60,489 nucleotides of DNA from a virus: the IMG/VR virus record IMGVR_UViG_3300020200_000001, positions 1 to 60,489 of that record; one strand, written 5' to 3'. A program made the position numbers and the translations under genes. Numbering within the stretch: the first letter of the stretch is position 1; every line of letters starts with the position of its first letter. The notes under the pieces were generated by a model. It did not search any database, had not been told where the DNA came from, and was given only the letters and a program-made list of their open reading frames with translations. Positions 1 through 60,489 of this stretch are shown one piece after another.

Positions 1-127
1 GAGCCGTTGTCCACCGGCCGTGTTTGTTGCAGTTGGGACGAAGTCGCTGATATCCTCTTGTGAGGAGAATCGCACATACATCGGATCCTGCGTGTTCGCA
101 GAACCAATCACGGTCTCTGTCCCAAAA
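1..127. repeat. Terminal direct repeat, copy 1 (circularisation overlap)
   Basis: These 127 bases are repeated exactly at the other end of the window. The length of 127 equals a k-mer size widely used by short-read assemblers, and a tail gene stays in frame when the ends are merged. The repeat is therefore best read as an assembly overlap of a circular or circularly permuted molecule, not as a biological terminal repeat. Confidence 0.93.
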
Positions 128-969
128 CAAACGAGATGTCGGTCAGGGGTGGAGACCAGTGCGTACTTGCTGGCAGTGGGTGCCCCTGCCACGGCCGATG
201 CGCGGGTGTTCGTGCCAAGGCTCGGTTCCCAAATGAAAGTCCCGCCATCCACCAACTGGCAGATGACGTTTTCACCGTAGCTGTCAAACTGCCACACGCG
301 GGAGAAGAGCGCACGGCCTTGCGTCCCGAGGTCAGGTCGGGGCGTACCCCAAGTGCTCTCGCCCCAGGTGCCTGTGCCCCAGCCGTAGTCAAAGTAATTG
401 ACATCAGAGCCCACGTTAATTTGAAACTCGGCAGTAGCAGACCCTTGCGCAACAACGGTAGAACTTGCACTTGTTGAACATTTAATTTCAAACGTACCGG
501 CGTTGATGATTGCTTGAATCTCAAACTCTCCCGTGAGGAATGCGTTTGCAATTCCACCAGGGTTGCCAGTTACGTTACTCAAGGTCACAAAATCTCCAAC
601 AATGGCGTTGTTGGCTGTGGCATTGACACGGACGGTCGTCGACCCGGATGTCGTGGTAAATGTGACGGGAGTTATAGTTGCTCGAATAGGTGTTACATCA
701 AACCACTGCGAGTTTGTGAAGACATACAGCTTGCGGTTTGTCCCGACAATTGCATAAGGAACGCCAGACAAATCATTCCATGTAAAGACCTCTGTGATTT
801 GCCCAACAAGGTAAGTTTCAGTTTCGTTGAACCAGGTCCATCCCCCGGTTTTTTCCGGCAGGCCATATTGAAACCGCACAAAGTCGCAATCAATCCAGCC
901 ACCTTCCGCGCCGTATTCGGTGTTCTGCTTGTCAATACCGGGTTTTAGAAAAAGGCGTTGTAAGGGCAT
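1..969 (-). CDS. Tail/neck structural protein, N-terminal part (continues across the circle join)
   Basis: This is the N-terminal 323 codons of a 619-residue protein whose remainder is at the right end of the window. It starts at an ATG (967-969) preceded by a GAGGAAG ribosome-binding site. The protein opens MPLQRLFLKPGID, followed by GGW.DCDFVRF and PEKTGGW, a signature I know from a widespread short-tailed phage virion family. That family is usually annotated as a tail or DNA-stabilisation protein. The body is beta-rich with no membrane segment. The lysozyme gene ends upstream of it on the same strand, and a 58-residue small gene follows it at the other end. The role as a tail tube or hub protein is family-level inference. 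Confidence 0.8.
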   Translation of the reverse strand, partial: MPLQRLFLKPGIDKQNTEYGAEGGWIDCDFVRFQYGLPEKTGGWTWFNETETYLVGQITEVFTWNDLSGVPYAIVGTNRKLYVFTNSQWFDVTPIRATITPVTFTTTSGSTTVRVNATANNAIVGDFVTLSNVTGNPGGIANAFLTGEFEIQAIINAGTFEIKCSTSASSTVVAQGSATAEFQINVGSDVNYFDYGWGTGTWGESTWGTPRPDLGTQGRALFSRVWQFDSYGENVICQLVDGGTFIWEPSLGTNTRASAVAGAPTASKYALVSTPDRHLVCFGTETVIGSANTQDPMYVRFSSQEDISDFVPTATNTAGGQRL

Positions 970-990
970 TTCTTCCTCACTGGAACATGG

Positions 991-1467
991 TCAGCTTAAG
1001 TACAGATTGCGTTCGTCTTTGCGACGCTTTACTAAGCCAGGCAATTCTTTTCCGGCTGCCTTGGTCCACATCATGAAGGCTTCGGCAGCTTCTTCGTAAT
1101 CCCCACGGTTATGCTTCATCCGGATGGAAGACCGCTGGAGGTTCCCCAAACCAACGTTAAAAGCGAAAGAGACGAGTGCACCAAACCGGCCAGGAGTAAG
1201 GCCGTTAGGACACAGTCGTAGTACGCCTGCCTCAAATCGCCCGAGATCCTCAGTAAGAATTCGGTCCACTTCGTCCACGGAGAGGGTGCGGTCCCAGCCG
1301 TCGGGAATTGGTAAATTTTTGCGTTCCTCAAGTTTCACTCCTATGTGTCTTGGGTCAATCACATGGCCTACGGCCGTCGTCCAAAGTAGCGCCGGACACC
1401 TGTAGGGCCTAAATCGCACCCCCTCGTGGTGCTTAATCATGTGGATGACCCGATCTTCTACTTTCAT
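991..1467 (-). CDS. Endolysin, glycoside hydrolase family 24 (T4-type lysozyme)
   Basis: A 158-residue muramidase that would cleave the MurNAc-GlcNAc bond of peptidoglycan at lysis. The GH24 catalytic signature Glu-8aa-Asp/Cys-5aa-Thr is present as E15, C24 and T30, in the Cys variant. Downstream, FGALVSFAFNVG is the conserved GH24 core helix. Length is typical for the family. There is no signal peptide or N-terminal anchor, so release should depend on a holin. The holin-like gene just upstream overlaps it by 4 bp (ATGA), forming a lysis pair. Family assignment is strong. Confidence 0.93.
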   Translation of the reverse strand: MKVEDRVIHMIKHHEGVRFRPYRCPALLWTTAVGHVIDPRHIGVKLEERKNLPIPDGWDRTLSVDEVDRILTEDLGRFEAGVLRLCPNGLTPGRFGALVSFAFNVGLGNLQRSSIRMKHNRGDYEEAAEAFMMWTKAAGKELPGLVKRRKDERNLYLS

Positions 1468-1946
1468 TTTTTAAACGACTGACTTCCAAACCAAAACGCG
1501 ATCACGGATGAAAATATGATGGCCGAGTCCTCATCCCACAGAATCTGCATGGCCTGGTCAAACGGCACCCCGGTCTTCCATGCGTAGAAGAATCCAAAGA
1601 TGTTGACGAACAGAAGCATGGCGAACATACCGTAGGTAATGACTGGCCGGACACTAGCCCGCATATTGATTACCCACTGAGATGCTCCCTTGCCAATCTC
1701 GATGTCGTGGGCATACAGGGCTTGCCGCTCTTGAACCGCTGTCTGCATTGCAACCTGGTCGGTTCGGATCTCTTCAACCCGAGCCTGGGCCGCGTAGCCG
1801 CGCTCAAGCATCTGCAGTTCGCGTTCGGTCTGCATTCTGGCTAAGGCCAGCTCATGGGTCTTATCTGATTTGTCCTGAAAAAAATCTAGGATCTTTGGCA
1901 GACCCCCCATTAAGAAAGAAATCAGGGTTGAAAGTAATGTAATCAT
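1464..1946 (-). CDS. Putative holin (membrane protein with central coiled coil)
   Basis: A 160-residue protein. I start it at the ATG at 1944-1946 because GAGGAAACC precedes it and an upstream extension would overlap the previous gene. The order is a hydrophobic N-terminus (residues 1-20), a charged region rich in Glu, Gln and Arg that is probably helical (25-95), then R.SVRPVITYG followed by hydrophobic stretches (about 108-128 and 142-155). This resembles the three-transmembrane holins of the gene-transfer-agent type. The 4-bp overlap with the lysozyme supports a lysis role. It is not proven to form lesions. Confidence 0.68.
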   Translation of the reverse strand: MITLLSTLISFLMGGLPKILDFFQDKSDKTHELALARMQTERELQMLERGYAAQARVEEIRTDQVAMQTAVQERQALYAHDIEIGKGASQWVINMRASVRPVITYGMFAMLLFVNIFGFFYAWKTGVPFDQAMQILWDEDSAIIFSSVIAFWFGSQSFKK

Positions 1947-1959
1947 GGTTTCCTCGTGT

Positions 1960-2925
1960 TTAGGGCCTGTATTGAATGAAGGTATAAGTCGGGTACGTTC
2001 CGCCGTACCCGTCGACCAAAATCCCAAACCCAAAGGTATACTCGTTGTTGGAGAAGAAGCCATTAGGGCCAGTCATGCTTACGTTCACCGAAACACTGCC
2101 ACCATTTCCGATGGAGAAGTTGGTGGGGCTGATAGTCGTAGAACCTCCAGTAGGCCTCTGGATCTCCTGCACGTACACGCTTCCTGTACCGGTTCCTGGT
2201 ATTTGAGCCACGGTAAAGCTGCTGTACGACGTTACCCCAGCGAATTGACGGGGGATCGTGGCAGAACCTGAACTCGGATTAACTGATACCTGCAAAACAC
2301 CCGGGGTCGTGATGGTGTTACTGAATCCGCTATACGAGCTGTTGCCGTAAGCGTTAGTCGCATAAACTCGGAAGTTGTAGCTTGTGCTCGACTGCAGTCC
2401 AGACACGTAAATGCTGCCGGATCCCGAGGTATTCACCGTGCCGGTGTAGCCGCCAGGGCTCGACACAGCGGTATAGCTCGTAATTGTTGAGCCTCCGTTG
2501 TATGCTGGAGCCGTGTAGGACACGTCCGCAGCCGAGGAACCACTCAAGGAAGCAAAACCGATGGTTGGCGCATCGGGGACCCCGAACGTGCGAATCTGGT
2601 TACTGGACGCACTTGGCGGGCTGTTGCCAAGCGCATTGGTCGCGTACACCGAGAACGTGTAGTACTGGCCAGACGTGAGGCCGCTAATGCTGATTGTGCC
2701 GCCGCCGGACTGGTAGACCGTAGCGGTCTGGCCGCCCGGGCTTGATACGCCCGTGTAGCTAGTGATCGGCGAGCCGCCGTCACTTAGCGGAGGGCCGAAC
2801 GTAACCGAAGCCGTCGTAGCGCCTGTTGCCGTTGCTGTGCCAATAATTGGCGCAGTAGCTAATCCAACGCCTGCGAGGCCATACCCCCGAGCGCCTGCGT
2901 TAGAAAAAGTACTGAGCAGCGGCAT
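1960..2925 (-). CDS. Fibronectin type III repeat protein, likely tail appendage
   Basis: A 321-residue protein with two tandem fibronectin type III-like domains (about 28-112 and 113-205). Each has the pattern P..PTIG followed by ..SYT..SSPGG and later GLTSG..Y.F.VYATNA.GNS. A C-terminal Ig-like beta domain follows (about 210-321). Such domains on phage virions commonly mediate reversible surface or carbohydrate contact. It is translationally coupled: its ATG overlaps the stop of the preceding tail-fibre-like gene (TAATG), and the holin follows. A role in adsorption is inferred from domain type and position. Confidence 0.72.
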   Translation of the reverse strand: MPLLSTFSNAGARGYGLAGVGLATAPIIGTATATGATTASVTFGPPLSDGGSPITSYTGVSSPGGQTATVYQSGGGTISISGLTSGQYYTFSVYATNALGNSPPSASSNQIRTFGVPDAPTIGFASLSGSSAADVSYTAPAYNGGSTITSYTAVSSPGGYTGTVNTSGSGSIYVSGLQSSTSYNFRVYATNAYGNSSYSGFSNTITTPGVLQVSVNPSSGSATIPRQFAGVTSYSSFTVAQIPGTGTGSVYVQEIQRPTGGSTTISPTNFSIGNGGSVSVNVSMTGPNGFFSNNEYTFGFGILVDGYGGTYPTYTFIQYRP

Positions 2926-3923
2926 TATGCAAACCTCGTCTGAGCCTCCAGCACCACAAAGGAGCCGGATCCTGTCTTAATGATTGTGGCAATGTAAGAG
3001 TCAATACTGCTTGCATTACCAGTCGTCGGAGCCGAGCCACCCTGCCATTTCGGCGTTATTGCGTTGCCGTCAATCGTGAACCCGGTCTGGCGATACCCAG
3101 TACCCCCGTTCGTGTTCAAAAAAGCGACGGTGACTGCTTCGCCCACATCCATGATGCTGTTGAGGGTGGTAGACCCATTGCCGCGCACATCTAGCGTCCA
3201 GTTCCCAGTGGCGCTGCCCTGGTAGTACAGAACGGATGCAGTAAGGACATCAAGGGTAACCAGGCTAGATGCTGCATTGACGGAGATCGCAATCTTCTCT
3301 TGGGTCGAGAGCAGCGTCTTGTTTGATAGGTCCTGGAACGCAGTAGTAAAGACGTTGCCGACCGCCTGGTACTCAACATCTGTCGCGCCACTGTTGACGA
3401 CAAGCGCCTTATTGGCATTGCCAGCATATGCGGGAAGAATGTTTGAGCGTGCTCCCGCGAAAGATGTCGCGCCAGTGCCGCCACTGGTAGCCTGCAGGGC
3501 CGTGGTCAGTGTCAAGCTAGACATGTGGTTGAGAGCCTCAACCACGTTGGTCGCATTGTTGTAGACGTACATTGAACGCCCAGCGGGGACAACAACCCCC
3601 GTTCCTGTAGCATTTCGCACCTCGACCTGATCGGCCAAGGCGTTATTGATCAGGTAGTTCTTCTGAATTGCAGGGACTGTTAGGGTGCGAGAGCCCCCTG
3701 AGCTACCGGTCAGCGTCAGACGTAAATTACGTGCAGCCTGGGTAGTATTCGTATTGGTGAGAGTGAGTACAACATCAGCGCCGGAGAAGAGGACGTCGAA
3801 ATTCCCGACAATCGCTTCTTCAAGAGCAACTCCTAAGTTGACGTTTGTGATCTCACCCCAGGTGCCTGAGTTTTCCCCTGTCTCCATCAACTGGATTTTT
3901 AGGGAACTATAACTTGATGGCAT
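2925..3923 (-). CDS. Tail fibre-like structural protein
   Basis: A 332-residue protein opening MPSSYSSLKIQLMETGEN with GTWGEITNVNLG. This start is shared by many aquatic-phage fibre proteins with an N-terminal virion-attachment region. The rest is Thr/Ala/Gly/Asn-rich beta structure with the phrase SGGTGATSFAGAR, typical of fibre shafts. No catalytic motif is visible. It lies between a repeat protein and the fibronectin-type protein in the receptor-binding cluster. Fibre identity is inferred from composition and position. Confidence 0.65.
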   Translation of the reverse strand: MPSSYSSLKIQLMETGENSGTWGEITNVNLGVALEEAIVGNFDVLFSGADVVLTLTNTNTTQAARNLRLTLTGSSGGSRTLTVPAIQKNYLINNALADQVEVRNATGTGVVVPAGRSMYVYNNATNVVEALNHMSSLTLTTALQATSGGTGATSFAGARSNILPAYAGNANKALVVNSGATDVEYQAVGNVFTTAFQDLSNKTLLSTQEKIAISVNAASSLVTLDVLTASVLYYQGSATGNWTLDVRGNGSTTLNSIMDVGEAVTVAFLNTNGGTGYRQTGFTIDGNAITPKWQGGSAPTTGNASSIDSYIATIIKTGSGSFVVLEAQTRFA

Positions 3924-3941
3924 GTTCTGCTCCTTTGGCTC

Positions 3942-4895
3942 TTAGTGGATCACTTCATTCCAATTGTCGTCCTGTGTGTCGTCCACCACTGTCCAAGTGG
4001 TAGCGGGTTTGACGGGCGCGGTCCACGTTGTCGATTGAGCCGCGTTGACCTGGACCCACACCTCAGATTGAGCGTCGTCAACGACATACCAATCAGGCGT
4101 TTGTGGGTCAGGAATTACTCCCCATACTAACACACTAGTTACATTTATGATAGCTTGTTGCGACGCCAAAATGACGGTTGCTTTACCCGCAGCGTTGAGT
4201 GTTCCAACGCTCGCTACCATCGGGAGTTCCGCGACCAGGGTAGTTGCGTTTGCCTTGGTCGAGACACTATTGAGGTACGAAACAATCTCCTGCGCCGTCA
4301 CCGTGGTGTTGGCGTCTCCAGTCACCAGAAGACTCTGAATCGCTCCGAGAATCTGCTGGGAGGTCACATAGACTTTCGTCTGCGTGTAAATCTCAACGGC
4401 AGCCTGAAGCGCCTGGATTTCTTCTCCGGTAATGGTGGTCGTGGCCTTGGCCTGGATAGCCACAGAATTGACCAGCGCCTCAAACTCGGAACCGGTCAGG
4501 ACCACGTTAGCTTTAGCGTCTACCTCCAGGCTGCCCGTGATAGCACTTAGCACCTGAGAGAAGACGTAAACCGCAATGCCTGTCTTAAGGGTCCCCTGCT
4601 CGGCGGTCAAGAACTGCGAGTCAAGCTGGACGAAGCCTTTACCTGCAATGGCCACATTGGCCAGGTAGGCCTGCATATCCGTGCCGGTAAGGTAGTAGGC
4701 CGAGTCCGTGGTGAAGGTGCCAGTGAAGGCCTCCAACTGGTCCTGGGCAATAAGAATGACGTTGCCAATGCCGATCACCGACGGGGTGGTCAGCCCCATG
4801 GTCATCTGAATGCCGTTAATTTCTGCCAGCGCAGGAATACCCGTCTTCGGTATCGAAGCAAACGGGACCCTAGCAAATGGCGCAAAACCAAACAT
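3942..4895 (-). CDS. Virion protein with degenerate internal repeats
   Basis: A 317-residue protein opening MFGFAPFARVPFASIP, a start I have seen on phage structural proteins. Residues about 30-245 contain repeated blocks of roughly 40-50 residues, each built around a T/S-G-x-x-(Q/L)xx-A(Y/F)-(V/L/T) phrase and a beta strand. The C-terminus (about 250-317) is Trp-rich with W..VDD.Q...W.., suggesting a small binding domain. No enzyme motif is seen. It sits directly downstream of the bilin reductase gene (3-bp gap) and upstream of the fibre-like gene, so it probably belongs to the tail. Confidence 0.55.
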   Translation of the reverse strand: MFGFAPFARVPFASIPKTGIPALAEINGIQMTMGLTTPSVIGIGNVILIAQDQLEAFTGTFTTDSAYYLTGTDMQAYLANVAIAGKGFVQLDSQFLTAEQGTLKTGIAVYVFSQVLSAITGSLEVDAKANVVLTGSEFEALVNSVAIQAKATTTITGEEIQALQAAVEIYTQTKVYVTSQQILGAIQSLLVTGDANTTVTAQEIVSYLNSVSTKANATTLVAELPMVASVGTLNAAGKATVILASQQAIINVTSVLVWGVIPDPQTPDWYVVDDAQSEVWVQVNAAQSTTWTAPVKPATTWTVVDDTQDDNWNEVIH

Positions 4896-4898
4896 TAT

Positions 4899-5597
4899 TT
4901 AGGCCTCGCCATCGCTGCCAACATCTCTAGCATGTGCAACTCCTGTGCCGACTTCCGGGAAAAGGCACGTGTGAATGAACGTCTCCACCTCCGCAGGGTC
5001 AAGGCCAAGCGCCGCCATGACCCGAGGCGTGTGCGGGTTCTTTTTCTGATTTTGGCAGTACCAGTCCTGTCGTTGTGTGTATTCCCCAATTCGCTCACGG
5101 CCTACCTCCTTTAGGTAGTAATCCAGGTTCTCTGTCACTAATTTTAAAACTGTGGCAAGCTCTTGGGAATCCTGAATATTACCTGCAGCTACCATTGAGC
5201 GACTAAATATGTTTCTGGCCCATTCGGGCAGCTCGCGCTCTTTGCTCCAGGTATACCCTGATACACGATCACGGAACCAGCCCAGCATTGCGTGAGTTGG
5301 ATCGGTCGGGCTAAAGTCGTGAAAAGCTCCGGTGACCTTGCGCGGCCCTGCAATGATGTCAAACCCGAAGATCGGGGACGGGTCATCCAAATGTGGCATG
5401 ACCGTCAGGTGCAGCATGTACAGGCCCTTGGTGTCGCGCGCATCTACAATGTCCAGATGAGCGCGGCGAAATGAGCTGCTGCGGAATACGTAATTAGGCC
5501 AGGAAAAACGGTGGCCCTCGTCATAGGCCTCGTACTGGCGTAGACGCGATAAGAGGTTGTCGTGGGCCTCTTCAAGCTGCTCGAAAATCGTGGGCAT
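4899..5597 (-). CDS. pcyX: Ferredoxin-dependent bilin reductase (PcyA/PebS/PcyX family)
   Basis: A 232-residue reductase expected to reduce biliverdin with electrons from ferredoxin. From residue 43 it aligns without difficulty with cyanobacterial PcyA: FRRAHLDI, LHLTVMPH, PIFGFDIIAGP and DFSPT, then RELPEW, and later YCQNQKKN.HT.RV. D49 matches PcyA Glu76, H63 matches His88 and D80 matches Asp105. P188 replaces Asp220, an Asp implicated in A-ring reduction. The 17-residue His-Asp spacing and short length fit phage-type PebS/PcyX. GGAGAG precedes the ATG. The family is very likely. The exact product and the symbol are inference. No ferredoxin gene is seen, so a host donor would be needed. Confidence 0.88.
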   Translation of the reverse strand: MPTIFEQLEEAHDNLLSRLRQYEAYDEGHRFSWPNYVFRSSSFRRAHLDIVDARDTKGLYMLHLTVMPHLDDPSPIFGFDIIAGPRKVTGAFHDFSPTDPTHAMLGWFRDRVSGYTWSKERELPEWARNIFSRSMVAAGNIQDSQELATVLKLVTENLDYYLKEVGRERIGEYTQRQDWYCQNQKKNPHTPRVMAALGLDPAEVETFIHTCLFPEVGTGVAHARDVGSDGEA

Positions 5598-5623
5598 TGG
5601 GGCTCTCCATACAAGAATCCCGC

Positions 5624-6169
5624 CTACTTAAAAGGAGGGCCCACAGTCCAGCATACCGCCGAATATCGGACGCCCGAGGTCACAGGAGTCACACGATGAA
5701 GTACGGTGGATGGAAAAACGATGATAGACCCCCGAGACTTAGGAGGTTTTTTTTCGAGTTCCTTGAACTCCAGATCGCCCCCTTCGTACTCCGAGGCGTC
5801 GTTGAGGAGAATTGAGCAGCTCACCTTGCGTTGAAGATTGTTCTCATCTGGCGTTTGAACGTCAGGATGCCAGTTATAGTGACCACCTGCTTCGTACTTT
5901 GCCATTTGAACACGCTGCGGAAAACTGATGTCAAGATTCCACCCAGCTAGCCTATTTGCCATGTGTGAAAAGTGAAAAGCAACTGCAGCGATGGGAGAAG
6001 TGAACTCTTCCCACAACACTTTTGTTACCCTTAATTCTTCATTAAGTAGACCATCCCCTTCGCGAATTCGACCATCAATGGCCTTTTCCCAGTCCAGTCG
6101 ACTCAGTGCGTAATCACAGAAAGACTGGTCAAGAACCCCGTCCCAAGCCCAATAGACGTCTTTGAACAC
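5624..6169 (-). CDS. 2-oxoglutarate/Fe(II)-dependent oxygenase (prolyl-4-hydroxylase-like)
   Basis: A 181-residue double-stranded beta-helix oxygenase. The iron facial triad is visible as H101-x-D103 (in GGHYNWHPD) and H158 (in VLHRVTPV). R168 (in GVRYS) is the expected 2-oxoglutarate anchor. EYEGGDLEF is the usual inter-motif segment of the PKHD/P4H-like group. The start is a GTG at 6167-6169, eight bases after AGGAG and just past the heme oxygenase stop. It is placed exactly between the heme oxygenase and the bilin reductase in one operon. Substrate is unknown: candidates are a virion or host protein, a nucleotide, or a small molecule. Confidence 0.87.
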   Translation of the reverse strand: MFKDVYWAWDGVLDQSFCDYALSRLDWEKAIDGRIREGDGLLNEELRVTKVLWEEFTSPIAAVAFHFSHMANRLAGWNLDISFPQRVQMAKYEAGGHYNWHPDVQTPDENNLQRKVSCSILLNDASEYEGGDLEFKELEKKPPKSRGSIIVFPSTVLHRVTPVTSGVRYSAVCWTVGPPFK

Positions 6170-6170
6170 T

Positions 6171-6707
6171 TCATTCTCCTGTATTCAGCGAATAAGCTGC
6201 CGATATTTCATCAAACAGCCGAAGTGCGTAGTCTAAAACAAGGTTAGCCTCAGAGGCAAGGTCATCCGACAATTTTGCCCGCACTTTTTCAATCAACCCG
6301 GCTCGATCTTCAAACTCATACATGCGACCAGATCCAGGAACCACTTTTTTAAGGATTTGGCCCCCATACATGTCAGCAAAATGGCGCGCATAGATGTGCG
6401 CCCATAGCCGTGTTTCGGGGACTGTATAGACGTAAAAAATGTAGTCCCTGGTGGACTGATGAACTTGGGCATTTCTTTCTAGTTCATCAGCATCCTGTTC
6501 AATTAAGTCAGCACGACGAATAGCCTCAATGCCCTCAAGCATTTTCAATTCATCTGCCCGTTTCTCCAGAGCAAGATAGCACATTGCCTGGTTAAACAGG
6601 TATTCGGCGTAAGCTTTCGGAGGGATCTTCCCGGAAAGTAACAAGACCACAAAAGGATGTTTTTCGGCCTTATCGTGCCGAGCTTTTATGTGGTCTCGTA
6701 AAGCCAT
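6171..6707 (-). CDS. Heme oxygenase (biliverdin-forming)
   Basis: A 178-residue all-helical protein expected to cleave heme to biliverdin, CO and iron. H11 in the context RHDKAEKHPF matches the proximal heme ligand (human HO-1 His25). LWAHIYARHFADMYGGQILK (101-120) matches the distal helix (LVAHAYTRYLGDLSGGQ in HO-1), with D112, G115 and G116 conserved but Gly139 replaced by Ala and Ser142 by Tyr. It is slightly shorter than cyanobacterial HO1. Its ATG overlaps the upstream stop (TAATG), and the 2OG oxygenase follows within a base. It would supply biliverdin to the reductase two genes downstream. Confidence 0.92.
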   Translation of the reverse strand: MALRDHIKARHDKAEKHPFVVLLLSGKIPPKAYAEYLFNQAMCYLALEKRADELKMLEGIEAIRRADLIEQDADELERNAQVHQSTRDYIFYVYTVPETRLWAHIYARHFADMYGGQILKKVVPGSGRMYEFEDRAGLIEKVRAKLSDDLASEANLVLDYALRLFDEISAAYSLNTGE

Positions 6708-7351
6708 TACATGGGGTCTTTCATGTCAATGTTAAAGCTAACCATGATTCTATTCTCATTAGACTGATTTGCTTCCGTCATGTGGGGAAGCCAGGCTGGA
6801 AAGATGACCATTTGTCCTGATTCAACCACATGTGTGTATATCGTAGGCACAGTTGGGAAGTCGTTGTAGTGGCGGATGTACATGGTTTTAGCCACCGCTG
6901 ACGGGTCTTTAAAAATAAGATTTCCACCATTTTCAGGCACATGAGCATAAAAAACCCCACTCAACATCGAATTGGAGTGCACATGTTCTGGCACGTATGT
7001 ACCGGGTGGATAAAGCGTAATCCAACTATTCATAAACGTCATGACACTGTCCCCAGTGTTGACGCTAGAAATCATGGTTTGTGCAAAAACTTTTAGAAAA
7101 GTCGAGACTTCCTGCCATTCCGGCTTATCCAGAATTGCCTCCGTAGAAAAGGATGTCACGCCATAGCGTTGAAAATCCTCTTTTAAAGCAGAAACTTTCC
7201 CATAATTCCATCCTTCGGAGACAAGTTTTGCACTAGGGACGGTGTCCCTAAAGTGCAGAACTAAATCGCAGATTTTTTGTCGTATCTGGAGATTGTCGCT
7301 ATGACCTACCAATAACGGCGTCTGAAAAATATTTTTTACAAAATGGCTCAT
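6707..7351 (-). CDS. Putative 2OG-Fe(II) oxygenase (TIGR02466-like)
   Basis: A 214-residue protein with the layout of the phage and bacterial 2OG oxygenase group: HVHSNS (H123/H125) as the first metal site, then SMLSGVFYAHVPENGGNLIF, and FPAWLPHMTEAN (H190) with R201 as the second half of the site. It is a different subfamily from the other oxygenase in this cassette. I start it at the ATG at 7349-7351, which overlaps the upstream chaperone stop (ATGA). It leads the four-gene auxiliary cassette and is coupled to heme oxygenase. Its substrate cannot be read from sequence. Confidence 0.84.
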   Translation of the reverse strand: MSHFVKNIFQTPLLVGHSDNLQIRQKICDLVLHFRDTVPSAKLVSEGWNYGKVSALKEDFQRYGVTSFSTEAILDKPEWQEVSTFLKVFAQTMISSVNTGDSVMTFMNSWITLYPPGTYVPEHVHSNSMLSGVFYAHVPENGGNLIFKDPSAVAKTMYIRHYNDFPTVPTIYTHVVESGQMVIFPAWLPHMTEANQSNENRIMVSFNIDMKDPM

Positions 7352-7797
7352 TCCTTGGCTGGCTCGTCGGGCCACTCCACATCATCCGCTTTAGCTACAT
7401 TCGGATAGGACGTCGGTAGATCCCTCAAAGCCTGTCGATAGGCTGCCCATTCTGCTTTTTTAGGCTCTGACAACGGGCTATCTGCCGCCTGAGTCCAGTC
7501 GCATGCTGCAAGCAAATGGCTTCGACGAGAACGGATAAATTTATCAACCAGTTCATCTTGGGTAAATTCACGAACGCTGGCTCGATTACGCACGATGCCG
7601 CCATCGTCCATGTAGTAGTCCGGAGAGTGGATAGTGACGCCGTTTTCTGCCTCGGGGGCACGCTGAAACCGGGCGTAGCCATGCTTTTTGAGGGTCGCAT
7701 CATCCAGCGCAGACACCTCCAACACCTGCTTCAGGTTATCCCCGGTCAAGGGGTGGTCTACAGGATTCCCGCTGCTGTCAAGTTTGATGTATAGCAT
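7348..7797 (-). CDS. Tail fibre assembly chaperone-like protein
   Basis: A 149-residue protein with a C-terminal segment RSRRSHLLAACDWTQAADSP followed by KKAEWAAYRQALRDLP. This is the hallmark of the phage tail assembly chaperone family (PF16778-like). The N-terminal half is a small mixed domain. It lies immediately downstream of the giant tail fibre gene, as expected for a fibre-folding helper, and overlaps the start of the first oxygenase by 4 bp. The auxiliary genes were apparently inserted after this chaperone. Confidence 0.8.
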   Translation of the reverse strand: MLYIKLDSSGNPVDHPLTGDNLKQVLEVSALDDATLKKHGYARFQRAPEAENGVTIHSPDYYMDDGGIVRNRASVREFTQDELVDKFIRSRRSHLLAACDWTQAADSPLSEPKKAEWAAYRQALRDLPTSYPNVAKADDVEWPDEPAKE

Positions 7798-7809
7798 TTC
7801 TTCTCCTTA

Positions 7810-10800
7810 TCAGGCCGGTCCAGATGGTGTGACATCGGCCACATTGGTATTCGGGTAAGCACGCCCACTGCCCCACATGATGCGAACCGCACCACTTCCG
7901 CCGTTACCCGAGGCGCTAGGCCATGAAGTTCCGGGGCCCCCGCCGCCTCCGCCGTAATCCCCGCCTTGGATGTTGCTGGAAGACTGGCCGCTACCACTGA
8001 ACGGATTTTCTCCATACATACCGTTTGACCCGCCATGCGCTCCGGATCCCCCATTGCCCCAACCCGCATTATTGTTGTAGCTAGTAAAGGGGTTGTAGAA
8101 CGCGTTGCCAGGAGAAGGCCACCCCGTCGGGCCATACAAGTTTACGCCTCCGCCAGCACCAGTGCCGTAAGTGGAGCTGTAGTAACTGCCGCCATATGCG
8201 CCCTGGACAGTCCCGTTCCAGCTTTCCTGGCCGTTACCACCTCGTCCAATATAGCCCCCAGCACCGCCACCACCTTGGTAGTTAGGGGCGTTACCCCCGG
8301 CACCACCCCCGGTGCCGACGTAGCCCCCGCCGTAGCTATTCGCATTTGGGCCGCTCGTGGAAATACCGGATGCGTTTCCGCCACCATACCCTGATACAGT
8401 GCCCAGGCTGATGAAATAGGAGTTGCCGCCCAACAGCGTAGGACTTGCGCTAGAGGTTGTGGACTGGCCGCCTGCGCCGACCACAACGGTGTATGTCTGG
8501 CCAGGCACCACAGTGATATTGTTCTTCCAGCCCAGGCCACCACCACTACCGGCTGGGTTAGCCCAGTTGTCCTGGCCTGCACCGCCGCCGCCTATGCACA
8601 CGACCGAGACCGAAGTTACGGCGGCCGGGGCTGTCCAGCTATATGTTCCTGCGCTGGTGTACTGGTTCTGGCCCTGAATCGTGCCGAGATAAGGAGTCCA
8701 AGTAAATACCCGGCTATTGGAGTAAACGCCGTTAGTAGCAGTTACCGTAAAGTTGAATGTTGAGAGGTATCCAATCGGACCTGCAGGGGCGGTTCCGGAG
8801 AGCACCCCCGCTGAAGACAGCGTCAGCCAAGCCGGAATCGCGCCTGCACTGACGGTGTGGACCACAACCCCAGACAACGCAGTCGCTTGTGTGGCAGTGG
8901 AAGTAAAGGCTGCGGACGGTGTAACTGTATCAGGCAGTACGCCTGCACCAAAGATTGGATAAGCCCCGTTAACAACTAGCGTCAATGCCTCGGTAATGTT
9001 CCCGGTGTTACTCGACCCATCAGCTCGAATGTTAAAACCGGAATAAGAACCTGCAGCAGTGCTAGAGCCGACCGTGAGGACCCCGGTTGAACTGTTGATT
9101 GAAACACCAGAAGGAATGCTTCCAGTCAACGACCAAGATGCCGGTGGCAACAACGTGTTGGAGAAAATGGCATAGTTATAGGTGATGGCTGTGCCTGTCT
9201 GAGCAAAAATGCTGTCGGGCCCAACAATGTCGTTGAGAGCCAATGCTTGAAAGGCCAGGGTAGAACCTGCACTGGTCAAAACTTTACCGGTCTCACCGAC
9301 TGAGGTCGGAATCGCCTGCGGTACGCGTGTATCAACATACGTCTTGACTGCGGCCTCTGTGGGCACAGCGACGTTGGTTGGATTCGCTCCGCCAAGCGTC
9401 ACGTCAGACGAAAACTCATTGATAGTTTCGCCAAGCTGTGCGCCAATCGAACCAAGTCGCAGAGAAGTCAAACCGGCTAGGTTGAACGCATTGGCATTTA
9501 GCGTTGCAGTACCTGTTGCCTGATCAACCCGGAAATATTCGCCCACACGGAAATTACCGTCTTGGTCGGTCGACACGTAGTAGACGCGGCCGGGCAGGTC
9601 CTCGTTAACCTCGTTGCCTTGTGCAGGAGGCTGTGTCGGAGTGTTGGGGTAGTTCGTGGTTGCAATGCCGCCAGTACCAATGCTCAAAAAGTCATGGCCG
9701 GTAAGTCGGATCTGCGAGTAGTTATTCCGCAACGTGACCACTGCTCCTGGAGCAGACGGCGTCAACTTCTCCTGGGCAAGCGCCAACGACATCACACTAG
9801 ACGAGTCGACATAGGTTCCACTGACAGACTGGATGACATACGCCGCAGAGTCCCCCGTAACCTGAAGACTTGCTCCGGGCTGTGGCGCATCATTAAATCC
9901 ATTTGCAACCAGTAAATAGCCCATCTGGTTCGACACGCCACTACCGGTTAAGGTAAGAGTGTACGTACCATCCGTGATGTCCTCGCCGTTTTGGAAGTCA
10001 GCAACAGACGTTTGGTTGTAATAGATCTTCGCAGCAGACGCTTGAAGGTTTGTTACCGTACCAGTGGCCCCAGAAGTTACGCCGGTGACTGTGGTACCTG
10101 CAGCAAACCCTTGGGTAATCGGATCTGTAGTAACTGTAAGCTGCTTACCGTAAAGTGCTCCAACATGGGGAATTTCTGAGGCCAAGAATCCAAAAGAAGC
10201 CGATCCCCAAGTACCATAAGAGTTATTACCGTTGAGTGCCCGGATAACACCGCCACCTGAAGTGGCATAGCCGAAGTAGGCGTAGTAAGTAAAGCAGGAA
10301 ACAATTTCCCCGCGACCACCGTCTTTTACCCAAAAGCCAATGCCGTTATCAGCGATGATGGTGTAGCCGTGAAACAGCATCGACTTGTAGCCGCTTGCCT
10401 GTGTCGACCCGTCAACAAACGCACCAATCAACCCCGAACCAATTGCCGAGCACTCTAAGATGTAAGGGGATTTTGTGGTGACTGTAGAAGCCGGGTTGAG
10501 CGCGGCCACAACGCCTTTTGGCGTGGAAGTTCGGATATCTCCAGGAGTACCGCCAGGCACCCAGCCAGTCATACCTGTAAACGTCATCTTGTTCAGGATG
10601 GACGCGTTGGACATCAGGAACATCGTTGCCTGGTTGTTTGGCGTAATGCCATCGGCTGCCAGGCCTGCGGCGGGCTGCACGATCACAGTACGTTGGTTGT
10701 CGCCAACGATCGCCACCGTGGGCGGAATCACGATGGGCAGAGCGGCCTCTAGGTACGTACCGGTCTTGACGAAAATCGTCGCAGGCTGACCGGCAGGAAC

Positions 10801-12099
10801 GGCAGCCACCGCCGCCTGAATGCTCGCAAACGGCAGCGCCAGGGTTGTGCCCGGGTAGGTGTCATCACCGTCCGGCGACACGTAGAAGATGTTCGTCGAA
10901 CCGCTGGCGTTTAGCCACGCAATGCCTGCGCCAGTCGGATCGACCGACAGCGAGTAGCCTTCCTGGCCGGGAGCGATGACGGGGAGAACGTCGTCGCCGC
11001 CCTGTGCAAAGAACACCCACTTGCCTGCATCAAACTCAACGCTGAAGTTGGTGCCGGAGGTGAAGTCCTCAGTCGCGATGTAGGACGAACCGACCTGACG
11101 AACGATGTCGTTGACCAGGTACGGGGTGTTCTGTGCCCACACGCCGCGCCAGCGGATGCCTCCGTTGAAGATCTCCCACTTGCCTGCGGCCAAGTCTGTA
11201 GCAAAGGTGCCAGAAGTGTTGGTCTGCAAGCAGGAATAGGTGTTCCCGCCGTAGACGACAATGTCGTAAGGCAGGTACAGAGTAGCAGTCGTCCACTCCC
11301 CGCGCTGGCGCAGGCCAGAAACGAAGATCGACCACTTGCCTGCGGCCAAGTCGGTTGAGAACACGCCGGAGGTGTTCTGGATCTGGCAGGCGTATGTGTT
11401 GGCACCGTACTGGACCAGGTCATTGACGTAGTACAGCGTGCCAGTCTGCCAGGCCCCACGGTTCTCAAATGCGGAGATCCAGGGAGTCCAGTAGTTGGTA
11501 TCGGTCGGAGGATTGCCGGTCGTGTTGGCGGTACAGATGTACAGATTCGCGCCGTATGCGACCACGTCGTTCGGGGCATACGCCGTCGCGTTGTTGTACA
11601 CGCCCTCAGGAGCAATACCGGTGACGAAAGGGTCCCAATAGACAGTGTTTGTCGGGTCGTTGCCTACAGTCGTCTGCTTGGCGATATAGGCATTGCCGCC
11701 GTACTTGACGACGTCGTTGGCCTGGTACGAGGTGACGGGGTTGTAATTGCCTTCCCACTGGATCGCCTCAACAAACTGCGACCAGAAAGCAGGGAATAAA
11801 TCAGGCCGCTTGTTGATGTTGTCCTGCAGCGCCACGTACACCGTCGAGCCGTATGCGACGGCGTCGCCGATGTAATACTGGGTGGCATTCGTCCACTCGC
11901 CAACGAAGTTGATGCCCTCAACCATCAGCGCCCAGTACGCCGTGTCGGTCGGCTCATTGCCGATCGTCTTGACGACGTTGATGTAGACGTAGACGTTACC
12001 GCCGTAGCGGACAACGTCGTTCAGTTCATACTCAGTGAGCGGGTTGTAGTTGCCAGCCCAGTAGAACCGTAATTTTCCAAGATCGACGACTGTAGTCAT
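7810..12099 (-). CDS. Giant modular tail fibre / receptor-binding protein
   Basis: A 1,429-residue protein, the largest here. Residues about 10-370 hold seven carbohydrate-binding-like modules of roughly 50 residues, each with Y..ND(V/I)V.YG.N.Y and an aromatic W....Y at its start. From about 400, FYVSPDGDDTYPGTTLALPF opens a probable right-handed beta-helix (to about 640). A segment with YYVSTDQDGNFRVGEYF (about 860) and DTR resembles fibre shaft/attachment units. Two Ig-like putative domains (about 985-1160) follow. The C-terminal 230 residues are extremely Gly-rich, opening VSVVCIGGGGAG, like glycine-rich phage adhesin tips. Its stop overlaps nothing; the chaperone follows after 12 bp. Confidence 0.85.
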   Translation of the reverse strand: MTTVVDLGKLRFYWAGNYNPLTEYELNDVVRYGGNVYVYINVVKTIGNEPTDTAYWALMVEGINFVGEWTNATQYYIGDAVAYGSTVYVALQDNINKRPDLFPAFWSQFVEAIQWEGNYNPVTSYQANDVVKYGGNAYIAKQTTVGNDPTNTVYWDPFVTGIAPEGVYNNATAYAPNDVVAYGANLYICTANTTGNPPTDTNYWTPWISAFENRGAWQTGTLYYVNDLVQYGANTYACQIQNTSGVFSTDLAAGKWSIFVSGLRQRGEWTTATLYLPYDIVVYGGNTYSCLQTNTSGTFATDLAAGKWEIFNGGIRWRGVWAQNTPYLVNDIVRQVGSSYIATEDFTSGTNFSVEFDAGKWVFFAQGGDDVLPVIAPGQEGYSLSVDPTGAGIAWLNASGSTNIFYVSPDGDDTYPGTTLALPFASIQAAVAAVPAGQPATIFVKTGTYLEAALPIVIPPTVAIVGDNQRTVIVQPAAGLAADGITPNNQATMFLMSNASILNKMTFTGMTGWVPGGTPGDIRTSTPKGVVAALNPASTVTTKSPYILECSAIGSGLIGAFVDGSTQASGYKSMLFHGYTIIADNGIGFWVKDGGRGEIVSCFTYYAYFGYATSGGGVIRALNGNNSYGTWGSASFGFLASEIPHVGALYGKQLTVTTDPITQGFAAGTTVTGVTSGATGTVTNLQASAAKIYYNQTSVADFQNGEDITDGTYTLTLTGSGVSNQMGYLLVANGFNDAPQPGASLQVTGDSAAYVIQSVSGTYVDSSSVMSLALAQEKLTPSAPGAVVTLRNNYSQIRLTGHDFLSIGTGGIATTNYPNTPTQPPAQGNEVNEDLPGRVYYVSTDQDGNFRVGEYFRVDQATGTATLNANAFNLAGLTSLRLGSIGAQLGETINEFSSDVTLGGANPTNVAVPTEAAVKTYVDTRVPQAIPTSVGETGKVLTSAGSTLAFQALALNDIVGPDSIFAQTGTAITYNYAIFSNTLLPPASWSLTGSIPSGVSINSSTGVLTVGSSTAAGSYSGFNIRADGSSNTGNITEALTLVVNGAYPIFGAGVLPDTVTPSAAFTSTATQATALSGVVVHTVSAGAIPAWLTLSSAGVLSGTAPAGPIGYLSTFNFTVTATNGVYSNSRVFTWTPYLGTIQGQNQYTSAGTYSWTAPAAVTSVSVVCIGGGGAGQDNWANPAGSGGGLGWKNNITVVPGQTYTVVVGAGGQSTTSSASPTLLGGNSYFISLGTVSGYGGGNASGISTSGPNANSYGGGYVGTGGGAGGNAPNYQGGGGAGGYIGRGGNGQESWNGTVQGAYGGSYYSSTYGTGAGGGVNLYGPTGWPSPGNAFYNPFTSYNNNAGWGNGGSGAHGGSNGMYGENPFSGSGQSSSNIQGGDYGGGGGGPGTSWPSASGNGGSGAVRIMWGSGRAYPNTNVADVTPSGPA

Positions 12100-12329
12100 A
12101 TGAACACCATCTCCAGGTGACCCTTATCGCCCCACCGGAACTGATAAGTGTCGGTTGACCAAATCCAGTTTACGTATTCATTTGGGCCAATGATGTAGCC
12201 CGGCTGCGGCAAGTGGACCGTCGAACCATCGTTGATGATGTCTACGTTCAAATCTCCTGTTGCCTGGATCAGCTTGAACCCGTAAAAGGTCTTATTTGCT
12301 AAATCCGTCCCTGTGTGAAAACCAGCCAT
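12096..12329 (-). CDS. Small virion-associated protein, function unknown
   Basis: A 77-residue mixed alpha/beta protein with VDIINDGSTVHLP and EYVNWIWSTDTYQFRW. No known domain is recognised. It overlaps the giant fibre start by 4 bp and the preceding gene stop by 1 bp, so it is translated as part of the tail operon. It may be a fibre attachment or cap protein, by position only. Confidence 0.6.
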   Translation of the reverse strand: MAGFHTGTDLANKTFYGFKLIQATGDLNVDIINDGSTVHLPQPGYIIGPNEYVNWIWSTDTYQFRWGDKGHLEMVFI

Positions 12330-12643
12330 TAGACGCTCTCCAATACAGAAACAAGGATGTCAAACCCATTGTTGACTGCCGTAGAGGCCATGAGCTGGTC
12401 ACCAGCTTCAAGAACAATCTTGTTGCCTCGCATCAACTCTTCCGTGCGACCTGGGCCGACTCGGAATTGTTGAAGAATCCTAGTGTCATTGGAACTCCTT
12501 CTGTGCCAAACGTCAATCGGGAGTTCCGAGCCATAAATATTCGCCGCACTTAGTCCAATAACCACGGTTCCGCTGGCGGCCGTGTGGATAGTGGTGGCAG
12601 ACATGCCTAGATTGCGGGTTGCGGTACTTTTAAAAGATGCCAT
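12329..12643 (-). CDS. Small structural protein, function unknown
   Basis: A 104-residue beta-rich protein (TAASGTVVIGLSAANIYGSE, then a polar linker and LVSVLESV). It resembles the small proteins that aquatic phages carry between tail adaptors and fibres. No catalytic motif is visible. It is in tight operon spacing with its neighbours and probably part of the tail tip. Confidence 0.58.
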   Translation of the reverse strand: MASFKSTATRNLGMSATTIHTAASGTVVIGLSAANIYGSELPIDVWHRRSSNDTRILQQFRVGPGRTEELMRGNKIVLEAGDQLMASTAVNNGFDILVSVLESV

Positions 12644-12646
12644 GGC

Positions 12647-13024
12647 TTACCCCAATGCAATCGCAAAAACAATTGCAGACCCAGCCGGGTCATAGACCAG
12701 CGAGCCGTCTGCATTGTTGTAGACCGCCCGTTCAGCAGGAAGGGTACAAAACACCTCTTTCGTGCCTGCCCCAAAGTTGACGATCAAGTTGTTATTTGAG
12801 CTTGTTAGAATCAGATCGCGAGAGATCGCCCCGGAACTGTAGGTCCCTACGCCAACCTCCCATTGACCGAGCTGATCGTTGGTGATGGTGTAGTAAGTGA
12901 CGTTGCCCTCGCCGATCGCAGCCGCAAAAGTCGTATACCCTGTATACGCTCCCGTGACTGTAAAGTTCCCCGTACCAGCAGAAGCACTGGTTTCGCGGAC
13001 TCGATCTGAGAGGACTAAGGGCAT
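12647..13024 (-). CDS. Conserved phage structural protein
   Basis: A 125-residue protein opening MPLVLSDRVRETSASAGTG and containing WEVGVGTYSSGAISRD and AGTKEVFCTLPAE. This pattern occurs in many phage genomes near tail genes. It is likely a beta-sandwich virion protein. It is separated from its neighbours by 2-3 bp. The exact position in the particle is unknown. Confidence 0.68.
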   Translation of the reverse strand: MPLVLSDRVRETSASAGTGNFTVTGAYTGYTTFAAAIGEGNVTYYTITNDQLGQWEVGVGTYSSGAISRDLILTSSNNNLIVNFGAGTKEVFCTLPAERAVYNNADGSLVYDPAGSAIVFAIALG

Positions 13025-13026
13025 TT

Positions 13027-13458
13027 TTACACCAATCGAATAACAGCGGTGGCAGGACCAGGAGGCGGGAAGATGACAGTAAAGTCACCGTCAGTGGCCG
13101 TCTTGTCCGACCCGAAATCGAACACCGCAACGCCCTTGTTGCCTTCCGTGCTGTTGTAGATCATGCAGCCACGGGCCGTCAAAGTGACGTTCGGGAAGGT
13201 CAGGTCGTTGAAATCCAAAAATGCAGTAGTGCCAGAAAGCGCCACACCCAAACTAGTCAACTGACCGCCGCCTGCCGGGTAGTTCGTACCTACCGAGGAC
13301 ACCTCATCGGAGGTCGTGTACACAGTGGTGGACGCGTCAATCGTCGCGGCCGAGGTGTACAGCGCCAGAAAAAAGGTGTCCCCAGGGACATCAAAATCAT
13401 GCACGCCTTCAAAAAGCTGCTGTTTGAAACTAGAGCAAATTGCTTGTGTAATTGCCAT
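13027..13458 (-). CDS. Conserved phage structural protein
   Basis: A 143-residue protein opening MAITQAICSSFKQQLFEG with the phrase GDTFFLALYTSAATID. Later come AVLDFNDL-like and ARGCMIYNS segments and a C-terminal FPPPGPATAVIR. I recognise it as a common virion protein family of aquatic phages that precedes the fibre genes, but I know no established function. It is beta-rich with no membrane segment. Confidence 0.68.
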   Translation of the reverse strand: MAITQAICSSFKQQLFEGVHDFDVPGDTFFLALYTSAATIDASTTVYTTSDEVSSVGTNYPAGGGQLTSLGVALSGTTAFLDFNDLTFPNVTLTARGCMIYNSTEGNKGVAVFDFGSDKTATDGDFTVIFPPPGPATAVIRLV

Positions 13459-13459
13459 T

Positions 13460-13744
13460 TTAATTCTCCAAGAGTTTCACCAGATCGGCGTGTCCAAATG
13501 ATTTTAACTTAGCTGACAAAGTTGTTCTATCAGAAACGATAGCTTGTCGCATGTAGTGGATCAAAAGGACGCGAATCTGTTCTTTGAATGCCTGAGCCTG
13601 GTCACGGATCACAGGGTGGACGTTCTCGCCGACGTACATAATCTTTTCAAGCGCCTCATCGGCAAGCTCCTCCGGCGTCCGGCCACGGTTATTTGTGGTT
13701 CGGACAGAGACACTGTTAAGTGCGGTCGAGAATTGGATATCCAT
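13460..13744 (-). CDS. Small conserved phage protein
   Basis: A 94-residue protein: a short beta N-terminus containing VRTTNNRGRTPEELADEALE, then a long amphipathic helix ending AKLKSFGHADLVKLLEN. Similar proteins lie next to head-tail adaptors in many podoviruses. It directly abuts the adaptor gene upstream (stop at 13745). Function is unknown and it is possibly virion-associated. Confidence 0.6.
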   Translation of the reverse strand: MDIQFSTALNSVSVRTTNNRGRTPEELADEALEKIMYVGENVHPVIRDQAQAFKEQIRVLLIHYMRQAIVSDRTTLSAKLKSFGHADLVKLLEN

Positions 13745-14407
13745 TTAAGGCCCCGGACTAGGTGATTTAATCGGCAGACGGGCCATGCCGTCCCTGTATT
13801 CGTCGCGACGACGACGACCCTGTTGCTCGATGCCCAGACCTTGAATCGCCTGCTTGTAGCTGTTCTCAAAATAAGCCAGCATGTCTGTCGGCCCTTTGGT
13901 GTAGCTGTAGGCCTGGATCAGGCAAGCGTACAAAAGAGCTTCAGGGGCATAGGTGCTAATCCAGGTGTTTTGGACAGCCTGTGAAATCTGTGGAGGCCTA
14001 CGGATATACCCTAACTCGACCACATAGTTGGCATTTGGAGTAGGCGCAATGTAGAAACTGTCCTGGTCCCAGATCGAGTAGTACTTGGGGATCCCAACAT
14101 CATTCCCGTCTGGCCAGTACTCCTTCATGAAGGATGTATCGCGGAAATCCAAAAAGATCTGATCATTAGTCACCGGCACCGTAATCATCATGTACCGATG
14201 CGTAAGCATGTCCGAAGGCGCAGTCAGAAACTTGTTGTTGTTGGTCATCGTTCCAGAGACCTCCAACTTGAACACATCTAGGTCAATGTCGCGGAGAATG
14301 CGATTCTCCGCCATCGTAATGAACGTGTTGATCACCGAGTCAGAGAACACATTGGACCCGACTTCGGTGTAGTTACGGATGTTGGTGACAAGTTCGTTGT
14401 AGGTCAT
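13745..14407 (-). CDS. Head-tail adaptor protein (SU10-adaptor-like)
   Basis: A 220-residue protein opening MTYNELVTNIRNYTEVGSN with FITMAENRILRDIDLDVFKL, then a beta region and the helix APEALLYACLIQAYSYTKGP. This layout matches the helical adaptor that binds below the portal in short-tailed phages (SU10 adaptor family). The C-terminus is basic (QQGRRRRDEYRDG). Its ATG overlaps the upstream gene by 4 bp. Assignment rests on the N-terminal signature and on position after portal and capsid. Confidence 0.75.
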   Translation of the reverse strand: MTYNELVTNIRNYTEVGSNVFSDSVINTFITMAENRILRDIDLDVFKLEVSGTMTNNNKFLTAPSDMLTHRYMMITVPVTNDQIFLDFRDTSFMKEYWPDGNDVGIPKYYSIWDQDSFYIAPTPNANYVVELGYIRRPPQISQAVQNTWISTYAPEALLYACLIQAYSYTKGPTDMLAYFENSYKQAIQGLGIEQQGRRRRDEYRDGMARLPIKSPSPGP

Positions 14408-14775
14408 GTGATCATCACCGTCAATGTCCCAAGGCTCATGCGGCCTATCAAGGAAGGCTGCTGAGGCTCAGGCTTCATGTTCGTAGGGCTCGATACCGAT
14501 CCATTCAGCGTGTTGGATCCCCCAATGCTTTGGAACGCGGAATCTGCGGGAGCCCCGATATAAACCGACACAGGTTCAACTCGGTCAGGTCGAGGCTGCA
14601 AAAGAGCGATCGCATCGCCGTTGTATTTCAAAGGCTCAAGCTGAGGCTCTTTTGGCTCGTAGTCATCAGGGCACACTTTAAAACCGCGCCAATTCGTCCG
14701 CAGGACGTTATACGGATACCGCTGACCGCAGTAATCGCATAAGCCAAAGGAGAATTTGCCGGTCGCGTATGCCAT
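14404..14775 (-). CDS. Small protein with CxxC zinc-ribbon-like N-terminus
   Basis: A 123-residue protein. I start it at the ATG at 14773-14775, one base after the upstream stop, rather than at an upstream start inside the previous gene. C14-D-Y-C17 and a third Cys in FKVCPDDYE could form part of a metal site, with only three Cys visible. The middle and C-terminus are polar and Pro-rich, with LNGSVSSPTNM. It lies between two neck/adaptor genes and is probably a minor virion protein. Confidence 0.6.
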   Translation of the reverse strand: MAYATGKFSFGLCDYCGQRYPYNVLRTNWRGFKVCPDDYEPKEPQLEPLKYNGDAIALLQPRPDRVEPVSVYIGAPADSAFQSIGGSNTLNGSVSSPTNMKPEPQQPSLIGRMSLGTLTVMIT

Positions 14776-14776
14776 G

Positions 14777-15442
14777 TCAGTACTCCAACTGAGGCACAAA
14801 CGACACGCTTGCAATGTCGCGATCTTCCTGGGCGGCTCGCGTGAAGTCTTCCTCGTAAATCTGCTTGAGAACGCCTGTGCGCTCGGGGGCATATTTAAGG
14901 GACAGTTGATACGCGAGACCAGACGCCAAGCAAGGCAAGAACCGGAAATTCACGTCTGACGTGTTGGTGTACCCGCCTGCATCTTGGATGCGTCGAATAC
15001 GGTAGTAGACAAACCCGTAGTTCTGGTTAGCGGCCGGATAAAAAAAGACCTTTGGGACGTTTGTTCGCTGCACATAGTACTGTGCAGGACGAGCTTGGGT
15101 CGTCTTATCCGGGACGTTTAGGTATTCCTCGCGGCTAATTCGATCGATAGTGATGTCAGTGGAAGGGGACTGTGAATAGTCTCGAATCACCGCTGACAGC
15201 ACGTTAACCGTGTCCGCCGCTAAAGAAATCTCGTTTGTCCCAGGGGTAAGCGGGTAAATCGCCTGCTCAATTGTCCAAAGGTTTAGGCCGCGATTGGCCC
15301 AATCCAAGAACAAAAGATTGAGCGACCGACGCGCAGAAGTAAGCTGATAACCATTAGTCATCCGCATACCACAACGCTCAAACGCCTCTTCGATTAGGTC
15401 ATCGATCGAGAGGTTGAAGTCGGTCGTCCCAGAGGTGGCCAT
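14777..15442 (-). CDS. Neck/adaptor structural protein
   Basis: A 221-residue protein opening MATSGTTDFNLSIDDLIEEA with FERCGMRMTNGYQLTSARRS and FLDWANRGLNLW. This is a highly recurrent signature of a podovirus neck protein encoded near the adaptor. The beta-rich middle contains YYVQRTNVPKVFFYPAANQ. The C-terminal helix APERTGVLKQIYEEDFTRAA completes the family pattern. Exact stoichiometry or placement is unknown. Confidence 0.72.
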   Translation of the reverse strand: MATSGTTDFNLSIDDLIEEAFERCGMRMTNGYQLTSARRSLNLLFLDWANRGLNLWTIEQAIYPLTPGTNEISLAADTVNVLSAVIRDYSQSPSTDITIDRISREEYLNVPDKTTQARPAQYYVQRTNVPKVFFYPAANQNYGFVYYRIRRIQDAGGYTNTSDVNFRFLPCLASGLAYQLSLKYAPERTGVLKQIYEEDFTRAAQEDRDIASVSFVPQLEY

Positions 15443-15636
15443 TAGTCACACATCCCGCCTGCACGCATTTTCTTGACGCCCTTCATGGCCATCATCTTGT
15501 GCGCATTGACTGCCCCGCCCTTTCTCATCATCACGGGACCTGTCTTTTTGCTGGTCTTAGAGACCATACGATTTTTTGGGCCGCTCATTACGCAGCCGCC
15601 GCCTTTGGTGGCGCAACCCATGCCTTTTCCAGCCAT
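15442..15636 (-). CDS. Small basic Cys/Met/Gly-rich protein
   Basis: A 64-residue protein rich in Lys, Met, Gly and Cys (MAGKGMGCATKGGGCVMSGP), with a C-terminal GVKKMRAGGMCD. Very basic small proteins of this type are common in the capsid-to-neck region of aquatic podoviruses. It could bind DNA or coat the particle. No fold is predictable by eye. It overlaps the neck gene start by one base (TAATG). Confidence 0.6.
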   Translation of the reverse strand: MAGKGMGCATKGGGCVMSGPKNRMVSKTSKKTGPVMMRKGGAVNAHKMMAMKGVKKMRAGGMCD

Positions 15637-15638
15637 GA

Positions 15639-15977
15639 TTACTTTCCTTTCTTGGCGACTTTGTCGCCCTTCTTTATTGCCATCATCCCGCCGGTAAGGG
15701 CAGGTCCCATTTTCTTCATGGCGCGACCCTTCGCGTCTGAAGTTACGCGCTTCAAGGCGCGTCCTGCATTGTCAAGCAAGACCATTTTTGCCATGCCCCC
15801 GCTCGCCATTTTTTTCGTCTTTTTCATGGTGCTCTCCTTAGCTGTTTTGGCTGATTCTACGAACGCTTCTTTCGTGGGCGACCCCTTCGAGCCGGGCTTG
15901 CGCATTCTTTCTCCTGAGCCTTCGGCGATTCTTTTCCTCTTGGCCCAGATGTTGGCGTAGAGTCCTGGCTTTGACAT
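15639..15977 (-). CDS. Basic protein, apparently a fusion of two small phage genes
   Basis: A 112-residue, very basic protein. Residues 1-50 (MSKPGLYANIWAKRKRIAEG, then KPGSKGSPTKEAF and SAKTAK) look like a complete member of a small family that I remember as a stand-alone protein of about 50 residues. Residues 51-112 begin MKKTKKMASGGMAKMVLLDN and resemble a second stand-alone basic protein. The junction carries a strong ribosome-binding site and an ATG in the same frame, so a shorter product may also be made. Function is unknown; a nucleoid or virion role is possible. Confidence 0.6.
   Translation of the reverse strand: MSKPGLYANIWAKRKRIAEGSGERMRKPGSKGSPTKEAFVESAKTAKESTMKKTKKMASGGMAKMVLLDNAGRALKRVTSDAKGRAMKKMGPALTGGMMAIKKGDKVAKKGK
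15825..15839 (-). promoter_or_regulatory. Internal ribosome-binding site and start codon within the fused basic gene
   Basis: On the minus strand AAGGAG (15834-15839) stands six bases before an in-frame ATG (15825-15827). This would direct a separate 62-residue C-terminal product. The site is as strong as those of bona fide genes here. Confidence 0.6.
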
Positions 15978-15992
15978 GTGATCTCCTTTTTT

Positions 15993-16238
15993 TCAGCTTC
16001 GCTGGGTGATTTGGTCGAGCTTTGCTTCGAGTCTGTTGAATCTATTGTCGACGTGTTCGACAATTTTCTCCAGATCTGCACGAACTTCTGCACGAGTGAT
16101 GTGATCACGGGCAACCTCCTCTCTTGTTTTGTTAAGAAGAATGCTGAGACGAGTCACCTCAGCGAACTTCTCTTTTAGTACGAACCCCATAATTCCCACC
16201 AATCCCGTAAGGATGATGTTCCAGATCAGCATCTCCAT
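15993..16238 (-). CDS. Membrane-anchored coiled-coil small protein
   Basis: An 81-residue protein with one N-terminal membrane segment (residues 4-21, WNIILTGLVGIMGFVL). A charged helix with heptad character follows to the end (LNKTREEVARDHITRAEV, VDNRFNRLEAKLDQI). The same family occurs next to neck genes in many phages and has no settled function. Topology suggests a virion- or membrane-associated role; a spanin-like or ejection role is possible but unproven. Confidence 0.62.
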   Translation of the reverse strand: MEMLIWNIILTGLVGIMGFVLKEKFAEVTRLSILLNKTREEVARDHITRAEVRADLEKIVEHVDNRFNRLEAKLDQITQRS

Positions 16239-16241
16239 GGC

Positions 16242-16538
16242 TCAACACTTCCATCTTTTTCTCGCCTGGCGAAGGCGACTATTCGGATCTTTAGCGGCCT
16301 CCGGAAACATCTTCATTTGCCCCGCCGAACGCGCGCAATAACTTTTGCGGCGTTTGGCACGTGAGACGGAATACGGCTTCTGCTCCGTCACGGCAGTCAT
16401 TAGTTTGCTTCCAGGGTTCGCACGACGATAGGCTGCCACGCCTTTTTTTGTCATGCCCGCTCCTGTCTTAGTGGCGCGAAAATTTCCGCTCTCCACTGAG
16501 GTTTTGATGCCCATTCCTGATCGTTTAGCTGTCGCCAT
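16242..16538 (-). CDS. DUF6321-like basic protein
   Basis: A 98-residue basic protein with GAGMTKKGVAAYRRANPGSK, AKRRKSYCARSAGQMK, and a C-terminal FPEAAKDPNSRLRQARKRW-K-C. I recognise this as the small basic DUF6321-type family of phage proteins, with two conserved Cys. Its FPEAAKDPNSR phrase also occurs inside the 799-residue protein at 23.7-26.1 kb. Function is unknown; nucleic-acid contact in the particle is plausible from its charge. Confidence 0.68.
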   Translation of the reverse strand: MATAKRSGMGIKTSVESGNFRATKTGAGMTKKGVAAYRRANPGSKLMTAVTEQKPYSVSRAKRRKSYCARSAGQMKMFPEAAKDPNSRLRQARKRWKC

Positions 16539-16574
16539 CGCGAAATCCAGTCTAGTGATAGGACATGAGGTACA

Positions 16575-16877
16575 TTACGTGGCAGCCCCGCCCTCGAAAA
16601 GGACCGTGACACTAGTGATAGTCGCCCCAAACTTCAGGAATAAGCCGTCCTTAAACAGGATGCCCTGATCCGGAATCACAAAGTTCTGGGAGTCAGCAAC
16701 GGAAGTTGATGACAATGTCATCAACTTTGGGTCAGTGTCAGCATTGCCATCGTAAAACTCAAGCGCAGACGGGGCTCCCGCGCCGTGCGTGAAATACACA
16801 CCACACACGCGATTACGACCGTTGATAGCCTGCCCTGTAGCCGCCTTATAGACGGTTGAGATATTACTCGCGCCCAT
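16575..16877 (-). CDS. Small beta-rich virion protein
   Basis: A 100-residue, beta-rich protein with CGVYFTHGAGAPSALEFYDG and PDQGILFKDGLFLKFG. Similar proteins follow the capsid module in related phages and may be decoration or trimeric spike-like proteins. There is no catalytic signature. It is the second gene after the internal promoter at about 17.2 kb. Confidence 0.6.
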   Translation of the reverse strand: MGASNISTVYKAATGQAINGRNRVCGVYFTHGAGAPSALEFYDGNADTDPKLMTLSSTSVADSQNFVIPDQGILFKDGLFLKFGATITSVTVLFEGGAAT

Positions 16878-16889
16878 AGTACACCTCCA

Positions 16890-17117
16890 TTAAGCAGGGG
16901 TGACGGTAGTAGCGTTAGAGCCTTTCCACGCGGAAGCTGCGGTAGCGCCCGTTGCGGTGTAGATCACGCCCGTGGCGAGGTCTACAACAGTCTTGCCGAC
17001 AAACTTGTCTGTGGTGTTGGCTGGATCGGCAATAGCGCCGAGAGCGGCGGCCGTTGCGACCGGGAAAACGAATCCGTTGTTAGAAGCAACTGGACCCGAA
17101 AAAGTAGTGCGTGCCAT
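16890..17117 (-). CDS. Small virion protein
   Basis: A 75-residue protein opening MARTTFSGPVASNNGFVFPV, then TVVDLATGVIYTATGATA. It resembles small head or tail decoration proteins of environmental phages. It is the first gene downstream of the capsid terminator and internal promoter, preceded by GAGGAACC. Function is not known. Confidence 0.6.
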   Translation of the reverse strand: MARTTFSGPVASNNGFVFPVATAAALGAIADPANTTDKFVGKTVVDLATGVIYTATGATAASAWKGSNATTVTPA

Positions 17118-17184
17118 TTCTGGTTCCTCACATGCGAGTTATGGCGTTTCTGTCTGCATGTCGTCAGCCGGGACTGTCAGAAAC

Positions 17185-17199
17185 ACCGGGGACCCCGGT
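17185..17199. promoter_or_regulatory. Operator-like palindrome at the internal promoter
   Basis: ACCGGGG-A-CCCCGGT is a perfect inverted repeat with 7-bp arms. It overlaps the end of the -10 hexamer and the expected transcription start. It could be a protein-binding site or a leader hairpin. Confidence 0.45.
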
Positions 17200-17226
17200 A
17201 TATATCAAATATACACCCATTCTCAA
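17199..17226 (-). promoter_or_regulatory. Internal late promoter (sigma70-like)
   Basis: On the minus strand TTGAGA (17221-17226) and TATATA (17199-17204) are separated by 16 bp. This sits directly after the capsid-gene terminator and would re-start transcription of the small virion and tail genes. It is inferred from sequence only. Confidence 0.6.
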
Positions 17227-17232
17227 AAAAGA

Positions 17233-17256
17233 AAAAGGGGGCCGAAGCCCCCTTTT
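17233..17256 (-). terminator. Rho-independent terminator after the capsid gene
   Basis: A 10-bp perfect stem (AAAAGGGGGC / GCCCCCTTTT) with a TTCG loop, read on the minus strand, is followed by a T-rich run. It begins 4 bp past the major capsid stop and would limit read-through to the genes below. Confidence 0.88.
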
Positions 17257-17259
17257 CCA

Positions 17260-18168
17260 TTAGGCCGCGCCAGGGCAGCCAAAGATGCCGCGTGGGTCGC
17301 TAAAGCCGAAGCTGTAACGCTCACGAGCCTTGTAACGCACGTTGCCAGTGTCGAAGTCGCCTTCAAAGCCGGTCTTCATGCTTACACGCTCAAACATCTT
17401 CATGCCGTTGGGCGCATCAGTCTTGATGAACCACGCATCCGGATCAGTCAGGTAATGGTTCACAGAGTAGCCCTGCGGAACCATGCCCATGTTCTTGATC
17501 GCGTTAATGTCGTTGTCTGCAGTACCAACACGCAAAGTAGACTTCAGGATGCGGTCAGCCGTGAACTGCAGCTCTTTCGGGATGATGAGCTTTAAGCCCT
17601 GAACAGCGATCTTCAGGCCACGTTCGTCGGTGAACGCTGCGATGTCGATCAGGGCCTGCTCTAAAGAAGTCTCTGACAGGTCCGCAGGGACTGCCAGTTC
17701 GTTCTTCAGGTTAGGACCAGACAGGGTCGGGTGGTTGTCTGCGCAGAGGGCCACACCGTCGCCACCAACAGAGGTCGTGAAAGCGCCGTTCAGAACGGAC
17801 GCAGCACGGATCTGCTTGGTGTTGGCCATGGAACGAGCCAGGGCCTTGGTGTAGCGAGCCGCCAGAGACGCGTACAGGTTGTCCTCGACTGCCTCTTCGG
17901 TCAGCGAGAAAGCCAGTGCGATAGTCTCGTGGGTATAACGTGCGGTGTAGACCTCTTGTGCTTGGTCGTATGCAACGCCAGCACCTTCAGTCTTCACAGG
18001 CGCAGTGTCAAAACCCGACAGCATCACCTCTTCTTCAAATGCACGATCAGACGACTCGATGTCGTAAATCTGGGCGTGCTCCTGCTCGTAGCCTTTGTAC
18101 TCAATGCCGAAAAGAGCATTGAGACCAGGCTCAAGTTCTTTTACTAGTTGGGCGCGTGAAATTGCCAT
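17260..18168 (-). CDS. Major capsid protein (HK97 fold)
   Basis: A 302-residue capsid protein resembling the Mu gpT-like major head subunit group. Visible features are an N-terminal arm (MAISRAQLVKELEPGLNALF), FSLTEEAVEDNLYASLAARY in the spine-helix region, SVLNGAF and CADNHPTLSG in the loop region, and C-terminal VRYKARERYSFGFSDPRGIF. Length fits the group. A strong AGGAGC precedes the ATG. A strong terminator follows immediately, and scaffold, chaperonin and portal are encoded upstream in the usual order, which supports the call. Confidence 0.9.
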   Translation of the reverse strand: MAISRAQLVKELEPGLNALFGIEYKGYEQEHAQIYDIESSDRAFEEEVMLSGFDTAPVKTEGAGVAYDQAQEVYTARYTHETIALAFSLTEEAVEDNLYASLAARYTKALARSMANTKQIRAASVLNGAFTTSVGGDGVALCADNHPTLSGPNLKNELAVPADLSETSLEQALIDIAAFTDERGLKIAVQGLKLIIPKELQFTADRILKSTLRVGTADNDINAIKNMGMVPQGYSVNHYLTDPDAWFIKTDAPNGMKMFERVSMKTGFEGDFDTGNVRYKARERYSFGFSDPRGIFGCPGAA

Positions 18169-18180
18169 GTTTAGCTCCTA

Positions 18181-18771
18181 TCAGGGTGCAGGTGCTGTAT
18201 TGGCAACGCCGGTGCTGCCATACATATGTGCGTTGATCTTAACCACCACGTCAACATACGCTTCACCCAAAGAATTTCCAGGTTGATCGTATGAACCAAC
18301 TAACTTCAGAACGAGGCCTGCAGTGTTGGCGATCGCGGAGGCATCCAATTGGGTGCCAGAAACACCCGTGGTGGTGCTACCAGTAGCGTAGGCGATAGGT
18401 GCGTTTTGGCCCATTTGGGTCAGCGTCACGGTATCGTCAGCTTGGATAACAAACAACTGGCTGGGATCGTCAATTACTTCGGCGCAAATTTTGCCGGAAG
18501 TAATGTTGACAGAGCCCGGATAGAAGTTCTTCCAAGTGGGTTTGCCGGTGGTGGGGTCGGTGTAGTTACAGCCGTTAAACACGCCGACTGCAACAGTGTG
18601 CAGGGCAGCGTCAAACTTGACGATGTAACCGCTAGATAGAGTGACTAGGTCACCCTGAAAAATTGCTCCAGCCTGGTTGTCAGCAATGTAGTAACCGTAC
18701 TGTTTTTGTGCACCAGTAGCGGAGAGATTGCCGAGCGGACGCAGACCAAAGGCTTTATTGACGTTTGCCAT
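18181..18771 (-). CDS. Minor capsid / decoration-type protein
   Basis: A 196-residue protein opening MANVNKAFGLRPLGNLSATG with AGAIFQGDLVTLSSGYIVKF. This is a recognisable family placed just upstream of the capsid gene in many phages. It is a beta-rich protein likely to sit on or in the capsid shell. It is separated from the major capsid gene by 12 bp. Decoration is inferred from context and family placement. Confidence 0.7.
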   Translation of the reverse strand: MANVNKAFGLRPLGNLSATGAQKQYGYYIADNQAGAIFQGDLVTLSSGYIVKFDAALHTVAVGVFNGCNYTDPTTGKPTWKNFYPGSVNITSGKICAEVIDDPSQLFVIQADDTVTLTQMGQNAPIAYATGSTTTGVSGTQLDASAIANTAGLVLKLVGSYDQPGNSLGEAYVDVVVKINAHMYGSTGVANTAPAP

Positions 18772-18789
18772 TTTGTCTTTCCTTAAAAA

Positions 18790-19272
18790 TTATTCGGAAC
18801 CCTTGGGGCTTCCGAACGAGGTACGGGACCGTCGCTCTGGGCGTTGAATCCGCATCGAATCATGCGAGTTGGATTTCATCAGCTCATTGTCAACGGACTG
18901 TTGAATTTCCTGGGAACGCGAGTTGTAGTACGCATTGCGCTCCTCAACCGTCTCTTCGGGGATACGAGCCAAGAGCAGACCTCCCACGCTGATCACACCA
19001 GCATGTCGGCCGTCTTCCATCGTAGGCGAAGCGAAGTCGGGATGTTCATCCGAACGAACCAGTTCGTAGCCCTCGCGCAAGCGCGCTGCCACGTTGATTC
19101 GATCTTCAATACCACCCGCCTCGGCGCGGATCCAGCGATGCTTGAATCCCGGAGGAGCAGGAGGCGCATCAAGTCGGGAAGGCGGAGCCCAAGAGCGACG
19201 GCGCGCAGATCCCTCGCGGGTTTCAGAAGCACGAGAACTGCGGTTCAGTTTTGGCACATTCATTTCGCTCAT
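18790..19272 (-). CDS. Conserved head-region protein with APPGFKHRW motif
   Basis: A 160-residue polar protein. The N-terminal third is basic and disordered (RSSRASETREGSARRRSW). The conserved core APPGFKHRWIR is followed by INVAARLREGYELVRSDEHP and VGGLLLARIPEETVEERNAY. The C-terminus is a charged tail. This family is typical next to scaffold genes in phages, with no proven role. A similar PGYKYRWVR phrase is found in the early AT-hook protein at 36.3 kb. Confidence 0.62.
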   Translation of the reverse strand: MSEMNVPKLNRSSRASETREGSARRRSWAPPSRLDAPPAPPGFKHRWIRAEAGGIEDRINVAARLREGYELVRSDEHPDFASPTMEDGRHAGVISVGGLLLARIPEETVEERNAYYNSRSQEIQQSVDNELMKSNSHDSMRIQRPERRSRTSFGSPKGSE

Positions 19273-19276
19273 TTTT

Positions 19277-20236
19277 TCACTCCTTCACGTACTTGGCGTA
19301 TTCCTCAAGCGGAACACCCAGTTTTTTGGCAATCGCAACTTGACTCGGTGACAACCGGACAGTGCGGCGTGCATTATTTGCTCCCGTAGAACGGGCTGCA
19401 GGCGCTACCGTTTGCACGGGGCGGGTAGTCCTGTTATTTTGTTGCGCGGGATTTTGTTCGGCGAACTTATGTGGGAACGCGTCACGCATCCTGCGGTCTA
19501 GTTCATCATAATACTCGTTTGACTGCGGGTCAAACCCCTCCGTCGCAATTAACTGCATGTGAATGCCCCGAACAGCGGCAGTCATGGCGACATCGCGGCC
19601 AAACCATTCGTTTCGTTCAGCCCAGTCCTCGGCCTTAGGGTCCGGTTCTTCCTGGACTTGGCGAGGCTGAGACTGGGGTTGAGCATAGGCCTGCTGCTGA
19701 ACTACTTGCGCAAAGTGAGATTGCGGCTGTGCAGCAGAAAGTTGAGCCTGGCGGGCGGCCGACTGTTCGGCAACCTGTCTTTGGTCATACAAAATGTCGG
19801 TCAGACGTTGCTGGGCCTCTGTCTCAGTATCAAAATCACCCTCTTCTCGAGCCTTTTTAATGATCTGCTTTAGAGCGATGACCTGGGTCTCAATCCGGGT
19901 CTTGGCCTCATCCAAACGGCTGGCATCAAAGCGTGTAGCCTGATGTTCCAGCTCCTGGGCGCGTTTTTGGACCTGCTGGGCATACTCAATCGCTGCCTGT
20001 TCACGGCGCTGGGTCTCTCGCAGACGAGCAGTCAGCTTGTCAATGCGCTTTTTGACCTTGTCGCTGTACTCTTCTAGCTCGTCATCTGCTTGAGGCTTCG
20101 CAGATTGAGTAAGGGTTTCTACTGATGGGGGTTGTTCCTTGTCCAGAACCTCAGCGTTTCCGCCATCTGCATCAAGGGCCACTGTGGCGGGTTTTTCGTC
20201 CTCACCGATACTAAATTCAAGCTGGTCGCCTGCCAT
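19277..20236 (-). CDS. Capsid scaffolding protein
   Basis: A 319-residue, highly charged protein without hydrophobic core segments, as scaffolds are. Residues about 50-175 form a long predicted coiled coil (DKVKKRIDKLTARLRETQRR, then KQIIKKAREEGDFDTETEAQ). A Gln/Pro/Ala-rich linker (190-225) follows. The C-terminus is basic, with a helix RLSPSQVAIAKKLGVPLEEY that would bind capsid. It is located between chaperonin and capsid genes, the expected place. No protease gene is seen nearby. Confidence 0.82.
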   Translation of the reverse strand: MAGDQLEFSIGEDEKPATVALDADGGNAEVLDKEQPPSVETLTQSAKPQADDELEEYSDKVKKRIDKLTARLRETQRREQAAIEYAQQVQKRAQELEHQATRFDASRLDEAKTRIETQVIALKQIIKKAREEGDFDTETEAQQRLTDILYDQRQVAEQSAARQAQLSAAQPQSHFAQVVQQQAYAQPQSQPRQVQEEPDPKAEDWAERNEWFGRDVAMTAAVRGIHMQLIATEGFDPQSNEYYDELDRRMRDAFPHKFAEQNPAQQNNRTTRPVQTVAPAARSTGANNARRTVRLSPSQVAIAKKLGVPLEEYAKYVKE

Positions 20237-20247
20237 ACTCTTCTCCT

Positions 20248-20733
20248 TTACATGTGCAAAATATCAGAAGGATCGTTGATCCGGCCAATAATTTCGTCGT
20301 CGTTCAAGATTCGGATTTCCCCGCCGTCAATATTGATACGGGATCCCGCATACCGCCCAAAAATGATCCAGTCCCCTTCCTGGCACCAGGGTCCGTTCGG
20401 GAATTTGGACTCATCTTTATAGGCTAAGTCGCCTACACGAAGGACATAGCCAACCGTAGTAGCAAGCTGCGTCTTTCTCTGGGTTTCTTCGGCGAGCACG
20501 ATTCCCCCTTTGGTCTTTTCAGGACCACGATAGGGGAGAATGGCAATCCGCCAGCCCACAGGGATTGGAATTCGATCACGCACTGCGCCAGGCAACTGGT
20601 CAGGATCGAAATTCCCATCGGCGTCATAGGCATCGTCGAGGTTTGAATCCCGAAGTGCTTTTGCATCGGTCTCCTCCTTCCACTTCTGCTCTAGGGCCGT
20701 CAGGGCCTTTTCTTCAACAACTTCATCAGTCAT
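20248..20733 (-). CDS. GroES-like co-chaperonin (Cpn10 family)
   Basis: A 161-residue protein. Residues about 53-155 follow the GroES order: GWRIAILPYRGPEKTKGGIV corresponds to the N-terminal strand and the start of the mobile loop (..K..GGIVL). LATTVGYVLRVGD then matches the core strand, EGDWIIFGRYAGSRI matches GD.V.F..Y.G, and INIDGGEIRILNDDEIIGRI matches the last strands. An acidic extension precedes it. Like T4 gp31, it could replace host GroES during capsid folding. The location next to scaffold and capsid fits that role. Confidence 0.88.
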   Translation of the reverse strand: MTDEVVEEKALTALEQKWKEETDAKALRDSNLDDAYDADGNFDPDQLPGAVRDRIPIPVGWRIAILPYRGPEKTKGGIVLAEETQRKTQLATTVGYVLRVGDLAYKDESKFPNGPWCQEGDWIIFGRYAGSRINIDGGEIRILNDDEIIGRINDPSDILHM

Positions 20734-20750
20734 GCTGGATCTCCTTTGGG

Positions 20751-20948
20751 TTAAAGAACGTCATCGTCTGGGGTCCGTTTCTTCAAAAGCTCTTTCACGG
20801 ACGTCTCGACCAGCTTTAATCCCTCAAGGCGACCCATCATAAAACGATAGCGTTCCATGTTTGCAATCGTGCCATTGAGCACAATCGCTTCGGAGTCAGC
20901 GATCAGCTTTCTAATTTCTTTTAAAACCGCATCTGCAAATTCAAGCAT
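20751..20948 (-). CDS. Small helical phage protein
   Basis: A 65-residue, mostly helical protein (MLEFADAVLKEIRKLIADSE, then NMERYRFMMGRLEGLKLVET). It is of a type seen next to portal or scaffold genes in phages. No function is known. It ends 17 bp before the chaperonin gene. Confidence 0.62.
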   Translation of the reverse strand: MLEFADAVLKEIRKLIADSEAIVLNGTIANMERYRFMMGRLEGLKLVETSVKELLKKRTPDDDVL

Positions 20949-20968
20949 GGTCGTATTCCCATGAAAAG

Positions 20969-20993
20969 CAGACAGTGTTTAGGCCACTGTCTG
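20969..20993 (-). terminator. Hairpin between the DUF6496-like gene and the downstream helical gene
   Basis: A 9-bp perfect stem CAGACAGTG / CACTGTCTG with a 7-base loop, followed on the minus strand by GCTTTTC. The short T run makes it a weak terminator or attenuator. It may set lower expression below the portal region or protect the transcript end. Confidence 0.5.
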
Positions 20994-21004
20994 AAAGCCT
21001 TTGG

Positions 21005-21289
21005 TCAGTATATCTTGACCGGATTATTACCGTCTTTCTTTTTAACAACCATCACCGGACCTTGGACGCCCTTATATTTTTTAATCATCTCCCCGCCCTT
21101 ATATTTTTTAACAGGCTGATTGCGGGATTTACCGGCAGTGGTCAAAGCAATTGCAACCGCTTGTTTAACAGCGGCTTTCTTGCTCTTTGGCTTACTGGTG
21201 CCGATCGCGCCTTTCTTCTCGTATGTGCCCACCAGCTCACCGATATTGGAGCTAATGATCTTCTGGCTCGAACCCTTTTTCAATGGCAT
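21005..21289 (-). CDS. DUF6496-like small basic protein
   Basis: A 94-residue basic protein. The core MPLKKGSSQKIISSNIGELV, then KKAAVKQAVAIALTTAGKSR, matches the DUF6496-type family of phages and bacteria. The C-terminus adds two YKGG/YKGV repeats and a Lys-rich end. I use the ATG at 21287-21289 because it is coupled to the portal stop (TGATG), instead of a GTG one codon upstream. It is probably a small virion or nucleic-acid-associated protein; role unproven. Confidence 0.66.
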   Translation of the reverse strand: MPLKKGSSQKIISSNIGELVGTYEKKGAIGTSKPKSKKAAVKQAVAIALTTAGKSRNQPVKKYKGGEMIKKYKGVQGPVMVVKKKDGNNPVKIY

Positions 21290-23691
21290 CACTGTCTCCT
21301 TGCGTTGATCTGTTGGATTTGATTGCTACGTTCTTGCTGCTGGGCCATCATGTTGGCGCGCTCACGAGCAACATCAGCTCGAAGCTGTGCAATGTTTTCT
21401 TGTGACTGGATACGCGCCTGGTTGGCCTGTGCGTTCTGCTGAATCTTGGCGTTATCCAACTGCAGGCGCTGCTGCGCGATTTGGTTGTCGGCTTGATCGG
21501 CCTGCGCACGCTGTTGGATCTCGGCCTCCTTGAGCGCAATAATGGGATCAGGACCCCCGCCGCCTGCCAACTGATTCTGCATGTTACGAACCTGCTGCAT
21601 GCCCTCTGCCACCTTGAGAGCAATCATGCCTTCGCGCTGGATTGCTGAGACCATGCGGTCAGGATCATTGCCATACTGTTGAAACAGTTCGGCTTCGGTA
21701 TCCTCCTCAGCCTTCAGGCGCACATGCTCAAGAATGTGCTTTTGCAGGGACAAGACAGCCTGCGGCATTGTCTGCAGGATTGGCGACATGCCCATCGACA
21801 GGTGGGAGAAGATATGCGCGTCATGCTGTTGGCCAGCAAACGCCTTCAATTCCATCATGTCAAGCAAGTCAGCATTCTCTTGTGCAGGGTCCTTCGGGAT
21901 GTTGGTGTGCTGAGGACGCAGAATGCCGTCGATGTCACGCACGTTCATGGCTGCATACACGCGGTAGTAGGCCTCATACATGTTGTGCATCTGCGGGGCG
22001 CTCTGTGCAACCTGCAACTGGGTCTGCGCCAGCATGATGCGCTGGGCAGTGGAGAAAATATTGGGGTCCGCGACCGGCAGCACTGCCACCATGTCGTCAA
22101 AGTCCTTGCGTTTGATGCAACGGCTTGCGCCAGGCACGTCGTAGGGGTACTCGTCAGGCAAATACTCACCAAACCCGGCAGCCAACATCTCAAATTCAAG
22201 TTTTTGTGCGTAGTGCAGACGCTTGTGTATGGCGGACATCACCATAGAGCCACGTTCGAGCAGTGCAATTGTCGTTCCAACGGCTGCCTGCTGATTTCCG
22301 TCGCCAACTTGCATGTCGGCGATGCTTGCTAGGCGTCTTCCTGCGTCTACGCAGAATCCCAACAGCGCAAATAGCGTTTGACTGGGCTCTTTGTACGGCA
22401 ATGGCAACAAAGACGACGTGAGTTCTGAGCCCCCGGCATCCATGTCGCGCCATTCGCCCGGTTGTAGCGGCTTGTCGTCATCAGAAATGCGTGCGCCCTT
22501 GGCTTTAAAACCTGCAGGGAGGTTTGCAAGCGTTCCGGCGTCCAAAAGCTGGCGCAAGGAGCTGGTTGCGGACTTGGAAAGGCCGCCGATGAGGTGCACA
22601 AAGCCCAAACCGTAAGCGCCAGGGCCTTCCACGAGCACGTAATGGACAAAATACTCGATTCGGATCTTGAGTTCATCGCTCTCCTTCCAATTTCGACGGA
22701 TTCCGACCAGTCTTCCCGTGCTTTCCTCGACCGTAACAATGTAAGGACACTTAATTCCGGTAAGTTCGTTGTCTTCGTCCTTGTCTTCAAAGCCTTCAAG
22801 GTCTAAATCGACATGAAATTCGAGCAAAAAGATCTCGTCTGTGTGCGTAGTGGGCGATTGACCAGTGATTCGGTCAATTTTTGCCTGAATATCGCTGGGT
22901 TGATCCGGTGTTGGCTCGGGTTCAATGGCGTAATCTAGGTATTCACCTGCCCGAACACGCTTGCGATAGTCGTTTTCGTACATCGGGATGCGATGAGTGA
23001 TGCGAGGACACTCGCTCATTACGCTAGACCCGTTGTATGGGATGTACAAATCGTCTGCCAAGACCAGTTTTGCGACCATACGGCCGATTTGGGCATCGTA
23101 ATAGGTCTTCTTGAACACCGAACCACCGTAGCCAAGGAAGAAAAGCGCCTGGTCCATCTCAGGCGTGTACTCCTTCATCACGGTTGTGATCTGGTAGTTC
23201 ATGAAATCCTGCACGCGAGAGGCTTGCATGGACTTCTCAATGGTCTCCTTGCCCAAGATCTGGGTCCTGACCGGTCCGCCAGCGGGCATCAGCTCCTTAA
23301 ATGCCTGTGCCTGGAACTGCACCACAGCCTCAGTAAGCATTGGATGCACAGCACCAGAGGCCCCACGGAAGGGCTGAGTACGCTCTTCTAGCCTAAACCC
23401 AAGCAGGTCCAAGCCCTTGGAGTACATCGTCTCCCATTCAGCACGCGAGGCCTTATCTGACTCGAACAAATCAAGCAGGTCCAATGCCACACGATTGCGT
23501 ACGTCGGGGTCTACGACATCGGCCAGGTTGGCATAGAAGTCAACTTCCTTGTCTTCCTCTTCTCCGATCTCAACGGTGGCACTGCCATCGTTCTCTAAAA
23601 CGACTTCAATCTCCGGCATATCCGGCGCGTCGATCTCAACCTTGAGATCAGACTCAGATGGCATTTCGTTTAGTGCTCTGTCAATGGGCAT
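21289..23691 (-). CDS. Portal protein (P22-like)
   Basis: An 800-residue protein, long as in P22-type portals. An acidic N-terminus (1-60) leads into FRGASGAVHPMLTEAVVQFQ and ALFFLGYGGSVFKKTYYDAQ (wing/stem). GFVHLIGGLSKSATSSLRQL and IADMQVGDGNQQAAVGTTIA mark the stem helices and clip. The C-terminal barrel is Gln-rich and helical (about 690-800, QADQADNQIAQQRLQLDNAK). It forms the dodecameric DNA channel and docks terminase and adaptor. A clear ribosome-binding site (AAAGGCGATAACC) precedes the ATG. Confidence 0.92.
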   Translation of the reverse strand: MPIDRALNEMPSESDLKVEIDAPDMPEIEVVLENDGSATVEIGEEEDKEVDFYANLADVVDPDVRNRVALDLLDLFESDKASRAEWETMYSKGLDLLGFRLEERTQPFRGASGAVHPMLTEAVVQFQAQAFKELMPAGGPVRTQILGKETIEKSMQASRVQDFMNYQITTVMKEYTPEMDQALFFLGYGGSVFKKTYYDAQIGRMVAKLVLADDLYIPYNGSSVMSECPRITHRIPMYENDYRKRVRAGEYLDYAIEPEPTPDQPSDIQAKIDRITGQSPTTHTDEIFLLEFHVDLDLEGFEDKDEDNELTGIKCPYIVTVEESTGRLVGIRRNWKESDELKIRIEYFVHYVLVEGPGAYGLGFVHLIGGLSKSATSSLRQLLDAGTLANLPAGFKAKGARISDDDKPLQPGEWRDMDAGGSELTSSLLPLPYKEPSQTLFALLGFCVDAGRRLASIADMQVGDGNQQAAVGTTIALLERGSMVMSAIHKRLHYAQKLEFEMLAAGFGEYLPDEYPYDVPGASRCIKRKDFDDMVAVLPVADPNIFSTAQRIMLAQTQLQVAQSAPQMHNMYEAYYRVYAAMNVRDIDGILRPQHTNIPKDPAQENADLLDMMELKAFAGQQHDAHIFSHLSMGMSPILQTMPQAVLSLQKHILEHVRLKAEEDTEAELFQQYGNDPDRMVSAIQREGMIALKVAEGMQQVRNMQNQLAGGGGPDPIIALKEAEIQQRAQADQADNQIAQQRLQLDNAKIQQNAQANQARIQSQENIAQLRADVARERANMMAQQQERSNQIQQINARRQ

Positions 23692-23709
23692 GGTTATCGC
23701 CTTTATACA

Positions 23710-26109
23710 TTAGAAAATGCTCCTTGCGCCAAAACCAGCTCTTTCCGACCAGTCTATCCTGACAGCTTCTTCTAGTTCTTCACCGGTCTTGGTTTTTATA
23801 TAACGCTCGGGCTGGATCTTATCAATAGGCAAGTCTTTCAAAAACTGCACAATTATTTCTTGGTCCGCAGGGTCAGGGACTCCGTTGAAGTTGCCTTTAA
23901 TCTGTTTTACAAAAAGTGTGCCGTCGTCATTCTTTCTGGCTTCGACTGTCACTCGCGGGAGGTTATCCGGCCCACGCAGTGAGAATATTTGAGCCCGTCC
24001 AGACTCCAAGGCTTCCTTTCCGCCTTCTCCGTAGTTGCCCTTTTTGGCATAGCCACCTATAGAGTGGTGCATCGCCGCGCCTTCTAATTGCACAGCTTGA
24101 GGGGTAAGCAGCCTTACCCACTTATCTTGGCCCATGGGTCTAAAGGTCTCCGTTCCAACGTCAAAACTTTCTTTAGGCACAGATTTATTGCCTTCAACTT
24201 TTTTTATGACCTCATCCCAATCACGCTGCAGCTTCGTGTTTTTTGTTCCTTGGACCACGGCCTCTGCAAAACTCATGTTGCCCAACTTGTCAGGGTTTAA
24301 CGTGGCAAGGCTTTTGGCAAGGTTTTTAGGGTCTAAAAAGTCTAAAGAAGGAGAAGCGGGTATGTCATAAAATACTTCTCCCTCACGAGCGGCCCTGATT
24401 AAAGTCTCATCCGCCATTTCTTCAGGTTGCAAATACATGCGGCTGTTTGGATCCTTAGCAGCCTCAGGAAATTGTTCGCCCAATAGTCTTCGTGCAAGGT
24501 TTTTTTGGTACTCTGGCGAGTAGTTCTTAAGCATTGACTCCGTATCTATACGTTGTAAAATTGGCACAGTGATTTGCTCTAGATCCACGCCTTCTTTTGC
24601 AATTTTGTCCAACATGTCCTGAGTTGCTTTATCTCGGATCTTTGCAGCCAGGTCATACTGATCTCGACTGGGAACCGCAACAAACTGCTCAATTCCAGAC
24701 CTGGTGTCATACATTGTTTCAAAATCTTCCAATGCCCTGGGATTACCTTCGCGAGCGGCCTGCAACATGTAGTCCCTGAAGTTTTTCGCATCAGTCCCAA
24801 ACGCGGGCAGTCGGCCCTCCAACAGAGCGTCCCGCAATGGATCACTCCCTGTTCCGTAGGTCGTAGTCAAATACTTACGGCCCTTGTCGTTAATGAACTG
24901 GTTTAGAGTCTTAATCTGCCCGACGGTCAGGTCCTGTGCCTCACGGCCAACTTGCTCTTCTACACGCTGTAGAAAATTATCTATTCCAGAGCCGGTGCCT
25001 GCCTTTGGAAATATTCCGCCCTTTGGCTTCAGCACTCCGCCTAAGCCACCGCCCGTCCAGTTCATCACAAATTCTTCTGGGTTTTCTTTTAGCTGCTTTG
25101 CAATGTTTTCCAAGGAGCGTTTAGCATGCGCTTTAGGGTCAGTAATGCCTTGAACAATATTGCCTGCTACAGTGGTGGCTGCCTGCGGAATCATTCCCAT
25201 CATGGCAGGTGCTGTAGCCTTAAATGCCTCAAACGCCTCTCTTGACGCAGAGGGTTGCGCTCGCTCTTGTGGCGTCATTGGCGTTCCCACCGTCATCTGT
25301 TGCGCAACCTCACCCTCCTTCGGAGATCCGGTGGCACGTTTGATGAACTTCAGGACCTCACCACCACGGGCAAATTCCCCCGCGTCCCCAGCAGCGCCGC
25401 CATCAGCATCTGCGGCAGCAGTAGCCGCTGCTGCAGCCGCTGCTGCATCGGCGTCGGCCGTTACAGACGCGTCCTGCGCCGCGATCGACGCGTCATTGGA
25501 GACTGTCGAGACGTTGCCGTCCTGGTCAGACACCGTTGCGATGCCTGTTTCGCTGACAGGAGCCGCATTGGACAGAGCAGAGGCCACGTTGGCCATGGCA
25601 TTCAACTGGCTGTCCGCAATCGCATTGCCTATCACACTGGCAGCAATCGCCCCCGGAGCAAAGCCAAGCTGACCATAGCCCATCAGGCCCAGGGCAATAC
25701 TCTGCGCCGTGTTGCTCACGCCCTGGCCCGTTGTCGGTGATCCGGCAGGCGCAGTGCTGTCGCCACCGCTTGAGGACTCCTGGTCCTTAGCCGGTTCAAT
25801 CGTCGCAGGCACGCTGCCCAGCGGCCGCGCCTTGAGTGCACCGGTTTCATCGATGTAGTACTGGTAGGCGTTCGGGTTGATCGCGCCCAACTGCAACGGG
25901 TCCAAGCGCAAAGGCTCAAGGCCCGGGGTTCCGCCACTGGCCAAATGAACAGGGGCAGCCATTCGGCCGGATGCTGCCCCGTTAGCTTTTTTTAAGATGC
26001 TCTCTAGCATGTGAGCAGATTGTTTCCGACGACGGACCTCACCGCCCTCCTCCGGAGATCCGGTGGCACGTTTGATGAAAGTAGCAGTGGACCGAGGATC
26101 ACGCTTCAT
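23710..26109 (-). CDS. Large virion-associated protein with PcfJ-like C-terminal segment
   Basis: A 799-residue protein. I use the ATG at 26107-26109, coupled to the preceding stop (ATGA), over one nine bases earlier. The N-terminus carries FIKRATGSPEEGGEVRR, repeated at about 255 as FIKRATGSPKEGEVAQ. A long Ala/Gly/Asp-rich linker (about 110-245) with a DADAAAAAAAATAAADAD run follows. The second half is mixed and contains FPEAAKDPNSR (about 560). Residues about 690-780 show HHSIGGY, then GRAQIFSLRG, PRVTVEARK and VKQIKGNFN, echoing the PcfJ-like pattern HCVGGY..IYSLRD..P.VTIE..QIKG..N. It lies between terminase and portal and is likely packaged. Confidence 0.6.
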   Translation of the reverse strand: MKRDPRSTATFIKRATGSPEEGGEVRRRKQSAHMLESILKKANGAASGRMAAPVHLASGGTPGLEPLRLDPLQLGAINPNAYQYYIDETGALKARPLGSVPATIEPAKDQESSSGGDSTAPAGSPTTGQGVSNTAQSIALGLMGYGQLGFAPGAIAASVIGNAIADSQLNAMANVASALSNAAPVSETGIATVSDQDGNVSTVSNDASIAAQDASVTADADAAAAAAAATAAADADGGAAGDAGEFARGGEVLKFIKRATGSPKEGEVAQQMTVGTPMTPQERAQPSASREAFEAFKATAPAMMGMIPQAATTVAGNIVQGITDPKAHAKRSLENIAKQLKENPEEFVMNWTGGGLGGVLKPKGGIFPKAGTGSGIDNFLQRVEEQVGREAQDLTVGQIKTLNQFINDKGRKYLTTTYGTGSDPLRDALLEGRLPAFGTDAKNFRDYMLQAAREGNPRALEDFETMYDTRSGIEQFVAVPSRDQYDLAAKIRDKATQDMLDKIAKEGVDLEQITVPILQRIDTESMLKNYSPEYQKNLARRLLGEQFPEAAKDPNSRMYLQPEEMADETLIRAAREGEVFYDIPASPSLDFLDPKNLAKSLATLNPDKLGNMSFAEAVVQGTKNTKLQRDWDEVIKKVEGNKSVPKESFDVGTETFRPMGQDKWVRLLTPQAVQLEGAAMHHSIGGYAKKGNYGEGGKEALESGRAQIFSLRGPDNLPRVTVEARKNDDGTLFVKQIKGNFNGVPDPADQEIIVQFLKDLPIDKIQPERYIKTKTGEELEEAVRIDWSERAGFGARSIF
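25321..25347. repeat. 27-bp direct repeat inside the large virion protein gene, copy A
   Basis: These 27 bases recur exactly at 26053-26079, 732 bp away, in the same gene and frame. They encode the FIKRATGSP motif (minus strand). Confidence 0.85.
26053..26079. repeat. 27-bp direct repeat inside the large virion protein gene, copy B
   Basis: Exact match to 25321-25347 and the first of the two FIKRATGSP-coding copies. An in-frame duplication or recombination between copies would delete 732 bp (244 codons). Confidence 0.85.
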
Positions 26110-27698
26110 GGGGCCCATTGACCACCGTCCTCGTTATAGGGCCCTCCTGGATCCACCACGCTATCGACTACTGCAGGAGTTGGTGTCCCACGTGTAATGC
26201 CCGGTAAAGTGCGAGGCGCGGTCGTCGAGATAGGCAAATTCTTGGAGCGGATGTACTCGGCTGCCTTTTCCATCTGCGACTTAGCCAGTTCCGGATACGG
26301 TCCGGTGTAATTAATCGCCGAGGTGTAGAAGGTCCGTTCAAAGTCCGCAGGATTGAGCGCACCGGACTTCAGTGAATTGATCCAGTAGTTGTAGCCAGCC
26401 GGATCAATCTTGGCTGCATCTTCGGCCGTAGGCGCAGAAAATGCGCCGACCGTGATGCTATTATCCCATGTCCGACCTTCTTTACGGCCAGACGTGTTGT
26501 AGTGGTTCTTGGCAAACTGCACATAGTCCGTGTTTGGATCGGCAGCAATTGCCTTAGAGAAAGCATTCGACACGTCCGGATTACGCATGTAGTAGTCCTG
26601 TGCCTGCAACGACGGAATAAGAACCTCGATCCGCGCTTTGTTCGCCTGTGCCGCGTTCCAGTTTGTGCCGTAGTTGGCGTACCGCTGGTTGAGGCCTTCC
26701 ATCTCTTTTGCGGTCGCATTCGGATTGAAGTACGCCTTGTACATCTCACCCATACTGGTCGGATGGAATGCCGCCAGATCACTGCCCATGCCAGTGCGTC
26801 CAATATTGCCGTAGGCTTCCTTGACGCGCATTTCATACGCCATCGGATCAAACTTCTCCTTGAGCTGGTCTGGCGTGAGCTGACCTGTATCAAGCTGGCG
26901 CTGGAAGTTATAGGCCATCTCCGTGTTCATCGGAAGACCTGTGCGCTGGAATGCCTGTTGAAGGGCCACGTCGCCTGCAACAAGATTTCGCGCATGCTGC
27001 TGTGACGCCGACAAGCCAGGTGTGACATCCACCAACATACGTGGGCGCGACGTGACGATCGGAGCCTGAAAGCTCGCGCCTTGGCCAGTGCCACCAGTAA
27101 GCATAGTCGCAGGGCCAAACAGATCCTTCTTCACGCCATCAACCGTGGTCGTCTGATATGCAGGCTCGGCTCTGAACCTCGACTCCAATGTCTGACCCCC
27201 GAGCGCGGACGTGATGTCTGTTGGGCTCATACCATACTGCTGTGAGGCAGATGTGATTGCTGCAGGATTGCGGTGGATATTTGCAGTGACAAGGTCAGAG
27301 ATGTTCTTGTTGTACTGTGCAGTGCCAATGCCACCAGGTGCAGTAGCGTTCGTCATCCCAGGGGACATAAGCGGTGAAGCAGGCGGACCCAGATCGAACA
27401 GGCCTCCAACAGGACGTCCTTGAACGCTTCCGCCATTAGCAAAACGCTGGAGCATCTTCCGAGCTTGATTCATCGGCGGACGTGTGTGTCGGAAGTCTCC
27501 AACCTCACCACCATACGCATACGTCATCGGCATCGAATGCGCATCTTGAAAGCCATCAATCTCTTGATTGGTTGCGGTGTAGGGGGTGAGATGCATCGAC
27601 TCAACGTCTCCCCCATTAGCGTAGGGCACCACAGGGAAAGTTGGATCAGAGATCTCGATCAACTCAAAATTTTCCTCTGACGGATTGCTTTGGTCCAT
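26106..27698 (-). CDS. Virion-associated protein with YANGG motifs
   Basis: A 530-residue protein. The N-terminal 100 residues carry three Y/F-A-N/Y-G-G phrases (YANGGDV, AYGGEV, FANGGS), a feature of ejection and internal virion proteins in aquatic podoviruses. The middle is Gln/Asn/Ala-rich and helical. Near residue 385, DYYMRNPDVSNAF and FAKNHYNTSGRKEGR match the PDV..HY...G..EGR repeat seen in secreted and adhesive proteins. It is the first gene after the large terminase. A GGGGG ribosome-binding site precedes the ATG. Exact role is unknown. Confidence 0.58.
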   Translation of the reverse strand: MDQSNPSEENFELIEISDPTFPVVPYANGGDVESMHLTPYTATNQEIDGFQDAHSMPMTYAYGGEVGDFRHTRPPMNQARKMLQRFANGGSVQGRPVGGLFDLGPPASPLMSPGMTNATAPGGIGTAQYNKNISDLVTANIHRNPAAITSASQQYGMSPTDITSALGGQTLESRFRAEPAYQTTTVDGVKKDLFGPATMLTGGTGQGASFQAPIVTSRPRMLVDVTPGLSASQQHARNLVAGDVALQQAFQRTGLPMNTEMAYNFQRQLDTGQLTPDQLKEKFDPMAYEMRVKEAYGNIGRTGMGSDLAAFHPTSMGEMYKAYFNPNATAKEMEGLNQRYANYGTNWNAAQANKARIEVLIPSLQAQDYYMRNPDVSNAFSKAIAADPNTDYVQFAKNHYNTSGRKEGRTWDNSITVGAFSAPTAEDAAKIDPAGYNYWINSLKSGALNPADFERTFYTSAINYTGPYPELAKSQMEKAAEYIRSKNLPISTTAPRTLPGITRGTPTPAVVDSVVDPGGPYNEDGGQWAP

Positions 27699-27734
27699 AG
27701 ATGGCCCCCTAAAAAGTTCTTGACATTTTATTCT

Positions 27735-29201
27735 TCAATAATACTCCGGCACAAGAGATTCCTCTTTTGGTTCGTCAAGGTAGTCCGATTCAAGGTTGAT
27801 GAAATTCCCCGCTCGAAATCTCATTAACGCCTGGGTAGTGGTATCGACCAGGTCGTCGTTGTCGCCATTGGGAAAAGCTGCACATTCCTCGATCAACTCC
27901 TCAGCCCAGTCCGTGTCAGGTGCCCAAACCATCCCTGACTCCAAAATTGGCGCAACCGAGTTGGCTCGCGAGATCTTGTCCTGCCCCGCCCGGCGGCCAC
28001 CAGGCGAGTACATTGTCACTGGGATCCCAACACGTCGTAGCTCCTGTTGCAAAGTGATTCCAGTGGCCTTGGCCTCGATTAACACATTATCGGGTTTCCA
28101 CTCATCGTATTCGTCCTTGGCTACTCGTTTTAGCTCCGGAAAGTCCCATCGACCCTTTCGGACCCCCAACAAGATAATGTTGGGCCCTGAGTCTTGGTTC
28201 GGGTAGAACACGCCCCAGGTCGTGATCGCAGAGTAGTCAGCCGTCTCCTTCTTTGAGTACGCCGTGTCATAACTCTGAATGACGTAATTCACCGACGGTG
28301 GCTCGTCATGGGGCCACACCTGCCACCATTCCCGCTTCAAAATCGCACCCTCGTCGTTGGTCGGCTGCTGCTGGTACATCGCGTTCCACCTCTGTGCCGA
28401 CAAAGAAGCTTTTACGCCTAAGAGTTCCTCAAGCTTCCAAAACTCCGGCCACAAAGCCTTGCCAGACGGCAGGATCGCAGGGAATTCAATGACCTCCCAC
28501 TGGTCCGCCTTGTGACTGGCTTGGGCTTTGAGTAAACGCGCCGTAAGGTCCTTGGTTCCCCAACGGGTCATCACGATCACAATCGCTCCGCCCGGCTGCA
28601 GTCGAGACCGTGGGCCAGAGGTGTACCATTCCCAGCAGTTTTCCAAGGCCAGATCTGAGGTCGCATCCTGCTCCGAGTGCGGGTCGTCAATGATCAGAAG
28701 ATTCGCACCGCGACCGGTCATCGCGCCGCCCACGCCAACAGCAAAGTATTCCCCGCCATGGTCCGTGTCCCACCGGCCAGCGGCCTTGCTGTCCTGTTTG
28801 AGCATCACATCTGGGTATAGCTCCTTGTAACTGTCCATGGACATCAGATCACGGACCTTGCGGCCAAAGCGCACCGCAAGCTCGCCCGTGTGCGTCGATT
28901 CAATGATCTTGGTGTCCGGACGACGGCCCATGATGAAGGCCGGGAGCAGGTAGGAGGCAAATTCAGACTTCGTGTGCCGGGGCGGCATGTTGATGATCAG
29001 ACGCTTCAAGGACCCCGATGCAATGCGGTCGAACGCGTTTGCCATCTTGGTGTGATGGTCCCCCAGGATCGCAGAGGGCCAAACGTACCTCACGAAGTCG
29101 ATGAATTTCTCGCGAGCACGCTCTTGCGCGTCAAGCTGGAGCATTCGCAGCTCAAGTTTCGCTCGCTGTTCTTCAATGTCTGGAGGCGTGTCTGTATGCA
29201 T
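27735..29201 (-). CDS. terL: Terminase large subunit (packaging ATPase and nuclease)
   Basis: A 488-residue packaging motor. The Walker A is the variant INMPPRHTKSEF, and Walker B is LLIIDDPHSE. IVIVMTRWGTKDLTARLL is the coupling region. The RNase H-like nuclease shows YDTAYSKKETADYSA and NVLIEAKATGITLQQEL, with further acids near the C-terminus. I favour the ATG at 29199-29201 since the N-terminus then has family-typical length. A TTG at 29279 would add 26 residues and run through the GGGGTACT box. No strong ribosome-binding site is seen for either. It heads the late operon. Confidence 0.93.
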   Translation of the reverse strand: MHTDTPPDIEEQRAKLELRMLQLDAQERAREKFIDFVRYVWPSAILGDHHTKMANAFDRIASGSLKRLIINMPPRHTKSEFASYLLPAFIMGRRPDTKIIESTHTGELAVRFGRKVRDLMSMDSYKELYPDVMLKQDSKAAGRWDTDHGGEYFAVGVGGAMTGRGANLLIIDDPHSEQDATSDLALENCWEWYTSGPRSRLQPGGAIVIVMTRWGTKDLTARLLKAQASHKADQWEVIEFPAILPSGKALWPEFWKLEELLGVKASLSAQRWNAMYQQQPTNDEGAILKREWWQVWPHDEPPSVNYVIQSYDTAYSKKETADYSAITTWGVFYPNQDSGPNIILLGVRKGRWDFPELKRVAKDEYDEWKPDNVLIEAKATGITLQQELRRVGIPVTMYSPGGRRAGQDKISRANSVAPILESGMVWAPDTDWAEELIEECAAFPNGDNDDLVDTTTQALMRFRAGNFINLESDYLDEPKEESLVPEYY

Positions 29202-29264
29202 ATACAGGTCTGTTTCGTTTTGAATTGCAAAAAATTTTTGGCCAAGTGCATTTTGCACAGAAAG

Positions 29265-29333
29265 GGGTACTTTTGGCAAGAAAGTTTCACGTGAAACAGG
29301 AGTACCCCAAAAAGGGGCCTAAAACTGTTTAGG
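29265..29333. promoter_or_regulatory. Palindrome-dense control region upstream of the large terminase
   Basis: Within about 70 bp are GGGGTACT (29265-29272) and its inverted partner AGTACCCC (29301-29308) on either side of a parS-like site. Next come CCCCAAAAAGGGG (29305-29317) and CCTAAA-ACTG-TTTAGG (29318-29333). The boxes resemble the GGTACTT elements clustered at 35 kb. A late-operon control site is the simplest reading. Confidence 0.55.
29283..29298. promoter_or_regulatory. parS-like site (ParB-binding palindrome)
   Basis: AGTTTCACGTGAAACA contains the perfect palindrome GTTTCACGTGAAAC and matches the conserved chromosomal parS consensus TGTTTCACGTGAAACA at 15 of 16 positions. The 14-mer is expected by chance about 0.0002 times in a genome of this size. 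No ParB gene is seen in the phage, so the host ParB would be the binder. Identity by consensus is strong; function is untested. Confidence 0.72.
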
Positions 29334-29713
29334 TGGTAATTGTTTGTGCGAAATCGGGCCAAGGCCTTTGCGCATTTTGCGCGGGCCGCGAATCGCGCGG
29401 CCCGGTTCGCGGTCCGCGTCGTGCGCCAAAATGCGCGCCGGGACTCGCCCCCGGCCCCCGGCCCAGGCACCCGGGCGGCCACGGCCACGGCCTGCAGCTC
29501 ACGGCCCAGGGACCACGGCCCAGGGACCACGGCCCAGGGCTCACGATACGGCGGCCACGCCCTGGCGCAGCACGGCCCGGGGACCCCGGGCCAGGTTTCC
29601 GATAGGCCAGGGACCGGCCACCAGGCGGCCGACGTAATGGCCAGCAGGCCAGGCGCTGCAGGGCCTGGCGCATGCGATACGGGGGCAGGCATTACGCCCA
29701 GGTGACCAGGCGC
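29334..29713. other. Very GC-rich non-coding stretch between terminase and the accessory island
   Basis: About 380 bp, strikingly rich in GGCC and CGGCC. Open frames exist on both strands but have Pro/Arg/Gly/Ala composition without motifs or ribosome-binding sites, so I treat them as artefacts of high GC. It includes a short tandem repeat. It could be a packaging site, a spacer or a decayed gene; nothing decides this. Confidence 0.5.
29500..29541. repeat. 14-bp tandem repeat, three copies
   Basis: The unit CACGGCCCAGGGAC occurs at 29500-29513 and 29514-29527, and with two changes at 29528-29541. It is in the GC-rich non-coding stretch before the large terminase. Confidence 0.85.
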
Positions 29714-29741
29714 AAAAAAACCGGGCACGCGGGCCCGGTTT
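29714..29741 (-). terminator. Rho-independent terminator ending the accessory island
   Basis: A 9-bp stem AAACCGGGC / GCCCGGTTT with a 6-base loop is followed on the minus strand by seven T residues. It lies 30 bp past the last gene of the island and separates it from the late operon. Confidence 0.88.
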
Positions 29742-29771
29742 CGGTGTGATGCGGCGTAATGCCGCGAGGGT

Positions 29772-30179
29772 TCAGGCCAGGCCCAGCTCGGCCCTGGTGA
29801 CGTCGCGCAGCCAGCGCGGGCCGAACCGGTTCCGGACCTGGCGCAGCAGGTGCCCGGCGGGCTCGCTCGCGTCGGTCCCGGCCAGCCAGGCGGCGGCCAG
29901 CTCGGCGCGCCAGGCGCGGCCGTGCCTGGTGGCGAATGCGGCCACGGCGGCGAGCTGCTCGGCAGTCGGCCCGGCCATGCGGGCCAGGATCACGTCGGCA
30001 GTGTCGCGGGCGTCCTGGCGATCGTCGGTGTGATACTCGCTCACCAGGCGGCCGGATGCGTCCCAGGCCTGGACGCGATACTCGGACCAGTCCCGATCGA
30101 ACCCGATCCGGACGCGGCCCACGTCCTGGACGGCCACCACCTGCACCAGGCGGCCCACTACAGCGGCGGGGCGGCTCAT
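29772..30179 (-). CDS. Accessory island protein, function unknown
   Basis: A 135-residue protein starting at the ATG at 30177-30179, coupled to the previous stop (ATGA). A longer in-frame extension is GC-driven. The N-terminal half is beta-rich (VGRLVQVVAVQDVGRVRIGF, YRVQAWDASGRLVSEYHTDD). The C-terminal half is Ala-rich helical (PTAEQLAAVAAFATRHGRAW). It is probably a small plasmid/phage accessory protein. Base composition is strongly GC-rich. Confidence 0.6.
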   Translation of the reverse strand: MSRPAAVVGRLVQVVAVQDVGRVRIGFDRDWSEYRVQAWDASGRLVSEYHTDDRQDARDTADVILARMAGPTAEQLAAVAAFATRHGRAWRAELAAAWLAGTDASEPAGHLLRQVRNRFGPRWLRDVTRAELGLA

Positions 30180-30622
30180 GCTACACCCCCGGCCAGCTCG
30201 GCCAGCTCGGCGGGATCGCCCAGGGTCCAGGGGGCGGCCTGATAACCTGGCAGCAGGTGATCCGGTACGTCGCGCAGGACCCCGGCGGCCCGCTCGCGGG
30301 CGGCCTTGATCACGGCGCGCAGCACGTGCCAGGCGTCGGATTTTTCCCAGCTCGCCCAGTCGCTGGCCTGGTAGTCCAGGCAGGCGCAGGCCTTGACGAT
30401 GTTGACGGGGCGCAGCTCGCCCAGGGCGGCCACCTGGTAGCCCCCGAATGCGGGGCATTCGTCCTGATAACGGCCCTGGTATCGCTCGGCGAATGCGCGC
30501 CGATTCGCAGCGGCCAGCAGCTCGGCGGCCACGGGGGCAGCAAACGGCAGCGGCACGGCGTGCAGCTCGGCCCAGGTGATCAGGGTGTTGACGTGGTAGT
30601 CGGTGACGATTAAGCAGCTCAT
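30176..30622 (-). CDS. Plasmid/phage accessory protein (HVNTL family)
   Basis: A 148-residue protein opening MSCLIVTDYHVNTLITWAEL, with RYQGRYQDECPAFGGYQ, VNIVKACACLDYQASDW and SDAWHVLRAVIKAA. I recognise the pattern (CxIV...HIN.LV.WA; VQ..K...CYDYQ) from proteins on conjugative plasmids and some phages, without an assigned function. It is transcribed from an upstream block shared with the DUF932 gene. Confidence 0.64.
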   Translation of the reverse strand: MSCLIVTDYHVNTLITWAELHAVPLPFAAPVAAELLAAANRRAFAERYQGRYQDECPAFGGYQVAALGELRPVNIVKACACLDYQASDWASWEKSDAWHVLRAVIKAARERAAGVLRDVPDHLLPGYQAAPWTLGDPAELAELAGGVA

Positions 30623-30641
30623 AAGGTCTCACTTTCTTTCT

Positions 30642-30697
30642 GTATACGTGCGACGGTGCACGGTGACATTTTCGCCCGAAATTCGCGGCGTAGTCAA
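30642..30697 (-). promoter_or_regulatory. Conserved upstream block, type 1, copy a
   Basis: On the minus strand it runs from TTGACT (30692-30697) through GCGAATTTCGGGCGAAAAT to CACGTATAC. It is closely similar to the block at 31784-31840, upstream of a different gene. TTGAC may be a -35 element; no good -10 is evident at normal spacing. Conservation between two unrelated gene leaders suggests a promoter or binding site. Confidence 0.55.
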
Positions 30698-30703
30698 TCG
30701 GGC

Positions 30704-30731
30704 AAAAAAAACGGGGCCACGCGGGCCCCGT
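30704..30731 (-). terminator. Rho-independent terminator after the DUF932 gene
   Basis: An 8-bp stem ACGGGGCC / GGCCCCGT with a 5-base loop is followed on the minus strand by eight T residues. It lies 24 bp past the stop of the DUF932 gene, just ahead of the next gene's upstream block. Confidence 0.88.
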
Positions 30732-30754
30732 CCAGGTGCAGCAGCTCGGCCAGG

Positions 30755-31762
30755 TCAAGCGGCCAGCAGCTCGGCGGCGCGCGCCTTGAGTGCGGCCCCG
30801 GATCCAAACCAGGCGGACTCCATCCGGGTATTATTTGAGCGGCCCCGCTCATGATCCACTAGCTCGGTGACGGCGTTAAGCATGGCCCAGCGAGTACCGG
30901 CCACGCCCGGCAGGTCGGACCCGATCGCCCGGCCGTCGAACAGCTCGCGGATCCGGCGGAATGCTTTCGACTCGCGGACGTCCAGGTCGGCACGGTGCCA
31001 GGGTTTCAGCAGCTCGGCCAGGAAATCGTCGGCCTGCTCGGTCGACATCGGCACGGCGGCGAGCTGGCGGGATTGCACCAGAAAATTTTCCCAGGCATTC
31101 GCGACGATCCCAAGCTGCAGGCGGACGGCCTCACGCTCAAATTTTTCCGAATGCAGCACGCGCACGGCGCTGGCCAGGTAGCCCCGCGACGTCTCGGCCT
31201 CGCCCTTGATCACGCGGCCCTGGGAATATCCGCCCACGGCGGCGGTGATGGTGTTATTGCATACCACGCGAATGGCGGTGAATTTCGCCACGGTGGCCAT
31301 GGTCCCGTCGTACGACGTGCCCAGCAGCAGGTAAGGCTTTACCAGGTCCCGATCCACCACGGGGGCAGCATCGCCCACGCTGGCCAGGGCCCAGACGCGT
31401 TTCCCGTCCGATAACGCGCCCGCCGTTTCAAGCTGGAATCCGCCCAGGTCCACCAGCTCGCGAAAAAATTCCATCACTTCGCCCGGCTGGACCACGTGGT
31501 ACCCGTCCGAAACCACGGCCAGGGGCGCGCCGGTGTCGGACCGGCTCAGAACCTTACGATTCGGCCAGGTTTGCAGCTCGGTGGTGGCGGGGGTGTAATA
31601 CTTAACCGGGGACTCAATCACTGTGTAGCCTAGCCCGGCCTCGCGGGTCCAGGTTTCAATACTTGCGCCAGGTGTAAGGGCCTGGCCCAGACCGTGCCAG
31701 GGTGTCGCGCCGGTGTAGGCCATTGCAGCGGTGCCGGTGGTGATATCAATCATGTGCGCCAT
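30755..31762 (-). CDS. DUF932 / phage-plasmid-like protein (TIGR03299-like)
   Basis: A 335-residue protein with the family opening MAHMIDITTGTAAMAYTGAT, then PWHGLG. Further marks are LSRSDTGAPLAVVSDGYHVV, FFRELVDLGGF.LETAGAL, KVWALAS-type and GYLLLGTSYDGTMATVAKFT segments, TRVVCNNT-like and KAF.RIRELFDG. Family members occur on plasmids and phages and have no firmly established role. It is flanked by its own upstream block and terminator, as an independent unit. Family call is confident. Confidence 0.88.
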   Translation of the reverse strand: MAHMIDITTGTAAMAYTGATPWHGLGQALTPGASIETWTREAGLGYTVIESPVKYYTPATTELQTWPNRKVLSRSDTGAPLAVVSDGYHVVQPGEVMEFFRELVDLGGFQLETAGALSDGKRVWALASVGDAAPVVDRDLVKPYLLLGTSYDGTMATVAKFTAIRVVCNNTITAAVGGYSQGRVIKGEAETSRGYLASAVRVLHSEKFEREAVRLQLGIVANAWENFLVQSRQLAAVPMSTEQADDFLAELLKPWHRADLDVRESKAFRRIRELFDGRAIGSDLPGVAGTRWAMLNAVTELVDHERGRSNNTRMESAWFGSGAALKARAAELLAA

Positions 31763-31783
31763 TTTGCTTTCTCACTTTCTCAG

Positions 31784-31840
31784 GTATACGTGCGGGATTG
31801 CACGGTTTGAATTTTCGCCCGAAATTCGCGGGGGTGTCAA
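31784..31840 (-). promoter_or_regulatory. Conserved upstream block, type 1, copy b
   Basis: Paired with the block at 30642-30697. On the minus strand it runs TTGACA (31835-31840), GCGAATTTCGGGCGAAAAT, GTGCAAT and CACGTATAC, about 20 bases before the DUF932 start. The conservation is non-coding. Confidence 0.55.
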
Positions 31841-31852
31841 GCCTCCGCAAAA

Positions 31853-32368
31853 TCAGGGGGCGGGCACCAGCTCGGCGGACCTGGCCACGCGGGCGGGCAT
31901 GCGCCAGGTGGCCCCGAATCCGTCCAGCACGCGCCAGCCACGGCGGCCCAGGGACTCGGCCAGGGTGTACTCGCGGCCGTCGCGCATGCGCAGGCGGGCA
32001 CCAGGGACCAGGGCAGGCCTGGCGGATTTTTTCGCATGATATTCGCGGACCCGCTCGCGCCATTGTGCGGCCCAGCCCTCGCGCTCGGCGTGCGGGGCGT
32101 CCAGGTAAGCCAGGGGGCAGTCGACGGCGCAGGGCCCGACGGTTTCGTCCAGGTCTTTATACCCCCAGCCCGCGCCCCGGGAACCCTGCAGCAGGTCCAG
32201 GCCGATCCAGTGCAGGCCGGTGGCCCGCTCGCGGATCAAATACCAGTGATGAGAACCCGATGCGCAGGTGCGCACCAGCTCGAATTTTTCACCGAATCGC
32301 TCGGGGCGGCGCAGGTGCTGCACCAGGGATTCACGCGTCGGCGTAGTGTAGGGAAAAGTCCAGCCCAT
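31853..32368 (-). CDS. DUF6927-like accessory protein (MGWTF family)
   Basis: A 171-residue protein opening MGWTFPYTTPTRESLVQHL, with HHWYLIRERATGLHWIGLDL, GAGWGYKDLDETVGPCAVDC and PLAYLDAPHAEREGWAAQWR. These match the MGWTF...GWGYKD.DE..GP...CPL.YL family found in phages and plasmids, here with extra C-terminal beta strands (RLRMRDGREYTLAESLGRRG). Function is unknown. It follows the 84-residue gene by 3 bp and shares its promoter. Confidence 0.8.
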   Translation of the reverse strand: MGWTFPYTTPTRESLVQHLRRPERFGEKFELVRTCASGSHHWYLIRERATGLHWIGLDLLQGSRGAGWGYKDLDETVGPCAVDCPLAYLDAPHAEREGWAAQWRERVREYHAKKSARPALVPGARLRMRDGREYTLAESLGRRGWRVLDGFGATWRMPARVARSAELVPAP

Positions 32369-32371
32369 AAT

Positions 32372-32626
32372 TTAGCCCTCCCGCCCAGCGCGCAAATAGT
32401 CCAGCTCGAATTCCAGGACATCGGCAGCGGCGGGCCAGAGTAAGCCCGAAAACGGGCCCGCGCCCTCGTAAGGCGGTTTTTTAATTTCGGCGATTACCAG
32501 GGGCAGCAGGCGATGCACTGCCGCGTCCCAGCTCGCGCCCTGCAGGAATGCGTCGCGCGCCTGGTGCCGGGCGGCCTCGGTGGCCTGATCACTGATCACG
32601 GCCTGGGCGATTTCTGACGGTTTCAT
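32372..32626 (-). CDS. Small accessory protein
   Basis: An 84-residue helical protein (MKPSEIAQAVISDQATEAAR, then WDAAVHRLLPLVIAEIKK). It is the first gene behind the 33-bp repeated promoter copy at 32.68 kb. It has no recognised domain. Confidence 0.55.
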   Translation of the reverse strand: MKPSEIAQAVISDQATEAARHQARDAFLQGASWDAAVHRLLPLVIAEIKKPPYEGAGPFSGLLWPAAADVLEFELDYLRAGREG

Positions 32627-32674
32627 GGTTTGCTCACTTTCTGACTGTATGCGCGGGGACGTCCCCCGCGCTGC

Positions 32675-32707
32675 TAGTGTATCGCAAAAAATCTCGGGCG
32701 CGCAAGC
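32675..32707 (-). promoter_or_regulatory. 33-bp repeated promoter, copy a
   Basis: On the minus strand it contains TTGCGC, an 18-bp spacer with a T6 tract, and TACACT, giving a sigma70-like promoter. The 33 bases recur exactly at 33459-33491 before a different gene. A GC-rich hairpin (GCGCGGGG / CCCCGCGC) lies between it and the ATG. Confidence 0.72.
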
Positions 32708-33403
32708 TCAAAAAATTTCGCGGCCAATATCGCCCGCCACGTGGTGGCGCAGCAGGGACCCAGGGGGCAGCGAACGAGCGAATGCGCGCAGGGTTTCGGC
32801 GTCATTCGGCGCACCGGTTTTTTTCGTCCTGTGCCACTGAATCGCTGTTTTACCCCCGGCCGCATAGCATCCGCCGGACCCGGTGCCGACGCGTTTCGCG
32901 CTGGCCCCGTGCGCGACGAAAACGATCACATAATCCCGCTCGCCACGTGCGCACAATGGGCGGCCACCGCCGCAGCTCGCGCAGGTGACGTGCTCGACGG
33001 TTTCGGCCGGGCAGCGAACGAACCGGACGCCCTGGATTTTTTTCGGCCAGGTGTCGGCGGTGTCGGCCGGTGCAGCGTATACGGCCGGGCGGCCCAGCTC
33101 GACGGTGCGCACGGCCTCGCGGACATCGTCGCAGCTCGCATTGATCACGGTCTCGCGTTTTTTCGGGATCGGCAGGGCCTCGGCCGGGAAATGCGAATAA
33201 GTCCAGGCCTGGCCATTACGGGGCACGGCCTCGCGCAGGGCGTCCAAATAAGCGACGTCCACCTGGTGCGTGCCGGTCTCACTTTTCGGATGCAGGGCGC
33301 AAGTTTTCGGGCAGGTCCCGAACGTCTCATGTACGCCCGCGCGGTACGTGACGGCGATGGGGCCGGTTTTGCTATTGCTCGACGTGGTGACGGTTTTCAG
33401 CAT
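32708..33403 (-). CDS. Cys-motif accessory protein
   Basis: A 231-residue protein. I start it at the ATG at 33401-33403, because upstream in-frame sequence contains the promoter repeat. It opens MLKTVTTSSNSKTGPIAVTY, with FGTCPKTCALHP (C-x3-C), SHFPAEALPIPKKRETVINA, and VTCASCGGGRPLCARGERDY (C-x2-C-x6-C) followed by VIVFVAHG. The Cys clusters suggest a metal or Fe-S site. I recall similar proteins (DUF7227-like) in phages but know no function. Confidence 0.62.
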   Translation of the reverse strand: MLKTVTTSSNSKTGPIAVTYRAGVHETFGTCPKTCALHPKSETGTHQVDVAYLDALREAVPRNGQAWTYSHFPAEALPIPKKRETVINASCDDVREAVRTVELGRPAVYAAPADTADTWPKKIQGVRFVRCPAETVEHVTCASCGGGRPLCARGERDYVIVFVAHGASAKRVGTGSGGCYAAGGKTAIQWHRTKKTGAPNDAETLRAFARSLPPGSLLRHHVAGDIGREIF

Positions 33404-33458
33404 AATCTTTCTCGCTTTCTCACTGTATGGCCGACGGGGAAATCCCGACCGGTCCGCG

Positions 33459-33491
33459 TAGTGTATCGCAAAAAATCTCGGGCGCGCAAGC
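33459..33491 (-). promoter_or_regulatory. 33-bp repeated promoter, copy b
   Basis: Identical to 32675-32707, with TTGCGC-N18-TACACT on the minus strand. It drives the Cys-motif gene that starts at 33403. Confidence 0.72.
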
Positions 33492-33500
33492 CCCCGCGAA

Positions 33501-33653
33501 TCACCCGCCAAAAAATCGGCCGATCAGGGCCATGCGTAGCAGGCGCAGCAGGTCCCCGGCCGTGGACGGGGCGCGCTTTGGTTTCGGGGGCACGTACACA
33601 ACCCCCCGCTGGATTTTCTGGCGCATCGTGCGCCGGTTTTGCCTGTAATGCAT
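33501..33653 (-). CDS. Short basic protein
   Basis: A 50-residue, strongly basic protein (MHYRQNRRTMRQKIQRGVVY) with a Pro-rich middle and a hydrophobic end (LLRLLRMALIGRFFGG). The ATG at 33651-33653 follows AAGGGAACCA. No family is recognised. Given its size and composition it may be spurious, but the ribosome-binding site supports it. Confidence 0.42.
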   Translation of the reverse strand: MHYRQNRRTMRQKIQRGVVYVPPKPKRAPSTAGDLLRLLRMALIGRFFGG

Positions 33654-33684
33654 TGGTTCCCTTAATTTCTCACTTTCTGATTTT

Positions 33685-34104
33685 TCACTCGACCAGGCGG
33701 TGGCGCAGCATATGCCACCGTACGCGAGCAAGCGGCCAGCGGTCCACCGGGGGCGTGTCAATCCCCAGGTGGTGCAGGTCCATCACTTGCGCGCCACGGT
33801 ATAGCAGCAGCTCGGCCTTCAATGCCGACGTGGTCCCGGGCGGATGATACTGCACTAAGACGAACGTCGGCGCACCCAGGTCCGCATGCTTCGCATGAAA
33901 TGCGACTTGGTGCGGGCTCAGATTTATTTTTCGCCCGCGTTTCACCACCTTCAGCTCGATCGTGGCGAAATGCCCGGACCCCTTAAATGCCACCAGACAG
34001 TCAGGTATTCCCAGATTCACCCTCGACTCGATCCGCGTGATGTGGCAGTCCGCCAGGTTCTCCCGAATCCGCCGATACAGTCCCGCCTCTGGTTTCACTG
34101 CCAT
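33685..34104 (-). CDS. PD-(D/E)XK / VRR-NUC-like nuclease
   Basis: A 139-residue nuclease. RIESRVNLGIPDCLVAFKG carries the catalytic D35 and HFATIELKVVKRG the E50-x-K52 pair, followed by LSPHQVAFHAKHA, the usual conserved helix of VRR-NUC/Holliday-junction-resolvase-like phage enzymes. It may process replication or packaging intermediates. Its first 104 bases overlap the 3' end of the small terminase gene in another frame. Confidence 0.8.
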   Translation of the reverse strand: MAVKPEAGLYRRIRENLADCHITRIESRVNLGIPDCLVAFKGSGHFATIELKVVKRGRKINLSPHQVAFHAKHADLGAPTFVLVQYHPPGTTSALKAELLLYRGAQVMDLHHLGIDTPPVDRWPLARVRWHMLRHRLVE

Positions 34105-34717
34105 TTTTTAATGCCTCTTCTGCGTTGAATTCTGGATCGTGCTCGATCGTGCGCACGGCGTCCGCCGGGTCCAGGTCAATAATCGCCGTCGGTGGCGGCC
34201 CGCCGTACAGCTTTTTGATTTCCTCCAGCTTGCGCATAACCTCTTCTTTCGACATCGAATCGATCGTACCGAATCGAACCTCTTTTCGCTCGACGTAGAT
34301 CGTGCCCAGTGCCTGGCCTCGCCGGTACTCAGCCTGCACGGCCGCACCATATGCCCCGGCCTGCAGCGCAGCGTCGCGAATTTTTTGCAGGTCTTTCATA
34401 TGCCGCTCGAACGTCGTCCCGTACTTCGCATTCAGCTCGGCGCGATAAGACTGAATCGCAGCGACCACGTGCGGCGATATTTCCGCATTCGTCAGCTTCC
34501 AAGCCTTCGTTTTCGCAGACTTCTCTGGATACCCAGCGCGGATCGCGGCCTCCTTCATCGTGATCTCGCCATCACCTGATACCAGCTCCTGCACAAACTT
34601 CCATTCGCGCCCGGTCAGTGTCCGCTGCCGCTTCAACGGCGCGACCTTCGTCGTCAGGCGCTGCTGCAGCTTATTGCCCAGGATCGGGGGCGTATTGAAA
34701 ACGTCTTTCTTGCTCAT
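34001..34717 (-). CDS. terS: Terminase small subunit
   Basis: A 238-residue DNA-recognition subunit. I use the ATG at 34715-34717 (GGAGAG upstream; coupled by ATGA). GREWKFVQELVSG and MKEAAIRAGYPEKSAKTKAW form the helix-turn-helix of the Terminase_2-type family. VVAAIQSYRAELNAKYGTTF, then DLQKIRDAALQAGAYGAAVQ and GQALGTIYVERKE complete it. The last about 35 residues are polar and overlap the nuclease gene. It is unusually far (about 5 kb) from the large subunit, the GC-rich island lying between. Confidence 0.85.
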   Translation of the reverse strand: MSKKDVFNTPPILGNKLQQRLTTKVAPLKRQRTLTGREWKFVQELVSGDGEITMKEAAIRAGYPEKSAKTKAWKLTNAEISPHVVAAIQSYRAELNAKYGTTFERHMKDLQKIRDAALQAGAYGAAVQAEYRRGQALGTIYVERKEVRFGTIDSMSKEEVMRKLEEIKKLYGGPPPTAIIDLDPADAVRTIEHDPEFNAEEALKNGSETRGGTVSADSGEPGGLPHHADRVEGESGNT

Positions 34718-34971
34718 GCAACTCTCCGGCAGATCCATTCGCCCTCGGTCCGCTGGCGCACGCTAAACTTCTTTGCCTGGTCTCGGCGATAGAACGACTT
34801 CAGGGCGTCCCTGGCGGCCATAGCATCCCGATGCGTGACCAGGACAAAGTAGTCACCCAGCACCATGTACTTAAACGGGTACTTCGCTCGACCGCTCAGA
34901 GCGTTGCGCCGCACCGCATGCTCCCGGGGCTCGATCCCGGCCGTCTTCACCTCTTCGTCTCTCAACGGCAT
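34714..34971 (-). CDS. Small conserved phage protein, first gene of the island-side operon
   Basis: An 85-residue protein. I place the start at the ATG at 34969-34971 (GGAGGG upstream) rather than an ATG 16 codons earlier that lies in the motif-rich control region. KYPFKYMVLGDYFVL, then RDALKSFYRRDQAKKFSVRQ and WICRRV match a small phage family (YP...M..GD.F.......A......R....F..R....G..WR). DNA binding is possible but unproven. Confidence 0.6.
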   Translation of the reverse strand: MPLRDEEVKTAGIEPREHAVRRNALSGRAKYPFKYMVLGDYFVLVTHRDAMAARDALKSFYRRDQAKKFSVRQRTEGEWICRRVA

Positions 34972-35468
34972 CTTGCCCTCCAAAGTACCCAGATCAGTGT
35001 ACCTCAATAAAGTACCCATGTAAACACCTGGCCATCATCAATTTCGCGTTTCTATATAAGGGTACTTCCTGCGAAAAAAAAAATTTAAAAAAAAAATTTG
35101 AGCCGCGCGCGCACCCCGTAAATTCCTTACACCTCACGCTTATACAACAAGTACCGTGATCCGTGAACCCTTGTCCTGTCTACGTTCTTACGGCATTACG
35201 CTTATTACGGTACTTTTCACACAAAAAAACTGAAATCACTTTTTTTACAGGAAATACCTCTATATAACCACCCCGCCGACGTAATGAACCCGTTTTCTTA
35301 GGTACTTTTATTACGTCCACGAAACCCCCTAAAAGTACCCCGTTCCGGCCGTAATTCACCTCGTTTCGCGGACCACGAATTTTTGGCCAGATTTGGAGTG
35401 TGGTATAATATAGGTACTTCGGTCATTTTGATCGGGGTACTTTGTTCTTTAACATACAGGAGAAAGCA
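34972..35468. promoter_or_regulatory. AT-rich intergenic control region, candidate replication origin
   Basis: About 500 bp between divergent genes. It holds nine copies of GGTACTT or its inverse AAGTACC (near 34984, 35011, 35061, 35149, 35209, 35301, 35334, 35413 and 35435). An A10-T3-A10-T3 tract lies at 35074-35099, and TATATA-type sequences near 35053 and 35260. Iterated boxes plus an easily melted tract are typical of origins or multi-operator control regions. No gene is convincingly encoded here. Confidence 0.55.
35404..35409 (+). promoter_or_regulatory. Promoter -10 box for the plus-strand pair
   Basis: A perfect TATAAT preceded by T-G-G with a weak -35 (TTTTGG, 35381-35386, 17-bp spacing). 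The next downstream GGTACTT box (35413) begins 4 bp after it and could act as an operator. Confidence 0.6.
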
Positions 35469-35720
35469 ATGAAAAAGACCAATCGCGTCTGGATCGAACT
35501 CGAACTACCTTCGCGTGACGAACCCCAGCTCGGGCATGGCCGGGCCGCTGCAGCCAGTCAGATGCTGCGAAAACTTGGGGTAGACACAGGTAAGCATTAC
35601 AGCCCTGTCTGGTTTGACGAGAAAAAGTGGCGTTATGCCTTTGTCCTAGATTCCGCAGGCAGCTTTGTCTGGGCCTCGGACCATGGTCACTGGTTCAATC
35701 TAGACTACCTGGCCAAGTAA
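35469..35720 (+). CDS. Small protein under the control region, plus strand
   Basis: An 83-residue protein starting at ATG 35469 after AGGAGAAAGCA. It is mixed alpha/beta: MKKTNRVWIELELPSRDEPQ, then AAASQMLRKLGVDTG and KKWRYAFVLDSAGSFVWASD. No family is recognised. It is one of only four confident plus-strand genes and is transcribed directly from the candidate origin region, followed by a strong terminator. An early regulatory role is possible. Confidence 0.68.
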   Translation: MKKTNRVWIELELPSRDEPQLGHGRAAAASQMLRKLGVDTGKHYSPVWFDEKKWRYAFVLDSAGSFVWASDHGHWFNLDYLAK

Positions 35721-35732
35721 GGCCAATTCCGC

Positions 35733-35757
35733 AGGGGGACCCCACCAGGGTCCCCCT
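35733..35757 (+). terminator. Rho-independent terminator after the 83-residue gene
   Basis: An 8-bp stem AGGGGGAC / GTCCCCCT with a 9-base loop, followed by TAATTTTT on the plus strand. Confidence 0.85.
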
Positions 35758-35790
35758 TAATTTTTGGCAAGATTCCTGTAAAGTCCTACT

Positions 35791-36243
35791 ATGCTCCCCG
35801 AACCTGCCGACCCATCCAAAGTAGTACAGACTGCACTCGGGGGCATCCGGGAGGCCATCAAGGCCGGGCGGGAGATTCATGAGACCGCCAAAGAGGTCAA
35901 CGCGTTCCTGGATGAAGAGGCTCGGGCGAAAGTGGCCTGGCGCAAGAAACAGCAAGAAGTCCAGCGGCGCGGGGACATGATGTATATCGACGCCATCAAC
36001 GAGTACAGGATTCTGGCCGGTATCAAAGCTCAGAAAGATCAGGCGTTTAAACAAATAGAGAAAGAGTTTGGGCGTAAGGCAATACAAGAAGTCAACGATT
36101 TAGAGGTAAGACTGCGGCGGGAACGCAAAGAGTTACAAAAGGAATATGACTCAGAGCGCAAGGCTTCTAGGAATACGTGGTTGATAATTATTTTGATTTC
36201 AGCCTTGGTTTACGGAATCCTTAAAACAACAAAGGTTTGGTGA
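35791..36243 (+). CDS. Coiled-coil protein with C-terminal membrane anchor
   Basis: A 150-residue protein with a long charged helix (about 20-125, KKQQEVQRRGDMMYID, QIEKEFGRKAIQEVND, RLRRERKELQKEY) and one C-terminal membrane segment (129-143, LIIILISALVYGIL). This tail-anchored topology would present the coiled coil in the cytoplasm. There is no lipobox or signal peptide, so it is unlike standard spanins. Function is unknown; membrane-linked replication or lysis timing are possible. It converges on a bidirectional terminator. Confidence 0.68.
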   Translation: MLPEPADPSKVVQTALGGIREAIKAGREIHETAKEVNAFLDEEARAKVAWRKKQQEVQRRGDMMYIDAINEYRILAGIKAQKDQAFKQIEKEFGRKAIQEVNDLEVRLRRERKELQKEYDSERKASRNTWLIIILISALVYGILKTTKVW

Positions 36244-36281
36244 TGGCAGGAAAAGAAATGATTTACAGCACGGTGACGTAA

Positions 36282-36303
36282 AAAAGGGCCACGTGGCCCT
36301 TTT
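36282..36303. terminator. Bidirectional terminator between converging genes
   Basis: A perfect palindrome AAAAGGGCCACGTGGCCCTTTT flanked by A and T runs on both sides, placed between converging genes (stops at 36243 and 36307). Confidence 0.88.
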
Positions 36304-36306
36304 CTT

Positions 36307-36690
36307 TTACCGCTGCTCCCGCAGCATTACCAATGCTTCAGCGATGGCCGCCTGGGCCCCGTCGATTAGCTCCGTGGCCATGATGGTGGCGTCCGACTGA
36401 TCGACATCCATGCCGGTGCTGGATAAGCGCAGCATTGCAGCGATGCGTCGCAATCTTACCAGCGCCAGCTCGATCGCCTGCTGCTCCATGGGCACTGGCT
36501 CATGTGCAAACAGCAGGCCTGCCTGCTCGGCGTTTTCTTTGCGGACCCACCGATACTTGTACCCAGGACCTGGCTCGGGTGCCGGGGGCATTGGGACTGC
36601 GGTTTTCTGAACCCTGGTCCGTAGTGCTTTCTTCCCTGGCGGCCGACCTCGGCGCTTGGGGGCTTCAACTGCTTTCTTTGCTCGTGCCAT
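36307..36690 (-). CDS. AT-hook-like DNA-binding protein
   Basis: A 127-residue protein. KRRGRPPGKKALRTR (12-26) is a canonical AT-hook (RGRP core). PPAPEPGPGYKYRWVRKENA (35-54) repeats the phrase of the head-region protein at 18.8 kb. The C-terminal half is helical (IELALVRLRRIAAMLRLS, ELIDGAQAAIAEALVML). It likely binds AT-rich DNA, possibly the nearby origin-like region. AAAGGAG precedes the ATG. Confidence 0.66.
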   Translation of the reverse strand: MARAKKAVEAPKRRGRPPGKKALRTRVQKTAVPMPPAPEPGPGYKYRWVRKENAEQAGLLFAHEPVPMEQQAIELALVRLRRIAAMLRLSSTGMDVDQSDATIMATELIDGAQAAIAEALVMLREQR

Positions 36691-37165
36691 TTTTTGGCTC
36701 CTTTGGTTTAATGGGAATCATCTTCCCGGTTCTCTGCTCAAGCTCCACAAGCGCGACGGCGCGTTTCATGTCTTGCACGGTGATGACGTCCATCTGCGCG
36801 TCGTGCAGCTCCAGCAGTTCGTTGAGTGCCGTGATCTCTGGGCCTCGGCACAAGAATCGTTTCGTCGCGGCCCCGCGACTACACACTTCGTAGAGCGCCT
36901 CGCGCCCTGCGTCCATGTACTGTTTGAATTGCGTCCCGAAACCCATGCGCAAGAGGGCGTGGACGATATTGTTCATAGCGATCAGCTTGTCCATGTCCTC
37001 TTTGTCCGCTTGGCCTTTGGTCAGGCGGTTCATAGCCATGTGGTTTCTGATCTTCAGGTTGATCAAGTAGTCGTCGTGCTTGGCCACGGGCATGAGGCTC
37101 TCCAGCACGTAGCCCAGGGGATTTTGCAGAACAGGTTTTGGGCGATACTTGCTGCGCTTGCGCAT
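36665..37165 (-). CDS. Conserved early protein (MRKRSKYRPK family)
   Basis: A 166-residue protein starting at ATG 37163-37165 (GAGAGG six bases upstream, overlapping the previous stop). MRKRSKYRPKPVLQNPLGYV and INLKIRNHMAMNRLTKGQAD, then PEITALNELLELHDAQMDVI and TVQDMKRAVALVELEQR, form a helical family. I know it from phages of Burkholderiales and relatives, with no function assigned. It is a modest clue to a betaproteobacterial host. Confidence 0.72.
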   Translation of the reverse strand: MRKRSKYRPKPVLQNPLGYVLESLMPVAKHDDYLINLKIRNHMAMNRLTKGQADKEDMDKLIAMNNIVHALLRMGFGTQFKQYMDAGREALYEVCSRGAATKRFLCRGPEITALNELLELHDAQMDVITVQDMKRAVALVELEQRTGKMIPIKPKEPKNGTSKESS

Positions 37166-37374
37166 CAGCAACCTCTCTCGGAAGTTTGGATAAGTATCTT
37201 TACGGGCTCGGATTGTGTGGGCAACGCGCCACCTGCTGCGTATTGCAGTGCCGCCTTTCGGGTGCGAAAGGTCAGGACCTTGTAGGACTCAAACCAGTGC
37301 ATGTCGACGCGCCCGACCAGGCGTCCGTTTTTCGCGCGCAGGGCCCAGCATTGCAGACGATTTTTTTGGGTCAT
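37165..37374 (-). CDS. Small early protein
   Basis: A 69-residue protein (MTQKNRLQCWALRAKNGRLV, FRTRKAALQYAAGG). It is compact, mixed alpha/beta, coupled to both neighbours by 1-4 bp overlaps. Function is not known. Confidence 0.6.
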   Translation of the reverse strand: MTQKNRLQCWALRAKNGRLVGRVDMHWFESYKVLTFRTRKAALQYAAGGALPTQSEPVKILIQTSERGC

Positions 37375-37778
37375 ACGTCATTCACCATGTGCCGTGATTC
37401 GAGAGGCCTGTCCCATGCATCGACTGCAGGTGCCAGGTGTTGCGTGTTCCGTGATTTGCGCTGCCTGAACTTAAAGAAGTTCTCAAGCTCAGGCTCGTTC
37501 TTGGCCAACTCACGGGCATACAAGGCGCGGTAGTTGTTGTTCAGCTTAAACCCGTCCGCGTCGCGTGCATCCAGGAAGACTTCGTAGCGCAGCGTCTCGT
37601 AAAGGCCACCGATGCCGTAGTGGTGCACACCGGCTCGGCGCACGGCCAGCGCCAGCTCCCGCAGCCGTCGGTACACCCATGGATTCTCGGCGTGGAATGT
37701 CGCAAACATCGCGGCAATGCGATCGTCGGGCTCGTTGTCCATCTCGGGCATGCGCTTTTCGTAGGCGTCGTTGCTCAT
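37371..37778 (-). CDS. Conserved phage protein (HAENPWVY family)
   Basis: A 135-residue protein with FATFHAENPWVYRRLRELAL, YGIGGLYETLRYEVFLDARD and FKLNNNYRALYARELAKNEP, then ELENFFKFRQ. This F...NP.VY..L / LNNN....YAR....PEL..FF..R pattern is a common phage and prophage family of unknown function. Confidence 0.7.
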   Translation of the reverse strand: MSNDAYEKRMPEMDNEPDDRIAAMFATFHAENPWVYRRLRELALAVRRAGVHHYGIGGLYETLRYEVFLDARDADGFKLNNNYRALYARELAKNEPELENFFKFRQRKSRNTQHLAPAVDAWDRPLESRHMVNDV

Positions 37779-38050
37779 TTAACCTCCTCCATGTAGTTGA
37801 AGATGATCTCGTCGACCTTGTTGTGATCGGTCAGCTTCATCTTATTCTCCAGCCACGGTGCGGGCCTGCCACGCATATCAAGAATGTCCCAGGACCCGCA
37901 GCCGCCCTCGGCGGGGTAGCAGCGGTCCGGGGGCCCTGACACGTAGGCCGGGAGATATGCTTCGTAATTGATGACGCCGATGATGCAGGGGATGCCGCAC
38001 ACGCGAGCTTCGATTTTGGCGATGTAGCTTTGTGTGGGATTCGTGTTCAT
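37775..38050 (-). CDS. Conserved early phage protein (GIPCIIGV..Y family)
   Basis: A 91-residue protein with IPCIIGVINYEAYLPAYVSG, PPDRCYPAEGGCGSWDILDM and PAPWLENKM. I recognise it as a frequent small protein in early phage operons, with no known role. It overlaps the downstream start by 4 bp. Confidence 0.7.
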   Translation of the reverse strand: MNTNPTQSYIAKIEARVCGIPCIIGVINYEAYLPAYVSGPPDRCYPAEGGCGSWDILDMRGRPAPWLENKMKLTDHNKVDEIIFNYMEEVK

Positions 38051-38226
38051 GCCATCACCTTCAGTGCGTTCTCATCAAGCGTGTCCTTGCTGTATACGCT
38101 AATGCAGACCTCGCCCTTGTCTGTCTTGATGGTAATTTCACGCCAGAAGTAGTCGCCGCTACTGCTCTCGTGTGTCTCACCCATCTCAATGCGCACTACG
38201 TCGCGCACGTCTAAATTGATGTCCAT
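38047..38226 (-). CDS. Small early protein
   Basis: A 59-residue beta-rich protein (MDINLDVRDVVRIEMGETHE, WREITIKTDKGEVCISVYSK). It has a strong AAAGGAGAAAGCA leader identical to that of the next gene upstream. No family is recognised. Confidence 0.6.
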   Translation of the reverse strand: MDINLDVRDVVRIEMGETHESSSGDYFWREITIKTDKGEVCISVYSKDTLDENALKVMA

Positions 38227-38239
38227 TGCTTTCTCCTTT

Positions 38240-38398
38240 CTAAAATGGTGCAGGTTCGATCTTACTCCAGTCAATACCAGGCTTGGCAAGTCGTGAACGC
38301 TTGATCTTCACCGTGATGTACTGATATTCGTCGCCAGGCTTGTCCCACACCCAGCGAATCACATGCCCCAATTCATCTAAAATCCCGTATTTAACCAT
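38240..38398 (-). CDS. Small early protein
   Basis: A 52-residue protein (MVKYGILDELGHVIRWVWDK, ITVKIKRSRL). The start is chosen by the AAAGGAGAAAGCA leader. A TACACT box and a CGATAC/GTATCG inverted repeat (38417-38431) precede it and may form a promoter. Function is unknown. Confidence 0.6.
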   Translation of the reverse strand: MVKYGILDELGHVIRWVWDKPGDEYQYITVKIKRSRLAKPGIDWSKIEPAPF

Positions 38399-38447
38399 TG
38401 CTTTCTCCTTTCTTGCGATACAGTGTATCGTAAATCTACCACAAATT

Positions 38448-38714
38448 CTACTGCATTTTCTTCCTAATTTTCGGGTCACTACCCACCAGCATCGAGGTCA
38501 GGTAATTGATGACCACGGGCAGGGGCACCGCTTCAGAAAAGGTGATCTCCTGTAAGTCCCCCAGGTCACGCTTCGCGTCAGAGATGACGGGACCGAACAG
38601 CTCATACTCCACCCCGTCGATCTTCATCAGCACAATCTGCATCATCGGGACCTTGTCACGATCCATTACATGCTTTATCAGCTTCACGAGCTTTTCTTTC
38701 TGCGATGAGTTCAT
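38448..38714 (-). CDS. Small early protein
   Basis: An 88-residue protein starting at ATG 38712-38714 (AGGAG eight bases upstream). A helical N-terminus (MNSSQKEKLVKLIKHVMDRD) is followed by MKIDGVEYELFGPVISDAKR, DLQEITFSEAVPLPVVINY. Its first 59 bases overlap the preceding gene. Function is unknown. Confidence 0.58.
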   Translation of the reverse strand: MNSSQKEKLVKLIKHVMDRDKVPMMQIVLMKIDGVEYELFGPVISDAKRDLGDLQEITFSEAVPLPVVINYLTSMLVGSDPKIRKKMQ

Positions 38715-39003
38715 CAGAGCACTCCTGGTCCATCGTAAGAATAAACAACAGTGAACACACGGCGTGTGCAAGGTGCGGCAGTCCACTTTCTCGATCGTCT
38801 GGTTCGCCCTGTAGGTAGGCGCTGAGATGGCGCAGTGCAGCGGCCGGGTATCGCTCCTCGGCACGTTTCACCTGTCGCCAGTTGTCTGGGCCGTATTTGT
38901 CAGCTCCGTACGTCAGGACGCGCACAACATCATCCAGGCCGCGAAAGGGCAGGAGGTCATAGCGCATCTTGCCCTGGTCGTATTTTTTGCCTTCCATGGT
39001 CAT
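38656..39003 (-). CDS. DUF5664 / dATP-dGTP diphosphohydrolase-like protein
   Basis: A 115-residue protein starting at ATG 39001-39003 (coupled by ATGA). GKKYDQGKMRYDLLPF, VVRVLTYGADKYGPDNWRQV, RYPAAALRHLSAYLQGEPDD and ESGLPHLAHAVCSLLFIL match the phage family with K.D.GK.RYDLLP and RH..A...GE..D.ESG..H.AHA. The family is annotated as a dATP/dGTP diphosphohydrolase N-terminal domain. It may adjust nucleotide pools for replication. No PurZ-like gene is seen. Confidence 0.82.
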   Translation of the reverse strand: MTMEGKKYDQGKMRYDLLPFRGLDDVVRVLTYGADKYGPDNWRQVKRAEERYPAAALRHLSAYLQGEPDDRESGLPHLAHAVCSLLFILTMDQECSDELIAERKAREADKACNGS

Positions 39004-39242
39004 ACCGGAATGAAGGCAGGCTGTTGCGGCAGGAACAAGTAGCCCCCAATCCCCACCAGGTAATCCTCGTGCATCGTTGGGCACGTGGCCCACTGCCGTG
39101 TGTTTGCGGCGGGGTCCGCGCTAACGGGTTCGGGAGGCACGATCGGTGGTTCGATGTCATGGATAAGGCCACAGTGCGGGCACAACACCCGCGTGTTAAT
39201 TGCTTCGCCCAGGTAGATAGGCTTTGGGGTGGGCTCAGTCAT
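39000..39242 (-). CDS. Small CPHCG zinc-ribbon-like protein
   Basis: An 80-residue protein starting at ATG 39240-39242 after AAAGGAG. VLCPHCGLIHDIEPP is a half zinc ribbon, and a later Cys (WATCPTMHEDY) may complete the metal site. The rest is Pro-rich. Function is unknown. Confidence 0.58.
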   Translation of the reverse strand: MTEPTPKPIYLGEAINTRVLCPHCGLIHDIEPPIVPPEPVSADPAANTRQWATCPTMHEDYLVGIGGYLFLPQQPAFIPV

Positions 39243-39308
39243 TTCTGTCTCCTTTGTCAACAGGAATAAATGGGTTTTAGATGGACTTATCTTTATCGTA
39301 CAACAGGA

Positions 39309-39518
39309 TCACCTTACATCAGCCGACCACTTCTTATTTTGCTCACCTACCCACAGGCCCAGGCAGGCTATCTCTAATTCTTCTGATGGAGGATTTGTCT
39401 TCAAGGCCTGCTGCGTGCCGTCCTCCTGGCCACTTGAGTACCCAACTTGATACGCAAGCGTAGTCAAGCATGTGCACAGTACCGCGCCAGACAGGATCAG
39501 CTTCAGTCGGTCTTTCAT
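39309..39518 (-). CDS. Small membrane or secreted protein
   Basis: A 69-residue protein with MKDRLKLILSGAVLCTCLTT, a positively charged N-terminus and hydrophobic segment (5-23) with Cys at 15 and 17. There is no clear lipobox. The rest is polar. It is coupled to the upstream gene (ATGA). It may be a small inner-membrane protein. An outer spanin is possible but the Pro-rich, lipobox-bearing form is absent. Confidence 0.55.
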   Translation of the reverse strand: MKDRLKLILSGAVLCTCLTTLAYQVGYSSGQEDGTQQALKTNPPSEELEIACLGLWVGEQNKKWSADVR

Positions 39519-39757
39519 GGCCGTCGTTGACAGGCGAAGGCCTGATGACCGACACGAAAGTTGGAAGAGAATCGACAGTCGTCGACGATTCTCTTCTCCG
39601 TTAGGTTTTCACCGAGACTGAGCCCGATGAGTAGGAACAGTAGTGGCCAGAACGCGCGCGCCCACACGGTCTTTAATCGTGTTTTGAGCTTGTCCCAGTC
39701 GACGTTTGGAAAAAGCGGGGGAGGCCCCTGCTCAACTTGCTTTTCTTCCAACTTCAT
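39515..39757 (-). CDS. Small single-pass membrane protein
   Basis: An 80-residue protein with a polar N-terminus, one membrane segment (36-52, FWPLLFLLIGLSLGE) and a C-terminal DDCRFSSNFRVGHQAFACQ. The Cys pair around a FR.G..AF.C motif recurs in phage small membrane proteins. Topology suggests a C-terminal domain outside the cytoplasm. Function is unknown. Confidence 0.6.
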   Translation of the reverse strand: MKLEEKQVEQGPPPLFPNVDWDKLKTRLKTVWARAFWPLLFLLIGLSLGENLTEKRIVDDCRFSSNFRVGHQAFACQRRP

Positions 39758-39945
39758 TCTCCTTTCTGGGCCTTGTAAACCGATAACTCCTTACGAACCT
39801 GTTCCAGCTCTTCATGGGTCTTTGCCCATAGCAGCTTCCACTGGGTGAGCTGTTCAATCCGATCAGCAGCATGCAACATTAGCTCACGCACCTCGGGTTC
39901 CTGGGCGATAAGTGCCAACGTGCGCATGCGCTCAACGTAGGTCAC
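39754..39945 (-). CDS. Small helical protein
   Basis: A 63-residue, all-helical protein (MTYVERMRTLALIAQEPEVR, then coiled-coil LWAKTHEELEQVRKELSVYK). It is coupled to both neighbours. Function is not known. Confidence 0.58.
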   Translation of the reverse strand: MTYVERMRTLALIAQEPEVRELMLHAADRIEQLTQWKLLWAKTHEELEQVRKELSVYKAQKGE

Positions 39946-40180
39946 GGATCGCTCCCATAAAATTGTTCAACCGATGACGCCAGGTTGGTTTCACCTTTGT
40001 TTCCTTGATCACGCGCAGGTAGTCCTGACCATCATAAGCCCGTCCCGTTTTTTCTAACAGTAGGGCCTGCAACGCACGGACCTCCTCCATTGCAGCGTCC
40101 CGCTGGCGCATGTAGCGCGCAGCCAGGCATTGCCAGTGCTCCAGGTTGGCCTCCAACCCGGCCTTGCTCAGATCTTTCAT
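39932..40180 (-). CDS. Small helical protein
   Basis: An 82-residue helical protein (MKDLSKAGLEANLEHWQCLA, MRQRDAAMEEVRALQALLLE) with a basic end (PTWRHRLNNFMGAIRDLR). Overlaps of 14 bp (downstream) and 4 bp (upstream) indicate one operon. Function is unknown. Confidence 0.58.
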   Translation of the reverse strand: MKDLSKAGLEANLEHWQCLAARYMRQRDAAMEEVRALQALLLEKTGRAYDGQDYLRVIKETKVKPTWRHRLNNFMGAIRDLR

Positions 40181-40395
40181 TGCATCTCCTCAAGGATTTC
40201 GTCCTCCAGGTTGATGATGTCAGACTCCGTTAGAGAATGGAGGATGTTTGGTCTGCGGGATCCAACGCTGCCGTCGCTCAGTGGGGCGAACACAGCGGTG
40301 ATATCGATCTGCTGCGGCAAGTCCCCTTCAGGAGGCAGGATGCGGTATTCGACGTCAACGTCGAGCGTAATATTGGTTTTATGCACGTGGGGCAT
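40177..40395 (-). CDS. Small early protein
   Basis: A 72-residue protein starting at ATG 40393-40395. A beta-rich, acidic start (MPHVHKTNITLDVDVEYRIL) is followed by an acidic helix (LTESDIINLEDEILEEMQ). The acidic C-terminus could be a protein-interaction tail. Function is unknown. Confidence 0.55.
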   Translation of the reverse strand: MPHVHKTNITLDVDVEYRILPPEGDLPQQIDITAVFAPLSDGSVGSRRPNILHSLTESDIINLEDEILEEMQ

Positions 40396-40633
40396 GACGT
40401 GGCCTCGCTGCTTGCTGCTGTTCCCAGAGCTTCTTCTTGAACTCACGTTCAATCAGATCCATTGCGGCTTGTCCGATCGTGGTCTCATACAGGTTTGCTA
40501 ACTCACGCAACATGGCGTAATGCTCAGAGCGAATCGTCAGCGTGGTCCAGGGGGTCAGGCGGCGAGAAGGGGACTTCGGGGTCTTCTTCCCCGGCGGCGT
40601 CGGCTTTCGTCGTTTGCCATAGATAGCGGGCAT
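40379..40633 (-). CDS. Ribbon-helix-helix-like DNA-binding protein
   Basis: An 84-residue protein starting at ATG 40631-40633 after AAAGGAG. A basic N-terminus (YGKRRKPTPPGKKTPKSPSR) leads to WTTLTIRSEHYAMLRELANL, then ETTIGQAAMDLIEREFKKKL, a beta strand plus two helices as in CopG/Arc-type repressors. It is the first gene behind the promoter at 40.67 kb, so it may regulate the operon it heads. Confidence 0.64.
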   Translation of the reverse strand: MPAIYGKRRKPTPPGKKTPKSPSRRLTPWTTLTIRSEHYAMLRELANLYETTIGQAAMDLIEREFKKKLWEQQQAARPRHAPRA

Positions 40634-40661
40634 CTCGTTCTCCTTTCTAAAAGACATCTCA

Positions 40662-40690
40662 ACTGTATCTGAAAAATACCTACTGCACAA
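40662..40690 (-). promoter_or_regulatory. Promoter of the small-early-gene operon
   Basis: On the minus strand TTGTGC (40685-40690), a 17-bp spacer, then TACAGT (40662-40667). It lies between the polymerase terminator and the ribbon-helix-helix gene. Confidence 0.66.
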
Positions 40691-40707
40691 CCCCCAGACG
40701 AAAAAAA

Positions 40708-40727
40708 GCCCGGAGGGGTCTCCGGGC
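40708..40727 (-). terminator. Rho-independent terminator after DNA polymerase
   Basis: An 8-bp stem GCCCGGAG / CTCCGGGC with a 4-base loop is followed on the minus strand by seven T residues. Confidence 0.9.
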
Positions 40728-40789
40728 AAATTGGCCTCTGCAAAGTTACTTCATCACCACTTTAAACCTAAAGTCGGCGCTTTGTAAAC

Positions 40790-42658
40790 CTATTGCGCTT
40801 CGCCCCAACTTGGTCCGATCTCAACGTCCACACGGCTAGGTACTTCCAAACGAACTGCCTTTGCCATGGTGTCTGCAGCTTCACGGGCCTCATCCTTATT
40901 GCGCACACTCAGTGCCACCTCATCGTGTACTTGTAGCAGTAGGCGAAACCCTGCTTTGTGCAGCGCGATCATCCCTGCCTTGGTCTGATCGGCAGCCGAT
41001 CCCTGGATCAGTCGGTTCAGGCCTTTGTAAGTCATCGCACGCTTGATCCGTGGTCCGTATTTCAGGATCGCTTCTTCGCGAGGCAGGGCCTTGTTAACGC
41101 CCCATTCAGTAGGCTCCCACAGCGGGAAGCGACACTTACGCCCTAAGAGGGTACGAATCGATCCGCCCGATGCGGGGTGGTCGATGCGGCGCATCACAGC
41201 GTCCACTGTGCCGCGCAGGAAGGACACCTTGGAGTGGAAGGTTGCGATCAGCTCGCTGGCCTCGTCCAGGGGCAAATCCAGGCTGTTAGCGAGCTTTTGC
41301 TTGCCCATACCATACATGAGCCCCAGACCGATCGTTTTGGCCGCCTTGCGCTTGATTCCGGCCATGTCAGCGACCATCTGGTGGAAGTCCGTGTCGGGGT
41401 CTTCCCTATACGCCATGGCCATCTTTTCTGCGCCAGGCAGGTCCAGCAGCGTGGCGTAGTGCACCAGCAGCCGGGGCTCTTGGGAGCTGAAGTCGTTGGC
41501 CGCCCACAGATCACCCTCTTCTGGCAGAAACAGCGAGCGCACCAAGGGTCCGATGATCTCATGGCGCGCAGGCACCTGCTGTAGGTTCGGGTTGGCCATG
41601 GACAGGCGTCCGGTGACCGTGCCGCCCTCGTCTGAGCGTAGTTGGTTGACGTGCGGATGGATGCGGCCGTCGTGTTTGGAGAAGTCTAGGTAGGGCTGCA
41701 GGAATGTGCCGTGGGTCTTGTTCAGCTCACGGGCTTCCACGATCATCTTGGCCACAGGGTGATCGCAGCCGTCAAGGAACGTCTTCGTAAAGCTCGGCAG
41801 GCCGGTGTTGGTCTTCGGGTAAATGACCTTCAGCGCGTCGAACGCGGTCGCGATACTGGCCGCTGCCCAGATATCCACAGTTCGTCCGCAAGTTTTCTTC
41901 AAATCTGCCAACAGCTTCTCTTCACGTGAGCGGTAGTCGTTGATCACCCGCTGCGCTTTATCGCGATCGAACCTTATGCCTCGCTTCGTAAGAGCGACGA
42001 GGATAGGAAGTAGGTCGGTCTCAAGAGTGAAAATCGACTCGACCTCCTCATTGCGTAGGACGATCTTGAAGTGCTTCCAAAGTTTGAGGGTAAGCGCAGC
42101 ATCTTGTTCTGCGTATGTTCCAACGTACATAGCAGGAAGCTTCCAAAGCTCCTTCTTAGGGTGGACGCCGAAGTCGCCCGCTGCTTCTTTAAGGCCCTGC
42201 TCTGACTTAACCTCTTTAAGGTAATCGAAGCCGAGCGTATTGAGGCTGTACGAAAAGCGGTTCTCGTCGATGAGCGGGGCGGCAAGCATAGTGTCAATGA
42301 TGCGACCTGAGATGGTGAATCCACTGGCCAGAAGCCACCCGGAGTCATAGGCGGCGTTATGCATGATTTTGTCGGCCGGGGTTGCAAGGACTTTTCTAAT
42401 CCAGCGTTCAACCACGCCGCGATCAAGGTTGCCACCGCCACCATGAGCGACAGGGAAGTAGCCGCTCCAACCGTCCACGGCGACAGCATATCCCACGATA
42501 TAGCCGTCATTGCGAGGCCAACCAGGGCCCATGTTTTCCATATGAGGATCACAGGTTTCAAGGTCAACTGCGATCTCCTTTGCGTCGGATAGATCTGGGA
42601 AGTGGCTTGGCGGTACCCACTCAGTCTGGGCGGGGAAAAGAGGTAGATTACGTTTCAC
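40790..42658 (-). CDS. polA: Family A DNA polymerase with 3'-5' exonuclease
   Basis: A 622-residue replicative polymerase. The exonuclease motifs are AVDLETCDP (D32, E34), HNAAYDSGW and YAEQDAALTL. The polymerase motifs are A: ANDFSSQEPRLLVHYA; B: RKAAKTIGLGLMYG; C: LLLQVHDEVAL. There is no 5'-3' exonuclease domain, as usual in phages. The residue matching E. coli Phe762 is Leu (IGLGLMYG), a variant some studies link to slower or temperate lifestyles. Its start overlaps the helicase stop by 4 bp. Confidence 0.95.
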   Translation of the reverse strand: MKRNLPLFPAQTEWVPPSHFPDLSDAKEIAVDLETCDPHMENMGPGWPRNDGYIVGYAVAVDGWSGYFPVAHGGGGNLDRGVVERWIRKVLATPADKIMHNAAYDSGWLLASGFTISGRIIDTMLAAPLIDENRFSYSLNTLGFDYLKEVKSEQGLKEAAGDFGVHPKKELWKLPAMYVGTYAEQDAALTLKLWKHFKIVLRNEEVESIFTLETDLLPILVALTKRGIRFDRDKAQRVINDYRSREEKLLADLKKTCGRTVDIWAAASIATAFDALKVIYPKTNTGLPSFTKTFLDGCDHPVAKMIVEARELNKTHGTFLQPYLDFSKHDGRIHPHVNQLRSDEGGTVTGRLSMANPNLQQVPARHEIIGPLVRSLFLPEEGDLWAANDFSSQEPRLLVHYATLLDLPGAEKMAMAYREDPDTDFHQMVADMAGIKRKAAKTIGLGLMYGMGKQKLANSLDLPLDEASELIATFHSKVSFLRGTVDAVMRRIDHPASGGSIRTLLGRKCRFPLWEPTEWGVNKALPREEAILKYGPRIKRAMTYKGLNRLIQGSAADQTKAGMIALHKAGFRLLLQVHDEVALSVRNKDEAREAADTMAKAVRLEVPSRVDVEIGPSWGEAQ

Positions 42659-44154
42659 AGTCGAAATCCCTTGTATTCATTCTTGGGTAAAACGACATGC
42701 AGTGACTGCCGAGCGCGAGTGATCCCCACGTAGAGCAGCCGATGGATGTCGTCGGCATTGCGTTCATATTCCGCAGCAAACTTGGTCGATAGGTCCGTGA
42801 GCAGTAAGACGTTGTCCGCCTCCCCTCCCTTAGCTCCATGGATAGTGGAAAGCTTGATAAAGACCCTTCCGGACAGTTTTGTGCCGCGTCGCAGTAACGC
42901 AATGATGTAGTCGCGCTTGTCTTCGCCAATCTTTGTCAGCACCTCGTGCCAGATCGAATCGGTCAGCAGGCCATGGCGTTCTTTAAGGATGTCAAGCGTG
43001 AAGGGCCCCTCTTCTTCGACCCCTTTCAACATCTTGTGGCCACGTGCCACAAATTCTGTTCCAATGTACTTATAGATCTGTTGCACCACGGAGAAAGGAA
43101 GCTCTTTACCTTTGCGCAAGGCCTCCCAGCCCAGGACCGCAGTAAGTACAGTCTCAGGAATACTTCGATGTCCGTGACGCTCAAACAGAAGGCCCTGGCT
43201 CTTGATCCAAGAGTGCATGTCGTTGAGCATGTAGTTGGTCGCCGCCATGATGAGCCATTCCCCACTACTGATGTCGACGTGCTCGAAGTCGTTGTAGAAC
43301 TTTACGTCCCCCTCGAACTCGCGTGGATGCCAGGTCTTTTCCTGCCGTGTTTTTATCCGGTGCACTACGCTATTCGCTAGAGCGTGGACTTTTGCAGGGA
43401 CGCGGTAGGACTGCTCCAGGATGATGACGTCGCCGGGAAAGTTCAGAAAATTGTTCACATCAGCGCCTGCCCAGTTGTAAACCGCCTGGTCGTCATCACC
43501 CGCTAAAAAAGCCCGCTGCGATCGCTGCGCCAGCTCGGCCACCATCTTCCACTGCAGCCGGGACAGGTCCTGCGCTTCGTCGATGATCAGCACCTCAAGC
43601 GAGGGCAACCGATCCGGCTCTTCAGTGATCCGCTCAAGCAGGTCGGTGAAGTCTAGTAAATCACGAGCCTGCTTGTACTGACGGTAGGCGCGCTCGACGT
43701 ACTCGAAGTGAAACCACTCGATGTTCATCTTGCTACGGTTGTAATGCGCACGTAGATCCTCGCCTCGAATCCTGGCGATGTTGATTTCGTTCAGGATTGG
43801 GTGGTCTGCCTTCACCATGAAATCTTCCTCGCCGCTTTCGATTGACAGGTCCAGGCCTGCCTCTCGGGCGAACTCTCGGAAGTTTTCTGGTTTCATCATG
43901 TCCTTGGTGGCCACTCCAAGGCAACGATAGGCCAGGCTATGCAGCGTACGAAACCACGGGAAGTCCGTGGCCTCGTTGAGTTGTGGGAACTTGGCGATCG
44001 CCCGATCCTTCGCCTCGGTCGCGGCCTTTCTGGTGAAAGCAAAGTAGCCCATTCTTGCTGGAGAAACCCCTTGCTCAAGCTCCGTCTCCACCATGTTCAG
44101 GAGGAACGTGGTCTTGCCAGAGCCAGGAGGGCCAAATACTTTTTTAACGCTCAT
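42655..44154 (-). CDS. UvrD/Rep-type SF1A DNA helicase
   Basis: A 499-residue helicase starting at ATG 44152-44154 (GGAAGG upstream). Walker A is GPPGSGKTTF (residues 8-17). Then come QLNEATDFPWFRTLHSLAY (motif Ia), EVLIIDEAQDLSRLQWKMV (Walker B), AGDDDQAVYNWAGAD (III), LEQSYRVP (IV), LSTIHGAKGGEADNVLLL (V) and LYVGITRARQSLHVVLP (VI). It is a 3'-5' helicase, likely the replication or repair helicase of this phage, encoded between primase and polymerase. Confidence 0.93.
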   Translation of the reverse strand: MSVKKVFGPPGSGKTTFLLNMVETELEQGVSPARMGYFAFTRKAATEAKDRAIAKFPQLNEATDFPWFRTLHSLAYRCLGVATKDMMKPENFREFAREAGLDLSIESGEEDFMVKADHPILNEINIARIRGEDLRAHYNRSKMNIEWFHFEYVERAYRQYKQARDLLDFTDLLERITEEPDRLPSLEVLIIDEAQDLSRLQWKMVAELAQRSQRAFLAGDDDQAVYNWAGADVNNFLNFPGDVIILEQSYRVPAKVHALANSVVHRIKTRQEKTWHPREFEGDVKFYNDFEHVDISSGEWLIMAATNYMLNDMHSWIKSQGLLFERHGHRSIPETVLTAVLGWEALRKGKELPFSVVQQIYKYIGTEFVARGHKMLKGVEEEGPFTLDILKERHGLLTDSIWHEVLTKIGEDKRDYIIALLRRGTKLSGRVFIKLSTIHGAKGGEADNVLLLTDLSTKFAAEYERNADDIHRLLYVGITRARQSLHVVLPKNEYKGFRL

Positions 44155-44395
44155 ACATACCTTCCCAAAGATCATTAGGCCAAACAATGACTGGGGTGCA
44201 GGGACCTAGATAGGCCCCCTCAAGATTAAACTCGATGTACTCTCGGGCCTCCTCCAAGGTCATCCCATCGCGCTTCATGAGAATTTCTCGAATCTTCTCG
44301 CCGTCGTACACCAGCACGTCATTCAGACTTCCGTCCTGGCCCCGCACTATTGCTGGTCCGATGACCGCGTCTGCGTAACCGTCATACTTAATCAT
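44144..44395 (-). CDS. Conserved small replication-operon protein
   Basis: An 83-residue protein starting at ATG 44393-44395 (TGATG coupling, AAAAGGAG upstream). MIKYDGYADAVIGPAIVRGQ, VLVYDGEKIREILMKRDGMT and AREYIEFNLEGAYLGPCTPV match a frequent phage family located beside replication genes. Function is unknown. It overlaps the helicase start by 11 bp. Confidence 0.75.
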   Translation of the reverse strand: MIKYDGYADAVIGPAIVRGQDGSLNDVLVYDGEKIREILMKRDGMTLEEAREYIEFNLEGAYLGPCTPVIVWPNDLWEGMYER

Positions 44396-45924
44396 CAAAA
44401 TGGACTCCTTTTCTGCATCTCAGGCGTGTCGAACGGCGCATCCTGACCAGCGAAGCAGGGCACTCTCCAGACCCTTGTGGTGCGGCCCTTTAAGAACAGG
44501 CTGTGAGGTTCACCGCCAAGGTCTCGAAGTCGCTGTGCCATCTTTGGTGCGGACAGGCCACCAAAGTTGTTGCGCTTAAGGTGTGCTTCGAGGTCCTTGA
44601 TCCGGAAATAGACCTTGCTTTCCTCTTCATGCGTCCATGGTCGGCCCATAAGAATTTCGTCGCGGTCCATCGCCTGCTGCAAGTGTGTGCAGAACTCCTC
44701 CACCAGGTCAGTGAAGCGACCGGTGATGCTGGTGTCCTCAGACGCCTCTTGAATCTGCTCAAGCTCAACCATCTCACGCAGTAGCGTGTTCAGGAGCTGT
44801 TCCCAGTCTTGTTTGCGCAGCGTAGGTGGCAGGAGATTCAGCTTCTCCATGCACGCTTTTTGGAAGAAGGCCTGATTGAAGAGGTGATCAGTGTCTAGCT
44901 CAATGCGTTTGGCATTAACGTCGAGGAACCATAGCGGCGGCTCACTGTTATACTTGGACAGTGCTCCAAGCTGCGGGGAGTCTGGACCATCGCCACCAAT
45001 TCCAAACTTGCGCGTGCGGCACAGGCCGGAGTTGCAAAATGAATTGATCGGCGCGTCCTTGCACTTGTACTTGTACTCTTTCTTGGCGAGCTGCTTAATG
45101 ATGACCTGCAGCTCGTTGATCCCCAATGGCGGCCCGAAGTACTTCTGGTTGTACTCCATCAGCTTGTCTTCCCATCCCACGACGGTCTGTCGCTTGAGGT
45201 AAATGCCGATGTTGAACAATCCGTTGTTCCTGGTCCCTTCTGGGAAGCCTTGGGCGCATAGCGTCTGTAGGCATGGTGGTCCGTCTTTAACGGGGTGTTC
45301 AGGCTCTTTAGGCTCTTCAGGAAACGTCAATGGCAGGTCTTGCACATTCGCGTCGTAGAGCTGATAAAACTCTTCGATTGTGGCGCTTGTGCCGTCGTCC
45401 TTGATCGCATAGCGCAGCGTCTCGTCCCCACCAAAATACGGCAGGTTCAAGAAGTTGCCGGTGTCTCCTCGGTCGACCAAGATCTCCGATTGTTTTGGGA
45501 AGATCTCACGTCCTGCTTCACCTAGCAGGCTTGCTGAAGCCTTAAGATAGCGTTGCATCTCGGCCGCAGCAATGGGCTCCTTGACGAATAAAAATACATG
45601 CGCGCCGCCAGACTTACTACGACATACAATCAAAGGCAGCTTGAGCTTTTTCAGCTTGGCTACGAGTCCCGCATGATCGAGCGGGTATTGGTCGATGTCG
45701 ATGCATCCCCAGATGCATGTGTTGTCAGCGCGGATTGGAATGATGCCCAAGCTGGGCTCCACCCCTTCAAGGTGTTTATGCCATAGGTCGTCTGTAGGAG
45801 GCTTGCGAACGACGACGGCCTTCCCAGCCTGTTTGCCGCTGTCCTTTGCCTTCTCTATTTTGTAGGTTCCATAGGCGATGTCGAGCCCTGAGAAGATCGC
45901 CTTGAACCTGGTTATATCCATCAT
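44395..45924 (-). CDS. Archaeo-eukaryotic-type primase (TOTE-like) protein
   Basis: A 509-residue primase. I use the ATG at 45922-45924; an adjacent ATG would remove one residue. The catalytic D-x-D is in CIWGCIDIDQYPLDHAG, followed by IVCRSKSGGAHVFLFVKEPI (SxH motif) and EILVDRGDTGNFLNLPYFGG. Later, NSFCNSGLCRTRKFGIGG with an earlier Cys suggests a PriCT/Zn- or Fe-S-type region. It is likely to make primers for the family A polymerase. The C-terminal 200 residues are helical and may bind a partner. A strong terminator lies just upstream, so expression relies on read-through or a weak promoter. Confidence 0.85.
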   Translation of the reverse strand: MMDITRFKAIFSGLDIAYGTYKIEKAKDSGKQAGKAVVVRKPPTDDLWHKHLEGVEPSLGIIPIRADNTCIWGCIDIDQYPLDHAGLVAKLKKLKLPLIVCRSKSGGAHVFLFVKEPIAAAEMQRYLKASASLLGEAGREIFPKQSEILVDRGDTGNFLNLPYFGGDETLRYAIKDDGTSATIEEFYQLYDANVQDLPLTFPEEPKEPEHPVKDGPPCLQTLCAQGFPEGTRNNGLFNIGIYLKRQTVVGWEDKLMEYNQKYFGPPLGINELQVIIKQLAKKEYKYKCKDAPINSFCNSGLCRTRKFGIGGDGPDSPQLGALSKYNSEPPLWFLDVNAKRIELDTDHLFNQAFFQKACMEKLNLLPPTLRKQDWEQLLNTLLREMVELEQIQEASEDTSITGRFTDLVEEFCTHLQQAMDRDEILMGRPWTHEEESKVYFRIKDLEAHLKRNNFGGLSAPKMAQRLRDLGGEPHSLFLKGRTTRVWRVPCFAGQDAPFDTPEMQKRSPF

Positions 45925-45945
45925 TCTCGCTTTCTCGGTCGAAAA

Positions 45946-45970
45946 AGCGGGGGGCACAAGGCCCCCCGCT
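45946..45970 (-). terminator. Rho-independent terminator before the primase gene
   Basis: A 10-bp stem AGCGGGGGGC / GCCCCCCGCT with a 5-base loop is followed on the minus strand by TTTTT. It sits 4 bp past the stop of the putative single-strand-binding protein gene. Confidence 0.88.
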
Positions 45971-45974
45971 AAGA

Positions 45975-46748
45975 TCAGAACGGTTGTGCGCCACCTGTTT
46001 CGGTAGCATCACCCTCATGCTTCACCTGCACCTTGCCGGAGTTGATTTGCTCTGCGAAGGCTTTGGCTGCTGAATAGACGTTCGGATCTTCGACTGACCC
46101 CACTCGCTCGATCTCCCAACCGAACCATTTGCCCTTGTCGTTGGACTCACCAACGGTCGTAAGGCGATAGATCTGGCTGTAGATAGCTGGAGTGAAGAGT
46201 CCGTTCTTGCCTTGCAGCTTCACGGACATCATCATGCTGTTCCACTTGCGACTCTTTTTGAGCTGGGTGGACTTCATGACGATCAGCGCAGGACTGGGTA
46301 TGCCCTGCTCATCGACCACCATCACATAGTGATTTGCGGTGTTTTCGATGTAGTTGCCGTTGTCCAGGTAATCTTTGTTATCACCTGGTTCACGGTGTGT
46401 GCGGCTAAGAATATCGCTTGTGCTCGGATAGATCCCAATCGGCGCACCCGAACCGCTGCCACGCGGTGCCCACTCAATGTACTGCCGTACGTAGGCTGAC
46501 GGGACGACCAAAATGCCCTTCTTGCCGTCGAAGAGCTGGCCTGTAACACTGTTGTAGATCATGCCGGGCATCGCGCCATCAACCTCACCGACTTCTGGCG
46601 AAGTGTTGGTCAGAAGGCGTAGAAACGGAAGCGCAAAGTCATCCTGTCCCATGCCGTCAAAACCAGCCTGTGCGTCTTCCTCAAAATGAGAAACCAGCGC
46701 AAGTGCGTTAGCCGATTGTTCTTTTACTGCAACTTGAGTCTTGCTCAT
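45975..46748 (-). CDS. Putative single-stranded-DNA-binding protein
   Basis: A 257-residue protein starting at ATG 46746-46748 (MSKTQVAVKEQSANALALVS). The core DFALPFLRLLTNTSPEVGEV, then GKKGILVVPSAYVRQYIEWA and GDNKDYLDNGNYIENTAN match a phage family often found in replication modules. The C-terminus is acidic (EGDATETGGAQPF), reminiscent of single-strand-binding proteins ending in an aromatic residue. The role is inference from placement and tail. Confidence 0.6.
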   Translation of the reverse strand: MSKTQVAVKEQSANALALVSHFEEDAQAGFDGMGQDDFALPFLRLLTNTSPEVGEVDGAMPGMIYNSVTGQLFDGKKGILVVPSAYVRQYIEWAPRGSGSGAPIGIYPSTSDILSRTHREPGDNKDYLDNGNYIENTANHYVMVVDEQGIPSPALIVMKSTQLKKSRKWNSMMMSVKLQGKNGLFTPAIYSQIYRLTTVGESNDKGKWFGWEIERVGSVEDPNVYSAAKAFAEQINSGKVQVKHEGDATETGGAQPF

Positions 46749-46768
46749 GATTCGTGTTCCTTTTTTCG

Positions 46769-47323
46769 TTAAACGGATTTGATGATTGCCTTCTGGCCGA
46801 TGTACACGCCAAAAAGCTCTGAGTCGAGTTCGTTGCCTCGCTCGACCTGCTCCTTCACCCATGCCTTAAGGGTCATGGGCTCTATCTTCTCCGCCTGGTC
46901 GACCGGGTAGCCTTGCTGGCGGAGGAGATCCAGTAGACGAACGCAAAGTTCGTCTTCGCCTCGGCCAAATCGTACCGAGACTGTGTTCTTAATAATGTCG
47001 TCAAAGCCGTGGTCCCTGAGCCATTGGTAGGCCTCAGCGCGGCGTGCTTCGGGAATAGAGGCGCTGTAGAAGGGCTTGACATCAATGCTGCTGCCATCCT
47101 CCATGATGAACTTCTTCATCCCCATGCCAGTCAAGGCCTCGGGGATTGCCTCTTCAGTGAGCTTGCGGAATTGCTCCTTCAAGCTTTTAAGCAGTGTTTC
47201 CTGCTCTTCAATGTCTTTTTCCAGTCCTTTGGCCCTCTTGGCGAGAGCCGCAACACCGGTGATCTGGTCATCCTGCACCTGCAGGGCACCAGCATCTTGC
47301 TCAAACAAATTCGTCAAACTCAT
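46769..47323 (-). CDS. Conserved early protein with coiled coil
   Basis: A 184-residue protein starting at ATG 47321-47323. An N-terminal coiled coil (ALAKRAKGLEKDIEEQETLL) precedes a mixed domain with MKKFIMEDGSSIDVKPFYSA, FGRGEDELC and the C-terminal GVYIGQKAIIKSV. It is part of the same phage replication family neighbourhood as the single-strand-binding candidate, with unknown function. Confidence 0.66.
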   Translation of the reverse strand: MSLTNLFEQDAGALQVQDDQITGVAALAKRAKGLEKDIEEQETLLKSLKEQFRKLTEEAIPEALTGMGMKKFIMEDGSSIDVKPFYSASIPEARRAEAYQWLRDHGFDDIIKNTVSVRFGRGEDELCVRLLDLLRQQGYPVDQAEKIEPMTLKAWVKEQVERGNELDSELFGVYIGQKAIIKSV

Positions 47324-47648
47324 CACTTTCTCCTTTCTTAGGAAACAGATCCACTTGGATCGGTATATAGCGACGCTCAAGCTTGTCCCATTTGAGACAC
47401 TTGAAGCGACCGTGGTTCTTCGCTGCGGCTACGGCACTGATGATCCCTATCGCCGTCGGGTCTCCAATGAAGAGCAAAAAATCCTCATCACTGAATTTCT
47501 CCAGCTTTCGCTGAATGCGACGTACCGTTGGAACAACAGAAAATGCTATCTGCGCGTTGGGCGGCAGAATTGTCTCAATGTCACCGTAGTCCATTGCCGG
47601 GGAAATATTGTGGTTTCCTGTCTCGGAAACAACATAGACCTTAGGCAC
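47301..47648 (-). CDS. Conserved early protein, first in the replication operon
   Basis: A 115-residue protein with MPKVYVVSETGNHNISPAMD, YGDIETILPPNAQIAFSV and FLLFIGDPTAIGIISAVAAA, then HGRFKCLKWDKLERRYIPIQ. It is a compact alpha/beta family of phages with unknown function. It is the first gene behind the minus-strand promoter at 47.7 kb and overlaps the next start by 23 bp. Confidence 0.68.
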   Translation of the reverse strand: MPKVYVVSETGNHNISPAMDYGDIETILPPNAQIAFSVVPTVRRIQRKLEKFSDEDFLLFIGDPTAIGIISAVAAAKNHGRFKCLKWDKLERRYIPIQVDLFPKKGESDEFDEFV

Positions 47649-47679
47649 CTTAATTTCTCCTTTCTAAAAGCGAGCGACT

Positions 47680-47709
47680 AGTGTACACTCATTCCTACGG
47701 GGATTGCAA
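47680..47709 (-). promoter_or_regulatory. Divergent promoter region, minus-strand promoter
   Basis: On the minus strand TTGCAA (47704-47709), 18-bp spacer, TACACT (47680-47685). The -10 is part of the perfect palindrome AGTGTACACT (47680-47689), so a plus-strand -10 is present too. It may coordinate both divergent operons. Confidence 0.7.
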
Positions 47710-47730
47710 CCCCCGCCAGAAAGAGAGAGC

Positions 47731-49185
47731 ATGGAAGAGACTTTTTTAGCTAACTACCCGTTTAAGAACAAGCCGTTCCTGCATCAGCAGGCATACCTTT
47801 CCCGCTTTTGGAACCGTTCTGTGGCAGCACTTTTTGCTGACATGGGAACGGGCAAGAGCTTTATGGTCATCAACAACCTGGCCATGCTGTACGACCATGG
47901 AATGATCGATGGGGCGCTGATCATCGCACCAAAGGGTGTGTATCGCAACTGGCTTGACACCGAGATCCCTAAGCATTTACCCGCACACATCGTCTATCGG
48001 ATGGCCATCTGGAGCCCCACGCCCCGCAAGGCGGAGAAGGCAGCGATGGACGAACTGTTCACGGTCACGGAGGATCTGAAGATCCTCATTATGAACGTCG
48101 AGGCCCTGTCCACCGAGAAGGGGGTCAAGTTTGCTCAACGGTTTTTGCTTTGCCACACGGCCTTCATGGCCGTCGACGAAAGCACCACCATCAAGACCCC
48201 CACCGCGTCGCGTGCCAAAAATTCCGTGAAAGTTGGCAAGTACGCAAAGTACCGACGCATCATGACCGGCTCGCCTGTGACCAAGAGTCCGCTGGATCTG
48301 TACCAGCAATGCGCATTTCTGTCGGACGAGTGCCTGAACATCAGCAGCTACTACGCTTTCCAGGCGCGTTATGCCGTGACGGTGGAGCGCACCTTGTCAA
48401 CCCACAGCTTCAAGCAAATCGTGGGCTATCGACGCCTAGACGAGCTAAAAGAGAAGATGGATCGGTTTGCCTTCCGTGTGACCAAGGAGGAATGCCTAGA
48501 TCTACCAGACAAGATGTTCACAAAGCGTGAGGTTGACCTGACGGACGAGCAGGTCAAGGCCTACATGGAGATGAAGTCCCTGGCGTTGTCCTCTTTCAAA
48601 GAGGGGATTGTTTCGACGGTAAACGCCCTGACCCAGATTATGAGGCTGCACCAGATCGTCTGTGGCCACGTCAAGCTTGACAGCGGAGAGATACTAGAGC
48701 TGCCGAACAATCGGATCAAGGAACTCCTCAGCATCATTGAGGAATCGGACGGCAAGATGATCATCTGGGCCAACTACCGGCATGACATCGAGGCCATCAA
48801 GCTGGCCCTGGCCAAGGAGTATGGGATGAATTTAGTCGCCACGTACTACGGCGACACGGAGTCTGAAGAGCGCCAGCGCATTGTCAACTCCTTCCAGGAT
48901 CCTGACAGTGAACTGCGATTCTTTGTGGGCAACCCAAGTACTGGCGGCTACGGCTTAACGCTGACTCAGGCGTCGATCGTCGTGTACTACAGCAACAGCT
49001 TTGACCTGGAAAAGCGCCTGCAGTCGGAAGATCGTGCTCACCGCATTGGCCAGACTAAAAACGTGCTTTATATCGACCTGATTGCCCCTAAGACGGTGGA
49101 CGAAAAGATTGTCAAGGCATTGAGAAGCAAGATTGACATCGCCACCCAGGTGATGGGAGAGGAATTGAAAGCATGGTTGATTTGA
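47731..49185 (+). CDS. SNF2-family DNA helicase/translocase
   Basis: A 484-residue protein starting at ATG 47731 after AGAGAGAGC. FLHQQAYLSRF is the Q region, LFADMGTGKSFMVINNL is Walker A, and FMAVDESTTIKTPTASRAKN is motif II with DEST in place of DEAH. RIMTGSPVTKSPLDLYQQ is motif III, and QSEDRAHRIGQTKNVLYIDL is motif VI. RecA domain two has NPSTGGYGLTLTQASIVVYY. It is a double-strand DNA translocase used in phage recombination or replication. The exonuclease gene overlaps its end. Confidence 0.93.
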   Translation: MEETFLANYPFKNKPFLHQQAYLSRFWNRSVAALFADMGTGKSFMVINNLAMLYDHGMIDGALIIAPKGVYRNWLDTEIPKHLPAHIVYRMAIWSPTPRKAEKAAMDELFTVTEDLKILIMNVEALSTEKGVKFAQRFLLCHTAFMAVDESTTIKTPTASRAKNSVKVGKYAKYRRIMTGSPVTKSPLDLYQQCAFLSDECLNISSYYAFQARYAVTVERTLSTHSFKQIVGYRRLDELKEKMDRFAFRVTKEECLDLPDKMFTKREVDLTDEQVKAYMEMKSLALSSFKEGIVSTVNALTQIMRLHQIVCGHVKLDSGEILELPNNRIKELLSIIEESDGKMIIWANYRHDIEAIKLALAKEYGMNLVATYYGDTESEERQRIVNSFQDPDSELRFFVGNPSTGGYGLTLTQASIVVYYSNSFDLEKRLQSEDRAHRIGQTKNVLYIDLIAPKTVDEKIVKALRSKIDIATQVMGEELKAWLI

Positions 49186-49877
49186 TCCCGATTCGTAAGC
49201 TCTATCGGTACGAGGAGCTGACGCGAGAAGATGGCCAGGGCGGCCGCAAGTACGTCTATGGCGACCAGCGGCTGCCGAGCGTAACTACGATCCTGTCTGG
49301 CACAAAGGACAAGAAGGGCCTTGATGCGTGGGCCGAGAGGGTTGGTCAAGCGAACGCGGAGCGGATCAAGTCCGAAGCTGCTGCCGTTGGCACGCACATG
49401 CACGCGGTGATCGAGCGGATGATCGCGTACCGCGACCTACCCCGCCCCACCAACTGGCTCATGCTCAAGGGCTATGAGATGGGGTATCGGCTCATCAACA
49501 CGTACTTCCAGAACATGCAGGAGATCTGGGGATCTGAGGTGGCCCTCTACTATCCGGAGAAATACGCCGGTACCACTGACCTGGTCTGCGTCTATCGAAA
49601 CAAGCCCTGCATCATGGACTTCAAACAAAGTGTGAAGCCCAAAAAACGCGAGTGGATCGACGACTACTTCCACCAGCTTGGAGCGTATGCCCTGGCGCAT
49701 GACATCGTCCACGGTACCGACATTGATTATGGCGTGATCCTGATGGCCAATCAGGACGGAACGACCGTGGAATACTCCACGGCCGGTTCCGAGTTCAAGC
49801 GGTACAAGGACGAATGGATGAAGCGGGTCGAGCAGTATCTCAACGCTTTTGCAACTGGGCCTGCCGCTCTTCCATGA
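49173..49877 (+). CDS. PD-(D/E)XK exonuclease (RecB/Cas4-like)
   Basis: A 234-residue nuclease. GTHMHAVIERM is the N-terminal helix with the metal-site His. Then GSEVALYYPEKYAGTTDLVC (Glu and catalytic Asp), PCIMDFKQSVKP (D-x-K type) and DDYFHQLGAYALAH (helix with Gln/Tyr) follow the RecB-family order. Its ATG lies inside the 3' end of the helicase gene. Together they make a recombination/end-processing pair on the plus strand. Confidence 0.88.
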   Translation: MVDLIPIRKLYRYEELTREDGQGGRKYVYGDQRLPSVTTILSGTKDKKGLDAWAERVGQANAERIKSEAAAVGTHMHAVIERMIAYRDLPRPTNWLMLKGYEMGYRLINTYFQNMQEIWGSEVALYYPEKYAGTTDLVCVYRNKPCIMDFKQSVKPKKREWIDDYFHQLGAYALAHDIVHGTDIDYGVILMANQDGTTVEYSTAGSEFKRYKDEWMKRVEQYLNAFATGPAALP

Positions 49878-49901
49878 GCTTCAGCCAGGACCGCCCTCAG
49901 G

Positions 49902-52900
49902 CTAGCCGCCAGCGACCATTGAACCGAGGCTATCCATTGGGAACAACTGCTCAAACATCATCCGGCTCGACTTGTTGGCCGCACCAGGAGATCCTTGATC
50001 AGCAGGTCCTGCGGGAGGCTTGGGACTACTTTGTGCTGGAGGTGATGTCACGCCAGGAACCCCTCGGGTTGCAGGAGCTGGAGGCAGCCGGTTAAGCATC
50101 TGGCTAGACTCCGATCGGAAAGGAATGCGGGGCTGCCCGGGTTGGGGGGCAGCAGGTGCGGGTAGGGTTATCCCAAAGTCTGACGCACGAAACTCCGGTT
50201 TTCCGAAGTCGTAATAGTTTGTTGGAGGAGGACGCCGTGGATACTGAGACTCGTCGTAAGACGCGTAATTAAGGCCCGCAGAAACCAAGTAGCCATGCAG
50301 CGCACGCGCCATCTGAAACTTCTCTCCCTCATTTCGGCCTCGTTTGAGCAAGTCAGCCATGAGTTGAGGATCTTGTGCAGCCTTCTCAATCAGGTTGCGG
50401 ATCATCAACGTGGGCATCTTGTCGAAGATTTCCCGAGTGAATTTAGATCCTGCCTGGGCCACGATCAGACTGCCCGCGCCACTTGGCCCAACAAGGCCGC
50501 CACCGACCCTAGAACCTACGACCCGAAGAGCAAGCTCGGTCACTGCATCGGCGTTTTTGATGATGTCTTCTGGCAGCATCTGGCCGTTGGCAATGACTGT
50601 CTCGATCTTTGCCATGGGCTCCAAAATGCGACGCATGTTTTTCGCCTCTGATATCGACATGACGTTCTGTTGACGCATGAGCTGATATAGAGAAGGCTGA
50701 CCATAAGCGATTGGCTCAAACAATGCGCGTTGGTATGCAGCAGGGCTAAACGCGGAATTCCCGCCAGCCTGCGTGAACGCATAATCAAATACCGCTGACT
50801 TCAGGCCGTTTTGTGCCGAAACCCCGCCTTTAGAAGCCAGTTGAACGAGATTGGAAAAGTTCCGAACAGGATTGCGGCTACGCAGTGCCTCAACGATGGC
50901 ATCCTTTGCGTTTTCACCTGCAGTAAGTTTGGCAAAAGCTTCCTGGTCTTTTGCGTTCCTCATCAAAACGCTGTTTTCATCCAGAACTGCCCTGAAAGCG
51001 TTTTCTGCTCGGGCTGCATCTTGTAGATCGGGAGTGATTTGGAGACGATCTAAAGCTTCCCTGTGGTCACGCACAAACTTCTCAAGCTGGCGCGGGTTAA
51101 CTCGTTGAGTCATTGGGTCGATGGTTTGTGCCGCAGCCAACCGGAAGATGCGAGTCTGTGCGTCAACGATTGAGGTGACGTTCTGTTTGGCTGCATCAGC
51201 AAACGGCTTTAAAGCCTGGGCCTGACGGCTGTTTGCGCCAAACTGCCTGACCACAGAGTCATACTGACGACCCATCAGGCCCACAGCCTCTTCAATATCC
51301 TGCATGCGCTTCCACGCAAGATCGTTGTTCGCGCCAAAGGCGCGCTGTACAACGATCTCTGGTGAGTAGCGAGCCACACCGCGTGTTCCAGCCTGCCCCA
51401 GTTCCCCCGCAAAGCTACGAGTGAAATGGTCATTCAGCGCACGAGAGAAGTTACGAGCGGTGTCGTAATTAGGCATGCGCATGCTATCTAGGTCTCGTAG
51501 AACTCCATCCGCCAGCTTCGCGTAAAAGCCAGCGTTTGCAACCTCCCCACGACTTGACGCGTTGCGTGCAAAGTCCAGCAAGTCACTGCGAATGTTGATC
51601 AGGTCCTCGACGTCAGTACGAGCGAACACCGATTCACGTCTCTGGGTCCGTGGTCCGGCAGGCCTGGTCGTGTATTGAGCAGGCACAACCCCTGTGTCTA
51701 AAAACTCCTGCGTACGGCGACCGGCAGCAAACTGCGCGATAGTGTCAGGAGTCACGCCCAGCCGACCCATGATAGAGCGTACATCCTCAGGCAAGGAGTT
51801 AAACCGCTCTGGGGACATGCTTGTTGCAATTTCCAAGGCCGAGCGCCCGGTGTTCTCTGGAATCACATTACGAGGCACCAGCGTCTCTGTTCCTTGAACC
51901 GTGCGCCGTTTTAGCGTGTCTCTATAGGCATTCAACCAGAGCTGCTTCTCAAACATCCGAGCGTCTCGTAGAGATTCCTCAGTTTTGTCGAGAATGATGC
52001 GACCAATCTCAGCCCTGCTGGCCGGGCTGTCGGTAGTAATATTCCTTGCACGTGCGGCAGCGTCTGCTTCAGCGGCTATCTGGCGAGCCGCCAACATATC
52101 CGAAAAGTTTTGAGACTCGATCTTAGCCGCCGCATTCAAGGCCTCCTGACTCCCTACGGCCCTCAGATTGGCAACAAGAACCTCGTACACCTGGAAGGTT
52201 TCACGGCCCTGCGCTCTGACTGCATTTCTAAAACCAGGACTACTGTGACCCAATGTGGTCTCTAGTACTGTGAGAGTGGGTGAGCCGGTTTTTTGAGCGG
52301 CGGTTGGCTTGGCTCCTGCAGGGAGGTTTGACTCAAGCCTTTGAATCAGTCTCGGAATGTCTTCGCCTGTTTCCTCTAAGATGGTGCGCAAGCGATCGGC
52401 TGCCCGCTGTTGCTGGGCATTTTCGCCCATGACTTTAGACGTGACATTGCGCAAGGCATCTTTTGCAGTACCAAGGCTCGTGACCACCATGCGGCCGGGG
52501 GTGAAAAATCCGCCTACGGTCTCGGCCACAAACCGCGTGGCAGGGGAGTTAGGGGCATACTCCACAGAAGCACCACCAAGGGCCCCCGCTGTGGTTGCAC
52601 CCAGCGTTTCACCCACAGCAAATGACTTAGGGTGTGTAAAAGCAGTCTCTCGAGCCCGGTTCATGAACTGCGCGACACGGCCGCCTGTTTGAACCGGAAC
52701 CATCCACGCAAAAGGCATCGCACCCAGGCCTTGCCCTGTCGTGATAGCACCTTCACGATAAGGCACAAGATCAGGCGAGCTTACTCCGGGGAAAAGCTTG
52801 TCGATGTCCTTTGACAAAAGCCACGCTGTCCCGATTCCAACGGCGGTGCCTATCGCAGGCATAAATGGAGCTGCTGGGCCGGTGAATGGCGCAATAGCTA

Positions 52901-53231
52901 TACCGCCACGCAGTCCTATGGCTGCACCCCCGCTGATTGATAGGCCCTGCCCAGTGCCGATGCTAAGGCCATACAGCATTTCACGCCGAAGGTCTTCCCC
53001 ACTGGGCTTGATAGGAGCACCTGTGACCATGCCAGGGGGAGCCGATCCCCCACTGGAAGGGGCATCGTACATTGAGGGCCCTGTGAAGTCGGCTTTAAGC
53101 CTTTCCCACCAGCTTAGATCTCCTGCTCCCACTCGGTCTTGCGGACCGCGTGGGCTGGTAATGAAGATAGGCTCATTTGGGTTTTGCGCGGGCTGAGGCG
53201 ACGTCCCCTGGGGACGGGTTTCTTCGCTCAT
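49902..53231 (-). CDS. Large internal virion / ejection-type protein
   Basis: A 1,109-residue protein starting at ATG 53229-53231 (ATGA coupling). It has a polar N-terminus (MSEETRPQGTSPQPAQNPNE). A Gly/Ala-rich hydrophobic patch (about 80-140, TGQGLSISGGAAIGLRGG, AIGTAVGIGTAWLL) could enter a membrane. Long helices rich in Arg, Ala and Gln follow (AAEADAAARARNITTD, RADVEDLINIRSDLL-like). The C-terminus is Pro-rich (RLPPAPATRGVPGVTSPP). It is the last gene of the late operon and resembles podovirus ejection proteins by size and composition. It ends convergent with the exonuclease gene, 24 bp apart. Confidence 0.66.
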   Translation of the reverse strand: MSEETRPQGTSPQPAQNPNEPIFITSPRGPQDRVGAGDLSWWERLKADFTGPSMYDAPSSGGSAPPGMVTGAPIKPSGEDLRREMLYGLSIGTGQGLSISGGAAIGLRGGIAIAPFTGPAAPFMPAIGTAVGIGTAWLLSKDIDKLFPGVSSPDLVPYREGAITTGQGLGAMPFAWMVPVQTGGRVAQFMNRARETAFTHPKSFAVGETLGATTAGALGGASVEYAPNSPATRFVAETVGGFFTPGRMVVTSLGTAKDALRNVTSKVMGENAQQQRAADRLRTILEETGEDIPRLIQRLESNLPAGAKPTAAQKTGSPTLTVLETTLGHSSPGFRNAVRAQGRETFQVYEVLVANLRAVGSQEALNAAAKIESQNFSDMLAARQIAAEADAAARARNITTDSPASRAEIGRIILDKTEESLRDARMFEKQLWLNAYRDTLKRRTVQGTETLVPRNVIPENTGRSALEIATSMSPERFNSLPEDVRSIMGRLGVTPDTIAQFAAGRRTQEFLDTGVVPAQYTTRPAGPRTQRRESVFARTDVEDLINIRSDLLDFARNASSRGEVANAGFYAKLADGVLRDLDSMRMPNYDTARNFSRALNDHFTRSFAGELGQAGTRGVARYSPEIVVQRAFGANNDLAWKRMQDIEEAVGLMGRQYDSVVRQFGANSRQAQALKPFADAAKQNVTSIVDAQTRIFRLAAAQTIDPMTQRVNPRQLEKFVRDHREALDRLQITPDLQDAARAENAFRAVLDENSVLMRNAKDQEAFAKLTAGENAKDAIVEALRSRNPVRNFSNLVQLASKGGVSAQNGLKSAVFDYAFTQAGGNSAFSPAAYQRALFEPIAYGQPSLYQLMRQQNVMSISEAKNMRRILEPMAKIETVIANGQMLPEDIIKNADAVTELALRVVGSRVGGGLVGPSGAGSLIVAQAGSKFTREIFDKMPTLMIRNLIEKAAQDPQLMADLLKRGRNEGEKFQMARALHGYLVSAGLNYASYDESQYPRRPPPTNYYDFGKPEFRASDFGITLPAPAAPQPGQPRIPFRSESSQMLNRLPPAPATRGVPGVTSPPAQSSPKPPAGPADQGSPGAANKSSRMMFEQLFPMDSLGSMVAGG

Positions 53232-55492
53232 CTCCGACCTCCTTGTTGTGTTGCCTGGGGCTGTGGAACAACCGCCCAACGATCGCGGAAAATAATGATG
53301 GTGCCTGGAGCAAGTACCTTCAAGCGTGGATCGGTATCACTGTAGATCACGGGAGGAGCCCCTAATGTCATACGAAGCGCATGAATGTCCTGCACTGCAC
53401 TTCTTGCATTGTTTTGCTTCTCAGCACTTAATTCAGTGTTGACGGCAGCCGACAACGCTTCTTTCTGCATTCTGCGCAGGGTGTCCTCTAAAACAAAGAT
53501 CCGGCTCTTAAGGGCATCTGGGTTGTCCCACAGCTTGGGGTCAATTGAAATTTCTTTTGCAATCCTCTTTTGTTCCCCTTCCGCATAATGAGGATTAACG
53601 GCAAGAGCCTTCCCAAACTCACGTCCTGTCTGCTGAATAAACTCTCTCGCTTTGGACATCAGTTCGCTACCGATTGCACCGCCAATGCCTGGAGTGGCGT
53701 ACGCAAAGCCTCCTATGGCAGATATGGGGCCTGTTCCAAGATTGGCTGCTGTAAACAGCGTCGGAGTTCCGCTACCAGGACGTTGGTAATACGTAACGCT
53801 GTCCGGATTTGTTGCGAACAGGTTGTAAGGTCGAAAAAACGATTGCTGTGGGATATTGACCGTCCCGTCTGGTTTAACTGACCACCCAGGTGGCAGTTTA
53901 TTTTTCTGCTCCGGGGAAAGCAGTGCGACAATGGGACCAGACGGCGCAGGGGTAGTGGCTGCCGCTCCGGAAGCACTAGGTGTTGTTGAGGAAGAGACGT
54001 TCGGAGTAGTTGCGGTGCCTGCTCCAGAATCGCCCGACACAGTGGGAAGCGTAGTTGGGGCTCCAGAAGCACTCGAAGTAGTTGTGGCCGCTGTTCCTGA
54101 GGCCCTATTGTCAGAAGGACGACTGGGAGCGGCGTTTGTCCGCCCCTGGTCTGCATTAAGTTTTATGCGATCTGCAATGGCTTGCTTAACCGCAGCAGGA
54201 AGCTCATTTTGAAGGAGTTGGAAAGTTCGATTACCTCGGCTATCAGTGAACTCGTAGGGACGCTTTTGCGTGTAGTTCGTCACTGCGACCTCAAATAAAC
54301 GGTCCTGATCCGGGGTCAGTGTTCCTTTGCCATAGCCAGGCGCTAGTTCGGTAAAGAACTGCAACGTACGACCCTCGACTCCACTACCGAACGGCGTGGT
54401 GGGCGACGCTCCTGCAATCTTTTGCCACGTTGCCCACTGAGCATCGGTAAGCTTGAGATTCTGTTCCCGAATTTTTGCTTGTTCCGCTTCTGTAGCTTGC
54501 AATGCGGCAAGTTTGATACTCTGGTCGGCCTTAGCTTGCTCCGCGATCCGTGCACCAAGCTTTCCTGGGAGCGGGGATACCGCACGCGAAAGACGAGAGA
54601 TTGCGCTGCCGCGAAGTGGACGCCCCTGTTCATCGACGTTGGCAGCATAGTTAAACGCAGCCTGGCCGAAGTCCATCAAGGCCTGACCTTGAGCCACGTT
54701 TTTGTCAATTCCAAGAATTTGTAGGTACAACGGGACACGCTTTTGTGTCCCTGCCGCTAGATCCGGGACACTCAAGGGCTGCCTCAGTAGATAGTCGGCG
54801 ACTTTCTGGCGAGCGAGCGCGATTGTATCGGCGGGCCAGTTACCAGTTGCAGCGGCAGGAGAGTCTGCGGGGGTCACTCCTGCCTCAGTAGACCCCGTCT
54901 GAAAATGTTGAACTAAGCCGCCCTTGTACATGTTCACGGGCGCAGGACCACCTGCACCAGCCATCAACGATTCAATGCCACCAGCAGGCATGCCTGCTGG
55001 CGTGGTTTCGGGTATCGGTGGCATGTCCATGCCTGGCCCCGCAGCCGGAGGCATAGGAGGCATACCGGGGGGCATTCCACCTGGCATAGCAGGTGGCATC
55101 ATGCCCGGCGGGGGCTGGACCATGCCAGCGGCCGGTAGTGCACCGATCCCTTTTTGAGCCTCGGCTGCGAGCACGGGTTGCAGGAGCGCCAGAACCTCTG
55201 TCGGGGTGCTCGCTGCAGCGTTGTAGCCCACGAGGTCGGCAAGTTCCTCGACGCGAGCGTCGATCGATCGCATGTCACCACGCAGGTTATTCATGAGAAT
55301 CTCGGGCGTCTTAGGAGTGCGCTCAGTCATCTTTGCGGTGTCGTAGTCACCAGACTCGTCTTCGCCCTCCAGTGCGGAAAGCTCTTCCTCGTCGAGCATG
55401 TCGGCGAAGCCTTGCATAATCCCTACGTTCTCGGGATCGATGTCCTTGTTCTTTTTCTTGAACATCGGACGGTCTAGGACCTTTGATTTCAT
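53228..55492 (-). CDS. Pro-rich internal virion protein
   Basis: A 754-residue protein starting at ATG 55490-55492 (AAGGAAAAG upstream). It has an acidic N-terminus (EEELSALEGEDESGDYD). A Pro/Met/Gly repeat tract (about 120-160, PPGMMPPAMPGGMPPGMPPM) and GGIESLMAGAGG follow, then a helical mid-region (ARIAEQAKADQSIKLAALQA). Ser/Thr/Ala linkers and a compact C-terminus complete it. It lies between two Gly/Ala/Gln-rich genes and is coupled to the 1,109-residue protein. Role as an ejection-complex component is inferred. Confidence 0.62.
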   Translation of the reverse strand: MKSKVLDRPMFKKKNKDIDPENVGIMQGFADMLDEEELSALEGEDESGDYDTAKMTERTPKTPEILMNNLRGDMRSIDARVEELADLVGYNAAASTPTEVLALLQPVLAAEAQKGIGALPAAGMVQPPPGMMPPAMPGGMPPGMPPMPPAAGPGMDMPPIPETTPAGMPAGGIESLMAGAGGPAPVNMYKGGLVQHFQTGSTEAGVTPADSPAAATGNWPADTIALARQKVADYLLRQPLSVPDLAAGTQKRVPLYLQILGIDKNVAQGQALMDFGQAAFNYAANVDEQGRPLRGSAISRLSRAVSPLPGKLGARIAEQAKADQSIKLAALQATEAEQAKIREQNLKLTDAQWATWQKIAGASPTTPFGSGVEGRTLQFFTELAPGYGKGTLTPDQDRLFEVAVTNYTQKRPYEFTDSRGNRTFQLLQNELPAAVKQAIADRIKLNADQGRTNAAPSRPSDNRASGTAATTTSSASGAPTTLPTVSGDSGAGTATTPNVSSSTTPSASGAAATTPAPSGPIVALLSPEQKNKLPPGWSVKPDGTVNIPQQSFFRPYNLFATNPDSVTYYQRPGSGTPTLFTAANLGTGPISAIGGFAYATPGIGGAIGSELMSKAREFIQQTGREFGKALAVNPHYAEGEQKRIAKEISIDPKLWDNPDALKSRIFVLEDTLRRMQKEALSAAVNTELSAEKQNNARSAVQDIHALRMTLGAPPVIYSDTDPRLKVLAPGTIIIFRDRWAVVPQPQATQQGGRR

Positions 55493-55502
55493 AGTCTTTT
55501 CC

Positions 55503-56732
55503 TTATCCAAACAGCTTGTTCACGCCTGCGGCTGTCGTGGCCGCACCGACTGCCGTACCGATAACCTGTTGCAGGGGGCTTGCGCTCGGAGCAGATTGCG
55601 ACGTAAGTGCCATCTGAGTGGACGGCGCTCCTTTATAGATATCAGACACAAAGCCCAACTGCTGATACGGGGCCATGGTCCGTTGTAGGTTGGTCATGCG
55701 CATTGCATCAAGCTGTGCCTGAGCATTCTGTTGCTCCTGCGTGCCGAGCTGCGACAGCAAAGCAACATCGCCTGCGTTGAGCTGAGAGTACAACTGTCCC
55801 AAAGCGGCCTGTTGCACGCCCATCGAGCCGATGCCCTGGCCAAGTTGACCAAGAAGTTGACCACGTTGAACATCGATTCCGGCCTGTTGCCCTGCCAAAC
55901 CACCAATACCTTGCGCAAGTTGACCACGTAGTGCTGCACCAGCTTGTTGTAGCTGTGTTCCAGTGGTGGCCTGCTGCCCAAACTGAGCGCCGATATTGGC
56001 CATCTGGTTTGCTGCGGCAAGGCCCCGCTGCTGCTGTGCTTCAAACCCCTGCATGGCCGCTTGCTGTGCCTGCTGGTAATTCTGTGCGTAGTCCTGGGCG
56101 ATCTGGCGAGCCATGACATCGCTCAGATTGCGCTGGAGTTCTGCCTGCTGAACGCCTTCGCGCATACCGCCAAATGCACCTGCCTTGACGGCCTGTGCTG
56201 CGGCCCCTTGCTGTTGGATCGCGTTTTGACGCTGCAGTTCACGCATGGTGTTTTGCGTGACGGCCTCTTGATAGGGGTTCATGTAGCCACGAACCATGTT
56301 CGGGTCGTAGCCGCCAGTGGCTCCGGCTGCACGGCCTGCAGCACCCGAGAGGTAGCCTTGGGCAGTCGTATAGTCAGGCCGCATTGCACCACCAGCCGCC
56401 TGCATCGCCCCTTCCATTCCAAGTTGAGCCTGGGAGAACTGTGGCGACACGTCGATACCTGCGATGCCCCGAGCTGCCGCTTGAGCCATGTTTTGGCCTT
56501 GCGTCAGACCAGTAGAACCGGCTTGAATATAAGGCTCGTAGGCTCCAATCCCCTGCTTGGCCAAGTTGGCTGCTTGGAGTGAAGATCGAGAAAGTCCGGC
56601 TGCCTCATAGGCAGGCAGGGTAAGCGGTTGTTGCGAATAAAGGCGTTGGGCCTCCTTGAGGAGACCCAGTTTATACGCCTCGATTTCCGGCGCTTCGCGG
56701 ACTATCTGCCCGGTATAGGAAATATCTGCCAT
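55503..56732 (-). CDS. Ala/Gln-rich internal virion protein
   Basis: A 409-residue protein with about 40 percent Ala, Gln and Gly (NAIQQQGAAAQAVKAGAFGG, AQDYAQNYQQAQQAAMQGFE). It is almost entirely helical apart from short GYLSGAAG-type turns. The start MADISYTGQIVREAPEIEAY is typical of a podovirus ejection protein found just before the Pro-rich one. An ejection role is inferred from composition and order. Confidence 0.66.
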   Translation of the reverse strand: MADISYTGQIVREAPEIEAYKLGLLKEAQRLYSQQPLTLPAYEAAGLSRSSLQAANLAKQGIGAYEPYIQAGSTGLTQGQNMAQAAARGIAGIDVSPQFSQAQLGMEGAMQAAGGAMRPDYTTAQGYLSGAAGRAAGATGGYDPNMVRGYMNPYQEAVTQNTMRELQRQNAIQQQGAAAQAVKAGAFGGMREGVQQAELQRNLSDVMARQIAQDYAQNYQQAQQAAMQGFEAQQQRGLAAANQMANIGAQFGQQATTGTQLQQAGAALRGQLAQGIGGLAGQQAGIDVQRGQLLGQLGQGIGSMGVQQAALGQLYSQLNAGDVALLSQLGTQEQQNAQAQLDAMRMTNLQRTMAPYQQLGFVSDIYKGAPSTQMALTSQSAPSASPLQQVIGTAVGAATTAAGVNKLFG

Positions 56733-56734
56733 GG

Positions 56735-58870
56735 TTATGCTTTCCTCTCAAGCGCCTTCATTAAGGCATACATTTTCTTCGCTCCAGCGCGCCGTGATCC
56801 GTTGCCCGCGTTTCGTACTGCTTTGGCGGTGAACACAAATTCACCGTCTGAAAGCATCGCGGGGATGGAGTCCGATGTCCCGGTCCCAGGACCGTTAATA
56901 GGACCAGTCTTGCGCGGGAAGTGTGAGGGCTGGCCCCCGTGCGCGTAGCGGTCTAGCGATGCAATGCCCCCAGCCGCCGCCTTAAATGGCGGTTGATACA
57001 TGTAGTCATAGGGGTTCAACGCGTATGAACTACGAGTGCCACCATACTGCAGCCCGTATGTTTGGGGATTACTCTTTAGCAGGTCAATTCCGGTAGGCCC
57101 AGAAAAACCCGGAGGAGGCTCAGGCTGCTCTTTTTTTAACCCACCAGTTAAAGCCATCGTCCCCAGTCCGGCTAGAGCCAAAGGACCATAGGTGCTGACA
57201 ATGCCCGGCAGCGCAGCCTTATAAGCCTGAGAAAGAACGGAACCGGCAGGGGCGTTGATGATCTGTGCTTGGGTGACGCCAGGGAATTGTTTTTGCACTG
57301 CACTAATTGCTTCACCCACCCCGCGCTCTTGGATTTGTGAAGGAGAGATATTTCTGTAGGCAGCCTTGGCAGCGTCCGTGAAGTTGCCCTTTGACAAAGA
57401 CTCCATAAACCCTGGGGGAGCAGCGGTTGTAGCCGCTGCTGTGTTCGCAACATTGCTTGCAGCAAAAGAAGAAGGCAGGGACTCGATGCCTACCTGTTGC
57501 ACAGTCGGCGCCACCCCAGGGATTTTGATGCCCTCTCCAGAATAGCCTTGGAGGTTGATGCCTCCCTCGGGGCGTAGGAACGTAGCGTTTGCCGGAGGAG
57601 GTAGTGTTGTCGGTGACGGGACTACTGCCGGAGGAGCCGCTGCGGTATTCACTGCGGGGGCCGCTGCGGTATTCACTGCGGCAGGGATAATCTTGTTCGG
57701 CACGGGTACTGAAGTGACTGGATCGCTAGCAGCATTTACTGCATCTGCCGGAGTCAGTGGGCGAGAGACCACGACGGGCTGTTCAACAGCAAAAGTTTGA
57801 GCCGGGCCTTGACCAGTGGCCGCATCTACAGAAGGCACGGTAGAAGGAGGGGAGCCACTACCAGTAACCATCGTGCCCCTATTTTCTATAGGTGGCAAAC
57901 CCTTTGACGCTGCCGCGCCGCCCTCATACCCCTCAGGCAGAGCGTTAAATATCGAGCTACCAAATCCCGCTGTAATGCCTGCAATCGCGCCTGTCTTAAG
58001 GGCGCTGCCCAAACTTTGGCCACTAGCAAGGCCAACAAGCGTGCTGGCCGCAAAGGTGTTCACGCCCACTGCCAACGAGCCTGTCAAGCCCGTGATCGAG
58101 CCCGCCGTACCGGCAAAGTTTAAACCAGCGGGGCCGAGGAAATACACGGCTGCGGCAGTCAAAACGATCTTGCCAATCGTGCTGCTGGCAATACTCTTGA
58201 CCGCACTGCCAATAGCTTTACCTATGCTTTTAATCGCGTTGCCAATGCCTTTGAAGAGCTTGCCTAAGAAAAACTCAGGCAGGCCTGTTTGTGGATTAAT
58301 CGTGCCAGAGCCACCGCGACGACGCAGCATGCGCGCTTCGCCTGGTGTAATGTGCGCCAGCATGGTGTCGCCCCTGCGGCCCATCTGAGAAAGGCCCAGC
58401 GCAATAGGATTCAGACTCGCAATACCGCCATTGGCCATGCGAATTGGTTCTTGAGGCGTGGACATTGAAAGCTGGTCCAACGCGATATTTAACGCGGCAA
58501 AAAAAGCCGGATCAAACTCTTCTGGGAGCAACTCTTCAGGGACTTCGTCTTCTTCAATCAGACGACGGCGGATCTCCGCATACTGTCCTGGATTGCCCAT
58601 GATGACGTCGACCATTTGGCCCAACGCATCAATAACTTCTGCAGGCACCTTGAGGCCTGCAAGACGAGACTTGAACTCAGCAACAAGTTCGGGATTGACC
58701 GCAGCAATGCTGCTTAACATATCGTTGCCGAACTCTACCGGATTGGTTTTTGCATAGGATTCAATAACCGGGCTGAACAACTCCGGATTGATTGTTTCCG
58801 TATCGGCCGAGTTTTGGCCGGTGGGAGCTTGTTGGAGTCCCATAATCCCCTGTTGCATCGCGTCAGCCAT
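56735..58870 (-). CDS. Large virion protein with GGIASL and GPGTGTSDSIPA motifs
   Basis: A 711-residue protein starting at ATG 58868-58870 (GGAAAGG upstream). It has an acidic helical N-terminus and a Gly/Ala hydrophobic patch (about 225-310, IASSTIGKIVLTAAAVYFLG, AGSITGLTGSLAVGVNTFAA). Pro/Ala repeats (about 400-430, AAPAVNTAAAPPAVVPSP) follow. The C-terminus GPGTGTSDSIPAMLSDGEFV, then FTAKAVRNAGNG is a hallmark of aquatic podovirus virion proteins. GGIASL occurs twice. It is presumably an internal or tail protein with a membrane-active patch. Confidence 0.68.
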   Translation of the reverse strand: MADAMQQGIMGLQQAPTGQNSADTETINPELFSPVIESYAKTNPVEFGNDMLSSIAAVNPELVAEFKSRLAGLKVPAEVIDALGQMVDVIMGNPGQYAEIRRRLIEEDEVPEELLPEEFDPAFFAALNIALDQLSMSTPQEPIRMANGGIASLNPIALGLSQMGRRGDTMLAHITPGEARMLRRRGGSGTINPQTGLPEFFLGKLFKGIGNAIKSIGKAIGSAVKSIASSTIGKIVLTAAAVYFLGPAGLNFAGTAGSITGLTGSLAVGVNTFAASTLVGLASGQSLGSALKTGAIAGITAGFGSSIFNALPEGYEGGAAASKGLPPIENRGTMVTGSGSPPSTVPSVDAATGQGPAQTFAVEQPVVVSRPLTPADAVNAASDPVTSVPVPNKIIPAAVNTAAAPAVNTAAAPPAVVPSPTTLPPPANATFLRPEGGINLQGYSGEGIKIPGVAPTVQQVGIESLPSSFAASNVANTAAATTAAPPGFMESLSKGNFTDAAKAAYRNISPSQIQERGVGEAISAVQKQFPGVTQAQIINAPAGSVLSQAYKAALPGIVSTYGPLALAGLGTMALTGGLKKEQPEPPPGFSGPTGIDLLKSNPQTYGLQYGGTRSSYALNPYDYMYQPPFKAAAGGIASLDRYAHGGQPSHFPRKTGPINGPGTGTSDSIPAMLSDGEFVFTAKAVRNAGNGSRRAGAKKMYALMKALERKA

Positions 58871-58960
58871 GTGCTTTACCTTTCCATTGTCTGCCAAAGG
58901 CCAACACGGGCCGCGCGTCGGGAAAGGACGCGAATATGACAGGTATTATCCAATAGACCA

Positions 58961-59299
58961 TCATGTTCTGTCCACAATCAGGCCAGAAACGACGACCGAA
59001 ACTCCACTGCCAGAAGACTCGACCCGAAGGATGTCCAAGCCTTCCAAAATAAGGGGCCCTGTGGGCTTTGTTCCAATAACGTCATAAAACTCATTAGATG
59101 CCAGGCTATAGGCATTGACTAAATACTGAGTTCCAGACCCACCTGGGGAAAACGATACCCTAAGTGTCGAGGCAGCTCCCCCGGTATTGCAGAACCAGAT
59201 GGAACGAACAATCATCACCGAGGCCTCAGCCACCTGAAATAGCGGAGTCGGCGTGGCCGCCGTTAAATCGCTGCGATATCGCTTATAAAGATTCGCCAT
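58961..59299 (-). CDS. Small beta-rich structural protein
   Basis: A 112-residue protein starting at ATG 59297-59299, which overlaps the previous stop (TGATG). MANLYKRYRSDLTAATPTPL, then MIVRSIWFCNTGGAASTLRV and VESSGSGVSVVVSGLIVDRT suggest a beta-sandwich like virion decoration proteins. Function is inferred only from position. Confidence 0.62.
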   Translation of the reverse strand: MANLYKRYRSDLTAATPTPLFQVAEASVMIVRSIWFCNTGGAASTLRVSFSPGGSGTQYLVNAYSLASNEFYDVIGTKPTGPLILEGLDILRVESSGSGVSVVVSGLIVDRT

Positions 59300-59475
59300 C
59301 AATTGCCAAAGAACCAGGCCTGGGCCTGATCTTTGTCCTCCGTTACGGTTGGCGTGTACGTTTGATTAAGCTGAAAAATAATCTGCTCAAGCGAACGGAC
59401 AAGCTGGTTAAACTGCTCGGGGTTGTACTCCCGAGATGCCACGGTCGGCAAACGTACGCTGGTGATCTTGCTCAT
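59299..59475 (-). CDS. Short tail-region protein (58 residues)
   Basis: A 58-residue protein, MSKITSVRLPTVASREYNPE, then QFNQLVRSLEQIIFQLNQTY and DKDQAQAWFFGN. Its start overlaps the large tail protein stop (ATGA, 59472-59475) and its stop overlaps the next start. This short helical family (YnpeqfnqLvrsLEqi) is common between tail and ejection genes in podoviruses. Function is unknown. Confidence 0.72.
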   Translation of the reverse strand: MSKITSVRLPTVASREYNPEQFNQLVRSLEQIIFQLNQTYTPTVTEDKDQAQAWFFGN

Positions 59476-60489
59476 CGTAGGCCATCCGGTTGAACATCAA
59501 CTCGCCAAGTACCAAAGCGCCACCGTGAGTTAAGGGTGTCACTTGTGATCTGCATCGACATCTGTCGACCGCGTGCTCTAGTGTCCACCTTTTGGGTAGA
59601 AGGTGTAATGATGTAGGGATCCAGTGAACTGTTAGTGGCCGTGGCCTGCGGATATAGGCGCAGGAATAGTTCGACCTCAACATCCCCGACTTGATTTTTA
59701 AAGTCTGGAATAAATCGCTTCATGAACATCACCTGATCGCCGTCGCCAATATCAAAGTACCCTGCTTTTAGGAAGGCAACAATCGGGTCATTGACCGCAT
59801 TAAATCCACTCTCTTGGTTGTACACCAGCGACCTACCGGCGGTTAACCCGTAAATAGTAGAAATTGTTGAAGCAGTTGAAGCAGGAAAATACTGGCAGCC
59901 AAGAGGTTTTGTGTACGTGCCCACGTCAATCCATGCCGTACGGGGCATTGAGCCAATGTGCCAGGTGTTTTCCAAGTAGTTGTAAGTCACAAAGCGATCG
60001 ATGTAGTTTTCTCCAGCGGAGCAATACCACCAGGTCACTTCGTTGAACTGAGAATTCACGCCAACGTGAAACTTCTGAGCCTGCACAAGGTTGATGTTGC
60101 GGAATACGTATTCCTGGACACTGCAAGGCACCTTTTTTACCGTACCGTCGAACACGTAGAACGCTTCAACACCCATCCAAAAAGACAAGCCGTTGACGTC
60201 AACCGCTGCATGAGGGCCTACGCAGCCGCAATTTGCACCGAGTTGCTGAAAGCCAAACGTATAGGGCGGTCCAATGAACTGCATGCCATGGAGAGCCGTG
60301 TCGGTGAAGATGAGGATCTGACCGCGTGAGCGGATTGCCGACACGATTCTGCTGCCGTCATTGAGCCGTTGTCCACCGGCCGTGTTTGTTGCAGTTGGGA
60401 CGAAGTCGCTGATATCCTCTTGTGAGGAGAATCGCACATACATCGGATCCTGCGTGTTCGCAGAACCAATCACGGTCTCTGTCCCAAAA
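59472..60489 (-). CDS. Tail/neck structural protein, C-terminal part (continues from the other end)
   Basis: This is the C-terminal section of the 619-residue tail protein that starts at base 969 in the circular map. The last 127 bases shown repeat the beginning of the window, so the unique part is 59472-60362 (297 codons with the stop). Visible phrases are QLGANCGCVGPHAAVDVNGL, FWMGVEAFYVFDGTVKKVPC and RFVTYNYLENTWHIGSMPRT. Trp and Cys content is high and beta strands dominate. The stop overlaps the next small gene (ATGA). Confidence 0.8.
   Translation of the reverse strand, partial: FGTETVIGSANTQDPMYVRFSSQEDISDFVPTATNTAGGQRLNDGSRIVSAIRSRGQILIFTDTALHGMQFIGPPYTFGFQQLGANCGCVGPHAAVDVNGLSFWMGVEAFYVFDGTVKKVPCSVQEYVFRNINLVQAQKFHVGVNSQFNEVTWWYCSAGENYIDRFVTYNYLENTWHIGSMPRTAWIDVGTYTKPLGCQYFPASTASTISTIYGLTAGRSLVYNQESGFNAVNDPIVAFLKAGYFDIGDGDQVMFMKRFIPDFKNQVGDVEVELFLRLYPQATATNSSLDPYIITPSTQKVDTRARGRQMSMQITSDTLNSRWRFGTWRVDVQPDGLR
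60363..60489. repeat. Terminal direct repeat, copy 2 (circularisation overlap)
   Basis: Exact copy of the first 127 bases. Merging the copies gives a circle of 60,362 bp. The minus-strand reading frame that runs to base 1 continues in the same phase from base 60362. Confidence 0.93.

Follow-up and report, generated by a model that had tools for sequence, protein, structure and literature searches.

Predicted heme oxygenase and PcyX-type bilin reductase genes lie among two Fe(II)-dependent oxygenase genes in the tail-gene run of a bacterial virus

The stretch of viral DNA analysed here (the window; 60,489 nucleotides, positions 1 to 60,489 of IMG/VR record IMGVR_UViG_3300020200_000001) carries four genes on the minus strand that span positions 7351 to 4899 inside a run of tail genes, in the transcription order OG5, HO, OG3, FDBR, with APC before them and d3942 after. 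Directly upstream of the cassette, APC (7348..7797, minus strand like all genes named here) encodes a tail assembly chaperone or tail fibre assembly protein (PF16778 at 64.9 bits, cut-off 26.6; phrog_4912, tail fiber assembly). The cassette itself comprises OG5 (6707..7351), a protein with the fold of Fe(II)/2OG oxygenases (PF13759 at 75.3 bits, cut-off 27; TIGR02466 at 81.4, cut-off 62.5); HO (6171..6707), a heme oxygenase of 178 aa (PF01126 at 46.9 bits, cut-off 23, over profile positions 7-141 of 204); OG3 (5624..6169, GTG start), a 2OG-Fe(II) oxygenase of the prolyl-hydroxylase or PKHD kind (PF13640 at 65.3 bits, cut-off 27); and FDBR (4899..5597), a PcyX-type ferredoxin-dependent bilin reductase (PF05996 at 68 bits, cut-off 31). 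All four score above their Pfam cut-offs and lie where the sequence-only reading had placed them. The repetitive gene d3942 (3942..4895) has no Pfam or NCBIfam match over cut-off and one weak PHROG match of unknown function.

The genes are tightly packed. APC and OG5 share an ATGA overlap, as read from the sequence, which favours the previously proposed OG5 start at 7351 over the mechanical GTG at 7375; OG5 and HO share a TAATG overlap, a single nucleotide separates HO from the GTG of OG3, and gaps of 26 and 3 nt follow between OG3 and FDBR and between FDBR and d3942. HO and FDBR thus share a strand with one gene, OG3, between them, in the co-directional run of a hemO-pcyX cassette, and an intervening gene at this place also occurs in other loci (e.g., L028, L035, L042 and L046).

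By terminase and portal, the nearest named relatives are DSL-LC04, 023Pt_psg01 and the Pelagibacter phages HTVC027P and HTVC023P, followed by cyanophages at 45% terminase identity, in agreement with the earlier description of a phage unlike cyanophages. That description had also seen no photosynthesis gene nearby, and none was noticed among the ORFs looked over. Searches of the window record for a PHY domain of phytochromes, for 5-ALA synthase and for a ferredoxin of the plant type found none. An electron donor encoded by the phage was rejected, since the window lacks a Fer2 domain and just one of 19 records (the window and 18 related ones) has it, in a 1002-aa frame; so was 5-ALA synthase, which is over cut-off in one of the 19, that of L028. 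The idea of an iron-loaded tail fibre, or "Ferrojan horse", also found no support: among cassette-direction ORFs in window positions 1-16000, the HxH motif occurs in OG5 only, and the 1429-aa fibre has none.

Heme oxygenase identity is well marked in HO, for which all 25 of the solved-structure matches listed are named heme oxygenases. The proximal His, the distal-helix Asp and the Gly-Gly are present, and H10, D111, G114, G115 and Q116 (all residues of HO, OG3 and OG5 are numbered without the start Met) are invariant among 27 phage sequences. At what we take to be the position of human Gly139, Ala stands in the HO of the window and of L001, L004 and L062.

For FDBR, the score on the PcyA equivalog model (90.6) lies under the cut-off of 206, consistent with PcyX, and the closest solved chain is PcyX itself (PDB 5owg, E 2.4e-53), with which Asp49, His63 and Asp80 agree letter for letter in the alignment. 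From the chain offset to 5owg, Asp49 would be PcyX Asp55 in the numbering of PMC11480375. Asp alone is no marker of PcyX because PebS of P-RSM6 has it too; at the position of PcyA Glu76, where the window has Asp49, 2d1e and three cyanophage PcyAs have Glu. In a tree of 97 rows, which has long branches, that of the PebS outgroup above all, the window groups with 5owg among 92 phage-type rows (83/94) and four PcyAs stand apart at 100/95. Tree, structure match and the Asp/His/Asp residues agree on the PcyX type that had been suspected from the first reading, with phycoerythrobilin (PEB) as the product expected from this sequence-based assignment. Phage-type FDBR also occurs on three bacterial MAG contigs; we rejected a bacterial origin since only 1 of 289 genomes in the class of one of them, G049, has an FDBR, namely G049 itself, so that these contigs are probably phage DNA in bacterial bins.

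The two oxygenase-fold proteins differ in their metal-binding motifs. OG3 has the HxD...H...R motif (H100, D102, H157 and R167), matches the PKHD hydroxylases Sbal_3634 and PiuC in sequence, and has a structure model (pLDDT 92.5) that superposes on PHD2 (3hqr; Z 18.0, 172 residues, rmsd 2.7). Fold and Fe/2OG motif are shared with PKHD-type PiuC and the prolyl hydroxylases PHD2 and P4H, but identity in the structural alignments is only about 20%. OG5 lacks the canonical HxD carboxylate ligand and instead has HxH...H...R, with H122, H124, H189 and R200 invariant in 22 sequences, so that its dependence on 2OG is putative. Closest to it in sequence and fold are the TIGR02466 proteins 2rg4 and 3bvc, which likewise have HIH at this position (AlphaFold model of OG5 at pLDDT 90.1; best match 3bvc with Z 19.3, 190 residues, rmsd 3.4); both are titled uncharacterised, so that OG5 gains no function by transfer.

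The exact four-gene order recurs on five contigs from three lineages, in L061, L062, L115 and L116 besides the window, which disposes of the concern that the arrangement might be a chimera limited to one contig. L061 and L062 had been missed by the FDBR scan and were recovered via d3942, which follows FDBR in L001, L061-L063, L065, L115 and L116 and whose relatives precede the same next gene (d2925) in other phages. When scanned for as single proteins, OG3 returned nothing and OG5 one distant locus, a limit of exact-pattern searching and not an absence. Between the window and L062, the four proteins are 63-78% identical with pS of 0.75-0.93 and pN of 0.165-0.239, which points to purifying selection; pN lies far under pS for L115 versus L116 too. 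The OG3 that stands between HO and FDBR in L115 and L116 aligns with that of the window over only 61 aa at 34% identity, so that unlike 2OG proteins occupy the same place. In the near relative L001 (FDBR 77% identical), HO and FDBR come without 2OG genes, and its 12.8-kb record has no PF13640 or PF13759 match.

How regularly these genes keep company was counted over mechanical ORFs in 124 loci from an FDBR scan (64 clusters at 90%, each represented by its best-covered member, with the others removed prior to counting). HO lies within two genes upstream of FDBR in all 63 lineages that have an upstream gene, and 13 of the 59 lineages with three upstream genes have a 2OG gene among these three, leaving 46 without one. 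The idea of a fixed four-gene cassette therefore gives way to an HO-FDBR unit with 2OG genes that come and go in varying orders. Near upstream slots hold 2OG genes in 19 of 120 cases versus 6 of 605 elsewhere, and none of 10,000 within-locus shuffles reached 19 (maximum 12). Relative to FDBR, the 2OG genes stand on the side of HO, with none in the 257 slots at +1 to +4 after it. A separate HO scan, which shares contigs with the FDBR scan and is not independent of it, found a 2OG gene adjacent in 13 of 56 lineages and FDBR beside HO in 58 of 59; iron release alone, which would not need FDBR, is thus insufficient as an explanation, and the previously proposed iron-supply link is unsupported as stated and may be entertained only as a hypothesis. 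A further HO count (FDBR in 107 and 2OG in 25 of 108 clusters) pools all anchors and was left unused. On the FDBR tree, after removal of 5 rows in which too few genes lie upstream, the 2OG-neighbour state changes at least 14 times; 18 of 86 rows are positive, which is no frequency as rows obtained via OG5 enrich positives. Judged by gene order, the company of 2OG genes with HO-FDBR is non-random in several phage lineages.

Such company could also arise if a cargo site among tail and neck genes collected Fe/O2-dependent oxygenases, with HO-FDBR and the 2OG genes as separate cargo without a common pathway, a possibility that we take seriously while considering it somewhat unlikely. Pelagibacter phage Mosig EXVC030M (MT647606) is annotated with a row of three 2OG genes immediately before HO-FDBR, and with one more close by. 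The same site, next to the neck gene on its upstream side, holds four genes annotated as 2OG/PhyH and a "ferrochelatase" in HTVC008M, one of two records inspected around their neck genes. No HO or FDBR is annotated there in HTVC008M, which also gave no FDBR match and, at a sensitivity that misses cyanophage HOs too, no HO match. In DSL-LC04, whose head genes are close (terminase 81%, portal 75%), the tail region contains a single 2OG gene, and our searches gave no match for FDBR or HO. Gene order around HO is fluid, and 2OG genes are common in T4-like cyanophages (14 of 16 genomes, PMC3037559; 76 of 153 cyanophages, PMC10452541). Against mere site-sharing stand the one-sided placement relative to FDBR and a control anchored on APC, where 2OG genes occur in 2 of 60 lineages without HO/FDBR versus 7 of 14 with, so that APC alone does not appear to draw them. 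This control covers 79 of 80 loci (L061 omitted) in 72 clusters, 61 of them with at least two downstream genes and 1 of these 61 with HO/FDBR; it was seeded with eight APCs that all precede HO-FDBR, many matches cover the C-terminal domain only, and one of the two control loci with a 2OG gene, L341, ends at a contig edge beyond which HO may lie.

OG5 speaks to the same question. All 13 of its clusters with at least 44% identity, that of the window among them, have HO next or next but one, which also argues against a chance gathering of cargo; for 12 of the 15 remaining clusters, the three genes listed do not include HO, and distant OG5-OG3 tandems without HO, which favour the cargo-site reading, do exist. 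The scan seeds were eight OG5s that all lie beside HO, a bias in these counts. The same adjacency would suit a role of OG5 and/or OG3 in hydroxylating, desaturating or epimerising biliverdin or the PEB-type bilin to a new modified bilin, as would the fold match of OG5 to SnoN, an epimerase that acts on small molecules (5ep9; Z 15.2, 165 residues, rmsd 3.0). We nevertheless hold such tailoring to be improbable: the recruitment of unlike 2OG proteins is awkward for one specific bilin reaction, the top characterised fold matches other than SnoN are protein prolyl hydroxylases, and most HO-FDBR lineages have no 2OG gene there.

The reading that we prefer, and to which we give an even chance, is a phage heme-breakdown and bilin cassette of the hemO-pcyX kind that lies among tail genes and has acquired two partner oxygenases, both Fe(II)-dependent. 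Packing among tail genes presumably means late expression. HO would then cleave heme of the host, giving biliverdin, Fe(II) and CO, and the PcyX-type FDBR would reduce biliverdin with electrons from host ferredoxin to a phycoerythrobilin-type bilin, removing the product of HO. OG5 and OG3, with their prolyl-hydroxylase-like folds, would draw on the Fe(II) and O2 available in that phase, and their most likely target for hydroxylation would be a protein, either of the phage tail or of the host. What the sequence itself shows are the four families, their key residues, tight co-directional packing, purifying selection and the non-random 2OG company; breakdown of heme late in infection, yielding a PEB-type bilin and Fe(II) alongside partners that resemble prolyl hydroxylases, is the likely function. 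Least certain is whether the 2OG proteins depend on HO via iron, via bilin or merely share its site. A bolder version, in which phages repeatedly built a coupled heme-iron/oxygenase module whose protein hydroxylases (HO-bound OG5 and interchangeable OG3s) either receive their metal from the products of late HO-FDBR activity or act on them, is tentative and in our view unlikely; if true, breaking down heme would contribute to the modification of virion or host proteins.

What becomes of the bilin can be considered separately, as its use as the chromophore of a phytochrome or a bilin-binding globin in the host is compatible with any reading of the 2OG genes. PMC11480375 reports that PcyA of phage CB_2 and phage HO load phytochrome on co-expression. 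CB_2 makes PCB, whereas the PcyX Asp of the window FDBR leads us to expect PEB, and a PHY domain occurs in 0 of the 19 records; we regard photoreceptor supply as very unlikely.

The reason for which phages carry HO and a bilin reductase when their bacterial hosts have no phycobilisomes is a standing question, and the co-occurrence of the two is called enigmatic in PMC11480375. OG5, whose close relatives were seen here only next to HO, makes it a biochemical one: does it need the iron of HO, the bilin, or neither? From the sequence, a phage of bacteria carries heme-opening and bilin-reducing genes among two Fe-dependent oxygenase genes, and this part of the earlier interpretation stands. Speaking against a strict 2OG link are the 46 of 59 lineages that lack such a gene there, the frequency of 2OG genes in T4-like phages, and the 2OG/PhyH genes of HTVC008M without HO/FDBR.

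Phages with an HO-FDBR pair have been described before (PMC11480375), and the link of this pair to 2OG genes is the less known part. PMC11480375 describes the marine hemO-pcyX cassette of Ledermann 2016, and the marine contigs in PMC11480375 group with T4-like pelagimyophages; the window extends HO-FDBR to phages beyond these. Like the window, the marine cassette has adjacent or near-adjacent phage HO and PcyX-type FDBR genes with the PcyX Asp, but the window has OG3 between them, OG5 before HO and a place in the tail run of a 60-kb phage. Freshwater phage CB_2 (hemO, pcyA and valaS) likewise has HO and FDBR outside cyanophages, yet its FDBR lacks PcyX Asp55 and it carries valaS, whereas the window record has no 5-ALA synthase (for CB_2, PMC11480375). 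No paper describing repeated 2OG company of HO-FDBR was found in the open literature searched, which was available in part. The sequence-only reading knew of no report of the pairing; the public record of Mosig EXVC030M already contains it, with 2OG genes upstream of HO-FDBR as in the window, but in the order 2OG-2OG-2OG-HO-FDBR before a neck gene and with FDBR and HO only 44% and 32% identical to those of the window.

Four genes on the minus strand, all above their Pfam cut-offs in profile searches, make up the run that the sequence-only reading had proposed: OG5 (PF13759/TIGR02466 oxygenase fold; 7351-6707), the heme oxygenase HO (PF01126; 6707-6171), the 2OG oxygenase OG3 (PF13640; 6169-5624) and the ferredoxin-dependent bilin reductase FDBR (PF05996; 5597-4899). 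On the same strand, the tail assembly chaperone APC (PF16778; 7797-7348) precedes them and the gene d3942 (4895-3942) follows, and the first three junctions from APC to OG3 overlap or almost touch. Neither promoter-like sites (2 versus 5.1 expected) nor terminator-like sites (8 versus 9.1) were in excess over 3500-12400, both strands counted. The window's ends share a 127-base exact direct repeat (1-127 and 60363-60489), consistent with a complete circular assembly. Separately, the stretch 29500-34000, which encodes DUF932 and DUF7227 proteins, has a GC content of 0.60-0.75 in 500-base steps versus about 0.51-0.57 over most of the record and is possibly a recent import or an assembly join.

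The nearest solved structure to FDBR is PcyX (5owg, E 2.4e-53), with PcyA far behind (6.2e-16). In a tree of 97 rows, for which the program warned of long branches and of the PebS outgroup's most of all, it groups with 5owg among 92 phage-type rows (support 83/94), while four PcyAs form a separate group (100/95). Together with the agreement of Asp49, His63 and Asp80 with 5owg, this placement marks it as a PcyX-type reductase. Among the phage-type rows, the Asp49 position holds Asp in 81 of 92, and the His and Asp80 are present in 92 of 92; judging by the alignment, Asp49 probably corresponds to the PcyX-specific Asp55, whose absence is given in passages of PMC11480375 as the reason why the freshwater phage CB_2, which has HO and FDBR, makes PCB. 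Similarity of HO to solved heme oxygenases is weak but clear (best match 1.1e-6), and the heme-ligand His and distal Asp/Gly-Gly are fully conserved in 27 phage HOs. Judging from family and residues, heme would be converted to biliverdin and on to a PEB-type bilin, with electrons that must be host-supplied because a domain search found no Fer2 in the window.

The structure model of OG3 (pLDDT 92.5) has a prolyl-hydroxylase fold close to PHD2 (3hqr; Z 18.0, 172 residues, rmsd 2.7) and PiuC (9qn4; Z 16.4, 162 residues, rmsd 3.3), with an HxD...H...R motif. That of OG5 (pLDDT 90.1; motif HxH...H...R) best matches the uncharacterised 3bvc (Z 19.3, 190 residues, rmsd 3.4). Prolyl hydroxylases of viral and bacterial origin come next, with 5c5t at Z 15.4 (152 residues, rmsd 2.7) and 4j25 at Z 15.3 (162 residues, rmsd 3.4); a fold held in common does not by itself reveal a substrate. 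The families phrog_3531, phrog_2297 and phrog_274, which also match OG3, are labelled ferrochelatase, DNA endonuclease and DNA endonuclease V, respectively. The 2OG run of Pelagibacter phage Mosig EXVC030M likewise contains two genes with such names, one ferrochelatase and one DNA endonuclease V (L059 5249-6528), whose proteins had no match in a Pfam search; these labels may be wrong.

Relatives of FDBR and HO are encoded in at least 581 and at least 556 matched stretches of viral contigs, respectively. In the set from two FDBR scans (124 loci, 64 clusters at 90%), HO lies at most two genes upstream of FDBR in all 63 clusters having an upstream gene. Over all loci fetched, with many contigs counted repeatedly, the unbroken series of named genes that close with FDBR were HO-FDBR not immediately preceded by a further named gene (120), APC-OG5-OG3-HO-FDBR (25), APC-HO-FDBR (23), APC-OG5-HO-FDBR (13), the window's APC-OG5-HO-OG3-FDBR (10), OG3-HO-FDBR (10), APC-OG3-OG5-HO-FDBR (8), APC-HO-OG3-FDBR and APC-OG3-HO-FDBR (3 each) and three singletons; in 23 further cases, what stood immediately before FDBR was a different gene or the end of the contig. 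The window's four-gene order therefore does recur, in five contigs (the window, L061/L062 and L115/L116), but the unit is HO-FDBR and the 2OG genes vary. Even within that order, the OG3 of L115/L116, between HO and FDBR, can be aligned with the window's OG3 across just 61 residues (34%), so that unlike 2OGs occupy one place. As side observations, a carbon-nitrogen hydrolase gene (PF00795) directly precedes FDBR in two MAG contigs (L108 4802-5854, L109 4994-5854), and PfkB-type kinase and HAD-like genes flank HO-FDBR on the opposite strand in L142 (4568-5467 and 6647-7321), with genes similarly arranged in L143, L147, L148, L152, L167 and L168.

Parts of the block seem to have been swapped between phages: the window's OG5 is 71%, 69% and 65% identical to those of L176, L171 and L062, respectively, while its FDBR is 78% identical to that of L062 versus 51% for L171. 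GC3 is 0.46, 0.44 and 0.49 in the window's OG5, HO and OG3 versus 0.56-0.64 in APC, FDBR and d3942, while OG5, HO and OG3 of L062 have 0.64-0.71.

The company of 2OG genes exceeds chance. In the FDBR-scan loci, a 2OG lies at most three genes upstream of FDBR in 13 of 59 lineages with three upstream genes, and 2OGs fill 19/120 near slots versus 6/605 others; in 10,000 within-locus shuffles, the near slots never held as many as 19. Across 69 clusters from several scans plus Mosig, MAGs and the window, positions -1 to -6 of FDBR hold 3, 13, 9, 1, 3 and 0 2OGs, and +1 to +6 hold 0, 0, 0, 0, 1 and 1. The presence of a 2OG neighbour, positive in 18 of 86 rows, must have changed at least 14 times along the FDBR tree. 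Among 28 OG5-anchored clusters, the window's included, HO is next or next but one in 13/13 with OG5 at least 44% identical to the window's and in 3/15 of the remainder. APC, the tail gene, does not attract 2OGs by itself: they occur in 2/60 lineages that have APC without HO/FDBR versus 7/14 that have both (Fisher p 5.7e-5).

A serious rival, most of all in T4-like phages, is a shared oxygenase hotspot at which HO-FDBR and 2OGs are both hitchhikers. Ahead of the neck gene, on the opposite strand, the annotation of Pelagibacter phage HTVC008M lists four 2OG/PhyH genes and a so-called ferrochelatase but no HO/FDBR, where Mosig has 2OGs plus HO-FDBR; in Melnitz, neither is annotated. (Besides this 2OG/PhyH cluster, the neck and terminase region of HTVC008M, L401 3668-12423, holds a tryptophan halogenase gene.) Moreover, 2OG genes are common in T4-like cyanophages anyway, in 14/16 genomes according to passages of PMC3037559 and in 76/153 cyanophages according to those of PMC10452541; DSL-LC04, near the window by terminase and portal, has a tail-region 2OG and no FDBR or HO match in our searches; and L001, L063 and L065 carry HO-FDBR-d3942 without 2OGs. 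We consider such hitchhiking less likely and favour, with an even chance of being right, bilin formation alongside which OG3 and OG5 would use Fe(II) and O2. The iron link raised by the sequence-only reading is a hypothesis, and pure iron supply fits poorly with an FDBR beside HO in 58/59 lineages; bacterial HOs that serve iron acquisition are not known to require an FDBR.

The description of the virus as non-cyanophage-like agrees with its head genes (terminase, portal), whose nearer relatives include DSL-LC04 and Pelagibacter phages HTVC027P and HTVC023P, with cyanophages more distant (45% terminase identity); DSL-LC04 is a metagenome-assembled genome with a predicted host only (PMC10611076). 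For cyanophage 2OG enzymes, conversion of 2OG to succinate or DNA repair has been proposed (passages of PMC3037559). In an open-literature search, PMC10452541 was the sole paper with heme oxygenase, phage and 2OG-Fe together, and its relevant passages give them as separate cyanophage genes. Term searches found no heme, bilin or 2OG in the Mosig genome note (PMC7892664) and no 2OG in the main text of PMC11480375, parts of which describe phage HO-pcyA/X-valaS cassettes and name the Mosig pelagiphage. The "broken cassette" outlined there resembles L028, on whose record (G020) a 5-ALA synthase gene (5986-7158) lies on the same contig as HO-FDBR, tens of kb distant.

Follow-up and report, generated by a model that had tools for sequence, protein, structure and literature searches.

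The gap between two divergent genes close to the small terminase gene (terS) of the virus genome analyzed here contains a compact element of about 213 bp (35053-35266) that is bracketed by two inward-facing copies of one sequence and encloses conserved short repeats and A/T tracts. In our assessment, the chances are about even that this element is a bidirectional replication origin, with the arms possibly involved in priming and the GGTACTT boxes coupling it to a phage regulator; the origin activity and the identity of every protein that would bind here are what we infer from this layout. The window, i.e. the whole stretch of DNA that was analyzed, is a virus record of 60,489 bases with ends that overlap by 127 bases, so that the genome is about 60.36 kb long and closed on itself. 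The replication and packaging genes group this phage with Phage DSL-LC04, the phage for which a family named 'Dishuiviridae' was put forward (PMC10611076), and the HTVC023P-type pelagiphages are its more distant kin. The DNA upstream of terS was taken from 122 relatives, all from the proposed 'Dishuiviridae' and the HTVC023P-type phages, yielding 65 distinct regions. The element is thereby seen to be conserved in a large group of aquatic phages. Literature searches turned up no paper on a two-armed element of this kind.

The arms become apparent in an alignment of the nearest relatives. In the window, they read TATATAAGGGTACTTCCTG on the plus strand from 35053 and TATATAGAGGTATTTCCTG on the minus strand from 35266 (Table 1); those of DSL-LC04 read TTCCTATAGATACACTCTCTACAAATTCTATTT and TTCCTATAGGATACACTCTCTGAGAATTCTATTT. 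The arm sequence varies from phage to phage, yet the two arms match within each phage (p<1e-4). Across 48 phages, own arms score 16.3 compared to 10.5 for foreign arms (0 of 5000 permutations); in 21 phages with clear anchors, the respective values for 26-bp arms are 15.05 and 5.48 (0 of 10000 permutations) but, because these phages were picked for good arm matching, the 48-phage permutation is the fairer test. Independent drift would leave the two arms of one phage as different from each other as from the arms of other phages; the arms therefore change together, as would be expected for sites of one shared factor or under repeated gene conversion. The outer distance between the arms is 208-228 bp in 18 of the 21 phages (about 213 bp in the window) and 336-342 bp in the other three, which represent a sister clade.

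The arms are putative promoters. Both contain a TATA-like core, and an A/T tract lies just downstream of the arms in the window and of most arms in the relatives. Origins of the T4 oriF/oriG type have a -10 promoter and, near -30, an activator box; the motif YCAAWT is found upstream of 25 of the 42 arms, hence not of all, compared to 2.8% by shuffling. The arms have no clear -35 element, the -10 matches are poor in several arm families, and a simple sigma-70 scan detected nothing at the arms.

Most of the regions share a common order of core components, namely, an A/T tract, a GCGCGC(GC)AC box, ATTAC/GTAATG boxes, tandem ATTACG boxes and another A/T tract, which in the window spans positions 35074-35246. 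The most enriched motif in the 65 regions, other than A/T runs, is ATTACG rather than GGTACTT, with 196 occurrences against 29.5 expected, and these boxes occur in both orientations across the family. The A10T3A10T3 tract to which a sequence-only reading of this region had drawn attention holds the only A10 runs of the window. An A/T-rich region next to tandem repeats is present in the window and kept in relatives; the interpretation of the region as iterons plus an unwinding element was of the right kind, except that the repeats shared across the family are ATTACG, not GGTACTT. In the relatives, the IHF consensus YAANNNNTTGATW is found exactly in 25 of 59 regions (about 0.14 expected), mostly 23, 31-32 or 40-41 bp before the tandem boxes, i.e. 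in steps of approximately one repeat. This fixed place accounts for 25 of the 30 forward matches to the consensus in 80.6 kb, and variation is confined to its four free bases, the specified ones being kept. Because the lineage of the window has only 9 of 13 matching positions there, IHF characterizes many of the relatives and not the window itself. An Rfam search yielded nothing above the gathering score, and the single-strand folding z-score (z=-0.76) indicates that there is no strong hairpin.

Table 1. Features of the element and of the gap that contains it (positions in the window)
Feature	Position	Strand	Comment
Left flanking gene	34714-34974	-	86 aa, DUF7303-type small phage protein; Shine-Dalgarno GGAGG before ATG
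GGTACTT box	34983-34989	-	Just before the left gene's Shine-Dalgarno, along its transcription direction
GGTACTT box	35010-35016	-	Leader of the left gene
Left arm TATATAAGGGTACTTCCTGCGAAAAAAAAAATTT	35053-35086	+	Inward-facing; matches the right arm and co-varies with it across relatives
GGTACTT box	35061-35067	+	Within the left arm
A10T3A10T3 tract	35074-35099		Easily melted or bent DNA by the left arm; A/T tract here in relatives
GC box CGCGCGCGCACCCC, then GTAAATTCCTTACACCTCACG	35104-35138	+	Kept in relatives including DSL-LC04
GGTACTT box	35149-35155	-	In the core
IHF-like TGAACCCTTGTCC	35164-35176	+	9/13 to the IHF consensus, where relatives carry an exact IHF site
Tandem ATTACG-type boxes TTACGGCATTACGCTTATTACG	35188-35209	+	Conserved, iteron-like
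GGTACTT box	35209-35215	+	Overlaps the last ATTACG
A and T tracts CAAAAAAACTGAAATCACTTTTTTT (A7/T7)	35222-35246		Adjoin the right arm; kept in relatives
Right arm TATATAGAGGTATTTCCTGTAAAAAAAGTGATTT	35233-35266	- (read on -)	Inward-facing; matches the left arm
Module GACGTAATG-N-GGTACTT-TTATTACGTC	35278-35317		Inverted ATTACG boxes around GGTACTT; conserved in L003, L100, L103
GGTACTT box	35301-35307	+	Inside the inverted-ATTACG module
GGTACTT box	35333-35339	-	Gap right of the right arm
Right gene's extended -10 promoter TGGTATAATATAGGTACTT	35401-35419	+	GGTACTT at about +1
GGTACTT box	35413	+	At about +1 of the right gene's promoter
GGTACTT box	35436-35442	+	5' leader of the right gene
Right flanking gene	35469-35720	+	83 aa, phrog_12905; relatives in Caulobacter phages

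A search for CATTACGTCTATTACG across the full set of viral contigs located this motif in at least 160 places among the matches listed, of which 146 are near terS and seven are at contig edges; most of the other seven read as chance coding matches in unrelated phages. The 16-mer matches in L188, L200, L218, L232 and L266 were rejected as chance matches. Throughout this clade, among the matches listed, there is one main cluster per genome, close to terS. An exact-pattern scan of bacterial genomes yielded one 58-kb phage contig in a MAG, with matching arms, and one chance match. The core ends approximately 300 bp or more from the start of terS, with the DUF7303 gene between them, and the element is also the boundary between early and late genes. 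In HTVC027P, a cultured relative with the host Pelagibacter HTCC1062, a 214-bp gap between co-directional genes (14.74-14.95 kb) contains A/T tracts, GCGCG and a perfect match to the IHF consensus, and is possibly a distant relative of the core. In HTVC023P (L179), the terS gap (11319-11866) has a repeat of its own, ACTAGGAAA, four copies of which replace ATTACG and GGTACTT (five in the 50 kb examined); these repeats are not clearly the same element. A cluster of ATTACG boxes upstream of terL (29.6-29.8 kb) was considered as a second copy of the element and dismissed, as it is not kept in relatives.

In the window, nine exact copies of GGTACTT, five on the plus strand and four on the minus strand, lie within positions 34983-35442, in agreement with the sequence-only reading, which reported nine copies in both orientations within about 460 bp. 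The clustering noted there is borne out; the accompanying estimate of about seven copies expected in the whole genome is an equal-base figure, and dinucleotide shuffles give 3.9 for the whole window, compared to 18 observed. Nine of these 18 are in this one gap, whereas the next best 600-bp window outside it contains two, and in 200 Markov-1 simulated genomes the best 460-bp stretch contained 0-3 copies, never more. A-runs aside, GGTACTT is the most clustered 7-mer of the window; a tenth copy, at 34878 on the plus strand, lies inside a gene just outside the gap. A TATA-like sequence followed by GGTACTT occurs in three places in the window (0.18 in shuffles), all in this gap, namely, one in each arm (the right arm having GGTATTT) and one in the right gene's extended -10 promoter. 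Conservation of the boxes among relatives, suggested earlier as a check, is observed in the nearer ones, with clusters in L003/L004, L100/L101, L103 and L021, and also in L104, L115 and L121-L125, a group richer in A/T in which the arms, where anchored, read otherwise. The boxes probably serve as a regulator site that is specific to this clade. Given that it sits at both arm starts, at the likely +1 of the right gene and in both 5' leaders (two copies for the left gene and one for the right gene, all reading along the transcription direction), the word 'operator' in the earlier label 'master operator' suits it better than 'iterons'. The stoperators of mycobacteriophage L5 are many short asymmetric boxes, several of them along transcription, that are spread over intergenic regions of the whole genome; the boxes in the window are similarly numerous, short, asymmetric and in several cases aligned with transcription, but are confined to one gap, and no repressor was found.

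The genes on the two sides of the gap diverge, as had been pointed out previously. Homologs of the left gene were identified in 109 loci, with a Pfam DUF7303 match in 4 of 22 members, and a fold search with the predicted DUF7303 structure (pLDDT 86) matched nothing. The phrog_12905 gene on the right is not constant beside the element, and on that side the gene content differs between phages. Directly 3' of this gene, at 35733-35757, the window contains a strong hairpin resembling an intrinsic terminator. An AT-hook protein nearby, also part of the earlier account, is indeed encoded at 36307-36690 and contains RGRPPGKK; the label 'early' given there to the adjacent genes is not supported. As a binding partner of the boxes, it is probably not required because it is found only in the loci of the nearest relatives and is missing from genome G006 (60 of 68 kb covered), which has GGTACTT arms.

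Some of the evidence counts against an origin. A switch of the raw GC skew near 35 kb, which the initial reading proposed to look for, was not seen, the minimum being at 53.7 kb, or at 48.4 kb after detrending; furthermore, the closeness to terS also fits a role in packaging or as a late promoter. Because most genes are on one strand, gene strand and replichore were fitted together, using 4-fold sites in 13 genomes (several of these were represented by the first 60 kb of a record that is slightly longer, and G006 by 60 of 68 kb). In the mean strand-corrected GC skew profile of the 13 genomes, the peak lies 0.5 kb from the element, and t exceeds 2 at the element in seven of them; the window's own signal is weak for GC (t=0.98), and for TA it reaches t=2.76, with the best fit at +500 bp. 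Since the element is an early/late boundary as well, the late minus-strand genes were compared separately: the skew to the left of the element is greater than that to the right in 10 of the 13 genomes (mean 0.054, p=0.006, an optimistic value because the genomes are related), and three genomes reverse. Given that the genomes are related and some records are partial, the composite skew is support for a replichore switch at the element rather than proof.

A region of repeats plus unwinding DNA with mirrored starts is best accommodated by a bidirectional origin. In the mechanism we propose, the phage's own factor would bind the repeated ATTACG boxes, host IHF would, in many relatives, bend the core, and the A/T tracts on both flanks would open. 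The arms would act as promoter-like starts followed by easily melted DNA, and short transcripts from the inward-facing arms could prime leading strands in two directions. This arm priming would be akin to that at T4 oriF/oriG, only doubled and face to face, and GGTACTT, positioned where the arms begin and at the +1 of the right gene, may tie firing and the nearby promoters to one phage regulator. No initiator gene was recognized among the conserved proteins scanned (PHROGs/Pfam); phrog_2402 was considered for this role and set aside, with no PDB relative found by profile and a family assignment as Pam3 gp34-like.

The element looks like parts of the SPP1 and T4 origins combined and doubled. 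The SPP1 origins combine direct repeats with an unwinding element rich in A/T, with oriR located in a non-coding segment within the late genes (PMC6316719); oriR/oriL and the element share the direct repeats and the AT-rich unwinding region, whereas mirrored arms and IHF are not described in SPP1 (PMC6316719). SPP1 has the initiator gp38, the loader gp39 and the DnaB-type gp40 (PMC6316719), none of which was recognized among the proteins scanned here. In T4, oriF and oriG comprise a promoter and then an unwinding element, and the T4 origins are located close to places where the coding strand and the base skew switch (PMC3016281). The window element resembles oriF/oriG in the promoter-like start followed by A/T-rich DNA but differs in that two such starts face each other across a core of repeats; no MotA box was recognized, and an R-loop priming synthesis would be hypothetical. 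T4 oriE contains clustered 12-nt short direct repeats that are syntenic in relatives, with an unproved iteron role (PMC3016281); it resembles the element as a conserved cluster of short repeats but has no mirrored arms. A more elaborate proposal, that the element represents a new origin layout in which facing, co-evolving modules of promoter plus unwinding DNA, at a fixed distance of about 20 helical turns, surround an IHF/iteron core and replication is transcript-primed both ways, appears doubtful to us; if true, this layout would be used by an abundant group of freshwater and marine phages. The ~213-bp element with its matched, co-evolving arms is a precise target for studying how these phages start replication, and the arm sequence is a starting point for finding each clade's regulator.

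An alternative that we regard as possible, if on balance somewhat unlikely, is a promoter-operator hub without any replication role, in which face-to-face arm promoters drive the late operon as well as the divergent genes, with GGTACTT and ATTACG as the sites at which a phage regulator switches these promoters. The confinement of the three TATA-GGTACTT units to this gap argues for such a hub, as do the unit at 35404, which makes a good extended -10 promoter and places GGTACTT at +1, the orientation of the leader boxes along transcription, and the position of the region at the head of the terS operon. However, the core stays while the right-hand genes change between phages, the arms face inward at a spacing kept near 213 bp, HTVC027P seems to carry a relative of the core between co-directional genes, and the composite skew favors a replichore switch.

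The location near terS, which holds always among the matches listed, would also suit a pac site of the SPP1 kind, to which the small terminase binds to start packaging; we consider this improbable. TerS weakly matches Pfam Terminase_2, and the 127-bp overlap that closes the record is compatible with headful packaging. The SPP1 pac consists of repeats upstream of and overlapping terS, in the promoter region (PMC6316719, PMC4737164), and is thus similar to the element in having repeats in a promoter region near terS; however, it covers the terS promoter, RBS and 5' end (PMC6316719), whereas the element is mirrored and lies several hundred bp from terS with at least one gene between. Moreover, one-way packaging needs no mirrored arms, and a pac site would leave the skew signal unexplained. 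The arms of attP sites combine IHF with short boxes in both orientations, a combination that the element recalls. Nevertheless, no integrase was seen among the neighbors or the proteins scanned, the bacterial genome scan revealed only the phage contig and the chance match, and HTVC027P, an HTVC023P-type phage, is termed lytic (PMC12753301), so an attP-like recombination site, or some other nucleoprotein site built from IHF and arm-type boxes, seems highly improbable.

Several observations pertain to the terL side of the genome. The sequence AGTTTCACGTGAAACA, located at 29283-29298 just upstream of terL, is a near-perfect match to the universal bacterial parS TGTTYCACGTGRAACA, and is flanked by an inverted GGTACT pair (GGGGTACT...AGTACCCC, 29264-29310). 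A parS-type site lies at most about 40 bp from the terL start in about a third of 101 relatives, in both TTT/AAA and TCC/GGA forms, and GTTTCACGTGAAAC occurs 18 times in 150 loci, compared to 0.06 for permuted palindromes. A site for the host's ParB in a phage would merit separate study. HTVC027P (L393) contains a further parS-type site, CGTTTCACGTGAAACA, at 16413, in an unannotated segment (16207-16499) that apparently encodes a VRR-type nuclease. Tandem GGACCACGG / CCGTGGTCC repeats are present at 29480-29545 in the window, and relatives also have them on the right-hand side of the element, with GGTCCGT as the 7-bp unit; such tandem repeats recur in the non-coding gaps of this clade, including HTVC023P. 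The segment between terL and terS (29290-34500), in which the genes include those for DUF932 and a VRR-type nuclease, has a G+C content of 60-67%, compared to about 54%.
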